From: Dryococelus australis
Lineage: Eukaryota > Arthropoda > Insecta > Phasmatodea > Phasmatidae
DNA: 64,000 nt
Assembly: GCA_029891345.1 (NCBI GenBank)
Contig: CM056997.1
Coordinates: 215,923,212 to 215,987,211, forward strand
Reading direction: 5' to 3'
Shown here: positions 1 to 64,000 of the stretch, in pieces
How positions within the stretch are numbered: position 1 is the first letter of the stretch
How the letters are laid out: every line of letters starts with the position of its first letter
Notes under the pieces: model-generated
The model's database searches: none
What the model saw: only the letters and a program-made list of their open reading frames with translations
What the model was told of the DNA's origin: nothing
Position numbers and translations under genes: made by a program

Positions 1-23
1 CTCAGCAGTGATATAGGGCGCCG

Positions 24-255
24 GTTTATGGGTAAGCAGGGGTCTTTACCGGGTTTATGGGTAAGCAGGGGTCTTTACCGGGTTTATGGGTAAGCAGGGG
101 TCTGTACCGGGTTTATGGGTAAGCAGGGGTCTGTACCGGGTTTATGGGTAAGCAGGGGTCTGTACCGGGTTTATGGGTAAGTAGGGGTCTTAACCGGGTT
201 TATGGGTAAGTAGGGGTCTTAACCGGGTTTATGGGTAAGCAGGGGTCTTTACCGG
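24..255. repeat. 29-bp minisatellite, 8 copies
   Basis: Eight head-to-tail copies of a 29-bp unit (GTTTATGGGTAAGCAGGGGT plus nine bases), starting at 24, 53, 82, 111, 140, 169, 198 and 227. Copies differ by single bases (ctttacc, ctgtacc, cttaacc). The unit length is not a multiple of 3. The array lies where the minus-strand reverse transcriptase reading reaches its GKDP-type segment, so it looks like a local expansion of retrotransposon sequence. Confidence 0.95.
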
Positions 256-1720
256 GTTTTGGGATTGTAATTTCTTTAACTCGTTTCCAGTCCGCGGGGA
301 AATGATTGAACTTAAGTATGGCGTTAAAAATGTTAATTGTTATGCATAAGGTGGGATAGGGCAAGTTTTTAAGTTGTTGGTAAGTTATTTTATAATTTCC
401 CGAGGCTTTCTTAGGGTGAACAGATCTTAAAGTAAGCAAAAGTTTTGGTAGGGTTATTATTTCCGGCTTTTTTCTATGTTTTCTGGCAAGAAAAGCTGCT
501 GTGGTTGTATTAACATCCCGAGTGAAATTAGGGTCTCTGTGGTCGAGATTTGGAGTAAATTTATCCACGAGAGAGTCTGCTATGGCTTCTGCCTTATCTA
601 TTGGCGCATATTTTAAGCGCGACGGAGCTAAAATGGGAGTAGAAATTTTAGTATAATTTTTACCTCGGAGAATTTTTGTTATTCTCCAAAAACCATTAAT
701 ATTATCTGCTATTTCTGTAACAAAAGTCTCCCATTAATTTTTTCTTAGTTGCGACAATTTGGCTTGTAAATCCTTCTTAAGTTTATTGAATCTCGCTTTT
801 AATTCGGCCGTCCTGAATCTTTGAAATTTGAGTGTAGCTTGGAGTTTATCGGCTAATAAAAAGTCAATCTCGGGGTAATTTTGCTTTAAAAATTGTCGCC
901 GGGTAAGGAACTTAGTATTTTTACTTAACTGAGTTTTGACTGTATTCTGAAATATTTCTATTGCTGGCTATATATCCGTTTTCTTTGTAATATTTAATGG
1001 ATGCTCCGTGAATATTTCGTCTATATCGATTTTTAATTGATCCCAGTTAGTCTGTGGTAATTTATTTAAAATTACTTCCGGGTGTTTAACCAATTCAGTT
1101 CTAATTTTACAAAAGACAGGGGAGTGGTTATACTCTAATTCGTCTAGGACTGTTATCTCTAATATGAGGTTTGCTAAGTTAGTTATTATTATGTCTAGAA
1201 CATCTAGCTGGTATCTGAGTTGAGCTGGAAAAAATGTTGGCCTGTTCGGGGCATGAATTAAATAATTATTCTTTTGGGAATGGCGTTATAGAAGCCCGCC
1301 TTTTAGGTTCCTTTCCGTACTATTCCATGCGGTTTTTTTTGCATATAGGTCTCCCGCGAGTAGAAACGGATATTGTTGCGTGGTTATTTTGTCCAGATCT
1401 GCCTCTGAATATGTTTTATTGGGGGATTGATACGCCGAAATTAAAGTTAAATAGTCTGGATTGGCATTTAAATGGTGAATTTTATTATGTATTAATATCG
1501 TTGTACCGACTCCTTTAGTAGCCCGGTCGTTCCTGTAAGTTACGTAAGTTCTAATCGTGCATTTTTAAGTTGGTTTTAACATTGTCTCCTGTATTAAAGT
1601 GACTTCAATACCGTACGTTTCCAGAAGTCTCTCTAGCTCGTATAGTTGGTCAAAAATGCCATTGCTGTTCCAATACAGAAGGGACAGGATACCAGGGTTA
1701 TGCTGGGTATTGTGGCCCAT
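200..1720 (-). pseudogene. Jockey-like non-LTR retrotransposon ORF2 (endonuclease + start of RT), broken
   Basis: ORF2 of a non-LTR retrotransposon, encoding the APE-type endonuclease that nicks target DNA and the reverse transcriptase that copies the element there. Reading leftward from an ATG at 1720, the N-terminus has a WNSNG segment and a LIQET segment, the expected Asn and Glu sites of APE endonucleases. An AGD segment and an NHSP segment follow in the expected order. Near 568-260 comes an RT N-terminal region (PKKASGNYKI, FPADWK, IPKPGKDP). Stops and frameshifts interrupt it, and the palm motifs are missing because the 29-bp array and the window edge intervene. The start overlaps the ORF1 stop as TAATG, a typical termination-reinitiation layout. 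Clade assignment to Jockey is by ORF1 type and is inference. Confidence 0.85.
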
Positions 1721-3228
1721 TAGGGAGCGGCGTGGAACTTGGTGACAGCCTGCTGCAGCAGGAGCATAGCTTTTTCAGTGGGGTCTGTGATTTGTTCGGC
1801 TGCCTCAATGTAGGTGCGGAAATGCGACATCAATGCCTTGAAATTTGCATCTCGCAGGAAGTCCAGGAACTCCCGGACTTCTCGCATGGTATCGCCAATT
1901 TCACTCATTGGTGCGGCATGATGTGAGGAGGGGAGGGTGGGGGTGGGGAGAAGTGGAGAGTGGGCTCGCGGAATTTGTGTGTTGACTAGGGACTGCTGAG
2001 GAAGTGTGTATGCCTGTGTGGGACCCCTGGTTGCACTTTCGTACGAATGGGAAGCAGGGAGTGTCCGGGCATTCAGGAGTTTGGGGTAAGTCGAGATTTC
2101 CCTGGCAGGGGGGGGGGGGGAGGCTGCAGGTGCAGCCAATCTGTGCTGCGCCCTCTGTTCAGCTCTACGATCGATTGTTTCCTGGCGGCGCTGAATGATT
2201 TCTATGACTTTGGGGCACTCCTTGGAGGAAGCGAGATGAAGGCCTTTGCAGTTGCACCACAGCGAGTTGGGACTTTCCTTCGCGCACTCATCCAGGGTGT
2301 GAGGGCCTTCGCAGTGAGGGCAGACGGTGAGCAGGTGACAGTAGGCTTTGGTGTGATCAAGGGCATGGCAGTTTTTGCACTGAACGTCATCGGACAGCCG
2401 TTTTCGATAGGGGCGGGGGTGAACTATGGTCATGTTGAGACGGGTGATAGTAAGTAGTGAGGGCAAAGTGTCGTTCCAAAAGGCTGTCACGTTGAAGAGG
2501 CGGAGCGGAGTCAGCCTTTTGTGTCCGGGGTTTGAGGCATCTGGCATGTTGGTTTTGAACTGGTACAAGTCCAATATGTTGTAGCCGCGCTCTGCGAGTT
2601 CTTGTTTGATGGCGTCAGGGTCTGTGTCCGCCGGCAGATCGAACACTACTTTTTGTGGGAGATCCACCGAGTGAGCAAAAGGAAAATAGGTGATATGGCT
2701 GGCTTTGAGGAAGTTTGAGGCTGCTTTGTATTTTTGTAGATCTTCAGCCACAATGTGAATGCCATTACGGACCATTGAGAGTGTGAAACCGGATGCGTGG
2801 ATCGCCTGAAGATTGGTGACGATTTTCGAGTAGTGTTGTGGGCCTGGGACTACAAGTCTGTATTGTGGTTTCCTCTTGTTTGTGTCAGAGCGCAGCTGAG
2901 TTCTGTTTGAAGGAATGCCTGAAGGGCCGGGGGCGTTTTAAGGGTCTCTGACCTCTCGGAGGGCGTCGGATCGGTTCGAAACCGACACACCGGACTGCAT
3001 CGCCTGTGACTGTGCAATGAGGCTTGGTATGGAGTGGTTTCTGGCAGGAGCCAGGCGTTTTCTTGCTTCAATTTCAAATTCCCTGTCCGATTGTCGCTTG
3101 CTCAGTTTCCTTCGTGCTTTCTCGATTGTCCATTCTTCGTCAGTGCGATTTGTGATTTCATCTTCCATGTCCATGCCATTGTTGAGGTCGAGCTCGTCTC
3201 TTGCAGGGCCTGGATTGTATTGGAACAA
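1720..3228 (-). pseudogene. Jockey-like ORF1 (gag-like, zinc knuckles), one premature stop
   Basis: Gag-like RNA-binding protein of the same retrotransposon. The frame is open from an ATG at 3228 to the stop at 1722-1720, about 500 codons, except for a single TAA near 2940. The part after that stop (2775-1720, 351 aa from its own Met) has a PRE_C2HC-like region (FPFAHSVDLPQKVVFDLP) followed by CCHC zinc knuckles (CKNCHALDHTKAYC, then CPHCEGPHTLDEC and a CNCKGLHLASSKEC-type third). The C-terminal half is proline/alanine rich with a short helical tail. In this family the protein packages element RNA into a ribonucleoprotein. It is less decayed than ORF2. Confidence 0.88.
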
Positions 3229-3239
3229 TACTATTCGTA

Positions 3240-3818
3240 ATAAAAATTACGGGTGAAAAGAGTATTAACTCCTAGATAGCTGAACGGATGATCGTCGCTG
3301 ACCCAGTCGTGCTAGGTTCGAGATGGCCTGTTGTCCAGAGCAACAGGCCGACGTATCTCTCCATGTGTCCGCGAACTAGAATAGTGTACTCTCTCGAAAA
3401 GGCAGGTACGCACACCCATACGCTAGGAAAGCCAAGCAGCGAGTGTCGACTGACTAGTATATAAGTCTGCACTGCAGTATCTGCTGGCCTGGGAGACACG
3501 CACAGTGGAAATGCCCTCTGTCCCTCTCTCAGGTAGAAACTCCTCTTCACCCCGAGCATGAGCGGGTGGGTCATCATGGGAAAGCGGGTCGTGCATAGAC
3601 TCACGTGCAGTGGAAAAGGCCTGATCGTGAGGTGGACGTCATCTCGGGAGACCCACGACCACGTGACGTCACCTTGTTCGTGCGGACACGCACCAGTGGA
3701 AAGCCTGCTTAAGGCGGGCTCTCCACTGGTAATTTTGTTAAGAAATACTTTTAATAATTAATTTTTCTTAACTATTCCAGCTACAAAAAAATTATCATTT
3801 TAAAAGCAGAAATGAATT
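3240..3818. other. non-coding spacer between retrotransposon and Polinton A
   Basis: No convincing gene. GC-richer than the Polinton that follows. Contains an imperfect palindrome at 3692-3730 (ACCAGTGGA...TCCACTGGT, centred on CTTAAG, arms ~19 bp with a few mismatches). Variants of CAGTGGAAA also occur near 3504 and 3609, so this may be the end of an unidentified short repeat. Confidence 0.6.
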
Positions 3819-3824
3819 CACATA

Positions 3825-4161
3825 AGTAGTATAGAATTGCCGATTCGAGCACAGCCCTCAGTGATCAGAAAACCAACTGTAAATGAAATGCTCGAGCCAT
3901 CAGAAAACCATCAAATGCCGATTCGAGCGCAACCGCAAAAAAGTGACTCAAAAAGTTGCGTTTGGGTGCACCGCAAAAAGTGGTATAAAAAGTTGTGTTT
4001 GGTTAGATCGTAGTCATTAGAAAAAAAGTTGTGTTAAACTTTTCGTTTGAGTGCATCTGCAAATATACGTGTAAAACATGCGTTTGGGCGAAGTTGCAAA
4101 AAAAAAAAAGAGTGGCTCAAAAATTTGAATATATAAAAAATTAAATATTGTATATAATAAA
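3825..4161. repeat. left terminal inverted repeat of Polinton A
   Basis: Matches the complement of 16392-16815. Shared blocks include GCCGATTCGAGCACAGCCC, CAGAAAACCAACTGTAAATG, a GCGTTTGGG-containing subrepeat and the inner edge TTGTATATAATAAA (4148-4161). The left copy has fewer GCGTTTGGG subrepeats than the right, which explains its shorter length. Confidence 0.93.
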
Positions 4162-4211
4162 TAAGCACGAATAAAATCAATTGATGTCTAATATGATAAC
4201 GACCATGGCAA

Positions 4212-7200
4212 ATGAAAAAAGCTAATGCAACTGGAAATGTTTGGGAAAAAAAAATTAAAAAAGATGTTTTTGCGAAAAGAAAGAAGAAGAAATCTCAAGA
4301 GAAGTATGTCAAGTGTGATATGTGTAGTCACTATTACAAACCATCTCTCGTAAGAAGTCATCTTAAAAGTAGATTGCACAAAGGTCTTACACCAATTGAT
4401 AATAAATCACATGAACCAACAAATGCATGGGAAATTTTTTAAGTACCACAACATTTAATATCAAAACAGAAGTTCCCATGAGAGAAACAAGTGAAATGTG
4501 AAACGCGTAGTCACTATTACAAACCATCTCTCATAAGAAGTCACTTGAGAAGTAAAATTCATAAGTACACACCCCGATTCAGAGTAGAAGAAATCGAAAC
4601 AGCATTTCAAAGTAGGATCAAGACTTATGCTGTAAAGAATGTGAATACATACAAAGACCCAAATCATTTCCTAAACTATGCAAAATAAACTGTCACGGGA
4701 CTAATTAGTAAGCATTGAAAATCACTCAAAGTGAACATGAAACTTTTCACTGAGTATAAAAGGGGAATTGGTGAGAATATTGAATATGTAGAAAGCTCCT
4801 TTAAAACAAAGAACGAAATTATACTGAAATCGACTAATCTGGAAGATATTATGCCAACAGCATATCGAAAATCATAGCTGAGATGGGGGCTTTCGAAGCA
4901 AAGGGATCTCACTGGGTACTCAGCAGAATATTTAAACAAGAAGTGCGAATAAATAAATATGTACCATTCAAGGGCAGTTCTTAAGTTGAACTCCTAGAAA
5001 AAATAAAAGAATAGCAGGCGGAAATTAATGTTAAGAACAATGATCAAAAATGTTTTTTGTGGTCTGTTCACTAAGAGTGAATAAATACATAGTTTACGAA
5101 CATGAGTTTGATGATGCACTTCAGGGTTTGGAATTTCCAATTAAATTGGATAGTATACCAACCTTTGAGAAGAGAAGTGGCATTTCTATTAATGTATACG
5201 CATACGAAGAAGATGGTGGTAAGAAATATATAATCTGTCCATTAAAAACAACAAAAACGAGATGGATAAGCACATAAACATACTCTATATCAAAGACGAA
5301 AAGAACGACCACTACTGCTGGATAAAAAGTCTTTCGAGACTTATCGAATACCTAGTTACAAATAATGGTCACAAAAAATTTATATGTGCTAGATGTTTGC
5401 AACATTTCAACTCTGTAAATAAGCTAAATGATCATGAACAAGAGTGTCGAGATCACGACGGTGTTAGAGTTGAACTACTATCTAAAGGAAAAAATGACAT
5501 ATCAAGATTTCAAAACCAAAATCATTCTTTGAGAGTTCCGTTTGTGATGTATGCTGATTTTGAATGTTTGTTGACTAAAATTGAAACTTGCCAACCAAAC
5601 CCCAACGAATGTTACATGGTACCATACCAAAATCACGAGCCTATTAGCTTATGTTACTATGTAAAATACGAACATGAATACTATAAACCATCACTAACTT
5701 ATGAAGGATCTGTTGCATCTACTGTATTCTTTAAAATGCCAATGGAAGAAACAAAGTCTATTGGTGATATATACACAAATGAAAAAACAATGCTTACACT
5801 AACTCAGAAAGAACAAATTGTTTATGATACAGCTACCCATTGTCATATATATGAAAAGCCTTTGAATGGTGATTCTGTGAGGGATCATGATCATCTTATG
5901 GGGAAATTTAGGGGATCTGCACAGAGAGATTGTAAATTATCATATAGAAATCCATGCTTTGTCCCAGTGTTTATACACAATCTATCTGGTTTTGACACAC
6001 ATTTATTTATAAGACATCTTGGCATCGATGAAAATAAAGTCGATCTAATTCCCAACAATGAAGAAAAATATATTTTGTATATGAAACATGTATGTGAAAG
6101 TGCAAATCTTAGATTTATTGACTCATTTAAATTTATGGCTAGTAGTATCGATAAACTCTCTAGCAACCTTTCCAGAAGGAAATGTGTAATCATTTTTCCA
6201 TTATAACTTCTTGACTTTGTTACAAGAAAAGGTGTTTACCCATATGACTACATGGATAGTGCTGAAAAATATTGTGAGACATCACTTCCATCCAAAGATG
6301 CATTTTAAAACAAACTCAATAAACGTGACATTACAGACGAAGATTACGAATTTGCGAGAAAGTGTGGGAAAAATTCAACATAAAATCTCTAAGGATTACA
6401 CAGAATTCTCTAAAAAAAATCTGATGTATTGAAATTGTCCGATGTAATGGAAAATTTTAGAGATGTGTGTCTCAAAACATATGAGCTAGATCCAGCATGG
6501 TATTTCACAGCTCCAGGGTAAGCGTGGGATGCTATGCTCAAACATACTAAAATAGAACTAGAATTATTAACAGATTACGACATGATTTTGATGATAAAAA
6601 AGGTGTTCATGGTGGAATTTCACAATGTTGTAAGCGATATGCCAAAGCAAATAATAAATTCAGGAATGCTTATGACAGCACAAAGGAAATCTTTCATCTT
6701 ACATATCTGGTAGCCAATAACTTATGTGAGCCAGTATTTACCATATGGTGGGTTAGGTGGGTAAATACACATATATATGTAACAAAAATAGAAGATGATT
6801 CTAGCAAAGGTTATATATTGGAAGTTGATTTCGAATATCCACATGAACTACATGATCTCCACAAAGATCTGCAATTGGAACCAGAGAAAAGATACCGGAA
6901 GGTTAAAAAATTCCCAAACTCTTGACTAATCTGGGCGGTAAAGAAAAATATGTATTACACTATATTTTTCTTAAGCAATATATATCTCTCGGAGTGAAGT
7001 TGAAAAAGATCCATAGAGTTCTGGGGATTGATCAATCAGATTGGCTCAAGTCCTATATTGCTGTAAACACAAATATGCGAACAATGTCTACAAATGACAG
7101 AAAAACATTTCTACAAATTAATGAACAATTCCATTATTGGAAAAATAATGGAAAATATTAGAAACAGAGCGGATATACGGTTGTGCACAAGTTCTAAGCA

Positions 7201-7878
7201 GATCGATAAACTAGTGATTAAACCACACTTTAAAGATAGAACTATATTTACTAACTCTTTGGTCGCAGTTCATATGATTAAAACAAAACTGTGCTTTCAC
7301 AAACCCATTTATGTTGGAATGAGTATACTTGATCTATCGAAAGTCATAATGTGCGATTTTCACTATATATAATGAAACCAAAGTATGGGGGAAAAAGGGA
7401 ACTTTGCTACCAATATACTGATTCATACATCTATTATATAAAAACACCAGATTTTTACAGTGACATGAAAGAAACGGTCGACCATTTTGATACTTCTGAC
7501 TGTAAAAAAGATAATCCATATGGCATACCGTTAGTTAACAGAAAAATTATTGGCAAAATGAAAGATGACTGTAATGGAAAAATAATGGAAGAATTTATTG
7601 GATTGAAATTGAAAATGTATGCAATAAATGTGGAAGGTGGTGTAAAGAAAAGGGCAAAGGGTGTGAAAAACACTGTAGTCAGAAATGAGATTAGTTTTGG
7701 TGACTACAAAAAGTGTTTGTTTGGTAAAAAAGTGTTGTACAAAAGTATGAATCTTATTAAAAGTAAGAAACATAACTCTATACGATTGAATTGATAAAAA
7801 AGCATTAAGTCCCGAAGATGAAAAAAGATTTATTCTTAAAGATGGCATTAATACACTAACATGAGGACACTACAAAAT
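4212..7878 (+). pseudogene. polB: Polinton protein-primed DNA polymerase B with N-terminal zinc fingers and HNH-like insert
   Basis: Replicative polymerase of the element. The coding stretch begins inside the left TIR edge and is spread over several frames. In order: two near-identical zinc-finger segments (about 4303-4385 and 4489-4565; the second has lost a cysteine), a PolB N-terminal region, a CxxC...H...C finger at 5377-5448, exonuclease motif YADFE near 5550, an endonuclease-VII-like segment (VRDHDHLMGKFRG) near 5876, Exo II HNLSGFDTH near 5985 and Exo III RFIDSFKFMAS near 6112. In the polymerase half are the GYILEVDFEYP segment (motif A area, ~6818) and YTDSYIYY (motif C, ~7419) with both acidic residues kept. 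The longest intact piece is 314 aa (5262-6206). At least six frame breaks are needed to read through. Confidence 0.92.
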
Positions 7879-7896
7879 TGAAAAAAAAAGAGTGAT

Positions 7897-8642
7897 ACTA
7901 TGAAAGAGCAGCAGCCCGTCACGAAGCGCGAGTCGCCTTATCGCTGATATCGTTCGCAAGTCATGTGTGAGCTTAAAGGAAAGCATATATATAACAAAAA
8001 GCAATCGCTCATCGACATCATAAACAACAAGCGTATCTATGGTGGTAAAAACGTTTATGTGATTATCGACGAAGGAGGCCCGTGTTTCAAGGCTAAAGAC
8101 GTTGCGAACATACTCGAGTATGCGAATCTGTGAGAAGCAATCAGAGAACATGTTAGAGAAAAGCATAGGCAATTGTACGCTGATATAGAGATGTTGTTAA
8201 ATATGCATCCACATACCATATTTATCAATGAACCAGGGTTGTAAGCATTGATCAAGAAGTCAAAGATGGCAGCTGCAGGACAATTCCAGGATTGGGTATA
8301 TGAAGAAGTGCTACCGTCCATACGCAAATACGACGAATACAAGTTAGAGCAAAAGTACAAACTGCTACTGGGTGACTTGAATAATGAGATTACAGTGGCT
8401 AAAGATGTTATAGATAAATATGCAATACCATTTACTAGTAATTTCGATAAGCATCACCAGTTTGTGCTCATCTACCCCGGCGGAATCGACTACTATGCTA
8501 CCAGATGTCAAAAGTGACTGGTGAGTGTAAGACTCGATGCTATTAGGCAAGAGTCCCCCAGATGCAAGTCTGCTGTCTTTCGATAACGTCAATCCCGTAA
8601 CACTGTACAATCTCATGAAAGAGCTTTATCCATCACGTCGAT
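7897..8642 (+). pseudogene. BRO-like protein (Bro-N domain), broken copy 1
   Basis: Relative of the baculovirus-repeated-ORF (BRO) family, DNA-binding proteins common in large insect DNA viruses. Visible Bro-N features in order: INNKRIYGGKNVYV, CFKAKDVANILEYAN (the characteristic W/CF-x-AKDVA-x-IL segment), AIREHVREKHR, then FQDWVYEEVLPSIRKY near 8285. A C-terminal domain follows (FDKHHQFVLIYPGG...TRCQK) and, after a frameshift, a short tail with VNPVTLYNLMKE. Internal stops occur after LEYANL and INEPGL. It sits directly downstream of PolB on the same strand. The family role (replication/transcription modulation) is known only broadly. Confidence 0.82.
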
Positions 8643-8669
8643 AGGAAACTGTTTCAGCATGACGTTGAG

Positions 8670-8990
8670 TCGCGATGACCTGATTGCCGATATTGTGTGT
8701 ATAAAATCGTTCGCGAGCTTAAAGGGATCCATAACAAAATTTAATCGTGAACAACAAGCTTATCTACGGTGGTAAAAAGGTGTACCGACTAAGAGAATAA
8801 TCCGTGGTTCAAAGCGAAAGACGTTGTGAGAATACTCAAGTATGCAAATACAAAACAGGCAGTCATACTAAACGTCGACGACGATAGAGACATCCATCAA
8901 AACTTGTGTGTACAAAGGGAGTCTGTGCGACAGACCCCCTTTAATACCCATCTGCACACAGTTTTTTCAGATGCTATTAAAAACACTCTT
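8670..8990 (+). pseudogene. second, truncated BRO-like copy
   Basis: Tandem partial repeat of the Bro-N domain: segments VNNKLIYGGKKVYRL, then NPWFKAKDVVRILKYAN, closely matching the upstream copy, followed by DDDRDIHQ. It ends in a hairpin region at 8914-8942 and lacks the second half of Bro-N. It probably arose by tandem duplication and then decayed. Confidence 0.72.
8914..8942. terminator. 13-bp stem hairpin after BRO copies
   Basis: Arms 8914-8926 and 8930-8942 (AAAGGGAGTCTGT / ACAGACCCCCTTT), 3-nt loop, one mismatch. It overlaps the decayed end of the second BRO copy, just upstream of the convergent capsid gene. Function as an RNA 3'-end or terminator signal is inferred from position. 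Confidence 0.5.
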
Positions 8991-9026
8991 ATAGTGCTAT
9001 TAAAGAAAAATGATTTAATAGTAAAT

Positions 9027-9056
9027 GTTTTTAATGGATAATCATCCATTAAAAAC
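9027..9056. terminator. perfect 13-bp hairpin between convergent BRO and capsid genes
   Basis: GTTTTTAATGGAT (9027-9039) pairs perfectly with ATCCATTAAAAAC (9044-9056) around a 4-nt loop. It lies 24 bp beyond the capsid stop on the other strand. Similar AT-flanked hairpins occur at other convergent junctions of this element. Confidence 0.6.
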
Positions 9057-9079
9057 TAATAACCATACATGTTTGCACA

Positions 9080-10341
9080 CTATTGGACTTCGGTGATTCT
9101 TTTACTTTTAACATCATAAATTAGGTTTCTTTGGTTCACAAGTACCACATTACAAATATTTGAAGCCGATATTGGTTTATTAAAATCAAATCTAAGTTTC
9201 AGATTAGTTCGATCTTTTACAATAGCAGTTTTTCTGTAAGAACAATCAATTACATACAATAGTATTTTCTCAATTAATGACCCAGAGTTTAAACACAGTT
9301 CATTATTACGATTGGGGGTATCTAGTTTAGTCTTTGAAAGTCTAAAATCATTGTAAGCAATAAACATATTATCGTAAATTTTATCATCAATGTTTAAATT
9401 CCAATTCTCTTTGGGAAACACTTAATTCCTTCCATTCTTAATATAAATATTTTTCACAAAACACAAGTCAAACATTGAACCATGTGTGAATTGCCCAGGA
9501 TCAACTTTTCTGCTGTGCTGGAAACCAACAATGACAAAGTTTGGCATATCGAATTGGATTGAATTGAACTGATATTTTATATCAAACTGAAATGCGTTTG
9601 CATTAGTAGGTACTGGTTTTTCAAGACATTGCCAATAATTAAAACTAATTGGAATTTTGGGGTGTTTGTATAATTTTGCTTTAATTTAGTCTCCAAAATA
9701 GGATCGTATTCAACAATTGGCCACAGAATTTCAAATTTTTCAATAACAATTTTACCAGCATCTGGTAAATTATCTGCATCATCAGATCCATCTGCTTTCT
9801 TAGGAGGTCTTCTGTAAAAAGAAACATCATCATTAGAATTTCGAATGGATGTAATCTTGTACCCACCTTTCCAGAATATTTCATGACAATCTCTCATAAA
9901 CCCAGACAAATATCTTAATGGATAGGTAATTTCGTTACACTTATCTTTCCTAACATATTTACCTAGTTCTATCCCCGACATTTGGAAGTACGCTGATTCT
10001 GTTTCCGAATCTAGAAATGTATGCATAATTGTTGAAGTGATGCCAGGGTTGTCAATACTTTCGATTATACAATCATGTTTAGAGATCTCTATTCTTGAGA
10101 ACTGGAATGAGAAGAAATTCTCACAAAGATCAATTGTTGAAGTTTTTTCATAATCTGTAGTTGTATCTCTTTTAGTTAGCTTATACTGTTGGTATACATA
10201 AGCTTCATTTGGGTGTGAAAATACATCGCCAATAGGAATATCAAACTCAATGCATTTGTTGTATTCATTCAAATTATTTTTTGTTTGATCGTTTGGTGGA
10301 AATGACTGACGCTCATAACTTTCAATTTTTTGTTGATCCAT
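9080..10341 (-). pseudogene. MCP: Polinton major capsid protein (double jelly-roll)
   Basis: Shell protein of the virus-like particle. The first 254 codons (10341-9577) are open, starting MDQQKIESYERQSFPP and running through a CIEFDIPIGDVF segment, a FFSFQFSRIEISKH segment and ILWPIVEYDP, which I recognise as hallmarks of arthropod Polinton/adintovirus capsid-like proteins. After a frame break near 9577 the C-terminal part continues and a second open piece (9421-9080, 113 aa) carries the last jelly-roll region. The same protein is recognisable in elements B and C. The start is favoured by TATATAATAAATG directly abutting the ATG. About 420 codons in total, shorter than giant-virus capsids but in line with these elements. 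Confidence 0.8.
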
Positions 10342-10351
10342 TTATTATATA
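10339..10351 (-). promoter_or_regulatory. TATATAATAAATG start motif of capsid gene
   Basis: On the minus strand TATATAATAAATG ends in the capsid start codon. The same or a close motif precedes other structural genes of the element (11445-11457, 15017-15023, 15047-15052, 12888-12894). Resemblance to the poxvirus late-promoter TAAATG is an analogy, not proof. Confidence 0.5.
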
Positions 10352-10597
10352 GAAAAAAATCTTAAACAACTACACTTTTCTTATCAACCCCAGAATTATG
10401 ACTACTATCAAAACCAAACCATTTAATTAGGAGCTTATTTTCTTTCCTTCGCAAAACTTTTTTTCATTAAGTAGTCATTATCATATTTGGTCTTAAGCAG
10501 CTCTCGCTCATAGAAATTCCTTTATTAAGTTCATTCTTTTAATATCTTATTCTGTATGTCGTGGGGTTTGTGTAGAATACTTCACACCTCAAATACG

Positions 10598-11400
10598 TCA
10601 GTGGACTAATTTGGTGTATATACTATTTGAAAACAAATTTTTACTTTTACTTAAACGAACTTTATCTCCTATTGCAAACTTAGGTTTATCCATTTTTCTT
10701 TCTCCTCCATACATATTGATTAGAGTAGAACTTTCATTCTTTGCATTTACATTGGTGGGTTTCATTCCGATTTTACTGTGAACAGTGTTATTGTATTCAC
10801 TTATTAATTTAGGTAATATAGGCACCCATTTATTGATTCCCTGCACACTAAATATCTTCCACATTTTCTTCCCCAATGTTCTATTAGATCTTTCTACAGT
10901 ACTAGCTTTCTTTTCACTGTATGTTGAATAGTGTGTTATGTTGTTATTGGCTATTAATGCCTTAAATGATTTATTGTAAAATTCTTTCCCTTCTTCTGAT
11001 TGTAAATGCATGGGTTTGCGATCATTCAAAATAGTTTTAAATGCTAACATAATATTTCACCAGTTTTATCTTTGATTGGTATTGCCCATGCATATTTGGA
11101 AAAAACATCTGTCATGGTTAAATATATATTTAAACCCTTTGTTGATTCTGTGTATACATTTTAAAGATCCAAAATTCAACTCAACCAAATCAGCTTGCCA
11201 AAGATCATCGATACCATAAGATAGAACAGTTCTTCTCAGGAAGTTTTTTCGTATTGGTTTATGATTTTCATTTACAATGTCGTTTTATACTCCCTCCAGT
11301 GAATATCGAGTTATTCGTAACACGACATCTACAAACAGCTTTAATTCTTTCTTTGTTTTTATTTCTAAGTTGATATGAACTTAGTGTATTTTTATGCATC
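10598..11400 (-). pseudogene. INT: Polinton retroviral-type integrase
   Basis: Integrase (rve/DDE family) that inserts element DNA and makes the 6-bp duplication. Reading leftward, a cysteine/histidine-rich N-terminal part (11400-11270) is broken. The core shows DDLWQADLVEL near 11190 (first Asp). An open 150-codon piece (11050-10598) then carries HLQSEEGKEFYN, where the second Asp is expected but Glu-Glu is seen, and KKASTVERSNRTLGKKMW with the catalytic Glu. The C-terminal FAIGDKVRLSKSK is the SH3-like start. No chromodomain is visible here, unlike the copy in element B. It lies just upstream of, and on the same strand as, the capsid gene. Confidence 0.87.
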
Positions 11401-11444
11401 TGATACAGTATACATTTGAGTTATCATTGTTCATCTTATTTATT

Positions 11445-11457
11445 TATATAATAAATG
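11445..11457 (+). promoter_or_regulatory. TATATAATAAATG start motif of DUF8207-type gene
   Basis: Exact TATATAATAAATG, the ATG being the likely original start of the downstream gene. An A8 run four codons later now puts this ATG one base out of frame with the rest. Confidence 0.5.
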
Positions 11458-12453
11458 AGACAAAAAAAATTGCAAACAATATAGAGAAGAATATAGAGAG
11501 AAGAAGATAGATAATTGAAAAGTTTAAAACTTTTAGAAAATTTCGCCAAGATGAATATGATAAAATAAAAAACATGATCAACCATTGATAGATGCGATAG
11601 AAGATTTGGGGCAAAAAATTGGACATGTAACAAATGAGTATAAAAACTTAATAAAAGAACTTGTTCCATTTGCTGTTAAGAATTTAGACAACCCACAGAC
11701 ACAAACAGGAACATCTTTTGAAAGAAACCTGTTTGGTAAAACAGGCACTGATGAACGCTATGACAATGGTATTAAACAAATTGGCAATGACGATGAATGC
11801 TATGACGATGGCATCAAACGCATTGACGATGATAATGAACACTATGACGAAGCGTTGGGGAATTTTAAAACTGATATCTCACAGTTAACTAACACTACAA
11901 CACAACATTTGTTGATAAGATAGTGGCCGATTTCTTAATTGACTGCAAAGACGATGTTTTTGGACTAAGGGCTGATAAAGGTAAATTGAATATTGGTGAT
12001 AGCGAAGTAACATTCATCAATGACAAATGTACTGTAAAGGGTCGAATATACACTGGAACTGATGGTTTGATTAAATTACTAACTCATAAGAAAGTTACAG
12101 AAAAAGACTACACTGCAACCGACCTTGAAAACTATAATCGTATCCTAGCAGATACAAACACAGTTTTTCAAAGCAATGATCCAAGCTTGGGAACGTCAAA
12201 ATCGAGTAAAGGGAATAAATTGAAAATTATTGTTAAACCTATTTACGGTTCGATTAAAAAGAAACATCTCTCACCTAAAAAAGAGAAGGGTATAAAGAAG
12301 TATACAGACTATCCTAAAGAATACATATGGATGGGTGATGTTAGGATACTTATTGATCGACTTCTCGTTATTTATGGTGAAGAGAATACTGGAAATGATT
12401 ACTATTACAATGAAAAAGTTGGAATATTGAAAATTCTCAACAGTAAGTTTTAG
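11455..12453 (+). pseudogene. DUF8207-type Polinton protein
   Basis: Conserved arthropod Polinton protein of unknown role, probably virion-associated from its place among structural genes. The N-terminal part is basic and helical (KFKTFRKFRQDEYDKIKN). From 11585 the frame is open (112 aa) and holds three imperfect 13-14-residue acidic repeats (DERYDNGIKQIGN, DECYDDGIKRIDD, NEHYDEALGNFKT). After a stop/frame change at about 11922, an open 176-aa piece (11923-12453) carries a FGLRADKGKLNIGDSEVTF segment and an YTGTDGLIKLLT segment, which I recognise as the DUF8207 pattern, and ends with RILIDRLLVIYGEENTGN. Family naming is from memory. Confidence 0.72.
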
Positions 12454-12463
12454 TGACTTTGTT

Positions 12464-12871
12464 GTGAATAATCCATATCTGATACGAATGTTAAACAGAA
12501 TACCACATACTTTTTGGGAATCGGAGCATTACAGAAAAGGGTTACTCAATGATGTAAAAAATTCACTACCTTTTGAGTTCCATGCACCCGGTTATCAGTA
12601 CTTAGGTCCAGGTACTAGACTAAAAGAGAGAATCAAGTGTGGTGATAAACCCATTAATCTACTAGATGCGGCTGCAATGGAACATGATATAGCTTATCAT
12701 TAACATAAAGATGTAGCTGAAAGACATGTAGCTGACAAAGAACTAGAAAAGAAAACGTTCAAAAGATTGTTAAGTTCAGATGCTGATCTCAATGAGAGAT
12801 TGTGGGCTGGTGTTACTGGATCTGCCATGCATATTAAACGTAAGCTTGATTGCGGAATTAAAATGAAATGA
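12464..12871 (+). pseudogene. phospholipase A2-like (parvovirus VP1-type) protein
   Basis: Small protein with the PLA2 fold used by parvovirus capsids to breach endosomal membranes. Visible: Ca-binding-loop-like GYQYLGPGTRL and active-site helix DAAAMEHDIAYH with the His-Asp dyad and downstream Tyr. A stop (TAA) follows directly after HDIAYH. The frame then continues open (HKDVAERHVADKELEKK) to GIKMK and a stop at 12871, so it is a single-lesion pseudogene of ~135 codons. The basic C-terminal tail could be a DNA- or capsid-binding tail. The catalytic residues look intact, so loss is by the nonsense change. Confidence 0.82.
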
Positions 12872-12891
12872 TAAAATATTTCTTAAAATAA

Positions 12892-13317
12892 ATGAAAGTA
12901 AAAAACATTGTATTTTAAGTTCCTAACAATGAGTTGGAGGGTTTGAATATTGATTCTTTCCTAACGAAAGACCAACTGGATTGTAAAAACAAGAAATCAA
13001 AGGAGGACAAAGGGATGACTATCACAATTTGAGTTCCATAGCTTAAGGAAATGTCCAAAGAAATGAAAACTGGAAATGGTTTGACAGTTCACAAGGGTGG
13101 ATTTTTACCCTTAATTTTTGCAGAATTTGGAGCTCTAGGAGCATTAGCTAGTGGTGCATCATCTATCGCTACATCAGTAATTAATGCTAAGAAGAAAAAC
13201 CAAGAATTGGAAGAACAACACAGACATAATTTAGCCATGGAGGAATATGGAAAGGGATTGAAGAAAGTCAAGTGGGGTAAAAATGTTAAAAAAAGTAACT
13301 CCACTCAGAAACTTTGA
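12892..13317 (+). pseudogene. pX/core-like virion protein
   Basis: Likely small virion protein. It starts at AAATAAATG (ATG 12892), with an N-terminal part (INIDSFLTKDQL-like) closely paralleled in element B, and three stops before 13051. The rest is open: HKGGFLPLIFAEFGALGALA is a GG-x-LP hydrophobic segment like the membrane-active C-terminus of adenovirus pX, followed by a charged helix (EELEEQHRHNLAMEE type) and a lysine-rich end. The GG could be a protease processing site for the adjacent adenain-like enzyme. The last 35 bases overlap the protease start. Confidence 0.65.
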
Positions 13318-13716
13318 TATTGATCAATTGGTAAAAAAATTAAACATAAAAAATTTTTGGGGTGTATTTATGATCGATGAGATACTTAACACGCCACTCG
13401 ATAATGAATGTGGGATTGTTAACTAGATGTTTCGACAAACTCTGGTACACACTGGGTATGCTATTGGAAAAAAGAAAACGACAAATATTATTTTTATTCA
13501 TTTGGCAGAAATACACCACGACAATTAATAGCATATCTCGGAACTAATATTTTTTATAGCGATGATAGAATTCAAAATTTCAGTCAAGTAACCTGTGGTT
13601 ATTTGTGTGTAATTGTGCTAAATCACTTTTCACATAATTTTAAATTTACAAAAATTATTTCACTATTACTAAAGAATGGATATATGTGGAAATGCATTAA
13701 TGAGCTCTTGGATTGA
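13283..13716 (+). pseudogene. PRO: adenain-like cysteine protease
   Basis: Virion maturation protease of Polintons (C5 family). The first 47 codons are open (LRNFDIDQLVKKLNIKNFWG...ECGIVN), then a stop/frame break near 13424. The second part is open and shows GTHWVCYW (catalytic His), DKYYFYSFG where the usual acidic residue of a YFDSFG-type motif is replaced by Tyr, and IQNFSQVTCGYLC with Gln seven residues before the catalytic Cys. It ends at TGA 13716. Same layout in element B, where the Asp position is retained. Confidence 0.82.
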
Positions 13717-14260
13717 AGATCAAATTAAAGAACACGCGGACAATGATACAACTACTGAGAAGATTAATCCTAATGATTTAGTTTCCAACACACAGTTCGT
13801 CTTTATAGCCACACTGACAAGAAATAAAAGATCATTGGATAAAATCTATCTTATTTACTTGGAAGTAGATAATAATATAGATTTTGAACAAAAAAGACTG
13901 AGACATGTGGGAGATCCCATTGCACCGATGGATGCAATCAATTTAGAGTACTATCAGAAAAACAGGATTGACATTATTCGTTTAGTTGGAAAATACAGTC
14001 CAAAAGAAAAAGTATTTTACTTTGGTAATCAAAGAGAATATTTTTTTATGAGAGATGAAACTATAGTTGAAATAATCATAAAACCAGAGAAATATAAAAG
14101 TGTTACTAACTTATACCATGAACGGAAAAATATTGACATGTATAAAACTTTTGAAGTATACTCTGACTATATGATATATTTTAAAATACCAAAAGCCCGC
14201 AATGTACCCGAAGGTACAATTGTGTTTATTGAAATAGTTATGTTATACCAATACATTTAA
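13700..14260 (+). CDS. unidentified Polinton structural-region protein, intact frame
   Basis: An intact 186-codon frame if read from ATG 13700 (MSSWIEDQIKEHADND); an upstream in-frame ATG at 13676 lies inside the protease gene and is less likely. Not recognised by motif. The N-terminal ~20 residues are helical and acidic; the rest alternates hydrophobic strands and charged turns (FVFIATLTRN, KIYLIYLEVD, IVFIEIVMLYQYI), suggesting a beta-rich virion protein. It overlaps the protease end by 17 bp. It is one of very few element A genes without a lesion. Confidence 0.6.
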   Translation: MSSWIEDQIKEHADNDTTTEKINPNDLVSNTQFVFIATLTRNKRSLDKIYLIYLEVDNNIDFEQKRLRHVGDPIAPMDAINLEYYQKNRIDIIRLVGKYSPKEKVFYFGNQREYFFMRDETIVEIIIKPEKYKSVTNLYHERKNIDMYKTFEVYSDYMIYFKIPKARNVPEGTIVFIEIVMLYQYI

Positions 14261-14278
14261 AAAGATCAGATTATGTTG

Positions 14279-14307
14279 GTTTTTATGGAAGTACTTCCAT
14301 TAAAAAC
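14279..14307. terminator. hairpin between convergent structural gene and ATPase
   Basis: Palindrome ATGGAAGTACTTCCAT with flanking GTTTTT...AAAAAC, 29 bp in all with one bulged base. It lies 18 bp after the stop at 14260 and 45 bp before the convergent ATPase stop. Confidence 0.6.
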
Positions 14308-14351
14308 ATACTTATAATCTAAGAATTTAAAAAGTCTTTAATTTTATCATG

Positions 14352-15019
14352 CTACTTACTATTATTTAACTTACGAGTCATATCTATTGTAATAAAACCA
14401 TTTTCATTATTCCAACATTTTGAGCAAGTCTCCCTAAATTTCTCAAATGACATATCACCACCAAAAAAATCACTATGAATATGTTTAAGATTTGTATCAC
14501 CTCGTCTGAATATGCAAAGAAAATTGGTTTTATCTCTTATAAGCTGCTTAGTTACTTTTGAGTATGTCTGGGCTAAATAGAAACAATCAATATCTTTGTG
14601 TCTACCGCGAGTAAAGTAATCCCTTACCATATTTTGATTTTCAAGTATGATGAAATCGAAAATAACTATAGACTATTTATGACATTAAGTTACATCAACC
14701 ATTTCTTCATTTGATGGAAAGAAGTATGATATCGGTTTATTAAATAATTTTGATGCTACATCTATATCTTTCTTTAAATTGATATATTTTGGTGATCCAG
14801 ACTTTTTGAACATACATAGAGAGTACCAAAGTCCAACCATCCCTGAGCATATATAAAATTATCTATCATATGTGTAGTTTTTCCACAGTTACTAGGACCC
14901 ACTATCAAACATCTAATATTACTAGGTAATAATTCACCATGACGTTTTGTCGATACAGTCTTGTCTGGTATTCTTATTTTAATATCCCAGTCTACATGTT
15001 TCGTGTTTTTCTTGCTCAT
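14352..15019 (-). pseudogene. ATP: FtsK/HerA (A32-like) genome-packaging ATPase
   Basis: ATPase that drives DNA into Polinton capsids. The N-terminal open piece (15019-14774, 81 aa) starts at AATAAATG and carries Walker A IVGPSNCGKTTHMI. Between 14774 and 14640 the frame breaks; the expected Walker B strand is visible as IVIFDFIILENQ, with the second acidic residue changed to Phe. The C-terminal open piece (14630-14352) has TRGRHKDIDCFYLAQTYSKV, the sensor region with the conserved Gln, and KTNFLCIFRRGDTNLKHIH. Transcribed divergently from the penton-like gene across a 30-bp spacer. Confidence 0.87.
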
Positions 15020-15052
15020 TTATTAATACATTCTTTAATAATATGATAAATG
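15017..15052. promoter_or_regulatory. divergent start region of ATPase and penton-like genes
   Basis: Two start codons face outward 30 bp apart: minus-strand ATTAATAAATG (ATPase) and plus-strand TATGATAAATG (penton-like). The spacer is pure AT apart from two bases. The short distance implies a shared bidirectional promoter. Confidence 0.5.
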
Positions 15053-15772
15053 AGTAAAGTATTCAAACTAACATAGCAAATCAGTGTTGAAGATGAGACT
15101 ACTTTGCCCTTTAGATATAGAGGGGCGCTCATTGGCTTTAGTTCAGTTCTATACTACTTATCTAACACATAACATTATCTATGGGAGAAATAAGCTATAT
15201 TTTGTGGGTCATAATGAAATGGAATCAGCAATTGATATTCCAGTTGGTCAATATAACGTAAAAGATCTTGAAAAAACTATAAAAGTAATTTTTTCATTTA
15301 GTGTAGATTCAATGGGCGGGAAAGAAAATTATGTATCTTTCGAGCTGGATAAAATAACAAACAGTGAAAGTAAAATGTATGCTTAAATTACTGTTTGGAA
15401 AGCGGGGTCCAATAGAAAAACTTTTGGGTTTCGTAAAAAATAAACTCTGAAAGAAAATGTGGACAATTATGACGATACAATTCCAAAATTTGCTCAATTT
15501 GAAACAATAAATATAAACTGTATATAATAAATGGTATGATATTAAAACATGATGAATATAATCACAGAGAAACTAACATAATTACCACTTTTAAACCAAG
15601 AACAATATTTGGATTTGGTGATACGATCTATTACGAACCAGCTTATCCATTATTTTTTCCAGTGCAAACAAATCAAGTTAATGAAATAATAGTTGGAATT
15701 AAGGATGAAAAAGGTAAGTTAATTAACTTTGATTTGTCCGAAAGAACAGTGGTATTAGAGATGATACCATAG
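15050..15772 (+). pseudogene. penton-like minor capsid protein
   Basis: Probable vertex/minor capsid protein. Pieces: MSKVFKLT start at 15050, then in another frame an IEGRSLALVQFYTTYLTHNI region and a segment with SAIDIPVGQYNVKDLEKTIK (about 15220-15280). The last, open piece (15536-15772) has IFGFGDTIYYEPAYPLFFPV and ends EIIVGIKDEKGKLINFDLSE, the C-terminal pattern I associate with Polinton penton-like proteins. Element B has a clear homologue at 56104-56806 in the same place next to the ATPase. The single-jelly-roll assignment is inference. Confidence 0.62.
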
Positions 15773-15819
15773 ATATTTTTTTTTTGGGTTGGAAGTAGTC
15801 AAATTCTACATATATTAAG

Positions 15820-15843
15820 GTTAATAGTTTTTAAACTATTAAC
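15820..15843. terminator. perfect 11-bp hairpin after penton-like gene
   Basis: GTTAATAGTTT (15820-15830) and AAACTATTAAC (15833-15843) pair perfectly with a 2-nt spacer. It lies 48 bp beyond the penton-like stop. Confidence 0.6.
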
Positions 15844-16097
15844 GTTTCATGTGATAAATATGAATAATATTGCTATAGAAAGTGCAATGAAAGATAGAAA
15901 AAGAATTCAATTTTTTGGCTACTTTAATATATCGAATTTGGAGATGTGTATCTAAATTTTTAATTAGACTATGTTGTAGCACATTGCCAAAGTCAGAGTG
16001 ATAATTGTGTTTTAATGATTGGATAACCATTAAAACTTTATAGTGATATGAACACAAATAAAAATCAACTGATTTCTAATTATACGACGACGATCAT
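15844..16097. other. gene remnant zone with a second hairpin
   Basis: Short frames on both strands but nothing recognisable. A hairpin at 16009-16036 (GTTTTAATGATT / AACCATTAAAAC, 11 of 12 paired, loop GGAT) marks the boundary toward the convergent small OB-like gene, whose stop is at 16098-16100. Confidence 0.5.
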
Positions 16098-16391
16098 TTA
16101 CTCTTTAAAAAACCGAATAGAATGAATTTGTTTTACACCACAATCCACCATTCCATCATATGCAAAACTTATACCTTCACAATTAACATCATTTAAAACT
16201 TATTCACTGAAAATCTGAACATATTTGTCTGGTAAGGTTACTTTAGACTTTCCAGAAATAATTGCCACTTTGTATTCATGCCGTGTATCATTTATTTCAG
16301 CATGGTTTATGAGATAGGACTGTCCAATTGTAAGTTCGGAAAGTTTCTTAAATTGTTTGGTTCTATTTAATACATTTAGTAACTGATCCAT
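16098..16391 (-). pseudogene. small OB-fold-like conserved protein, one internal stop
   Basis: About 97 codons starting MDQLLNVLNRTKQFKKL directly at the inner edge of the right TIR. Segments: LTIGQSYLINHAE, TRHEYKVAIISG and VTLPDKYVQIFSE, a beta-rich pattern with an LP-x-(K/R)-Y motif that I recognise from small arthropod Polinton proteins and that suggests an OB-type nucleic-acid-binding fold. A TAA follows IFSE; the frame then continues to FAYDGMVDCGVKQIHSIRFF and stops at 16098. A homologue sits near the TIR of element C (61840-62121). Transcription from the TIR-borne TATATAATAAA is likely. Confidence 0.62.
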
Positions 16392-16815
16392 CTTTATTAT
16401 ATACAACATTTTATTTTTACGTATTCAAATTTCCTGAGACACCCTTTTTTTTTTCAACTACGCCCAAACGCATGTTTTTACGCGTATTTTTGCAGATGCA
16501 CTCAAACGCAAAGTTTAACACAACTTTTTTTTCTAATGAGTACGATCTAACCAACGTAACTTTTAAAACCACTTTTTTGCAGTTGCACCCAAACGCAACT
16601 TTTTGTCACTTTTTTTGCAACTGCTCCCAAACGCAACTTTTTACACGTTTTTTTTTTTTTTTTGCGGTTGCTCCCAAACGCATCTTTTTGAGTCACTTTT
16701 TTTGCGGTTGCTCTCGAATCGGCATTTGATGGTTTTCTGATGGCTTGAGAATTTCATTTACAGTTGGTTTTCTGATAACTGGGGGCTGTGCTCGAATCGG
16801 CATTTCTATACTATT
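16392..16815. repeat. right terminal inverted repeat of Polinton A
   Basis: Complement of 3825-4161 with extra internal subrepeats: the block GCAACTGC-CCCAAACGC and neighbours recurs about every 45 bp between 16480 and 16720. Inner edge TTTATTATATACAA (16392-16405) is the complement of the left TIR's TTGTATATAATAAA. Confidence 0.93.
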
Positions 16816-16849
16816 TACATAAAATAAATAACTCAAAAGAATTTTAAAC

Positions 16850-16963
16850 ATGTTTACCAATATTTTCTTAGCTATAAGCATGGCTATTATTGTAATTGCT
16901 CTATTAGACTTTTATTATTTATTTGCATGCTTTCTGAAATATCCAGAACCTAAATGTGCTTAA
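16850..16963 (+). CDS. 37-codon membrane microprotein ORF just outside TIR
   Basis: ATG 16850 to TAA 16963 encodes a single hydrophobic helix (ISMAIIVIALLDFYYLFA) with short polar ends. It lies 34 bp outside the element A terminus and is followed by TTTTTAATGGA, the arm of the hairpin seen at 9027. No family recognised; it may be chance. Confidence 0.25.
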   Translation: MFTNIFLAISMAIIVIALLDFYYLFACFLKYPEPKCA

Positions 16964-17384
16964 ATGGTTTTTAATGGACATTTAATTGATTTTTTAAAAC
17001 ATTGAAACATGGAAACTCTGGCAAACCGTTCTACAGTGTTCAAAACTATATTCATGATTCTTCCATACGCACAAGTCGTAGTTTTCTGAAACTTTTGGTA
17101 GAGTGCTTACAAGATTTTAATGAATTGTGCCACGTTTTATGTTGTGTAGGTACAATGTTCCATTGGAAGTCGCTCTACTTATGCCTTAAGCGAGTCAAGG
17201 TAAGTTTAGGGCGTTTCGCTGCTAGGTTGAGTGCACTTCGAAATATGTATGTAACTCTCCTTAACACTGCAATACATTTCTACAGTCAGTGTGAGGTAGT
17301 TTCCGCTTCTTTGGCCGTGAGTTCAGACCTGCGTTCACGCTGCAGAGAAATTAACGTGGTAGTAACAGCATTTCTCTTGTATAG
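16964..17384. other. spacer, nothing recognised
   Basis: Open frames here read into the following SINE and look fortuitous. No motif found. Confidence 0.5.
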
Positions 17385-17640
17385 GGACCACGGTGGTGTA
17401 GTGGGTAGACTAATTGCCTCCCACCTAGGCGAAACAGGTTCGATTCATGGCGGGATCGCTCTCGGGTTTTTGCAAGTGGATATCGTGCCGGTCGATGTCG
17501 GACGGATATCGTACCCCACCCTAGCATTCCATCGCTGCTCCATACTCACCTCACGTAATACATTTTGGTTTTCCAGATCTCGATTATAATAGCCACCCGA
17601 ATCTTTCACTCCATTCCACTGTCGTACAGCAGGCTTGCAT
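17385..17640 (+). repeat. tRNA-derived SINE
   Basis: The head resembles a tRNA gene with box A-like GGTGTAGTGGGTAGAC and box B GGTTCGATTC. The body shares GTGCCGG, CTCCATACTCACCTCAC and related blocks with the copies at 31071 and (inverted) 18057. It ends near TCCATTCCACTGTCG. Confidence 0.75.
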
Positions 17641-19619
17641 CGTACTTAAAAATAAAAAAGTAATTAGTCTTTTTTATTAGACGATTCAGTATCGTTACGA
17701 CTTGTTTTCGGAATTCCAAGTAAAGTGTATGGTGAAAACATTATTAACGTGTAATCAAGATCAAATGAAATTATGAATTATGTTACTAGACACTTATCTG
17801 AAATGGCATCCGGACTCCTTACTCAGTAGTAATATGTTTAGATATTATAATGTTCTCCAATGATTCAAAGGTAAATCATAATTTTTCCGGATATCCATAA
17901 ACTTAATTTCTAAATATATGTGTTTATTCTGCACCCAGAATGAATGGTTACCGAAGTGGAAAATTGGTGTTTTTCATAACGCAACTATTTATACTTTCCT
18001 TATTTTTAACAATTTACTAAAGCAAACTTCATAAAACACGTTTGAAAGCCCATGAGGATGAAGCGAGGCGAGTGTGGAGCATCGCCGGTATGCGAGGGCG
18101 GGGAAAACGGGAGATCACCTAGAAAACCCGCCGACCAGCTACATCCTCCGACACAATTTCCACACGCGAAAATCCGGAAGCGATACCGGTCTTGTTATTT
18201 CATAGTTTTAATTCCTCATGACACTATTTAATATTTTGTGTATGAATGGAGATTGAGTGTCTGAAGATGAAGTATTTGTGAATGAATGGAAATGTCATTT
18301 ATCATATATTATTTAAATATTGACACAATACTAACACATAAGTCTGGATTTGAAAACCAACATTATGCAAGAGCTTTGAAAATTGAAGGAGTGGGGAAAT
18401 ATAAATGCTCGAGAAAATAATGGGAATGAATATGAAAAGGAATGAGGAACTTGTAGAAACTCGAGAAAACCCCGTAGACACAGGTGAAGTTGGAACACTT
18501 TGGTGATACAACCCACACTTTTGTTACTCGACAGGGCAAGTTTTCCGGAAGTCGAAAGTGGTTTGAAAGAAATATATTTATCCACCCAGATATACGACCT
18601 CTTGTCAGCACAGCGCGCCTAAAGACTATGGCTGTTCCAGGATGTCCCCCCTACATCACCAAGTGACGGCGGGCATCAACTTTGTCTTGTAACAAACTAA
18701 AATATTATGAAAAGGACACATGCAATTATAAATCACTCAATAAAAATTGAGTGTTACTTAAAAATTGCAACGGCTGTGAGTCAACACTAGGATGTATGCT
18801 GCTGTCTCTGGTATAACACATATACCTTACAGAAACTCCGAAAACATAAACGCATTTAACGTTGAGGGAGACGTGATTAAATTGTTCGTGGATAATAACT
18901 CATTAAAAGTAGATTGGTAGGGAAATAGTTGATACAACTTTTTTGCGCTGTAAGACATTTATTTGTGACGTGTTATATACAACGTAATGTCCATCAAAAC
19001 CTTAGTCGACATTCCGACAGTGGCCGAAGCAGACGTGTGTTGGCTCCCAAAAACCTCGCTCACCGCAAGTGCTACACTGGACTCGTTCCTACAGCAACCT
19101 CCCGAGCGAACGGACCTGTATTATATTAAAAACATTAAAAATTGTAAGGTATGTGTCCATTCTAAACAGTTGTGTTTTGAATTCGTCGTTATTGTGTTGT
19201 AGGACTAGCGCGGTTTAATTCAAGTGGTGTTATTTATTCCGTCTTAAATTATATATTTGTACGGAAGTTTGATTAACTAGTAGCATTCTTTATAACACCA
19301 GGATAGCTGGGCTCTGTAATTCGTTTGTGGTTTCTTGGTATTTGATTCGTGTCATTTAGTCTGTCTTAAACTATATATTGATAGGGTAATAGTTTTTGGA
19401 ATTCTTTATAACACCAGGATAGTTGTGCCGGTATTGATGTGGAAATAGGTTCTGTAATTCTTTTGTCATTTGCGATTAGTTTAATTTATTTGTAGAGAAA
19501 TAGTTGTTAATATATTTTTTAAATTTTGTTGTTTCATCTAGTACGTGCATCGTATATATTATATTTATAGATTTGTGATAGTCTTATAGATGCATTTCTT
19601 TTAATTGGATTTGTAAACA
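17641..19619. other. host spacer with an inverted SINE body and a tandem duplication
   Basis: No gene seen. 18057-18187 is GC-rich and is the complement of the SINE body (complement reads GGATTTTCGCGTGTGG, TTGTGTCGGAGGATG, CACACTCGCCTCGCTTC), lacking the tRNA-like head. 19240-19470 holds an imperfect ~115-bp tandem duplication sharing TTCTTTATAACACCAGGATA at about 19288 and 19401. Confidence 0.65.
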
Positions 19620-20068
19620 GTCGCTGTCCTCTCTAAAAGTACTGGAGAGTCTAGGAAATGCCACTAGGGTCCTATACTTGTTGAAGGAAAAATTCTGACA
19701 TTCATCTCCCTGTGGTAGAGAGGGGGCAACGTTTGAATATACGAGTTACGGATATTCAAGAGGCTAACGAATGCAGAGACCGAATGACTCCCGGGATAAG
19801 GAGCCCCCCTCTATCAAGTGCCAATGGCTTCTTTGGAGGGCGGATGAGCGGATAGAGGTTGGGGCACCCTCTTGCCCTTGGGGTACGAAAGCATCCCAGA
19901 AGGCGCATGAACAACAAGATGGCCAACGGCATGAAAATGCAGAAAGCGACGAGAAACTACTGCATTAGCGATCCATATGGATTCTCTCTAGTAAAACATC
20001 ATGGCTGTGCTTAAAAAAAAATATTTCGGAGTTTCAAGTCCCCCAATCCGATCTCCGGGGGAACATCT

Positions 20069-20908
20069 TTGAGCAACACTTTAAAGAAGTTGATAATGAA
20101 TGACAGCATAAAGGTAAGTACACGGAATGTAAGAACAATGACACAAGCTGAAAAAATTAACAAGGCAGTTCAGGAAATGGACAGGATCAGTATTAAAATT
20201 ATGGGTGTGAGTGAAATGCGATGGCCAGGATCAGGTTCTTGTGACATTAATGAACATTGAATGTATTATTCCGGCACATCCAACGGACAATACCAGTTTG
20301 GTGTAGGACTCACAGTGTGTAATTCAATCGCACTGTATATCACTAATTTTGTACCTGTCTCAGAAAGACTTATGTTGGTTCAAATAAATGCTAGACCTGC
20401 TAATGTAACCATCATACAGGTTTACGCTCCAACAACAGACGAGAGTGATGACGCTGTAACAAGATTGTATTCCTAGATCATAGACATCCTAACTAAATTA
20501 CCAATGCAAGATCTTACAATAACAATAGGAGATTTCAATGCTAAATTTGGAAGAAGCTCTGAGGGTGATTTCATTGGCACATACGGCCTTGGCGAGCGAA
20601 ATGAAAGTGGTGAACAACTTAGTACATTTGCAGGAGAACAAGGATTTGTAATAACCAACACCTTCTTTACCCTACCGATACCTAGTCTATATACATGGAA
20701 ATCTCCTAGAGATTCGTCCGGAAGCATTATCAGAAACCAGAACGATTGTATTGTGATAAATCAAAGGTACAGGAACAACCTTTCCTTAGTGAGAAAATAT
20801 CGTGGTGCAGATACATCCTCAGATCATAGTCCCTTGTTCGGCGTTTTCAAAATTAGAATGAAGTATATCAGAAAGAAAACAGTCACAAATTACAACTTAG
20901 AAACTTAA
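20069..20908 (+). pseudogene. RTE-like APE endonuclease
   Basis: Reads STRNVRTMTQAEK, then IMGVSEMRWPGSG (catalytic Glu), VYAPTTDESDD, ITIGDFNAKFG (GDFN), a YGLGERNESGEQL segment, YTWKSPRDSSG and SSDHSPLFGVF (SDH). These are the ordered APE motifs of RTE/CR1-like elements. Two in-frame stops (near 20258 and 20474) split it; the longest intact piece is 20504-20908. Confidence 0.88.
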
Positions 20909-21439
20909 AGAACCCTCCATAAGAAATCAACTCGAGATACATCTCAATAATGAAATAAGCGTATTATCTGAAGCCTTGAGTACTGAAGAGAACTGTGAAA
21001 TACTAAAACACATTGTGGAATTTATTAAAAACATTTGAAATCAGATTTCACAAAAAAGAAAACATGAATGACTGAAGAAATCCTCAACATGATGCAGAGG
21101 AGGGTGGTAAAAAATGAGCCTATTGAATACAATAAAATCAATAAAGCGATTAGAACAAAGACAAGAGAGGCAAAAAAAAATGAACGGAAAATGTTCGGAT
21201 ATAGAAGTTTTACAACTGAAGCATGACAGTTTCAATGTCCATCGAATATTCAGAGATATAAACGGGAAGTATAAATCAAGAACAGTGAACAAGTTGGTTG
21301 AAATGAAGGAAAAGTCATTGTTGGTACAGAAGAAATTAAAGATACACAGCAAAGACATATAGAACATCTATTTTATGACAATCGACCAGATCTTCCACAA
21401 ATAAATTGTGAGAGAGGATCTATCATCCTGGTAGAATAA

Positions 21440-22006
21440 GTGCAAGCTGCAATTAAAACAATGAAAGTTGGTAAAGCCACTGGCCTGGACAATATAAATG
21501 CAGAATTTTTAAAGTATCTCAACGAAGATTATGTGAAATGTGTGACTGCATTGTTCAATGACATCTACAACTCTGGTAATATTCCTAGAGAGTGGCTCAA
21601 ATCAGAATTTACTGTATTACCTAAAAAAACCTGGAGCTAAGTTGTGTGGACATTACAGAACGATAAGCCTTATGAGCCATTTGTTGAAACTTTTTCTGAA
21701 GATTATTCATCGATGGATATACAAGATATGTGAAGAACAAAAATCTCCCACACAGTTTGAGTTCAGGAATGCAGTTGGAACAAGAGAGGCATTCTTTAGC
21801 ACCCAAGTACTATTTCAACGATGCAGAGATATAAATTGTGACATTTATGCCTGGCTTATAGATTACCGAAAGGCCTTCAATAGAGTACAGTACCAGAAGA
21901 TGATTAAAATTTTAAATAGTATTGGCTTGAATGACAATGATCTAAGAATTATTGTCAATTTATTCTGGAACCAGTCTGCTTCAGTGAGATTAGCAGGTGA
22001 AACCAC

Positions 22007-22042
<36 letters not shown>

Positions 22043-22770
22043 GTAGGACACGGTTGTATAATGTCTCCATTATTATTTAACATATATTCAGAATACACCT
22101 TCAGGGAAGCATTGAAGGATGTGGAGAAGGGAATCCTGTTGAATGGGCAATGGATAAACAACATTTGCTATGAAGATGATACTGTCATTTTTGCAGATAG
22201 CCTGGAAAGTTTACAACACTTTATGGAAAGAGTGACACAGAGTAGTTATGAATATGATCTTGATATTAATATAAATAAAATAATACTGATGGTCATTAGC
22301 AAAAATGTGTCCCTACCTGTCATACTAGTATAAATCAGAGACCTGTTGAACATGTACACAAATATACATATCTCGGTACCACCATAAATGACCAGTGGGA
22401 TTGCTCTGAGGAAGTGAAGTCTCGTATTGGAAAAGCTAAGGATGTCTTCAACAAAATGAGTAACCTTTTTAAAAGTCATGAGATAGCAATGACCACAAAA
22501 ATGAGCCTTCTATACTGTTATGTGTTCTCTGTTCTATGTTATGACCTTAAAACGTGGGCTCTGACGAAGTCTCTCAGTAAAAGATTGGAAGACTTTGAGA
22601 TATGGTTATATCGGAGAATGTTAAGAGTGCCATGGACAGACCATGATACAAATGTTGAAATTCTTCGGAGGTTGAAAAAGTGTAAAGAAGAAGTGACCAG
22701 AGTGAAAACAAGGAAGCTGCAGTACCTCGGTCATATCATGAGGAACGAAAACAGATATCAGCTACTATAG
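21440..22770 (+). pseudogene. RTE-like reverse transcriptase
   Basis: Fragments in order: KVGKATGLDNINAEFLKY, IPREWLKSEFTVLPKK, frameshift, then HYRTISLMSHLLKLFLKII and a DIYAWLIDYRKAFNRVQ segment (motif A Asp), the (TA)n interruption, GCIMSPLLFNIYSEY, and ICYEDDTVIFADS, where the catalytic box reads YEDD rather than the usual (Y/F)ADD. The C-terminus has ETWALTKSLSKRLEDFE-like and LQYLGHIMRNENRYQLL segments. Confidence 0.88.
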
Positions 22771-22960
22771 TCTATTCAACAAGGAAAGATGCCCGGGAAG
22801 AGAAGCGCTGGTAGGAAAAGCGTCTCCTGGTTGAAAAACCTCAAAACATGGACTTCCAAGACATCTAGAGAGTTATTCTAAGGACTGCTTAATAGAGATA
22901 GCACAGCTGAGATGGTTGCCAACATTAGGAACAGATAGGAACTATAAGAAGAAGAAACAG

Positions 22961-25063
22961 TCGTGTATTTAGGTGTAAATCGTATTCTTTTCATTTCCGA
23001 CACTTAATATCTTCTGTTTGTCATAAATTATATTCCTAACATACATGACGGGTTATTCAAATCACATTGTGGATGTAAATCATAATCACCTCTCTTTTTG
23101 TTTAATTGATTTTTCTACAAAATATATCTACTTTCATTATGTATTTTCTAATAATTTCATTTCGCAGAAATATGTATTTCCGAACTCCGCCACAACCTCA
23201 ATCTATAATCAGATATCGCTTCACATGTCTTATCCCTCAGTCGTCTGCAAGACGGTAAACGAACTCATCAATACCATTAAAAATTAATATTACACAATAC
23301 CTATATACACCCTTCCCCAACACATCATAACTCAGCACAACGCCAGAGCTCCGAGGGCAAGGTGCTACCATGCTGCTCCCACCCAAAAAAGTAAAAAATA
23401 AAGACCCCTTACAATTATCAATTCCCACAAAATTAAAAAAAATATAAAAAAAAAACATTTCTATTGATTGGTCAATTAATTAAATTGAATTAATCAAACA
23501 AAATTTGTCGGATTAAGATTAAAGACAAACAATTGATCGGATTAAGATCGGATTAATCCTTAATCTGATCGATCAATTCATATCAAATTGATAATCTGAT
23601 TAATCAAAAGTACAGTAAGATATACACTAAATAAGCTAAATATACAATTTATACGTGTGGAATTTTATAATCTTTATTCTCGCTTTTATTATGCATGTTC
23701 ACGATTACTAAAAACGTTAAATCATAATTTTAAATTAAAAGTTTAGGCTATCGGAAGCCAACAAAATAGAGCTAGAGACTAACTAATTTCCTGAACAGAG
23801 TTTAAAAATCACGTCTATTGCTTGCTGGTAAATTATTTGTCAGTGCCTTTGTAGTAATTTGAAATAGTTTTATTAAATAGTTTCCTCGTTAAATATCAAG
23901 AGATGGGGAAATAGTGTTTAATTTTCGGTAGTTTAAGTCGTAATGTTAGAATGCATCCTCACATTTCCCCCCCCCCCTTTCCAGGAAGTCCACGGGGTCA
24001 TGTAACAGATAGTATACTAGATCACTTTCAGAGGAGATTTACGAGAGAAGTATAATCGAAGCCGTTCGTCTTTATTTTACTTGCTAAAATTTCCTGAACT
24101 ATAATTTAGCAACGAGTCTATATAATAGACTCCACCTTATCTTCTACTACTCACGTTCTTTCTTTCTTTCTTTCCACCGGCAATGAGGAAAAATTCGTCG
24201 GCCGATTCGCTCACCACCCGAACACCTTATTGACGCAGGCGTGTTTAGATGTTATCGATGCGCGAAATTTCAACATTTTCATATTTCTTCTGCCAGGGGG
24301 CGGCATTGCATATGACAGGTCTGCTTAAAGAAGTTAGGGGATGCATTTTTCCCCGGGCCCCATTTCATGGAAGACCCCACGATGTTGAACATAAATAAAT
24401 AAGTTATGTATATCGTTATGATGAAGCATCGTGCGCATCAGTGTTGATTGACTTATTTCACCATGCCGACCCATCCTGAACACATCCATTGGACATGGCA
24501 ACTTTTTTTTCGCGAAACGATTTCAGGACAAGTTGTTTCCCAAACACTTTATTGCAGAATCACTTTATGATATGATCATTTGAATTGTCGCGTGTCTTAT
24601 CTGTCTGCTCGCGAATCACGGACGGCCAATATCGGAGAAACTTAATTCTGATTTGCTCACCAATAAAACAGAATCTCTTCAAGCAAAAGACAAGTGGCCA
24701 AAGCTACAAGTGTGCACATAGTATATTGAAGTCTAGCCTCCGCGTAAATGTTTTCGCAAAAGACACATGACCATTCACATTGGCAAGCTGTGTGTAGTTC
24801 CTTAGTGGAGTCAAAATACCGTACACCAGCCCTCATCGACAAGTAGTTAGTCGAGTAGGCAATAATGCGGAATTTCCTTACAGACAGTTGGTGCAACACG
24901 ACTTGAGACCAGAACAACTAAGGCCTCGTAATACTAATTGCGTTCTCCAATTGCGTGTCATATTTAATTATTCTTCAAGGCTGAGACTACATCAGAAGTA
25001 AAACGTAAATGAGGAAAATATTTTTTTTCCTTCTCTATAATATACAATGTTTTTATTGATATT
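22961..25063. other. AT-rich host spacer
   Basis: No gene recognised. 23463-23605 is dense in GATTAATC/GGATTAAG motifs with self-complementary stretches; 23968-23979 is a C9-10 run; 24158-24174 is a short TTTC repeat. Otherwise I see nothing. Confidence 0.5.
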
Positions 25064-25362
25064 AGTAGTATGGTTGTGTTGACTTTGGCGCAAGGGTGTG
25101 GGGCGCAGGAGCACAAGAGCCGTGGCATCCGCCATCTTCTTACGTCACCCGACCGCCACCTGGGATATCATTTACCATTAACCTTGAAACATGTGACCTT
25201 TGACCTTGATCTTGACCCGATGACATTTGTACTCAAAAAACACTTTAAAAGCCCTTAAAATTACCAAAAACTTTTCAAAAAATTCCAAGATATTCTAAAA
25301 AAATTCCAAAAAATTTTTTTTATTAAAAATTATTTTAAAAATGATTAAATGGATTCCCAGAA

Positions 25363-25889
25363 ATGCTGACAGGGATCAGCGACTCCGGTGACATGGATCA
25401 GCGACTCAGAGCTGCGATGGCTACGTCACTAGCAGCATCTAATTCCACCAGTTCAGTGCCATCGACTACTTCTGTCATGGTGCTGACAGCATCGTCGATT
25501 TCTTCGGGGTGGGTCACCTACAGCAGTTCAGCCATCGTTGTCATCATGCATGACGTTGACAGTGCCATCGACTGCTATGAGCGGGCTACCTATGGCAGCT
25601 CCATTCGCATCGCCAACTAGAAACATCGGCCTCTGTTCCAGCAGCGTCTGCATCTTCGACAACATCTGCTGAACCAATCCGACATTATAAGTGTCGCTTC
25701 TGTGAAAATACCTTCACGTGCAGCAGCAATGCTTGGCAACATGAGCGTTCTAATTGTACTAAAAATCTCTGTTGCATGACATATTTGTGTTACAAGTGCG
25801 GCAAGCAGATCGGCCGCAGCGACAAATTATTTAGACATATTATAGAATATTGCAATTTTTTGAGGGTGTTAGTGACTGTAATAATTTAA
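25363..25889 (+). pseudogene. double C2HC zinc-finger protein, frameshifted
   Basis: The N-terminal open piece (25363-25620) is Ser/Thr/Ala rich, low complexity. After a frame change the C-terminus (to TAA 25889) holds two fingers with identical spacing C-x2-C-x12-H-x4-C (YKCRFCENTFTCSSNAWQHE... and YLCYKCGKQIGRSDKLFRHI...). Two AATAAA hexamers follow within 30 bp, fitting a polyadenylation site. A nucleic-acid-binding role is inferred. Similar fingers occur in the element A PolB N-terminus. Confidence 0.6.
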
Positions 25890-26449
25890 TTTAAATAATA
25901 AATGCCTGTGAATAAAATTGTGTTTTATTTCATGTTTTGCTACTTTGTCGGAATATAATGAAAATTAAAAAAGGTAGAGAAATCAAATAAATCTTATTAA
26001 AAAGTATTGTACTATATGTACTATATATATATAAATAATTAAGTAAAAAAGCTTTAAAATTAAATACTTTTAATTTTAAATGCCAAATATATATTTAATA
26101 AATTATGCATATCATCAAAATCTCGCATTATGCTAGTAGGTCACTTGCTAGTAGGTCAATGCTCATTGGAAACATCTGTTCTAATGGGGTGGAAATTTTT
26201 AATTCTTTTTATGCCTATAAATATATGGGCCACGGCTTGCTTGGTCTCCAGCATGCTTACTTTTGCGAATTTATTCTCGAGCTTTTGTTTTCAAGGTCAC
26301 TCAGGGCCATGGGGTCAATATAAAGGTAGTCTGCATCAAATCTGGCGGTGGTTGTCTGTAATGAATTTTATTGCTGAATTTTATGAATTTTTATCGAATT
26401 TTGGTTTTCAAGGTGACAGGTCAAATGTCAATTGTTATTGGGCATTGTC

Positions 26450-26660
26450 TTCCAAGATGGTGGATGGGTGATGTATGCCAAGATGGTGGTCACCTACCAA
26501 GATGGTGGTCTCTTACCAAGATAGTGGCCTCCAGTAATGTATAAACAAATGACAAACGAAACACAAATATGGCAGCCTCCAGTAACATATAAACAAATGT
26601 GGTTGCCTCCAGTATCATGTAAACAAATGATGAACGAAAAACTCAAGATGGCGTAATGAT
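26450..26660. repeat. CAAGATGG-rich (YY1-like) tract with short duplications
   Basis: CAAGATGGTGG-type motifs recur near 26452, 26478, 26498, 26516 and CAAGATGGCG near 26643. GCCTCCAGTA...ATAAACAAATG is repeated three times between 26526 and 26630. The TIRs of the element carry the related CCGCCATCTT/GATGGCGG. Confidence 0.7.
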
Positions 26661-26959
26661 TAAAGGTGCGGGGAGTGGGGGAGAGTGAGTCAGTCGTCTG
26701 CTAGGAATGGAACGAATGTGACTAATGGTGGTATAAGGATAAAATTCAGAATCCAAATGTAACTTGATAAAGTTAGCACCACCTATTGTATTACACACAT
26801 GTATGTAATATCCTTCAAGTCTGACAAATCACTGGCCAGTGCATGTGAACACATGTATGTATATATTCTCTTATCAGAGTTGCAACATTGCCTAACAATG
26901 ACAATAATATATAACTTCCTTCAATGTCCACAACTCGTACAGTACACTCACTATCATCT

Positions 26960-27298
26960 TTGTTAGTTAGAATTGCACTACAAGGAAATACTGCAAAATC
27001 TGATTCTGGTATCTTAGAGTTCTGTTTGTTCAGATGAGGAAATAATTCTAAAGAGCCAAAACCAAAAGACATCAGTGAAATAGATTCTCGAAATATAATT
27101 TGTTGGAAAACATTCCCAGTTAATGAATGTGTTAGTAAAAGTACTGCTATTTTAAGTTCATTTGAAAACCCTGTTATGTATTCAAGAAAGAAAATCAAAT
27201 TTAATATTGGGAATCAAATTTATTTGTGTAGAAAGTTAACACATACTTGTGGTAATATGAGAATACTAAGTTATGTAGAATTGGATTATAATCCTTGA
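26960..27298 (+). pseudogene. unidentified decayed coding frame
   Basis: One frame reads with a single stop (near 27036) from about 26966 to TGA 27298, ending with FENPVMYSRKKIKFNIGNQI and ILSYVELDYNP. Regular hydrophobic/charged pattern suggests real former coding sequence. Not recognised; a Polinton-derived protein is possible given the element ends, but unproven. Confidence 0.35.
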
Positions 27299-27827
27299 TA
27301 TGTATTTATGTTGTTATAAATGTATATGATCATATGAGATATAATATACATTTAAGGGTTTTCCGTATACAGCGAGTTTCATTAAATAATACTTCCCGAA
27401 GGACAGTGGCAGCGGCCTTAGTTTTACGGGCCAATGCCGGGGAAACTCCAAATTGGATTTTTCAGCCGTATATTACATGTTATTCACAAACACTTAGAAT
27501 TTGTAGCATGTGAACTTTGATAACCTCATATGAGATATTGTGTTCTGACTGCTTATCGTTTGAACTATGTGAGGCCCGGAGGGCGAGCGCCACTCTGCTG
27601 CAAACCAAGGTATAGTGAGTCCCAGCGTAGCCATGTGGTGCACACAAAAATACTTATTGTTTACTCCATTGATTCATCCAAAACTCCTTACCGCATACTC
27701 ACTGCGAGGGGTAAAAGGTCAATGACATCCCAGATGGCGGTTGGGTGATGTAACAAGTTGGCGGCACCTCGGCTCCTGTGCTCCTGCGCCCCACACCCTT
27801 GCGCCAAAGTCATCATATCATACTACT

Positions 27828-30800
27828 GATTTCATATTTTCTGAAATAGCTAGGAACGAAGATTTTTACATTCTAACACATACATTGAGTGATTTTAGTT
27901 CAACCTAACTTAGAGACTGTTTCTAATATACTGCATGTAATTTAATTCCCTTGGATTCTGTTTAACAAATTACTTCCTAATCAATTCAGGTGGGGAGCCT
28001 GAATAATATATTTTCACTAGACACGGCTGTTTGTGATAAAAAGCTTTGGCAAATCTATTCAGTATTCTCAATACAAACATTTCATTTAGGCCCTAAATTT
28101 TTTGCTGAATTTTTGTCTGTTGCTTAAAATATTTATTTTAAATTATACGAATGAGGCTTGGTTAACAGTATACGCTTTAAATTATTTAAGATAAGCTTAT
28201 ACTTTCTCTCAGTACAATAGCCCCTTATTTTCTAAGATAACTTCTTTATTTAAAACTGAGTCTCAAAATAAACATATCTGCACCTGATAATTACGCATGA
28301 TTCATTTATACCCGATGTTTGAACATCGTAAATTATAGTATTTCATCTATTTTATTCAAATCACAGAGATAGATTACTGATAAATTGTGTTGTAATTCAG
28401 TTATTATTTTGTTACATCATTTAATCCAACGCCTCGTTTTTAGAATGGTATCATTCGACACGTCAAGCTTGCGCAAAGAATAAAAACATGATTAATAGAA
28501 TATCTTAATTTCTACGTGAAATGATTATACATTTATTTAACGAACCACGCAAAAACGTATGTACTGTTGTTCAGATTAAAAATTATCATTATAATTGTGT
28601 AAGTTCTGTTTTAGATGGTACATATTTTTTCATACACAGTGATAAATTATAATTAATAGTTATGTACTAAAAACCGGGGAAACATACATGCTTTGTAAAA
28701 AATAGTTCTCAAGCAAAATATTATTACACTGAGTTCGCACAATTACAGTACGGTGTCCCTTAGGTGTAATTCTTTAGAATTCGTTAAGCTTTGTTTGCGC
28801 GAGGCGTAGGAATTTCCTTGAAGGAGTACTTCAGCAGGGCTTCAGAAAAGTTGGAAACCACAGAGAATGGACTAAACTCAAACTAGTGTCACCTAATCAC
28901 TGACTGTTTGCTGCTGCCATAGAGTACACGCAGAGGTGAATCAGCAGCCTGCACCGCGAGCTTGCTTCGGCTGCACGCGCCAGCAGAATGGCGGTACTGG
29001 CCAGAAAAATATTGGAACGCTTTTCGCCACTCAGTGCCTGGTGACTTACACGCAGATCGGCGGGTCAACCAACAGGGAAACTTTCGTTTAATGTAGTAGC
29101 CAATAAGACACCAAGTCAGCCCGCACAGCCAATCAGGGGATGGGCATGCCCACATCAAAGGTACCGCCATGCCAGTTCGTCACTGCATAATTATGCCGAG
29201 TGTTTCAATACTACAGGTAAAATCTGCAACATGAAATAATGACACAATTTTTTACTAAATATATGTCCGGAGACCAATCTTTTCCGAGATTTCATGTACG
29301 CACATGTGCAACCATTGTATTAATCATTGCATTGTTCATGCCTTATGCTATAGGTACCAGCCTCACATTGAATGCCAACAGCGGTGTGAACTCGTAGCAG
29401 CATTTAAAGCAGTTATCATGGCTCCACACATATTTTCTAACGAAGAGAAGAATGCAGAAGTGAAACAGACACTCATTTCGCGAACTCCGCCCGGCCCATA
29501 GGAATTTTGCAGCACGATGTAACTACTCAGACGTAAGGCGCTGTCTCGTTGTACTTTGTACTCTGTGCTGATACAGCAAAAAACTGTTCTTTGTAAAACT
29601 TTAGATTATGACTAAAGATGGGGCCGCAGTGGAGTTGTACCGAAATTAGGGTACAAAAGGCGTAAAAACTACTAAATGTTAGGTATAAGAAATCATAAGT
29701 AGTCTCATCTATTGACAGCAAGATTACAATCCTGATATGATGATTATTAATACCAGAGAATTCGATCACAGCATGTCCATTTTATATATGCCGTTACATT
29801 AAATCATTTAAAAGTCTTGTAAAATACTTCTCGTAACATAGGTTTCCAAATTATCATAATGACAAGTGTTCACAAATCTCGGTATACCAAAATATAAAGG
29901 TTACGTATTTTTTATTAACCCATATTCAAAAATGGTGTAAGTGGAAAATTTATGTCAGCATTTCCATATAACTTGGCCGGACACCACCGGTCAAAAACAG
30001 TTACACCAAAAATTACCAGTGTGAACATTTCCGCCTCCAGCATTCCAATTGGGAGAGTTATAAATATTTCCTCCGCCCTGTCAAAGCACCATTAAACCAA
30101 ATAAAATGTTCTACTTACAATTCACGGTATCACGTCCACATAACGTCTCGGGCAATCGGGCAATGGATGACCAATTTAGAATTAATTCAATAAAATATAA
30201 ACCAGAATACCCAGACTGTAAAACACACTAAACCTTTAAATATAGAAAGGTATAAAAACCACCAGCATCTGACATTTTCATTGGCATTACAAAATCTCTA
30301 ACTGTTAACTAAATGGTAACGGCCCGCAGCAACCTCTATTAACCACGTGTTACCAAAGCCATTTATTGGTTGAATTCAGATTGAAAACTGCAAATACTTC
30401 ACTGATTCGCTACAAGAATTTTAATACCTTCAAATCCTCACCCTTAACTTCACTCAAGACAACCAATATATTTTCACATTGGCTTGACCTTTACTACCGA
30501 GTTTCAACTCTTGGTGTCCGAATCGTTGAAACGTGAACCAAATTCACGGGCAGAGAATAATACCAAGTTAAACACTTATCTGGGAATAATTTAAGGGTCC
30601 AGCCCTTCATACAAACTCTGTAATAAAACCCAGCATTAGGCCAGCTTCATAAAGCATTACAAATAAAATTCTATTTTTTTTTTTTTTTTTTTTAAAGCGG
30701 AAAGGGCACTCTTAAAGCCCGGCTAGCTTTCCATACAATGTCAGTTATTTTCCTACTGGGTACAATAATTCCCTTTAAGTATGAATATTTTGCTGTTCCC

Positions 30801-31051
30801 AATTTCAGTCGAGCTTTTCGATAACATGAAGCATTTAAAGTGACCCAAAATAAGTTACTGTTAACCAATACCTATATCGCGAGAAGGCTGAGTCGTGGTG
30901 TCACCGTAGCCTTTTATGAGTGCTCGGCACATATCAAAAGGGGCAAGCTGCACTCAATCATATCAACATTACAATTGGAACATCCAAAAAACCAATAATA
31001 CTGAAAACTAACACAGCTTGACCACACATTAAGGAAAACACTAATTTGCAC
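27828..31051. other. non-coding spacer with a dispersed repeat copy
   Basis: No gene found. 28733-28890 shares GAGTTCGCAC and many later blocks (AAGCTTTG, GAGGCG, GGCTTC) with 35090-35255 in the same orientation, so both are copies of one diverged repeat. A T20 run lies at 30676-30695. Confidence 0.55.
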
Positions 31052-31089
31052 ACCACTAGACTGAGCCGCCGGCGGCTCAGTCTAGTGGT
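31052..31089. repeat. perfect 38-bp palindrome at SINE head
   Basis: ACCACTAGACTGAGCCGCC and its exact complement meet at 31070/31071 with no spacer. The right half is the first 19 bp of the SINE that follows. Confidence 0.92.
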
Positions 31090-31330
31090 CAGACTGCTAG
31101 CATCCCACCATGGAGAAACCGGCTTCGATTCCCAGTGGGGCCGCTCCCGAATTTTCGCATGTGAGAATTGTGCCGGAGGATGCCGCTGGTCGCCGGGTAT
31201 TCTCAGGGATGTACTGTTTCCCCTGCCGTTGCATTCCTTCTCTTCTCCACACTCACCTCACTTCACCCTTACCGGCTCTCAAGACTTAGATGTTAAGAAC
31301 CGCCAAAATATCTCCCCTTCACTCCACTCC
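31071..31330 (+). repeat. tRNA-derived SINE
   Basis: Head GGCGGCTCAGTCTAGTGGTC with box A-like GGCTCAGTCTAGTGG and box B GGCTTCGATTCCC, then a body with GAATTTTCGCATGTGAG, GTGCCGGAGGATG, CTCCACACTCACCTCAC. Same family as 17385 and 18057. Confidence 0.8.
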
Positions 31331-33749
31331 ACAATTTTTGCCATGAAAATTTAGCGTTTTGAACGACCTGTGCGGTAGACTTTACGATCCTATGTATTTT
31401 ACAGTGTGTTGCCAGTATTACCTCAGACCAGGTGCCACGTGATTCGGTGCTTCTTTCGTCGCAGGTCTTCTAGTGGCCTCAAAGTCATCTATACGTGTAT
31501 AATAAACTGTGATCCAGTTGCAAACTTCACATAAAAAACAACTGTTTGAAGTATAACTTGTCATAAATTGAATTCGCGAATTTTTACATTCCCTTATTAC
31601 AACTGGAAATGTTATGAGCCATGCGAGCCGAATCATTCTGGTACTAATGTTCCGACATGTCCTTCCAAATGGAGGAATAAACCGCATATCTCTGGCACGC
31701 GACACTGCGATGCTGCAAACATAACCACCGAGACTGAAACCAGCAAAGCAGTTTTATGAAGGGTTTAGAGGTTAAAGACTGTAAAGGGCCAAAGAGGGGG
31801 AGCAAACAATTTCGCCGTTGCGCGCTGAAAGTGAAATGAAGGCGATGAGTGTTTTGCAGAGGCAAGCGGAATGGCAGGAGTAAGATGGAGCAGCTCGATC
31901 GAGATCTGTTTGTTAGAAGGCAATGCCAGGAGTGTTGAGGAGAGAAGGAGGTTCGTGTCATTTTCCAGACGACGACGACGCTGAAAGACGTCTCGTGGCG
32001 AAGACTCTCATCTCGGGGTCGTTCTCGGGACGTCTTTCCTTCCCTTCAACCTCCGCCACCCCTCGGTGTGGGAGAGGAGCGGAGGGGAGCATGTCGCCGC
32101 GAACCTAGACCGCGTCCGTGACCCGAGAGCGCTGCGCGGACCCGCCTATCAACTGACTACAGGCCACCTCGAATTCTCCGCCTTTGTCGGACCACCTCCT
32201 TGTCTCTCTCTTTCCAGATCTCTGAAACCTCGGCTATCTTCGCCGGGGAAAAGACGAAATAAAAGAGCTGCCGCCTCGCACAGGGACCTCCGATCAACAA
32301 TATTCGGTCTGCACATCCACGGGGTGAGTTTTCCCCGCATAAAACATTGCGAGAGGAATAGCTGGTCGTTGGAACTCTTTTCTCTCGGTAGACGCGAAAA
32401 AAAAAAAAAGAATGCTGCAATATAAGAAGACCGCGAAATAAATCGTGTTTAGTTCTTCCAGTTCGGCGAGAAATCGTATGTCCGTCTGGGAATCAGTCTA
32501 TAGATTTTCAAAACTGTCGCATGTAATTAATCAGAAATTTTGTGAACTCATTTGATAACAATAAGCTGCACTTCAAAGACATGTACATTTTACTCGTTTT
32601 TCTGATTATATCGCTGGACGCGGTAGGCATAGCGGCTAAAGCCTCTAACTACCCTCTTCACTTTGCTCCACTCAGTTGGATAGCAGTTTGTAATCAACGC
32701 CCTGGACGAATTTAAGCCCATAACTAACTTGTGGAAAAACAAGGTCGGAACTCACAGCTATAGATCTGGGGTATAATTGGTACATTGGCCTATGCATAGC
32801 TAACTAAGGATCAAGTACACAGTGAACTGTGAAATCTAGCATGTTGGCAAATGAATTCTCGAAGTTTCCGGTTATCTAGTCAAGTAACTGTCATTCTAAC
32901 AACACTATTTGGATTTCAATAACAAGCATTTTTTTCTGCTAGTAGATTTCTGAGAATATAGTGGGACAGTTCGTGAGTATTTAAGAATGCAGGGAAGATA
33001 AATATCCGATACAATTATAGACGTTGAAATTGTAAAAATTTGGTCTGTCATTTCTATTACTCCTGCAGTTTGATATGTGCGGCCTGTTTTCATCAGAGAT
33101 CTGCAAGAAGACTAAAACCCCATTTCGTACTGATTATGGAATAGAATTGCTGATTGACTGGGACAGTAGCCAAAATACAATTAGTTTTAAGTTTAAATGT
33201 AGTTGAGTTTAGATTGCAGGATACTGTGCTTACAAATTTTCTCATTCCTCTCTGTACATCATGGAAAATGTTTTGCACGAGGCCTGTTTTGCTGGATTGA
33301 TGACATCCAGTACCTGATATGTGGTTTAGATAGTATATTCAGGATCAACAATGGCAAGAGACGTGAAAAATTCGCGAATTCAAAGACCCGGAAGCTAGAT
33401 TACATAGTATTATGTATAGTCTATTAGCAGAATATCCGCGTCTTTTGATTCAAACCTTCGATAATTCAGCCATTTGACACTACTTGGCAATGAAAACAAC
33501 GGTCCACGAGGAAGACATGCAGCAACCATGAAACAATGTAAATAACGAGAATACGGGTTTGTATGTACATGATTGTATGTTGGTGACTTTGGTTTGGACC
33601 GCACATCCAGCCGTGGCGTTGCAAGCACCGACCAGCGGTCGTAGACACCCGCGTGTAATAGAAGCCGCATTAACGCAGGCACACCAGACGATACAACACC
33701 ATCATATAATATGATGAATGCCAGGAAGATGACAAAGATGTCACTTTAT
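31331..33749. other. spacer containing a CpG-rich block with possible exon
   Basis: 31950-32340 is much richer in G+C and CpG than its surroundings. It contains a polypyrimidine tract plus acceptor (TGTCTCTCTCTTTCCAG, AG at 32216-32217) and a donor-like GTGAGT at 32324, bounding a possible 106-bp exon without a clear coding frame. It could be a host promoter/5' UTR region. The remainder (to 33749) shows nothing recognisable. Confidence 0.4.
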
Positions 33750-34760
33750 GAAACTCACAGACTCCGGGAGAGGACTTATGATCGAGCTGAAAATCGCAGG
33801 GTTAACGTATCGCCGTGATGTTCGCATGTAGACCGTTGCGATCACACTGTCCGATGCTGTTGGGAGCAGTGGATACGTGAAGGCGCCCGCCTGCACACGG
33901 AGGATCTGCTCAGAATGGACGAGGTCGACGATCAGTGGAGAGGATCGTGCGGCAGGCACGGAGATTTCCCAAGACGACTTAGTCCACAGTACTGGCCAGT
34001 GGTGCTGTTCCCGTGTGACTGCGAACCATTTTCCAACTCTTTGCAGAGATCAAACTGCGATCCCAGAGCCCATTACGTACACGTAACTAACGGCATTAAC
34101 TCTGCCAAAGCGGTGGCTCTGTTTGCAGTGATGTGAGACGCCACAGACTGGCGATTTGCAGTGTTTTGTGATTAGTTGCGCTTCGTTATAGAGACTGAAG
34201 ATCATCACGCCCCTATGTGGTGGCCCCTGGTGAACGTCGCAATCCCAATCTCGCTATTGAGAGGCACACTTCCCCAGTGGCAGGCATTACGGTCTGGGGA
34301 GCCATGGCTTACGATAGCCCATTCGCTCTCGTCGTTATATGTTGAACATTGACAACCCAGTGGTATATGGATGAGATGCTACGCTCCAATCTGCTTCCAT
34401 TTCTGGCCGGTATTAGGGTACGATATTCCAGCACGATAACGCCCGACCTCACATGCCATGGGTCGCCCAGAACTGACTCTGCCATGTCAAAACACTACCG
34501 GGGCCTGTCCACTCCCCTCACATGTCCTCAATCAAGCATGAATGTGCCTCGTTGAAACACCTGGGGGCACCATGCTATAGTAACCGGAATTGGGAACACA
34601 CCTCCAACATTGTTGGCCCGTCTGTCTCAAAACTACATCCACCGTGAGTCGGATTCTATGCCAGTCCGTGTTACAGTGTATATAGCAGTGCTAGTGCTTG
34701 CGACGCACTATTGAAGATGACCGGACGGTGTTCCGCAGATACATATGTAGTTGTCCTGCT
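33750..34760 (+). mobile_element. Tc1/mariner-type transposase relic
   Basis: Fragments spread over frames match the Tc1 order: MIELKIAGLTYRRDV, VRCCWEQWIREGARL, a DWRFAVFCD segment where the first catalytic Asp region is expected, ERRNPNLAIERHTSPVAGIT, VWGAMAYDSPFAL, YMDEMLRSNLLPFLAG, HDNARPHMPWVAQN (second Asp box) and VHSPHMSSIKHE in the place of the SPDLSPIEH box. Many stops. No terminal repeats identified. Confidence 0.78.
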
Positions 34761-36578
34761 GCTTTGTTTTTGCGATAATGTTTATTACACATCAGTACCA
34801 GTACCTCTATAAATTTTCAGTGTCATCCGATAAATCTTTCTATGTATGCTATTTTTATTGTCCTGCTATGTATGACATGTTTGCTTACTTTCTAAATGTG
34901 TACTGTATTAAATATGTTTTATACTTATGTTAATATGAAAGTATTTTACTTTTGGTTAAAATTGGCATTTATTTACATTTTATCTGTTAATTATAATACT
35001 TTAGTTATAACTAAAACCAATGCTAACTAAGAAAATATGTGTGTTGGTAATACCTAGTAAGAAAGTTGTTATGAAAAATATTATTAAAGTGAGTTCGCAC
35101 GAGTACGGTAAATTGTCACGTTAGTATTATTTTCCAGGCTTGTTTAAGCTTTGGTAGCATGAGGCGAAAGAATATCATGTAAGTATGACTCTATGATGGC
35201 TTCACGGAGGTTTGAAGAAACCGTGAATGAACTATAAGACTCAAGCAGATACCAAGTGCTTATTGAATGGTTGCTTTCAGAGAGTAAGTCAATGATTGGG
35301 CATGAATTTTGTTTCATGTTTATTATGAAACGCAGATTACAGTATGAGTATGAAATTTACTGCTGTCGCCGAACCATCTTTCACAGGTAAACGGACTGTC
35401 ATTCCTTAGCACAATCTTTTGTGAACTTCGCACAGATGCTTACAGTAATCTCGTAAAGAACCGCTTTCTTGCAGCACATGCACTTCACGTCACAGTAAAA
35501 GAGCTTGGTGCCTGGCGACGCCTTATCCGCTACTAGACTCGTATCTCTCTCTCTGGGAGAAATCCCATTTCCTCTGTTGGCCAGCGCCGCCGACATTTCT
35601 CTCTCTTTTACATCCATCCTTCTTTCCCCAGCGTCTTTCCTGAGATAACTGCTCCGGGTAGCGGGAATATCTACGACGTCAACATTCTTTTCGTCTTCTT
35701 CCGGCTGTTGCCGTTCAGGAACCGTGCCACACTTCTATCTGCACTTTCATGCACCAGTTCCGAGCGCTAGCAAAATAAATTCAGTTTATTGTATTCAGAC
35801 GAAGCTGGAATACGGTTGCAGGCTGAGCGAGAACGTATCTAATTATTGTACTTATGTCTACATGTCATTTGAACTGCGCTGCGAGTGATTGAAATACACG
35901 ACGTTCCACGAACCTATTTAACGTGCCTACAATGTACTAAACCACTACATACTTGAGACGAGGGCGGCCGAGTAGCTACAAGGCGACATGGACCGTTACC
36001 TACAATGTACTGATCCACGACACACTTGAGACGAGGGCGGCCGAGTGAAGAGTGAGTGAAGAGGTTTGAGTGACTCTTAACAGCGAGGCCTTGAGAGCTA
36101 AACTTATGTCTGAGACTTCTCCACCAACTGAGAGAAAACGAGCGCGAACACACTGTAACAATGGAGATTTGAACGAATCAAATGACGCTAGTTCTGCACT
36201 GAAGAATGTAGGAATCTAGTTGAAATACATGTCGTCATACAGAAATAAATTCACTGTCGTGAAACGCAAGTGCAATCTTATGAAACAGTCTCATGACCGA
36301 CTAACTCAAACGGTCAATAGATTAGGGAGAAAAAATTAGAGAACTCAAATATTAAAGGGGAATCATACAGAGTTAAGAGTTAGTTTTGTGCTTTGCAGAG
36401 GTTCCAGTAACTTAGGAGATCACATAACTGGCAATGATTCCTGGATATTTAGTAAGGTTTGATACAGTCCATCGCTGTGATTAATAAAGATGCAAGATCG
36501 AGGAGCTCTGCACTACCTATCAAGACGATTAGTGTTTTTCTTAAAAAAAAAATCGGGATTTGCATACACTGTTTTGAA
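34761..36578. other. spacer with a dispersed repeat and a 70-bp duplication
   Basis: 35090-35255 is the second copy of the repeat at 28733. 35930-36047 has two ~70-bp-spaced copies sharing CTACAATGTACT and CACTTGAGACGAGGGCGGCC-like blocks (ACTTGAGACGAGGGCGGCCG). A 72-codon minus-strand frame (35617-35399) with FYCDVKCMCCKKAVLYE is not recognised. Confidence 0.5.
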
Positions 36579-36589
36579 CTATTTAGGGC

Positions 36590-38407
36590 ACGAACAGGTT
36601 GTGCAGGTGTTTATTTAGGGCACGAACAGGTTGTGCAGGTGTTTATTTAGGGCACGAACAGGTTGTGCAGGTGTTTATTTAGGGCACGAACAGGTTGTGC
36701 AGGTGTTTCTTTAAGGCACGAACAGGTTGTGCACGTGTTTATTTAGGGCACGAACAGGTTGTGCAGGTGTTTATTTAGGGCACGAACAGGTTGTGCAGGT
36801 GTTTATTTAGGGCACAAACATGTTGTGCAGGTGTTTATTTAGGGCACGAACAGGTTGTGCAGGTGTTTATTTAGGGCACGAACAGGTTGTGCAGGTGTTT
36901 ATTTAGGGCACGAACAGGTTGTGCAGGTGTTTATTTAGGGCACGAACAGGTTGTGCAGGTGTTTCTTTAAGGCACGAACAGGTTGTGCACGTGTTTATTT
37001 AGGGCACGAACAGGTTGTGCAGGTGTTTATTTAGGGCACGAACAGGTTGTGCAGGTGTTTCTTTAAGGCACGAACAGGTTGTGCACGTGTTTATTTAGGG
37101 CACGAACAGGTTGTGCAGGTGTTTATTTAGGGCACGAACAGGTTGTGCAGGTGTTTATTTAGGGCACAAACATGTTGTGCAGGTGTTTATTTAGGGCACG
37201 AACAGGTTGTGCAGGTGTTTATTTAGGGCACGAACAGGTTGTGCAGGTGTTTATTTAGGGCACGAACAGGTTGTGCAGGTGTTTATTTAGGGCACGAACA
37301 GGTTGTGCAGGTGTTTCTTTAAGGCACGAACAGGTTGTGCACGTGTTTATTTAGGGCACGAACAGGTTGTGCAGGTGTTTATTTAGGGCACGAACAGGTT
37401 GTGCAGGTGTTTATTTAGGGCACGAACAGGTTGTGCAGGTGTTTATTTAGGGCACGAACAGGTTGTGCAGGTGTTTATTTAGGGCACGAACAGGTTGTGC
37501 AGGTGTTTATTTAGGGCACGAACAGGTTGTGCAGGTGTTTCTTTAAGGCACGAACAGGTTGTGCAGGTGTTTATTTAGGGCACGAACAGTTTGTGCAGGT
37601 GTTTCTTTAAGGCACGAACAGGTTGTGCACGTGTTTATTTAGGGCACGAACAGGTTGTGCAGGTGTTTATTTAGGGCACGAACAGGTTGTGCAGGTGTTT
37701 ATTTAGGGCACGAACAGGTTGTGCAGGTGTTTATTTAGGGCACGAACATGTTGTGCAGGTGTTTATTTAGGGCACGAACATGTTGTGCAGGTGTTTATTT
37801 AGGGCACGAACATGTTGTGCAGGTGTTTATTTAGGGCACGAACAGGTTGTGCAGGTGTTTATTTAGGGCACGAACAGGTTGTGCAGGTGTTTATTTAGGG
37901 CACGAACAGGTTGTGCAGGTGTTTATTTAGGGCACGAACAGGTTGAACAGGTGTTTATTTAGGGCACGAACAGGCTGTGCAGGTGTTTATTTAGGGCACG
38001 AACAGGTTGTGCAGGTGTTTATTTAGGGCACGAACATGTTGTGCAGGTGTTTATTTAGGGCACGAACATGTTGTGCAGGTGTTTATTTAGGGCACGAACA
38101 TGTTGTGCAGGTGTTTATTTAGGGCACGAACAGGTTGTGCAGGTGTTTATTTAGGGCACGAACATGTTGTGCAGGTGTTTATTTAGGGCACGAACAGGTT
38201 GTGCAGGTGTTTATTTAGGGCACGAACAGGTTGTGCAGGTGTTTATTTAGGGCACGAACAGGCTGTGCAGGTGTTTATTTAGGGCACGAACAGGTTGTGC
38301 AGGTGTTTATTTAGGGCACAAACATGTTGTGCAGGTGTTTATTTAGGGCACGAACAGGTTGTGCAGGTGTTTATTTAGGGCACGAACAGGTTGTGCAGGT
38401 GTTTATT
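36590..38407. repeat. 32-bp minisatellite, ~57 copies
   Basis: Unit based on TTTAGGGCACGAACAGGTTG plus TGCAGGTGTTTA. A variant with CTTTAAGG begins at 36709, 36965, 37061, 37317, 37541 and 37605, spaced 8, 3, 8, 7 and 2 units, showing higher-order duplication of ~256 bp blocks. A CATGTTG variant clusters in 37740-38170 and at 38325. The unit is not a multiple of 3; not coding. Confidence 0.97.
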
Positions 38408-40169
38408 GTGCCTAAATTTATAGAATATTTCAAGTGTCCCAACTGTGATCAAACCAACCTCAGTAATGTTATCATTTGTAAATTCCTGAAACCTATTTTG
38501 GACAACAAAGCACGCTAATCGTGCTTTAAAGATAAACAATTAATAATATACACTAAACCATTAAGCTGTTAAGTATTAAAACTGTAAAGAAAGAAAATAT
38601 ACAAGTTTCATATTTTAGGTAATTCATTATGGCTTATTATAACTTGTTTTCGAGCTTTAATTAGTTCGTGCTTGTAACTTGATTTAAAACTCTAACTTCT
38701 TTGGCTTATAACTTGTTTCAAAGCTTTAAATTGTTTTGTTATTCTAAGTAGTTAACAAATTTCAGGGTAGTTTTAAAATCTTTTATTTAAATGTATACTT
38801 TTAATCCATGTAAAATACTAACTAACATTTATTTTACGTATTTTTTGTCTGTAGCGCCCTATATTCCACATAGTAATTTATAGCACAAAAGAGCGCACTC
38901 TAGCGGCGATTCCTCGAACTAAAAAGTCTCGTGTATCGAATGCTTTCTGTTCCTGCCTTGAGATATCACGTAGGTCACGCACGGACATTGAACAACATTT
39001 CAGAGCACTCGGACGTTACTGAAACTGCTTCTTCGGAGCGCTGTAGCTCAAAACATACGCGTACCTTCACGCAGCACAACACTGCACGCAAGTTGAGAGC
39101 CTCGCGCGTAGTGGCGATGGCGCACTTGATGTGCGTGGCAGTGTCGTCCTTAACGATCACGCGCGTCTCGGCCTCAAATGAAGAATGAGGCTCCAGGTAG
39201 GCGGAACTCTTGAGGGTATCGGACCCCAAATAATCTATAATTTGATATTTCTTCCAAACATTGTTTAATTCGTACGCACTGTATGTGATCACATTTTTCT
39301 CGAATGAAAAATTATTGCACTTTATGTCTGTTGAATAATTTGACGTGAAATACATTTTTTTGTTTTGTTTGCAACAATAATAACCAATACTAACCAAGTT
39401 GTTCAGATGAAAAAAATTACAAAGTAAACTAATACCATGGGCTACCGCGTAACACATATGTAATCACCAAATAACAATTAGTATGTTAATTTAAAAAAAA
39501 GTTTAAATAAGCAGAAGCTATTATATATTAATATTATATATGGCTTGTTATTTGGTGATTAATTATGTGCCACGTGGTAGCCCATAGGATTAATTTACTT
39601 AGTAATTTTTTTCAACGATACAACTTAGTATTTCTTATTGCAGCTGTAACAATACAGTATAACTTAGTATTTGCCGTCATAATTAAAAAAAAAAATTAAA
39701 AAAATATATTCGACAGGAACGCCATTACATAAATGCATACGATTTGAATCATTTTTGAAAAAAATATATAAAATAAAATAAAACGATTAATTTTGTGGGG
39801 TTCGACGCCCTCAAAGGATGTCACTAGCGAACAATTTTCAACAAACGTCAAGGTCACGGCAGGCTATAAGGGAGTGAACATTGTAACCGCGGCTCGGTGG
39901 AAGAAGACATCAATTAGCTGTGCGCTTGTTGCATCTCCTCAGAATCTTGAGAGGTCACCATAGGGTTTCCATACACAAAATAATCAACATTGTCGCTATA
40001 GTTTGAAACATTGTTTTATAGAAGAATAAATATCGTTAACAGAGGTTTACTTGCAGCGATTGAGCAACAAAACATCGACTTACATTTCTGCCCTGAAAAA
40101 TAAAAACTTTATCATTGTAATATTCCATAATTATTGTGTATTGCAATATGTGAAACTGTTTAAACGAGA
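38408..40169. other. spacer with a foldback and a satellite-related single copy
   Basis: 38960-39200 (minus strand) encodes a segment EAETRVIVKDDTATHIKCAI very similar to the 171-bp array at 40170-43430 and continues with REALNLRAVL as the last array unit does. 39417-39482 and 39540-39605 form a ~65-bp inverted repeat (GGGCTACC, ATCACCAAATAACAA shared) around an AT-rich core. No gene recognised. Confidence 0.7.
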
Positions 40170-43100
40170 CCCATGCGACATCTGAAGGGAGCCTCAATTT
40201 GCCGCCTCAGTGGTCTGAGACTTGACACAGGAAGTGCGTTTAAGGCTCCCGCCTGTCTACCGCTTTATTACGCATTAGAGGCCGAGAAGCGCGCAAGCAA
40301 TAAGGACAACGTTGCCACACACATCAAGTGCGCCATCGCCACTACGACATCTGAAGGGACCCTCAAAATTAGCCGCCTCAGTGGTCTGAGACTTGGCACA
40401 GGAAGTGTGTTTAAGGCTCCCGCCTGTCTATCGCTTTATTACGCATTTGAGGCCGAGAAGCGCGCGAGCAATAAGGACAACGTTGCCACACACATCAAGT
40501 GCGCCATCGCCACTACGACATCTGAAGGGACCCTCAAAATTAGCCGCCTCAGTGGTCTGAGACTTGGCACAGGAAGTGTGTTTAAGGCTCCCGCCTGTCT
40601 ACCGCTTTATTACGCATTTGAGGCCGAGAAGCGCGCGAGCAATAAGGACAACGTTGCCACACACATCAAGTGCGCCATCGCCACTACGACATCTGAAGGG
40701 ACCCTCAATTAGCCGCCTCAGTGGTCTGAGACTTGGCACAGGAAGTGTGTTTAAGGTTCCCGCCTGTCTACCGCTTTATTACGCATTTGAGGCCGAGAAG
40801 CGCGCAAGCAATAAGGACAACGTTGCCACACACATCAAGTGCGCCATCGCCACTACGACATCTGAAGGGACCCTCAAAATTAGCCGCCTCAGAGGTCTGA
40901 GACTTTGCACAGGAAGTGTGTTTTATGGCTCCCGACTGTCTACCGCTATATTACGTATTTGAGGCCGAGAAGCGCGCGCACAATAAGGACAACGTTGCCA
41001 CACACATCAAGTGCGCCATCGCCACTTGGATATCTGAAGGGACCCTCAAAATTAGCCGCCTCAGTGGTCTGAGACTTGGCACAGGAAGTGTGTTTAAGGC
41101 TCCCGCCTGTCTACCGCTTTATTACGCATTTGAGGCCGAGAAGCGCGCGAGCAATAAGGACAACGTTGCCACACACATCAAGTGCGCCATCGCCACTACG
41201 ACATCTGAAGGGAGCCTCAAAATTAGCCGCCTCAGTGGTCTGAGACTTGGCACAGGAAGTGTGTTTAAGGCTCCCGCCTGTCTACCGCTTTATTACGCAT
41301 TTGAGGCCGAGAAGCGCGCGAGCAATAAGGACAACGTTGCCACACACATCAAGTGCGCCATCGCCACTACGACATCTGAAGGGAGCCTCAAAATTAGCCG
41401 CCTCAGTGGTCTGAGACTTGGCACAGGAAGTGTGTTTAAGGCTCCCGCCTGTCTACCGCTTTATTACGCATTTGAGGCCGAGAAGCGCGCGAGCAATAAG
41501 GACAACGTTGCCACACACATCAAGTGCGCCATCGCCACTACGACATCTGAAGGGAGCCTCAAAATTTGCCGCCTCACTGGTCTGAGACTTGGCACAGGAA
41601 GTGTGTTTAAGGCTCCCGCCTGTCTACCGCTTTATTACGCATTTGAGGCCGAGAAGCGCGCGAGCAATAAGGACAACGTTGCCACACACATCAATTGCGC
41701 CATCGCCACTACGACATCTGAAGGGAGCCTCAAAATTAGCCGCCTCAGTGGTCTGAGACTTGGCTCAGGAAGTGTGTTTAAGGCTCCCGAATGTCTACCG
41801 TTTTATTACGCATTTGAGGCCGAGAAGCGCGCCAGCAATAAGGACAACGTTGCCACACACATCAAGTGCGCCATCGCCACTACGACATCTGAAGGGAGCC
41901 TCAATTAGCCGCCTCAGTGGTCTGAGACTTGGCACAGGAAGTGTGTTTAAGGCTGCCGCCTGTCTACCGCTTTATTACGCATTTGAGGCCGAGAAGCGCG
42001 CGAGCAATAAGGACAACGTTGCCACACACATCAATTGCGCCATCGCCACTACGACATCTGAAGGGACCCTCAAAATTAGCCGCCTCAGTGGTCTGAGACT
42101 TTGCACAGGAAATGTGTTTAAGGCTCCCGCCTGTCTACCGCTTTATTACGCATTTGAGGCCGAGAAGCGCGCGAGCAATAAGGACAACGTTGCCACACAC
42201 ATCAAGTGCGCCATCGCCACTACGACATCTGAAGGGACCCTCAAAATTAGCCGCCTCAGTGGTCTGAGACTTTGCACAGGAAATTTGTTTAAGGCTGCCG
42301 CCTGTCTACCGCTTTATTACGCATTTGAGGCCGAGAAGCGCGCGAGCAATAAGGACAACGTTGCCACACACATCAAGTGCGCCATCGCCACTACGACATC
42401 TGAAGGGAGCCTCAAAATTAGCTGCCTCAGTGGTCTGAGACTTGGCACAGGATGTGTGTTTAAATCTCCCGCCTGTCTACCGCTTTATTACGCATTTGAG
42501 GCCGAGAAGCGCGCGAGCAATAAGGACAACATTGCCACACACATCAAGTGCGCCATCGCCACTACGACATCTGAAGGGAGCCTCAAAATTAGCCGCCTCA
42601 GTGGTCTGAGACTTGGCACAGGAAGTGTGTTTAAGGCTCCCGCCTGTCTACCGCTTTATTACGCATTTGAGGCCGAGAAGCGCGCAAGCAATAAGGACAA
42701 CGTTGCCACACACATCAAGTGCGCCATCGCCACTACGACATCTGAAGGGAGCCTCAATTAGCCGCCTAAGTGGTCTGAGACTTGGCACAGGAAGTGTGTT
42801 TAAGGCTCCCGCCTGTCTACCGCTTTATTACGCATTTGAGGCCGAGAAGCGCGCGAGCAATAAGGACAACGTTGCCACACACATCAAGTGCGCCATCGCC
42901 ACTACGACATCTGAAGGGAGCCTCAATTAGCCACCTCAGTGGTCTGAGACTTTGCACAGGAAGTGTGTTTAAGGCTCCCGCCTGTCTACCGCTTTATTAC
43001 GCATTTGAGGCCGAGAAGCGCGCAAGCAATAAGGACAACGTTGCCACACACATCAAGTGCGCCATCGCCACTACGACATCTGAAGGGACCCTCAAAATTA

Positions 43101-43430
43101 GCCGCCTCAGTGGTCTGAGACTTTGCACAGGAAGTGTGTTTAAGGCTCCCGCCTGTCTACCGCTTTATTACGCATTTGAGGCCGAGAAGCGCGCAAGCAA
43201 TAAGGACAACGTTGCCACACACATCAAGTGCGCCATCGCCACTACGACATCTGAAGGGACCCTCAAAATTAGCCGCCTCAGTGGTCTGAGACTTTGCACA
43301 GGAAATGTGTTTAAGGCTCCCGCCTGTCTACCGCTTTATTACGTATTTGAGGCCGAGAAGCGGGCGAGCAATAAGGACAACGTTGCCACACACATCAAGT
43401 GCTCCATCGCCACTACGCGCGAGGCTCTCA
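40170..43430 (+). repeat. 171-bp satellite array, ~19 units, in-frame open
   Basis: Units start at GCCGCCTCAGTGGTCTGAGA and repeat every 171 bp (40201, 40372, 40543), with occasional 169-bp units lacking two A in CCTCAAAATTAG. Because 171 is 57 codons, the open frame runs for 330 and 333 residues (40916-41908, 41760-42761) with unit signature FEAEKRASNKDNVATHIKCA; the 169-bp variants shift frame. High identity between units suggests recent homogenisation. The open frame most likely reflects unit length rather than a protein. Confidence 0.95.
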
Positions 43431-43615
43431 ACTTGCGTGCAGTTCTGACGTCGTCCCGCGTGTATGACTCCTACACGTATATTATGAGCTACAGCGCTTC
43501 GAAGAAACAGTTTCAGCTATGTTCGAGTGTTTTGAAGTGGTGTTCCTTATGTACGTGACGTCTTGAAAGTACTTAGCAGCCCTCGACTGAAGTGTGTCGT
43601 ACATCAGCACATTGT

Positions 43616-43785
43616 AGTAAAGGTCTAATGTAGTAAAGGCCTAATGTAGTAAAGGTCTAATGTAGTAAAGGTCTAATGCGGAACCAAGCGCAGCGCAACA
43701 ATTGGACTAAAAATCGATTCAATTTCTCATTTTCAAGCAACTATTTCAAAATCTTCTGTAGACATCATTTATTTCTTTAATTTCA
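43616..43785. repeat. terminal repeat of element B with 16-bp end tandem
   Basis: AGTAAAGGTCTAATGT-type 16-bp units begin at 43616, 43632, 43648 and 43664, followed by sequence matching 61543-61645 (GGACTAAAAATCGA, TTTCTCATTTTCAAGCAACT, AGACATCATTTAT). Confidence 0.85.
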
Positions 43786-43789
43786 CTCT

Positions 43790-44910
43790 CATTTTCTATA
43801 CAAGTAATCAATAATATACAATGGTCTTGGCCCCCACAATAATAACAATTGGTATTACCATCAGAGTTTGGAGATGGCTTATAATAATGTTCATTATTTC
43901 TATATATTTTATCTAGTTTTGTTTTGGGATTTCAGAAGTCGTTATAAGCAAGATACTCTTTATCACAAAAATTATTGCCAATATCTAGATTCTAATTTTC
44001 TTTTGGAAAAATGTCATTTCTTCCATTTTTATCACAAATATTTCTTAAATTACAGTGATCAAACATATAAGCGTGCACTTCTTGATCAGCACGATGTTTC
44101 TATTAGTTTGAAAGCCTACAATTACAAAATCGGGCATACCAAATTGTAAATTATTAAAATTGTCTTTTATATCAAAGCTAAAAACAAACTTCTTTTTGTA
44201 AAAATTGTCACTAATCATAACTAATTGGCATTTTAGGATTTTTTTCTTTAATTGCGTGGTTGTGTTAGGTTCATATTCAACAATAGGCCACATAATTTAT
44301 AATTTTAAAATAACAATTTTACCTCGAAAACCAGCATAATCTAATCAAGTGAACAATCGTCTTTCTTTTTTTGATAAACAAATAAACAATTGTTATCAGA
44401 TGAATTACGAATAAAAGTGATTTTATAGCCACCTTTCCAATAAACTTCATTGTTATCATGTATAAAATAACAGAAATATAAGAGGGTAGATCATTTCATT
44501 GTGTTTAACACTATGAGTAGCTTTTACTCGATAATAATCATTAACACTACTTAATTTTAATTAACTTTGTTCACCTGGAGAACTTAACAAAGTATTCATC
44601 ACTGTCAATTGTTATTCCTGGATTATCAAGAGCATCAATAATTTGTCCATGTTTTGAGATTTCTACTCTATAAAATTGATAAGGAAAAAAGTTAGAACAA
44701 ACATCAATATTATCCACTTTATCATATATTGCTTCATTTCTTTCTTCAACTCTTTTTAGTAAACGACACTGTTCATAAACATAAGCATCATATGGGAAAG
44801 TAAAGCATGCTCCTATAGGAATATCAAATTCAATTATATTATTGTAAACATTTCAATTGCCCTGGTTTTATCAGTTGGGGGAAAAGTTTGTCTATCAAAG
44901 TGCTAAATAT
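43790..44910 (-). pseudogene. MCP: element B major capsid protein, broken
   Basis: Homologue of the capsid gene at 9080-10341. Leftward: FDRQTFPPTDKT near the start (~44900), an EFDIPIGACF-like segment, FFPYQFYRVEISKHGQI near 44680, LDNPGIT, then MWPIVEYEPNTTTQLKKK (open 44293-44045) and FGMPDFVIVGFQTNRNI. Frameshifts about every 100-200 bp. It abuts the terminal repeat, unlike in element A. Confidence 0.78.
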
Positions 44911-44930
44911 TTTTTTTCTCGTTTATAAGA

Positions 44931-44992
<62 letters not shown>

Positions 44993-45189
44993 GCAAACGA
45001 AAGATTCAAATAGCGTTTCTCGAGCTAAATTACTGTACTCATTGAAATATATAGAAATTACGAAATATTGGTAAAAATGAAGAATACGTAAGAAAAGAAA
45101 AGAAAAACTTAGTAAATACATTAGTTCCAATAGCAGCAAAAAATTAAGATTATCGACCAACAACACAAGAATTGTATGCATTAAAAATT

Positions 45190-45800
45190 TAACGCATCCC
45201 GATTCTAATATAAATCTCAGAAAAGAAATTTCCGAAAGACTTAATGTTACTGATGCAATGTATGGTTTACGAGGAGAGGAGCATAATTTTTATATTAGAG
45301 ATACAAAAGTAACGATAAATAATGATAAACTATCTGTTCATGGTAAATAATAAAAATTAACAGAAGGGTTTTCTAATTTGTTAACAATAAATGACCAATA
45401 AGATCTTGAAAATAAAACATCGATGATGACTATAAAAATTACACTTTGTTATAGCAACCGGTGTTGCATACCAAAAATATAATCGCGGTGGGAGAGAAAA
45501 CTCGGACAGAAGTTGGAAGTATGCAAATATAATTATCCCAATTTATGATAATCATTTAAGAAAATCAAATTCAAGATAAGCACCTAACACACCCAAAAGA
45601 ATGGTTTCTCCAAAAACTCCTAGATCTGGAGAAGGCATAAAAAAATTCAATATTTTATCAAAAGAATATGTTTTGGTGGGCGAAGTTAGAGATCTAATTG
45701 ACAGACTGTGAGTTATTCATGGTGAAGAAAATGCTGGAAATAAAAATTGTTACTATGAAAAAGTAAGCATAATGGATATGTTATGCAAAATATTTTCTGA
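45190..45800 (+). pseudogene. element B DUF8207-type protein
   Basis: Fragments NVTDAMYGLRGEEHNFYIRD and TVINNDKLSVHG-like (~45245-45345), then FNILSKEYVLVGEVRDLIDR and VIHGEENAGN (~45645-45740), matching the order and content of 11923-12453. Several stops and frame changes. The N-terminal part is basic and Ser/Asn rich. Confidence 0.7.
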
Positions 45801-45802
45801 AT

Positions 45803-46249
45803 TTGTTGTTAAGATTCCAAAAAAGAATTCCATACCATATAAGAGTTTTAAATGTAATTCCACATTATTATTGGAGTTTTGAACATCATGGTAAAAATAT
45901 AATAAATTCGGCACTAAACAATTTAAATTTTCCCGAAATGCATTTGCCTGGTTATAATTATTGTGGTCCATTTACAAAATTAAATGAAATACTAGAAAGA
46001 GGTGACAGGGGTATAAATATATTAAATGAAACATGCAAATATCACGATATGGTTTATAGAGATCACAAATGTTTAGAATCTAGACATGAAGCTGATTAAA
46101 TTTTACAAAAAGACGCAAAAGAAATTATGTTAGTTAAAAGATACTCCGATTGGTGAAAAAATTGCATCTGCTGCTGTAGCTTCAACAATGTTTACAAAAA
46201 GAAAATTAAGTTTGGGTATTAAAATGATATATAATTCAATATATTTTTA
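45803..46249 (+). pseudogene. element B PLA2-like protein
   Basis: Open from 45803 to 46099: HLPGYNYCGPFTKLNE (Ca-loop region, with Cys-Gly-Pro-Phe in place of Leu-Gly-Pro-Gly) and NILNETCKYHDMVYRDHK, where the His-Asp dyad and Tyr are kept. After a stop the frame continues to a KLSLGIKM tail, as in element A. Confidence 0.75.
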
Positions 46250-46273
46250 GTTATTCAATTTTTTCCTATATAA

Positions 46274-46640
46274 ATGAAGATAAAAAATATTACTTTTGAG
46301 ATACCCATTGATCAATTAAGAGATTTTGGTATAGATAAATTTTTAACAAAAGATCAACTTGAGAGAAAAAATAAGAATTTAAAAGAAGGTAAAGATATCT
46401 TATTAGTTTTGTCAATACCAATACTCAAAAAAATTGTGAAAGAAAAAACAGGAAGTGGTTTACATCATGGAGAATTTATACCACTTATATTTGTCGCTTT
46501 AGGTGCATTTGGTGCTTCAGCTGGTGGAGATATTGAAAGAAGAACTAGAAGAACAACAGCGACACAATTTAGCAATGGGAAATAAAGCAGGAAGTGGTTT
46601 TGTTGCAAAAAAAAAAGAGGACAACGAAAAAAAAAAATTA
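46274..46640 (+). pseudogene. element B pX/core-like protein
   Basis: ATG 46274 preceded by TATATAA. N-terminus KIKNITFEIPIDQL and FLTKDQLERKNK are intact here whereas element A has stops. Then GEFIPLIFVALGAFGASAGG, with Gly-Glu in place of the Gly-Gly. Frame break after ~46560 in the charged tail. Confidence 0.62.
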
Positions 46641-47015
46641 ATATTTCTCCATTATCTAATTTCGATATTGAAAAATATGTAAACATATTAACTATAAAAA
46701 ATTTCAGAAATGTTTATTTGATTTTTGAACTACGAAATAGAATGCTCAAAAATGATTGCACTGTGGATAATTCTGACATTTCAACAAATCTTGATACTCA
46801 TTGAGTTTGCTATTTTAAAGAAAATAATGATGTTTTATATTTTGATTATTTTAGCACAATAATAATATAATTCAGAATTTTGATTCTGTTATTTGTGGAC
46901 ATCTATGTTTAATCGCATTACATTCTTTCACGAATGGTTTTAAGTTTAATAATATAATTTCGTTGTTATTAAATGACAGATATATTTGGGAAACCATTAA
47001 TAAAATCTTTAATTA
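46636..47015 (+). pseudogene. PRO: element B adenain-like protease
   Basis: ISPLSNFDIEKYVNILTIKN start, then DTH followed by a stop where the Trp of the His box should be, VLYFDYFST (acidic residue retained), IIQNFDSVICGHLCLIAL with the Gln...Cys-Gly spacing, and a KFNNIISLLLNDRYIWETIN tail matching element A. One nonsense and at least one frameshift. Confidence 0.75.
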
Positions 47016-47035
47016 ATATTTTTAACACTAATGCT

Positions 47036-49056
47036 GTGACGATATGGGTAACGTCACCTAGTGAAAAGTATTTTCCTTTAGTAATTTCTCACCACAGGTG
47101 GTAGCACTGAATGCGCAGCGTATTAATGTTTTTAATGTGTGTTAATATTTTGCTATATGTCGGCCGGCAAATTATTCTTATTGCTATTTAATCAACGTAT
47201 AATGAATATTATTGCACGTATTTTATAAGAGTGTTGTTTGTAATATTTGCTATCGATATTATTTTGGAATCGATTTGTTAAGAGTCGCTACTGTGGCGCT
47301 TGGGAGGCGCGAAACCTTGACGTCACCTGGCTGGTGCCGATGACAGCGTACCCAGCCAGTGTGCGGGAGTCGATAGTTGTAAGCCAGAGATAGTATACGG
47401 TTGACAGCGAGGCGAGGGCGCCGCGTGCCGACTGCGGTCGATAGCGATGGCTCGGGCAGACATTTCAGCAGTCACCGGTCACTGAATGCCGTGATTAACG
47501 CGAGTATAGGTCGTTCACGGTAAAGTGAGCACTTTTGAAGGCCTGGTTACTTTTTCCTTTCAGCCATATTTTATTCTTCAAACATATTTTTTAATGCATA
47601 TTGCCATGTAAGTAGTAAACACAGTGTGTATATTCCACAGCACTGGGAAGTTAACATCTGAGGCTAAAGTAAAGCGTACTTATTGACTATTATTCCAAAT
47701 GAGAGGGCTTTCAAAAGTACTCACTTTACCGCGAATGGCCTTTAAAAGTCGTAGCAACGCACCCGGGAGTGAATAAACTCGCAGTGAAAGGAATATTACG
47801 TGGTAATGCCAGAAGTGAACTCCTACGCGATATTGGCATGATCACTGGATGTGCGCGACTCCAATTGTTAAAAGTATGGGGCAGGAATTGCAAGGTAGTG
47901 GACTGTGTTTCGGGCTTGCAGTGTGCGAAGCCTCTACACGAACCAGCAATATTCCGTTTACTACGAGTGTGCCAAACGTTGATGAAATAATTGTGAGATC
48001 ACTATTAAAAAACAGACGGCTTCCGAAACTAAGATTTTTCACGTTGGGTAAATTTCATATTATGCGTGTGCTGTAAGCGAGCATTTTAAGAGTGCGTTTT
48101 GTATCTGTGACGTACATGAGCCGCTCGGGATTTTGGAAGCTAGAAACGTGACATTGAATATTTAGTAGTACAAGTTTGTATGCTGGTTTCCTTGCTAACG
48201 CACGTCCGTGCGGTTAGAGTGCTGGGCGCGTGTTCGTACTTTGTCGCAACGGCGTAACGTGCAGGAGATAACCGAATGGCTCGGCATGGATCCTAGTATG
48301 GATGAGTGCTACCAAACCGCGCATTTTCGCGTGGGGATCACGAAGTCGATTACCAGCCACCTGTTCCGTTTCACGGTGCCGAGCGGTACCCACTCTTCAG
48401 TGGGTTGTCACTAGCTGGCAAAGATATTCTCCGACGTGGCTGGATGGAGAGCATTTCAGCATTATGTATGAATGCCACTTACGAGGTATGAGTTAGCAGT
48501 AAGTATCGTCATCGCGTCCCTTCAGGATCTGTCGTTTTTGAGACAATTTATAAGCACGTTAAACAAGCGCCGCGGGAACAATTCTCTTATGAAGTTGAGT
48601 TCTAGTGTTAAATTTTAAAGAACACCTTGCATTGAAAGTCATTGCGTTGGATAAAGAACGTGGTACATTGTTAAGGGGTCTGCCTATGCAAATTATAAAT
48701 TTGAGTGCTAAATAATTTAGAATTTTCATAGTGTTTATTTTTGCATAAAGTCAGTGCTTGTAAACATTCATTCCGGTGCGGAATAAATATAAAACCAAAA
48801 GACCCTGGAACTAACGAGTCGAGATACATTATTTTGAAACAACCTCCCGTGTTATTAACAACTTGCTGTGCTGTGATTTAAGAAGTTATCATAATATTGT
48901 AGATAGTTATAAGGTATTGAGAACTGGCCGCGGTACTTGAGTTTATAAGTCGACATCGCTTTCTGCCCCGTATGGGGAATTTAGGTTAAGTTAGTGGTTG
49001 TGCAAGTGAGGCAGAAATTGATATACCTGACACCCCTGCGGGGTAGAGAGTGTCTC
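47036..49056. mobile_element. 2-kb GC-richer insertion splitting element B
   Basis: Base composition changes abruptly at both edges. AATGCT occurs on both sides (47030-47035 and 49057-49062), a possible 6-bp duplication. Inside, 47511-47543 and 47705-47742 form an inverted repeat (GGTAAAGTGAG, ACTTTTGAA shared), a MITE-like foldback. A TGCGGTTAGAGTGCTGGGCG segment near 48208 resembles a tRNA/SINE box A. No transposase or other gene recognised. Confidence 0.5.
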
Positions 49057-49857
49057 AATGCTTATGCATTAAAATCATATGTAGATTCACAATGCAGTTC
49101 CAGTGTTTCTTCTTTACAAAGTAAATTATCCAACCTTTTTGATTATACAAAACCTTATATTTCTTTTTTAGGACGTAGAATTGTTAGTATAAATACCCCT
49201 ATAAATAATAAAGACGCGGTCAATAAAATATTCTTTAAAATTTACATATAGAAAATTGTGCATTATAAAAGGACGTGTATTCGAAATACAGTAATATTGT
49301 TTCTACTTACGCATTTAAAAGAGATGTAGATTCGAAATACAATACTATTGTTTCTGATTATGCATTAAAAACATATGTTGATTCAAAATATAATATTTTT
49401 GTTACCGCATTACAAGATGAACTAAGTAAAGTTTTTTTATACAACAGATTATGTTTCCCTTCAAAAACCTTGAATTAATAATATGGCTGACCCTATAGAT
49501 GGGAAATATACAGTCAATAAAAGATATTTCGATAAAGAAATAGCTGATAAATTACAAAATTTAAACCAATTAGTTTTGAATTATTGTGATACACTTGTTA
49601 ACACAAAAGTAGGAAAAAACCAAAGAAGATTCTGATAAAGAAATAGATATTAAAATGCTAAAGTTAAACCAATGATTTTCAAATTATTGTGTTACACTTG
49701 TTAACTCGAAAGTTGAAAAAGCAAAGAAGTCATTGAAAAAGAGTTGGTGTTAAATTACAAAATTTAAACCAATTAATAGAAAAATGTAAGGAAGTAAAAT
49801 CTCATATATTTTATCTACGTGAAAAGTGGCATAAACAAGCTAATGTTTTCAAATAGA
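49057..49857 (+). pseudogene. fibre-like protein with YALK-YVDSK repeats
   Basis: Three repeats of a YALKSYVDS / YAFKRDVDSKYN / YALKTYVDSKYN pattern (49063, 49311, 49359), and RRIVSINTPINNKDAVNK (~49171), a motif I know from trimeric phage and viral tail-fibre proteins. After a frame change at 49483, GKYTVNKRYFDKEIADKLQN and a coiled-coil-like helix follow. Frame breaks separate the pieces. A receptor-binding or spike role is inferred. No counterpart is visible in element A. Confidence 0.5.
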
Positions 49858-50138
49858 TTATATATTTTTCTTTTCTTTTTTTATGGCCTGTACTATATAT
49901 CACATGATATTTGAACATCTACCTGATGATACTCTAACTGTTATTAAGGTTTCTAAAAAAATTTATTATAGTTAACCTTTTGATGTAAAAATATGTTGAT
50001 GGATTGGTGCCCACAATACGAGTGCAAGAAAGTCACCAAAAATAATAATATACAAAATAAAAATACTAAAAATTGGCGATTAGTTCAGAAAAGTAAATGT
50101 TCTATAAATAATTCTTATAAAACAACATTTAAAAAAAA

Positions 50139-51070
50139 ATTCCTTATTGTAAGAGAAGGAATAATAAATGAATTATATAAACTAGCAACAAGAAATTTTC
50201 CAAGAAGAAAAGTAATTTCGTATGAAATTAATGATTTATGCAAATTGATTTTGTTGAGATGGATACTGGCTTTTTAAAAGAAATACCACACATAAATGAA
50301 GGATATAAGTATACAATGACAATTATCGATGTTTTTCAAAAAATGTATTTGCAATACCAATTAAAGATAAAACAGCTAAACTGTAGCAAATGCTTTAGAA
50401 TGTATGCTGATAAAAAGAAAGCCACGAAATATGAAATGCGACATTGGATCCGAATTTTATAGTAAAATATTTATAGAACTTTGCGAAAGTATAACATCAA
50501 TCATTATTCTACATCCAGTTAACTTAAATTCAGTGTTGTAGAGAGATATAATCATACAATGAAGAATGAAATGTGGAAAAATTTTTGCTTTAAATGTCAC
50601 TTATAAATGGATAAATATATTACATGATTTAGTAAAGTAATACAACAATACCAAAAACAGAACTATTGGTATGACCAGAGGTATGACCAATTGAAGTTAA
50701 TAAGAAAATAGAAAAAAAATTTAATGCAACAAGATTTTGCGAATATGTTTACTAAGATGAAATATAAAGTTGGCAATATTGTCCACATTACCAAAAATAA
50801 ACTATTTTTTAAAAGGGTTATACTCCTAATTGGACAACAGAATTATTTTTGAGGATTTAAATTATGATGTGCCTACTTACAAACTAAACGATAAAAATTG
50901 AGAAGATATAAAAGGCACATTTTATGAATACGAAATTATGAAAACTAATTATCCTGATGAATGTTTGGTTGAAAAAGTCTTAAAAAACAAAAGGTGATAA
51001 AATATATGTAAAATGGTTAGGTTTTGATAACTCTCATAACTCTTGGATTAATAACACATATGCTTTGTGA
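50139..51070 (+). pseudogene. INT: element B integrase with C-terminal chromodomain
   Basis: Segments: RREG-like start, KVISYEINDL, then QIDFVEMDTGFLKEIPHIN (first Asp, ~50240), YTMTIIDVFQK, MKCDIGSEFYSKIF (second Asp, ~50430), SVVERYNHTMKNEMWKNF (catalytic Glu, ~50538), KVGNIVHITKNKLFFKR. The end, in one frame, is a chromodomain: CLVEKVLK, then DKIYVKWLGFDNSHNSWI (~50997-51050), stop at 51070. The chromodomain probably guides integration to chromatin. Transcribed opposite to the capsid, unlike element A. Just upstream (49883-49972) a short frame contains FEHLPDDTLTVIKV, not identified. Confidence 0.85.
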
Positions 51071-51099
51071 ATTTCAGCATTGTTTTCTTTATTGTAAGT

Positions 51100-51310
51100 A
51101 AGTGGAGGCATTTCGCTGCCCCATATAAATGTCCATAGATTTATAAGAGCCATATTTTCTTATTGATGGCATAACATCTTCAATATACATAATTAAAAAA
51201 CTTAAGTAATTTTACAATGCAAACTTAAAATAAATTCATATAAACCATGTTCATTTATGTAAATTGCTTTACCACTACTATAGTTGAATTGGGGCCCAAT
51301 TTGGGTCCGA
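51100..51310 (-). pseudogene. BRO-like fragment
   Basis: Minus strand GKAIYINEHGLYEFILSLH and, after a frame change, IEDVMPSIRKYGSY, the second half of Bro-N. It is preceded and followed by unrelated AT-rich sequence. Confidence 0.65.
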
Positions 51311-51959
51311 ACCAATTCTGATAGAAAAGCTTTATATTTTGCAGATCATAATTTTGTAATGGTTTTTATTGGGTTGCATATTTAAAGGGGGGGAACGATC
51401 CATTCCTCAGAATAATTTCAAAAATATTTCTGTTTTGTTTTCTCTAACATGATCTCTATGAAACTTTCTTGTGTTAGTATAAAAATTAGCTTCTTACTCA
51501 ATTCCATGAAGATTATTAATTTAATTAATCAACTGTTGTAGAGTATAGTTATTTCTGGCAATTTTAAAATAGTTACGAAAATGCACAATATGACTATTCA
51601 GTGATTCTTTCATTCTTTGATATAAATTTATATAATTTGGAATATATTCAAATCTAAATAATAGTTAACAATTGGGATGTTTATCTTCAATTCTATCCAA
51701 CTGTCTTTGAAGATCTTTTTTTGAGTTCTGATGACAAAATGATCATATTCACAGTCATCAAATAATTTTAAAACAACAAAAGTTAATTTAAATTTTGATT
51801 TTGTGTTTGTTGTACAGTATGAGAGGCCATTTGTCTGATTTACTCATTTCTGCGAGCTTTTACATCTAAAGCCATATGCACTGTCTGTCTTAAATTTTCC
51901 ACACGTTCACATTGAATGCTATTTATATCTTAAATGATTAACTCCAATTTCATTCATTT

Positions 51960-52365
51960 TTATATTCTCTATTTGGCCTTTGTAAAAAATGCATTATATC
52001 TTTATGAATCTTGTACACACCATGTTTTCTCATTGATGGTAAAACTTTTATACTAACCCATTTGGTAAATTTTTCAGCTAGGGGCATATGTGATCTAAAT
52101 ATTAACTTATACAGAGTCCATGCATTGATAAATATAGCATTCGGCTGTGTGTTTAAAGTTGTTCCATTTTTAGGGATGCCTTTAAGATGCGTAAATGTAT
52201 TTTTATCATCATTATCAACAATATAATATAACGCATTTTGTTGTTTTTTTGTATTCCAAAAGTCTAGTTACATCAGTTCCATTAAACCAAGGAATAATTT
52301 CCTCAACAATAATCATAAAAACTTGTTTACCATTGTAAATAAGTTTGTTGTTATTAATGTTTAGA
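51960..52365 (-). pseudogene. BRO-like protein (Bro-N) in element B
   Basis: Minus strand, in order: INNNKLIYNGKQVFMI, PWFNGTDVTRLLEY, frame change, NALYYIVDNDDKNTF, THLKGIPKNGTTLNTQPN, AIFINAWTLYKLIF, MPLAEKFTKWV and VLPSMRKHGVYKIHKDIMHF. This is an essentially complete Bro-N domain, related to the copies at 7897-8990. With 51100-51310 it forms a tandem pair. Confidence 0.8.
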
Positions 52366-52899
52366 ATTGACTACATTTTTACATGCGAAATTAGTGCAAG
52401 TGAAGTTGTCGAGTAGTAAATAGGTGTTTTATATATATTCTTTTTTAATTAGGAAGTGAAAAATTATAGAAAATAAAATTAAAGAATACAGACCAGATTA
52501 ATTGATAAATATACTATTTGGCTGTGAATTTAAAGGTGTCCCTTTGTTTTGGGACAACTTCATGATCAGTAAATTAATTTTTTATCATCGTTAGCAACAT
52601 AATAGATCTTAAACCAATTTAGGTTGCATATTTGAAGGGGTGGGTAAATCGCCTATCCCTATATTTCTATATGATTGTCTACGTTAGGAAGCCAAAATTA
52701 AAGAAATAATTTTAAAGAATACGGACCAGATTCATTAATAGATATTGTATGTGCTTGTATACTTAAAGGAGGGGGAACAATTCGTTCCTACCTATATTTT
52801 CATAAATATATATATTTTCTCTAATGTGATAAACCAGATTAAATAATGTAAACAATATTTTTCCATTGCCTTTCGAACCTAACGAATGGTTAGGGTTGA
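52366..52899. other. AT-rich spacer with short repeated blocks
   Basis: TTGCATATTTRAAGG-GGG blocks at 52622 and 52760 resemble one at 51373 (GGTTGCATATTTAAAGGGGG), and AAGAATACRGACCAGATT occurs at 52482 and 52717, so short sequences have been duplicated around the BRO genes. No gene recognised. Confidence 0.5.
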
Positions 52900-54240
52900 T
52901 ATTTCCATATTTTTATGTAATTATATAGCTCTAAGGAGTTAAATTTTCTAAATCATTAACAACATATTTCTATTTATTTATAATTTCGTTATATGATTCA
53001 TACTTTATGTCAGAAATGGAAATGCTATTTTTACCTCTGGTCAATTTCTTTGTAAATTTATTATATTCGCCGACAGTTTCATTGGTAAAGAAATACAGTA
53101 AACCGTTTGTATATATGAAAACAAACTATCATATTTGGCAAATGAGGAAATTTCTTGCCAATTAAGCCATTCTATTTTATTTGGAAACTACACTCATGTA
53201 CTTCAGAATAATATGCCTTTTCATAGAAGATAAAAAGTTTTTCCCGAATATGAAATAAAAACAGAATTTATATTATATTCATCATTTAATCCAAGTGAAG
53301 AAAGTCTTTTTGTATGTCTTTTAATAGGATGATAACTTGGATAATCAACCATATCAATTTTATCATCAACAAACAGAACTAACTCACCCAAAGGTATTTG
53401 GTGTAAAAAAAGATTGTTGAAATCACTCTGTAAAAACATGACCCAATTTGTAATAAAAAATGGTTTATAGATTATATTGTTGTCATTCAAACTTTTTATC
53501 CAAACATTTTTGCTGTAAAAATATGCAATTTGCCAACATTAAATAAACATTTTTTTGTGTATTGGTTTTTACACAAATCAATTGGTTCATTTTCATTAAA
53601 ATTATTTTGTGTGGGTGGGCCATAAAAGTTTTAAATGTCGTCTGGTTGCAAATCAAACATATCATTATTAAGAATTGGATGCATGGTTGCATTTTTATCA
53701 TTTGTATGTTGTAAACCCAATCCATGGCCGATTTCATGAATTAGAACTGCTAGTAAATTAAATTTATTTTCAGGAGTGTTTCTCCATCCATTATGCCAAT
53801 GTTCTTGGTTATTTGTATGAATTTAAACAATACCGTTTTTTTATTTGGAAAAATGCATGAGCTAGTGCACTGCCATGTGGAAATAATGCATAAGGGCAAA
53901 ATCCACATAATCTCTGTTATTTATGTTGGTTTTTTATAATATATAACTATGTCTGAAGATTGTGTAGTGTAAACAAATTTCAGATTTGTGATTTTGCCAA
54001 ATGTTAAAAGAATTCTTCAGCTAACTTTGTGATTGATTTATTTCTATATGTAAAATGACAGTTTAATGTTTTTTATTCCATTTGTTGATGGTTGAGTAGC
54101 TACCAAGTATATCATATTTAACACCACAACTTGGATTATTTAATAATATTAAGTGTTTCTTCATCGAGTTTACCATTTGAAGAAATGTTATTATTTCTTG
54201 AAATATTCTTAAAGAATTTTTGAAAGTGAATTTACACCCC
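52900..54240 (-). pseudogene. matrix-metalloproteinase-like gene (propeptide, catalytic, hemopexin parts)
   Basis: A zinc endopeptidase of the matrixin family inside element B. Minus strand, in order: propeptide-like helix and NNPSCGVKYDI at 54138-54108, matching the cysteine-switch position (free Cys in a P-x-C-G-V context); STINKWNKKH; then PHGSALAHAFF at 53880-53848; EHWHNGWRN; HEIGHGLGLQH at 53738-53706, the HExxHxxGxxH zinc site; MHP Met-turn at 53684-53676; LQPDDI. Hemopexin-like blades follow: LHIFTAKMF, GELVLFVDDKIDMVDYPSY, INSVFISYSGKTFYLL (to 53221) and VFIYTNGLLYFFTNET (~53090). At least five frameshifts. A 5' signal peptide is not visible because a compound microsatellite lies at 54236-54329. 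Whether it was cargo of the Polinton or a host copy that landed there is unresolved. Confidence 0.82.
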
Positions 54241-54244
54241 CCCC

Positions 54245-54332
<88 letters not shown>

Positions 54333-54655
54333 TTAAAAAGTTGATAACACATTCTGTTCCATTCTCTTTTTTGGACGGCACAAAATTTATATTTGTGATA
54401 GTGAGAATGATTATGTAAAGCTTCATTTATATACAAAAATAATTTTAACAGGATAAAGATATCTTTCAAAATTTAAAAATATATTTCAAAATTTAAATAT
54501 ATAACTTAATTAACCCCAACCAATATTCATAAAAATTACAAAAGGTTTACAGATATTTCTATCATGCCAATGTCTCAATCTTATATTTTTCTGGCCTTAT
54601 TTATAGCACCTGCAAAACTCCTATGGAGAAACCCATCGCCTCTCCACTCAGTCAG

Positions 54656-54724
<69 letters not shown>
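54236..54724. repeat. compound and TA microsatellites
   Basis: 54236-54329 is C(n), (CT)n then (TA)n; 54659-54724 is (TA)n. The short frames rich in Tyr-Ile here are artefacts of the repeats. 54330-54658 between them holds nothing recognised. Confidence 0.95.
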
Positions 54725-54726
<2 letters not shown>

Positions 54727-55011
54727 CAGAGAGGTGGTGTGTTTTCTAGCTTTTATTTTTTTTTATTTCTTGTATTCCATTCTCATATAGTGTAGGTGCC
54801 TTGCACCATATGAGAAACCCCAGCTATTCATCTGATATACTATAGTGTAGCATAGAGAGTATTTTTTGCTGGGGCATGAGAATTACAATTTAGTTTTCAT
54901 CAAAGCTAATACATTACTGTATTTGAAAGAGCATTGTTTTTTGGCTCAAATTTAGCACGACTTGGTTGATAATGTATTAGTGTGACCACCTACACATTAT
55001 TAAATTACCAT

Positions 55012-55080
55012 CTCGACTCGGGTTTGAACCCCCGAATTTCGGGTTGGAAGTTGTGCATCCTGTCACTGAGCCATGGCGAC
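55012..55080 (-). repeat. tRNA-like SINE head
   Basis: Minus strand GTCGCCATGGCTCAGTGACA with box A TGGCTCAGTGACAGG and box B GGTTCAAACCC. The clover-leaf is imperfect, so it is a tRNA-derived repeat rather than a tRNA gene. 55081-55510 shows no other feature. Confidence 0.6.
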
Positions 55081-55510
55081 AAGAAGCGTGAGTAGATTGT
55101 GATAAAACATATTGTGCTGCCTCATCGAGTGTTCGCCGCAACGCTAGTAGATAGCGACACATTTGCGCTAACCTTCTTCCTGTTTGTGATGAAAGTTTGC
55201 TGAAGTTCAGTCATGGACGACTGTGCAGATAATATTTTTCATGTCGCTAGTAGATAATGCGGCAGTCGCAAAGGAAGGCAAGGAAAATTCGCTGACAGTT
55301 CACGAGGCACAGCAAGCTTTATGATAATATTATCCTGTTGCTAGTAGATAGGGTGGTCGTCGGCGAAGTAGATAAAGAATTCTTGTATACAATTCAAAAA
55401 ACAGAGTTAGAATATAAAATAATTAATTTTTTCTTTGTACTACCCATTATTCATTAATATAATCAAATCTAAATTGATAAAACTGTATGCTTGATTCCAG
55501 TGATCAGATC

Positions 55511-56137
55511 TCTTTAAATTTATCATAAGCTATGTCCCCACCAACAAAATCGTTATATACATGATATAAGTTTGTCCCATCTTGTCTAAATATACATAGA
55601 AAGTTCTTATTGTCTCTCACCAATTGCTTGGGCACTCTCGAATATATTCCTGCAAAATAAAATACATCAATGATGTGGTGTTGTCCTCTAGTGAAATATT
55701 TTTAAATGACATCATGATTTTCTAAAATGATATCATCAAATATAACTAGAGACTCGTTTTCACTTTGATCTAAGGGAATCATTTCACCATTGTTATTATA
55801 AAAAGAAACATTTTTTCACTAAATTTGTTGGCTATCAAATCAAAATCATTTTGTAATTAAATACATTTTGGTTGGTTTAAACTTTTTGAGGAACATACAA
55901 TTTATTGAAATTTAGTCATTAGGTCTTATAATTAGAATTAATCATCAAATTGGTTTTTTCACTGTTACTCAGACCTACAATAATGTCCATTATATTGTAA
56001 GGCAAAAGTTCGCCATTATTTTTATACTTAGAATTTTGTTCTGTAATTAAAACAGACACCCCAATCAACTTTATTAATTTAATAACAATCATTGTATACA
56101 AAATGTATAATGAAGTTAAAAAACAATAGTTCCACAC
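55511..56137 (-). pseudogene. ATP: element B packaging ATPase
   Basis: Minus strand: GELLPYNIMDIIVGLSNSEK, where the Walker A GxSNSGK has Glu in place of the last Gly; frame change; ENESLVIFDDIILENHDVI with an intact Walker B Asp pair; one stop; KYFTRGQHHIIDVFYFAGIY; VRDNKNFLCIFRQDGTNLYH; VGGDIAYDKFKEI and stop near 55511. Less decayed than many neighbours. Divergent from the penton-like gene, as in element A. Confidence 0.85.
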
Positions 56138-56806
56138 TAAAGAAAAAACTTAATAATTATATAATTTATCAAGATAATTCAATTGCTTTCATTAGTTTTC
56201 ATGTAAAAATTTTTGCTCCTAATATAGACTATAATACCTTAAAGACAATTGAATTATTGAGTGATGTGGTTGACAAAAACAAAGTTATAACTATTCCTCA
56301 AGGACAATACAATATTGAATCTTTAAAATAAACTATAAATTCATTTGAACTGTTTTCAACTAATAAAATTGAATTAACAACAAACAGTGTGAAAAACGGA
56401 AAATCTATAAAAACTAGTTTTGATATTAAACTTGATGATCGATTATCCGATATGCTTGGTTTTGAGAGAGATTTGCTTATTGAAAAAGAAAATGTTGTCT
56501 TTGGTACTAAGTTACCTAATTTTAATCAATTTACAACAAAAAATTCAATGTAACTTGGCATATTGTATGTTTATAAAATATGATGAACCTAATAACTTAG
56601 ACACATACATAATTGCTAGTTTGAAACTAAAAACTATACTTGGTTTTGGAGATTATATTATTGATTAGCCTCCCTACCCAGTTTTCTATCAAATTTATAA
56701 TGAGGAGTTTCATTACATTGTTTTAGAAATTAGGGATGAAAATGGTAACCTAATTGATTTTGATGGGGCTGATATCGACATCGTTCTTGAAACTAAAGAT
56801 GTTTAA
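56104..56806 (+). pseudogene. element B penton-like protein
   Basis: First open piece to 56331 with KVITIPQGQYNIESLK, an in-frame stop, then LDDRLSDMLGFERDLLI to a stop near 56552. After a frame change: LKTILGFGDYIID, one stop, PYPVFYQIYN, VLEIRDENGNLIDFDGADID. Matches 15050-15772 segment for segment. Confidence 0.7.
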
Positions 56807-56834
56807 AATATCGAACTTTTCTTTCAGAAATAGT

Positions 56835-56855
56835 TGGGATGAAAAATTCATCCCA
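56835..56855. terminator. perfect 9-bp hairpin between penton-like and PolB genes
   Basis: TGGGATGAA / TTCATCCCA with a 3-nt loop, 29 bp after the penton-like stop and just before the convergent PolB end. A close relative of the stem (TGGGATGA / TCATCCCA) is at 61096-61116. Confidence 0.6.
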
Positions 56856-56869
56856 CATCTCATAAATAA

Positions 56870-59800
56870 AATTATACATGTTGATTCCATACTGTAAAGT
56901 AACTATTTTAATTTATAGTATAATCATTTTGGTATCACAAGGATTTAATGCAATTTTACTAACTTCGATTGTATATATTTTGTGTTTCTCACTCCTTCTT
57001 AAATTCATTGTTCTATATTGTAATTTTTCATCAGACACACATTTATTATATTCGTCAAATGTAATTCTATTGTTAACTACACCATATTTCACACTTTTAG
57101 ATAGCTTATTTCTTCTATTATCAACTCTTTATGCATACATTTTTGTTCTTAAAGCAATAAATTCTTTCATTATTTTGCCAATCCATTTTTTTCTTTCAAT
57201 TTGCCTAAAACATTTTATTTATTCGAGACATGTTATAGATATTATCATTTGGATTATCACTTGTATCAAATTTATCTAACATTGTCTTCATACATTCGTA
57301 AAAAATCTCCTGTTTTATGTTATAAATATGCACATTGATATCTTGATAGCACACTTCAATTTTATCTCCACATATGGCTTTCATCACTTTATAATGAAAA
57401 TCATACATTCATTCTTTTGTTATGTCTAAAATTGACACACCCACATAAAGAGGCTTATTAAATATTACTTTTGTTTTATTCACATGTAAGGCGGCTAGGT
57501 TCTCGTTAAATATAGTGCTTCTTTTGAAATTTGGTTTTACTACTAATTTTTCACAAACTTTTTCACTTGAACCTAGTCTTATATCTTCTCTGTTTCTGAT
57601 ATTTTCCATTGTTTTACCAAGCACAGGATTATTTGTCAATTTATAAAAATTAGTTCTCATCAATGTATTCAAATATGTATAAATCTTTAACGAATCAGAC
57701 TGATTAAACTTCAATATTCTATGTATTTTAGTAAGTTTTAATACATTATTTAGACACTGGTTCAAATTGCGATAGTGTATTGAATACTATTCTGTTTTAT
57801 GTAAAGTTGTTAACAATATAGATTGATTTGTTCCTGGAACTGCCTTATTTTCATGACAAAATGGAATATTTTTATGTGAATTATGTAGTTCTTGCGGATA
57901 TTCTAAATCAACTTATAATATGTAGCTATGTTGTAAACCATTCTTCAAATTTAATATATATTCTCGCCAAAAATCTAAATTAAATTCGGTATTATTAAAC
58001 CATTCAAGATTTGGATTAAAATATTCTAATTATTTGTTATTGGCTTTAACATATCGCTTACAAAATTGCGATATTCGACCTCTAATTCCTTTTTCTACCA
58101 TTAAAATGATATCAAAATCATGTAATAAATCTAATGGTTGTTTAGTCATTTTTAACAGTGCATCCCATGATAATCCTGGTTCTGTTAAATACCATGCTTG
58201 ATCTAGATAATATGCATTGATATCTGTATTTCTAAAATTTTCAAAAACATCTGCATTTCACTTTTAAAATATAAATCGTGATAATCCCAAATATTTTTCA
58301 CATTAAGTTGATTCCATACAAGTTTTGCGTGTTCATATCCATCGTCGGTTATATCAGATTCACTTAATTTGTTGTGAAATTCGTTCTATGGTGGAAGATC
58401 TATTTCTTTAAATATCTTCCACCTGTCCATATAACCATATTTATAAACACTTTTCTAATAACTACATATATTTTATCTTCTGTTTGGTTAAATTGGATAC
58501 TAATTTATCTAAACTGCTGGCCATAAATTTAAATGTATCTATAAACCTCATTTTTTAAATCATATCCTAGCTCTTAAATAAATTAGCATCAACCTAGCTA
58601 AGTTATGAAAATACATTGGAACAAAATTGGGTAATTTTAATTGGAGATTACAATTGTTGCATAATGGAATAGTAAATTTTCCATTTATATTACCATTACG
58701 ATGTACTTTTTATTTAGCTCCGTTTATTCGCATTCGCATACAGTACATTTCCTAGATTTTGTATGTTGTTTTTTATTCTTTTGTCAGTGTATGGATTGCT
58801 TTGATTTGCGAATATATTTCCCCAATCTCCTACTTCTTTTTTTGTTGCTTCTATAAAATTCTGATTTGCAAATGCGCCTCTATATACAACTGGAGGTTTA
58901 TAGTCACCATAACTAGATACAATATAATAACAAAAACCAGAAGCTTCGTGTAACTGATATTTCATTTTATATGATTTATGATTTAACTTTAAATCAATTG
59001 TATTTATTTGTGCCATTCTAACTTTACATCTTTCTTTAAGTGCCTCCTTATAAAAGCCATTATCAATATCATTCTCTGTTAAAACTGAATATTTTTAGAT
59101 TAATTCAATTTTTTTATTTCAATTGGATTTGGTTAATTGTTTACATTTTCTTTACAACTGATTCAAAATCTGCATATATTGCAAAAGGAACTTTCATTGC
59201 ATGTTTGTAGTTTTTAAATTTTATTAGTTTTCGCCTTTTAAAGGTAAACTGACTTTTACTGATTCATTTTTAGAACAGACTTATGTATGTTTATTTAATA
59301 TTTCTTGAGAATAAAAAAATTGAAGATACATATCGCATATATAAGTTTTACTTTTTTGTTATTTTTTTTTTGTGCTGAAAGCAATTTCAATAAATCTTTT
59401 ATCCAACAGTAATGCGAGTTTGTATCATCTTTGAAAAAAAATAAAGTAAATTTATATGTTTTCCCTTTTTGTTTAATGGATATACTGAAGACTTGCATTC
59501 AATAGATTAAACATTTATAGATAATCAATTTGGATTTCTATTTTTGCGTATAGTCAATTTTAATAGGATGTTCATATTTATCTAATAATTTTTCAATATT
59601 ACGACCCACATTCTTATATTTAGATACTCTTTGTGGATCTTTTTCTACTGGAAACAATGCAGACTTTATTGTCCAAAGAAAGCATTTTTGGCCTTCATTG
59701 ATCACATTAATGCATGCTTTAGTATTCTTAATTGCTTCTGGTAGTTCGATATAAGATGCTTCATTTAATGGATTATACTTATTTATAGCAAATTTCATCC

Positions 59801-60433
59801 TAACTATACTATATAGAGCCCAGTCTGAATTACTTTTTTCAATGATTTATATTCCTGCTAGTATTTTTTATTTATTTTTTGTTTTTTATAAACATTTTTA
59901 ATGTCTCCTTCGTTGAATATTGTAAAAAAATTTGATTAAATGTCCTCAAATAGTCATATTTCACCAGTTTTCCGACTTCGTAAATGGGCTACAAGTTTAA
60001 TGTTACATTTAGTTTTATAGGTTGATCACGTAATATTATTTACACATTTTGTTTTACTGAAGTAAACAAATTCCTGGGCAACACTAAATTAAAATTATTT
60101 TCATTGTAATATGTTGATAACCTACATTTAAAAGCAGTTTCGAGTGTGTAAGTTTTATTGGTTTTTTTATTTCTTTTGATTACATAATATACTATAGCAG
60201 AAAATGGGAATATTCTTTTAATTCCTTTTTGTATTTTCTATATATTATTTTTCCATTTGGAGAAGGTAAATTTGCAATGCTTCTTTTTCTTTGTTCATTT
60301 TAATTGTTGGTGAAAGAGTTGTAATTAAATCAGATTTTCTTAGATTATACCAATATTTGATTTTTAAATCTCTGCCAATAACTCTCAACTCGCGCGCTCT
60401 ATTTTCTCTCAAATCACTTATTGATCTGAGCAT
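56870..60433 (-). pseudogene. polB: element B DNA polymerase B
   Basis: Minus strand. N-terminal SAP-like helix pair (ARELRVIGRDLKIKYW, LRKSDLITTL; 60433-60245). Then TLETAFKCRLSTYY, FAINKYNPLNEASYIELPEA (59798-59538), a DTNSHYCWIKDLLKLL segment (~59420), GFCYYIVSSYGDYKPPVVY (58714-59016) and AWYLTEPGLSWDALLK-like decayed palm sequence near 58170. The 118-codon open piece 57765-57409 has KLTNNPVLGKTMENIRNRED. Motif C reads CYQDINVHIY (57340), with the second catalytic Asp-Ser lost. The order matches PolB of element A. Many frameshifts. Confidence 0.88.
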
Positions 60434-60539
60434 CGCGATCTATATATAATAAATTATAATAAAATTTATGACGTCTGAGTTAATTATCATATTGAATTTA
60501 ATTATATATATATATATATATATGGCTTTATTGTACGAT

Positions 60540-61030
60540 TTACTATTTGTATGTTTCTTTTAGAAAATCATAATATAAATATTTTCGGCATTCCCATTGT
60601 ACTCTCTCTTTTTTAGACTCATAATTATGTATAGCATATTTACTATAACATTTTTGCAGGTGTGAAAATACTTATCTGTTATGTCTTTATGAGATGCAAA
60701 ATAATCAGTAGGTTTATTCACGTTGCATACAGAGCATGTCTTGGTTGAATGATCGCCTTGTAAAATTTCGTGTAGTTTAGTATTTTTATGCTTTTCATGA
60801 TTTGTCTTGCAAACACATGCTCCACATTCGCATTGTACTTTCTCTTTATTTAACTCATAGCGACGTCTAGAATATTTATTGTATTATTTGTTAGAGGTGG
60901 TAATGGGTTTATCTTTTGTGTGTGTTGTGTGATGGTAAACTGCTTATTTGTAATACTTCACCACACTTTTTAAAATATTTACATGTGGTATTGTTTTCCA
61001 TTTTGTTAGAGGGTAACAAATCCATTTTAA
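60540..61030 (-). pseudogene. zinc-binding segment upstream of PolB
   Basis: Cys/His-rich decayed frames: TKTCSVCNVNKPTDYFASH near 60720 and a CECGACVC-type segment near 60810, a zinc-ribbon-like pattern. It could be the polymerase N-terminal zinc region or a separate small gene. (TA)n at 60505-60525 separates it from the SAP-like part. Confidence 0.4.
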
Positions 61031-61095
61031 TTTTATAAAGAGAGCATTTTATTAGGATAAAGAAAAAATATTACCAGTCAGAAACTGCTAAAGGG

Positions 61096-61116
61096 TGGGA
61101 TGATTTTTTCATCCCA
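61096..61116. terminator. perfect 8-bp hairpin
   Basis: TGGGATGA / TCATCCCA, 5-nt T loop; same stem as 56835-56855. It lies 75 bp past the stop of the small minus-strand frame at 61191. Confidence 0.5.
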
Positions 61117-61190
61117 GCTGTATCTGATCAAATATTCTTAATGTTTGACACAAATTAAAAGGCACATATAAAATTGACACAAAAAAAAAT

Positions 61191-61385
61191 TTATATTCGG
61201 AGCCCTACTAACTTTTTAAATACTTCTTCAATTTGCTCAATATTCAGACCCATTTCTCGAAGCTCATATTTATTGTCAATGTTTTCTAAAAGTAATAATT
61301 GTAGGTGTTGTAAATTTGAATGATATATGGAAACTAATTATCTTATTTTGTCAGATGCCTTACCGTCTAATCTATAGGAAGTTGT
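61191..61385 (-). pseudogene. small helical protein remnant
   Basis: Minus strand frame with one stop: YRLDGKASDKIR then LQHLQLLLLENIDNKYELRE and LNIEQIEEVFKKLVGLRI, stop at 61191. Amphipathic helices; no family recognised. 61386-61528 holds nothing further. Confidence 0.4.
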
Positions 61386-61528
61386 ATTTGAAATATCTCC
61401 ACCTTTGAAATGTTAGTAAGGCTGCAGAGGAAGAGAGACGAAGCCATTGTTTATTTATAAAGAAAGCAGTTTATTAAAAAGTATAAAAAATGTAACTAAT
61501 ACTTGAAATTCATTATTTTTATAAATTC

Positions 61529-61660
61529 AGTAAAGGTCTAATACAGAACCAAGCGCAGCGCAATAATTGGACTAAAAATCGAGTAAATTTCTCATTTTCA
61601 AGCAACTTTTTCAAAATCTTCTGGAGACATCATTTATCTCTCCAATTCCATTATCAAAAG
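61529..61660. repeat. terminal repeat of element C
   Basis: Matches 43664-43785 in direct orientation with a few substitutions; here there is one copy of the 16-bp end unit instead of four. Confidence 0.85.
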
Positions 61661-61839
61661 CAAGCAAATTAAGGGCAAAATCAAGCTAATTTAAACCAAA
61701 CCTCCAATATAAATCAAGCAGTTTTTTTAACCTGCTGAGCAGGGCTCTTTTCATGTCAAATAAGCTAAATTTAATCTAAATCTGTATGACAAATGAACAA
61801 GTAAATATATACATATATATATATAATTTGATGAAAATT

Positions 61840-62121
61840 CTTAAGAGGATAAATTTACCATTTTTAATTTCTTTTAAGTCTCCATATGATATAAACACTT
61901 CTTTCTCATTTATTAGATTCAAGGTATTTTTATATATTACTTTCACATAGCGATCTGGAAATAATATTTTAAACTTTCAACTAGAATACAATTAATCTTT
62001 TTACAAAATTTAAATTCATAAATTTCAAAATCTGTGGCTGCGAACTATTAATTTTTTTTTCGAGATCTTGTAGTTTAGTGAATTCAAAGGAATTATTCAA
62101 CTTCTTGAGGAAAAATTCCAT
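61840..62121 (-). pseudogene. element C small OB-fold-like protein
   Basis: Minus strand: MEFFLKKLNNSFEFTKLQDL, a broken middle, then LFPDRYVKVIYKNTLNLI and ISYGDLKEIKNGKFILLRIF. Parallels 16098-16391, including the (L/F)P-D-(K/R)-Y motif and its position next to the terminal repeat. This helps confirm the gene as a conserved part of both Polinton families. Confidence 0.6.
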
Positions 62122-62162
62122 TAAGAAGAAGAAAAAATTGGTGTTGAAATTTTATTAATACA

Positions 62163-62866
62163 CTATGCTTTAGCTTGCAGATTTAGCTGAAAAAAAAACA
62201 GGTTCAAGGCATCTGAGACGTGTTTAAATTTGTTTGATTTTGGCCTTAAATTTTCTCTATTTTGGGCCACAATTTGAAAGATTTTACAGGAAAAGAGAGA
62301 TTTGCTAGATTTTTGGCTTTCATTTGCTTGAATTTTATCAAATTTAGTGCATTGCGCTTGTATATGCAATAGGCATTTACTAATGTTTTCGCGAGGAAAC
62401 GTGCATTTCAAACACACTACAAGGCGGTTCAATGTACGCAGGAGCCTTAACTCTCGGCTTCACCTCTTTCGCAGAAACACCTTTTGCAACTAACCGATAC
62501 CACTAATAAAATTCAGCCCAAAAATATTATACAACTCGTAAAATATAACTTATATATAATTGCACGTTTTCAGTAATTATGGCCTATTGTGAATCCGAAT
62601 TTATGACGCGAAAACTAGGAATTTCCGCAAAAACGTAAAGCCTGGCTTTAATGATAGTATATAGAGAAAGCGGATCCTGGCTCAGTGCAATAAAACATCA
62701 AAAAATAAATAAAATTAATGCTAAAATCAAGTAAAATTTCTCGTTTTCCAGCCACTCATTCATTTTCTAGAATTTTCAATTCCTGTTTCTGCAAATTTAA
62801 GCTAAAACCAAGCAAAATTAAGCTCTAAAAAAAAGCAAATTTACCATTTTCTTAATAATGACTATG

Positions 62867-62897
<31 letters not shown>

Positions 62898-63120
62898 CAA
62901 AATCAAGAAAATTTAAGCCAAATCTGCAAGTAAAATCATGTAAATTAAAGTTAAAATCAAGTAAATTAAAGGCAACATCAAGCTAATTTAAGCTAAAATC
63001 AAGTAAATTTAAAATCAAGCAATTTTAAGCTAAAATAAGCAAACTTTAAGTCAAAGTTTAAGCCAAATTTTAAGCAAAATCAAATAAATTCAAGCTAAAA
63101 CCAACCAGCTAAAATAAGTT
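62163..63120. repeat. AAATCAAGC-type low-complexity repeat block
   Basis: Variants of AAAATCAAGTAAATTTAAGC recur throughout 62700-63120, with related pieces at 61660-61760 and 62250-62340. A T27 run is at 62871-62897. A minus-strand frame 62432-62163 has VCLKCTFPRENISKCLLHIQ with C-x2-C-x12-H-x4-C spacing, possibly fortuitous. Confidence 0.7.
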
Positions 63121-63549
63121 GCGGAATAAATTTAATGGAAAAAAACTGACAAATAGAATGAAACAATTATACATTATAAGAGACTTGGAGAAAAATCTCT
63201 TTTTGGGTTACCAAAATAATTTTTTTATTCGATAAAATAACTCAACTATATATCTAAAAATTTCTAGCTTTAAAAGATTAAATAATTTCATTATACATCT
63301 AAAATCTAATATTAAACTATCAAACATTTTGATGTTTCTGTAAAATCGCTTACTCGTTCCATTGATTAATTCTAAAAAAATGTATATATCTTCTGTAATT
63401 ATTTCTTTCAAATAATTATAAGTTAGATTACATTGGCTGGTTAGACCAACATTACAAATTGTTCCTGTTTCAATAGATTTCTCAAAATCTACACTTATGT
63501 TTATGTTTGTTTTTCTTTAACTACAGATGTTTTCTATTTAAACATAGAC
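63121..63549. other. AT-rich spacer
   Basis: A 67-codon minus-strand frame (63411-63208) is present but not recognised. Nothing else seen. Confidence 0.4.
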
Positions 63550-64000
63550 ATTTTGAGATGTTTGTATCATTTTTTCTTTAATTGCAATTGCTGTGTTAGT
63601 TTCATATTCAACAATACGCCACATAATTTCTATTTTTTGAATAAAAATTTTACATGGATCAGCATAACTTTACTGAACTGCAACATCTGCGTCCTTTGTT
63701 TGATAAACAAACGAACAATTGTTATCACATTAATTACGAAAAAAAAGTAATTTTATAACACCATTTTCAGTAAATTTCATCGTTATCTCGAATAAAACCA
63801 AACAGATATTTTAGAGGATACAATGTTTCATTTGTTTTATCACTATGCATACATTTTACTCAATATTTATCATAAACATCAGTAAACTCTAAATAATTTT
63901 GTTTACTTGGTGATATCAATAAATTAATCATAATTTTTGAAATTATTCCTGGATTATCACCACCTACAATAATATTAAGAATGTTTTGAAATTTTTTACT
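63550..64000 (-). pseudogene. MCP: element C major capsid fragment
   Basis: Minus strand matches the capsid of element B at both DNA and protein level: CDS pieces around MWRIVEYETNTAI (~63625), the preceding Tyr/Asn-rich region and DNPGI (~63955). It runs off the window at the N-terminal side and is truncated after the WRIVEYE segment. Confidence 0.75.

Follow-up and report, generated by a model that had tools for sequence, protein, structure and literature searches.

The matrixin pseudogene

The window analysed here is a stretch of 64,000 nucleotides of Dryococelus australis DNA. Its minus strand carries a broken matrixin gene, which lies in a decayed Polinton-like element that we call element B. 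The features of the gene are as follows.

52950..54426 (approximate), minus: whole matrix metalloproteinase (MMP)-like pseudogene, from three-frame reading and sequence; limits and signal peptide by eye
54120..54168, minus: propeptide motif LDEET and cysteine-switch-like PSCGV, from a motif scan, in two different frames
53851..53868, minus: ALAHAF strand motif, from the motif scan
53634..53822, minus: matrixin catalytic core, a single 63-aa open stretch with HEIGHGLGLQH and the Met-turn TMHP
52973..53538, minus: possible hemopexin-like region, open pieces of 105 aa and 51 aa, by eye

The core matched the Pfam family Peptidase_M10 (PF00413) with an E-value of 2.3e-14 and 54 bits over profile positions 88-151 of 159, the cut-off of this family being 24 bits. 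Among solved structures (PDB) the top match was MMP-16 (E = 9.8e-7, 32.2 bits), and MMP-20 was also among the best; 142 distinct sequences were obtained at E<=10, and the best 60 of these 142 were topped by MMPs. The HExxHxxGxxH motif and the Met-turn, which mark the matrixin domain of M10A and are common to prokaryotic matrixins as well, are both present. A zincin DNA pattern on viral contigs gave at least 120 loci, and 14 loci, of which 12 were new, came from a stricter MMP-like pattern, so that 132 loci were available in total, and these look like prokaryotic or phage matrixins. When the core was compared with 137 ORFs from the 132 loci by phmmer, 105 of the 137 were listed at E<=10, the best being L029 (31.9 bits) and L010 (31.7 bits); by tblastn, the best among the matches listed was again L029 (E 1e-8). 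Since the 31.9 bits of L029 are about equal to the 32.2 bits of MMP-16, the core does not discriminate: judged from its sequence, it is a matrixin whose animal MMP or prokaryotic/phage type is not separable by the core.

Upstream of the core, further motifs were found on the minus strand, and the whole series has the order of an MMP: LDEET at 54168, PSCGV at 54134, ALAHAF at 53868, HEIGHGLGLQH at 53738 and TMHP at 53687. It is LDEET, PSCGV and ALAHAF, upstream and in MMP order, that suggest the MMP label, and the animal-type label likewise leans on short motifs. The canonical MMP cysteine switch is PRCGV. In the window, a propeptide motif, a switch and a zinc motif follow one another once on the minus strand and not on the plus strand. 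Neither a propeptide-switch pair nor a zinc motif arose in 6 Mb of first-order Markov sequence that was simulated with the composition of 43.6-64 kb. Because the scan patterns were written after the sequence had been seen, the motif scan is supporting evidence and the weight of the identification is placed on the Pfam match of the core. The propeptide pieces alone gave no significant Pfam match (the LDEET piece reached E 0.26, with PG_binding_1) and no MMP among their matches in the PDB search.

The gene is dead. LDEET and PSCGV are close together and in order but in different frames, the motifs as a whole are spread over different frames with stops between them in the three-frame reading, and no intact reading frame runs through the gene; therefore it is a pseudogene. 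Its approximate limits are a possible signal-peptide start on one side and the final hemopexin-like stretch on the other, and a microsatellite interrupts it at about 54240-54335. The distance from the switch to the zinc motif is 396 nt, too short for a large intron.

Blade-like phrases are visible by eye in 52973-53538, and we treat them as a lead only. Pfam Hemopexin gave no listed match for the 105-aa piece, the 51-aa piece or five sub-pieces, the PDB search of the hemopexin-like pieces gave no relevant match, and a single-sequence structure model of the 105-aa piece had a mean pLDDT of 40.8. Thus a hemopexin domain, which most but not all members of M10A carry, was not recognised in the submitted pieces. 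Decay may mask such a domain. The initial annotation had read here an MMP zymogen gene with hemopexin-like blades, and had proposed matrixin and hemopexin profiles as a check. Its matrixin core and its motif order on the minus strand are borne out, the former by the Peptidase_M10 profile, whereas the frame proved broken and the blades found no match with the Hemopexin profile.

Element B and its counterparts in the window

The features that surround the gene, and the second element with which they were compared, are as follows.

44048..44852, minus: major capsid protein remnant, sharing 56% identity with 9580-10341 of element A over 81 aa
45773..46096, plus: PLA2-like domain, Phospholip_A2_4 E 1.7e-8
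49984..50600, plus: integrase remnant, by pairing with element A
51953..52370, minus: BRO-N gene remnant, Pfam Bro-N E 4e-12 for 51953-52267
52449..52769, minus: further degenerate BRO-N repeats adjoining the 3' side of the MMP remnant, by blastn
54590..55370 (approximate), no strand: GC-richer insert between the MMP and ATPase remnants, a microsatellite and a SINE-like stretch, by GC and by tRNA-like boxes seen by eye
55507..56149, minus: packaging ATPase remnant, by pairing with element A
56411..56803, plus: remnant that pairs with 15503-15769 of element A, to judge from its position possibly a minor capsid protein
56916..59498, minus: protein-primed DNA polymerase B (polB) remnant, by pairing with 5223-7791 of element A
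3823..16817, no strand: element A, also Polinton-like, with inverted terminal repeats whose pieces were found by blastn

Element B occupies about 43.66-61.5 kb and has decayed counterparts of what we read as capsid, PLA2, integrase, BRO, ATPase and polB genes. The elements were compared by blastp of their stop-free pieces against each other and by gapped blastn. The ATPase remnant is 60% identical to element A over 63 aa (14355-14672) and 44% over 41 aa (14777-15019); the possible minor capsid remnant is 50% identical over 32 aa and 39% over 41 aa, the PLA2-like domain 47% over 76 aa, and the pieces of the polB remnant 31-63%, one of them 61% over 79 aa. The integrase remnant shares 70% nucleotide identity over 213 columns with 11063-11274 of element A, with short peptide matches as well. 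The ATPase, polB and integrase remnants are putatively so named from known motifs, by which polB presumably reaches about 59846; Pfam gave no polB, integrase or ATPase match for the submitted pieces. In the BRO-N gene remnant, 51953-52267 also matched an anti-repressor PHROG (E 2.9e-17), and the Bro-N match of 52218-52370 was below the cut-off (E 0.0032). In the adjoining repeats, 52475-52599 is 74% identical to 52098-52220, and 52684-52769 is 78% identical to 52449-52536 (blastn). Neither ARAGORN nor Rfam at gathering scores found a tRNA-like element in the SINE-like stretch. Next to the integrase remnant is an internally repeated coding-like stretch with YVDSKYN-type repeats (49059-49773), possibly of a fibre-like protein, and satellite arrays adjoin element B at 40027-43438 (unit of about 171 bp) and 36580-38407 (short unit, offsets spaced about 32 or 64 bp apart).

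Terminal repeats of element B gave no blastn match at E<=1e-6. Among the inverted pairs of the window, the best 25 of 100 by length all involve AT microsatellites, and between 43400-44000 and 59850-63200 the inverted matches were of 30 and 16 columns only (E 0.25 and 0.86). Since no terminal repeats were found, the limits of this decayed element rest on gene content and GC, and its ends are uncertain. A third element of the same family, element C, begins near 61.5 kb (61529-63994) and runs past the end of the window. Its capsid stretch (63570-63994) is 75% identical to 44240-44662 of element B (blastn), and a direct repeat of 128 columns (61529-61656) is 90% identical to 43664-43791 at the left end of element B.

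The inverted terminal repeat pieces of element A are 87% identical over 230 columns and 93% over 159 columns. Its Pfam matches include Phospholip_A2_4 (5.4e-10) and Bro-N (best 5.4e-9). Matches of its capsid piece (9580-10341) to DJR-like_dom (E = 2.8e-4) and of 10601-11056 to IS481 transposase (E 0.0018) were below the cut-off, and a structure model of the capsid piece had a pLDDT of 32.2. Elements A and B (3823-16817 and 43660-61500) share many genes, but these differ in order and relative orientation, with respect to the polB/BRO versus the ATPase and capsid blocks, so that either two families or a rearrangement is indicated.

No MMP was detected in element A, where the best match of 19 MMP-region pieces had an E-value of 0.21 over 14 aa. 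No second copy was found in the rest of the window either: the best match of the 19 pieces had an E-value of 0.035 (57750-57818), and that of the core piece 0.21 (15897-15938). These weak matches were rejected as chance.

Probable membership of the gene in element B

The MMP remnant is on the same strand as BRO, ATPase and polB of element B. Its 3' side adjoins the BRO-N repeats, and on its 5' side the GC-richer insert of about 0.8 kb is followed by the ATPase remnant at 55507. Its GC content is 0.272, compared with 0.266 for the right part of element B without the MMP and the insert (49000-52440 plus 55500-61500), 0.395 for the DNA between the elements (17000-39000) and 0.409 for the insert (54760-55370). 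The initial annotation had placed the gene between the integrase/BRO genes and the ATPase and had noted an AT-rich composition like that of its neighbours; the pairing with element A and the Bro-N matches agree with the former, and the GC values with the latter. Because both neighbours pair with element A, the strand is the same, the BRO repeats adjoin the gene and its GC matches that of element B, the MMP remnant is most likely a gene of element B that decayed together with it, as judged from one copy. Among the points against membership are that single copy, the MMP-free state of element A as far as detected together with its other gene order, the lack of terminal repeats among the matches of element B, and the host-type insertions in element B (47.2-48.9 kb, GC 0.435, and about 54.6-55.4 kb).

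These points bear on the main rival, that the processed messenger of a host MMP landed in a dead Polinton, decayed there and never travelled with the element. The space between the switch and the zinc motif, which has no room for large introns, would suit such a retrocopy, as would the single MMP copy and the other host-type inserts that break element B (including GC 0.409 at 54.76-55.37 kb). A target-site duplication around the gene alone would also speak for it, and an imperfect AT-rich direct repeat does flank the gene (15/17 bases, 52699-52715 and 54432-54448). However, this repeat is weak, and 7 of 40 shuffled versions of the flanks contained one as good, so that a target-site duplication is neither proved nor excluded by it. 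On the gene's strand, A-runs of 8 or more are absent from 52300-53050, so that this sign of a retrocopy is lacking, although old marks could have decayed; and the GC of the MMP is close to that of element B. We regard a host retrocopy as unlikely, though it deserves to be kept in mind. Less probable again is that the MMP came to lie between two Polinton fragments by accident, as a piece of another integrated insect virus, nudivirus-like or granulovirus-like, or of other DNA moved there by rearrangement. The gene order of element B, which differs from that of element A, indicates that the region may be rearranged, and viral MMPs with hemopexin do exist (PMC3280521); yet both neighbours of the MMP are Polinton-like with counterparts in element A, and BRO occurs in element A too. 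The check for other viral genes covered the pieces submitted to Pfam.

The similar scores of the core with L029, L010 and MMP-16 would also suit an element B that carried a matrixin of prokaryotic or phage type and no animal MMP zymogen. We consider this very unlikely, for LDEET and PSCGV stand upstream in MMP-like order, whereas upstream of the zinc motif of the viral-contig loci the string P[RKSG]CG occurs in 1 of the 120 loci listed (L043), and P.CG in none of the 14 loci of the stricter MMP-like pattern. As for chance resemblance in AT-rich DNA, neither the propeptide nor the hemopexin pieces reach significance by themselves, but for the core it is refuted by the Pfam match, and the zinc motif did not arise in the simulated sequence; as an explanation of the matrixin reading it has practically no likelihood left.

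Taken with these alternatives, element B was probably a virus-like transposon of Polinton type, and one of its genes, intronless and now decayed, would have encoded a secreted MMP-like zymogen. The claim of an MMP gene inside a Polinton is upheld in so far as a matrixin remnant with MMP-type motif order lies in a Polinton-like element; the gene is dead, and element A shows no MMP.

Known systems, possible role and shared features

Among IMG/VR viral contigs, a loci search gave no confirmed relative for the core of the MMP, for two pieces of the ATPase or for two of polB. Seven Polinton pieces of element A were compared with all 132 matrixin loci, and because the best E-value was only 0.042, those loci are taken to be without Polinton context. 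No report of a Polinton with an MMP was found in the open-licence PMC literature, a limited library from which absence of a description is not established; in a paper there that mentions Polintons, the word metalloproteinase refers to poxviruses. The term metalloprot- is absent from the main text of PMC8363768 and PMC10120064, which belong to the adintovirus/Polinton literature, and the term metalloprotein from PMC11071296 and PMC11071308.

MMP genes in large DNA viruses of insects, which the initial annotation had mentioned, are described in the literature. In HzNV-2, Hz2V068 is reported as an MMP with hemopexin and a signal peptide (PMC3280521). Compared by description, it resembles the remnant in its matrixin domain with HExxHxxGxxH, and it differs in its supported hemopexin repeats (E 6e-26) and in its 231-kb circular genome, which is no Polinton (PMC3280521). 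The mp-nase of betabaculoviruses is a viral MMP for which degradation of the basement membrane has been proposed (PMC4500397); like the MMP of XecnGV it is, again by description, a viral MMP but a granulovirus gene. Another paper describes MMPs that infected hemocytes recruit or activate, and no viral MMP is meant there (PMC11865517). Animal MMPs such as MMP-16 and MMP-20 are like the remnant in the alignment of the catalytic core and in motif order; the remnant differs from them in its PSCGV switch, its broken frame and its hemopexin region, which is not recognisable.

If the gene of element B, placed between BRO and the packaging ATPase on the same strand, was once intact, its product would have had a signal peptide for secretion and a cysteine switch that kept the enzyme silent. 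Upon activation it would cut the extracellular matrix. It is plausible, by analogy with the proposals for granulovirus and nudivirus MMPs, that particles could thus pass the basal lamina on their way out of or into tissue. The gene may have been captured from an animal host or acquired via another insect virus. A broader idea, which we put forward tentatively and which is rather doubtful at present, is that a lineage of animal Polintons encodes a secreted MMP zymogen as a fixed part of its gene set and thus consists of free viruses equipped for crossing tissue barriers, the gene having been acquired in convergence or by exchange with granuloviruses and nudiviruses.

If further copies confirm the gene, the MMP would be an unexpected Polinton passenger. 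MMPs in other insect DNA viruses and Polintons themselves are both already known, and an MMP in a Polinton would at most be a novel combination of the two. If the gene turns out to belong to the family, Polintons would join the insect viruses known with MMPs; this would indicate that Polintons behaved like viruses and moved between tissues or hosts, and it would point to an enzyme activity open to assay. Otherwise, a single dead gene lies in a dead element.

Known Polintons and adintoviruses have a gene set to which the putative polB, integrase, ATPase and capsid remnants of element B would correspond. Polintons/Mavericks have polB and a DDE integrase as hallmarks (PMC6431247), and a Drosophila-associated adintovirus of 14.5 kb has PolB, integrase, FtsK-type ATPase, capsid and maturation protease, two further adintoviruses being 13.3 and 13.9 kb (PMC8363768).

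Two further features are common to elements A and B. The BRO-N domains or their DNA are tandemly repeated in each of them (7948-9038 and 51953-52769), and both have the PLA2-like domain Phospholip_A2_4 (12431-12700 and 45773-46096).
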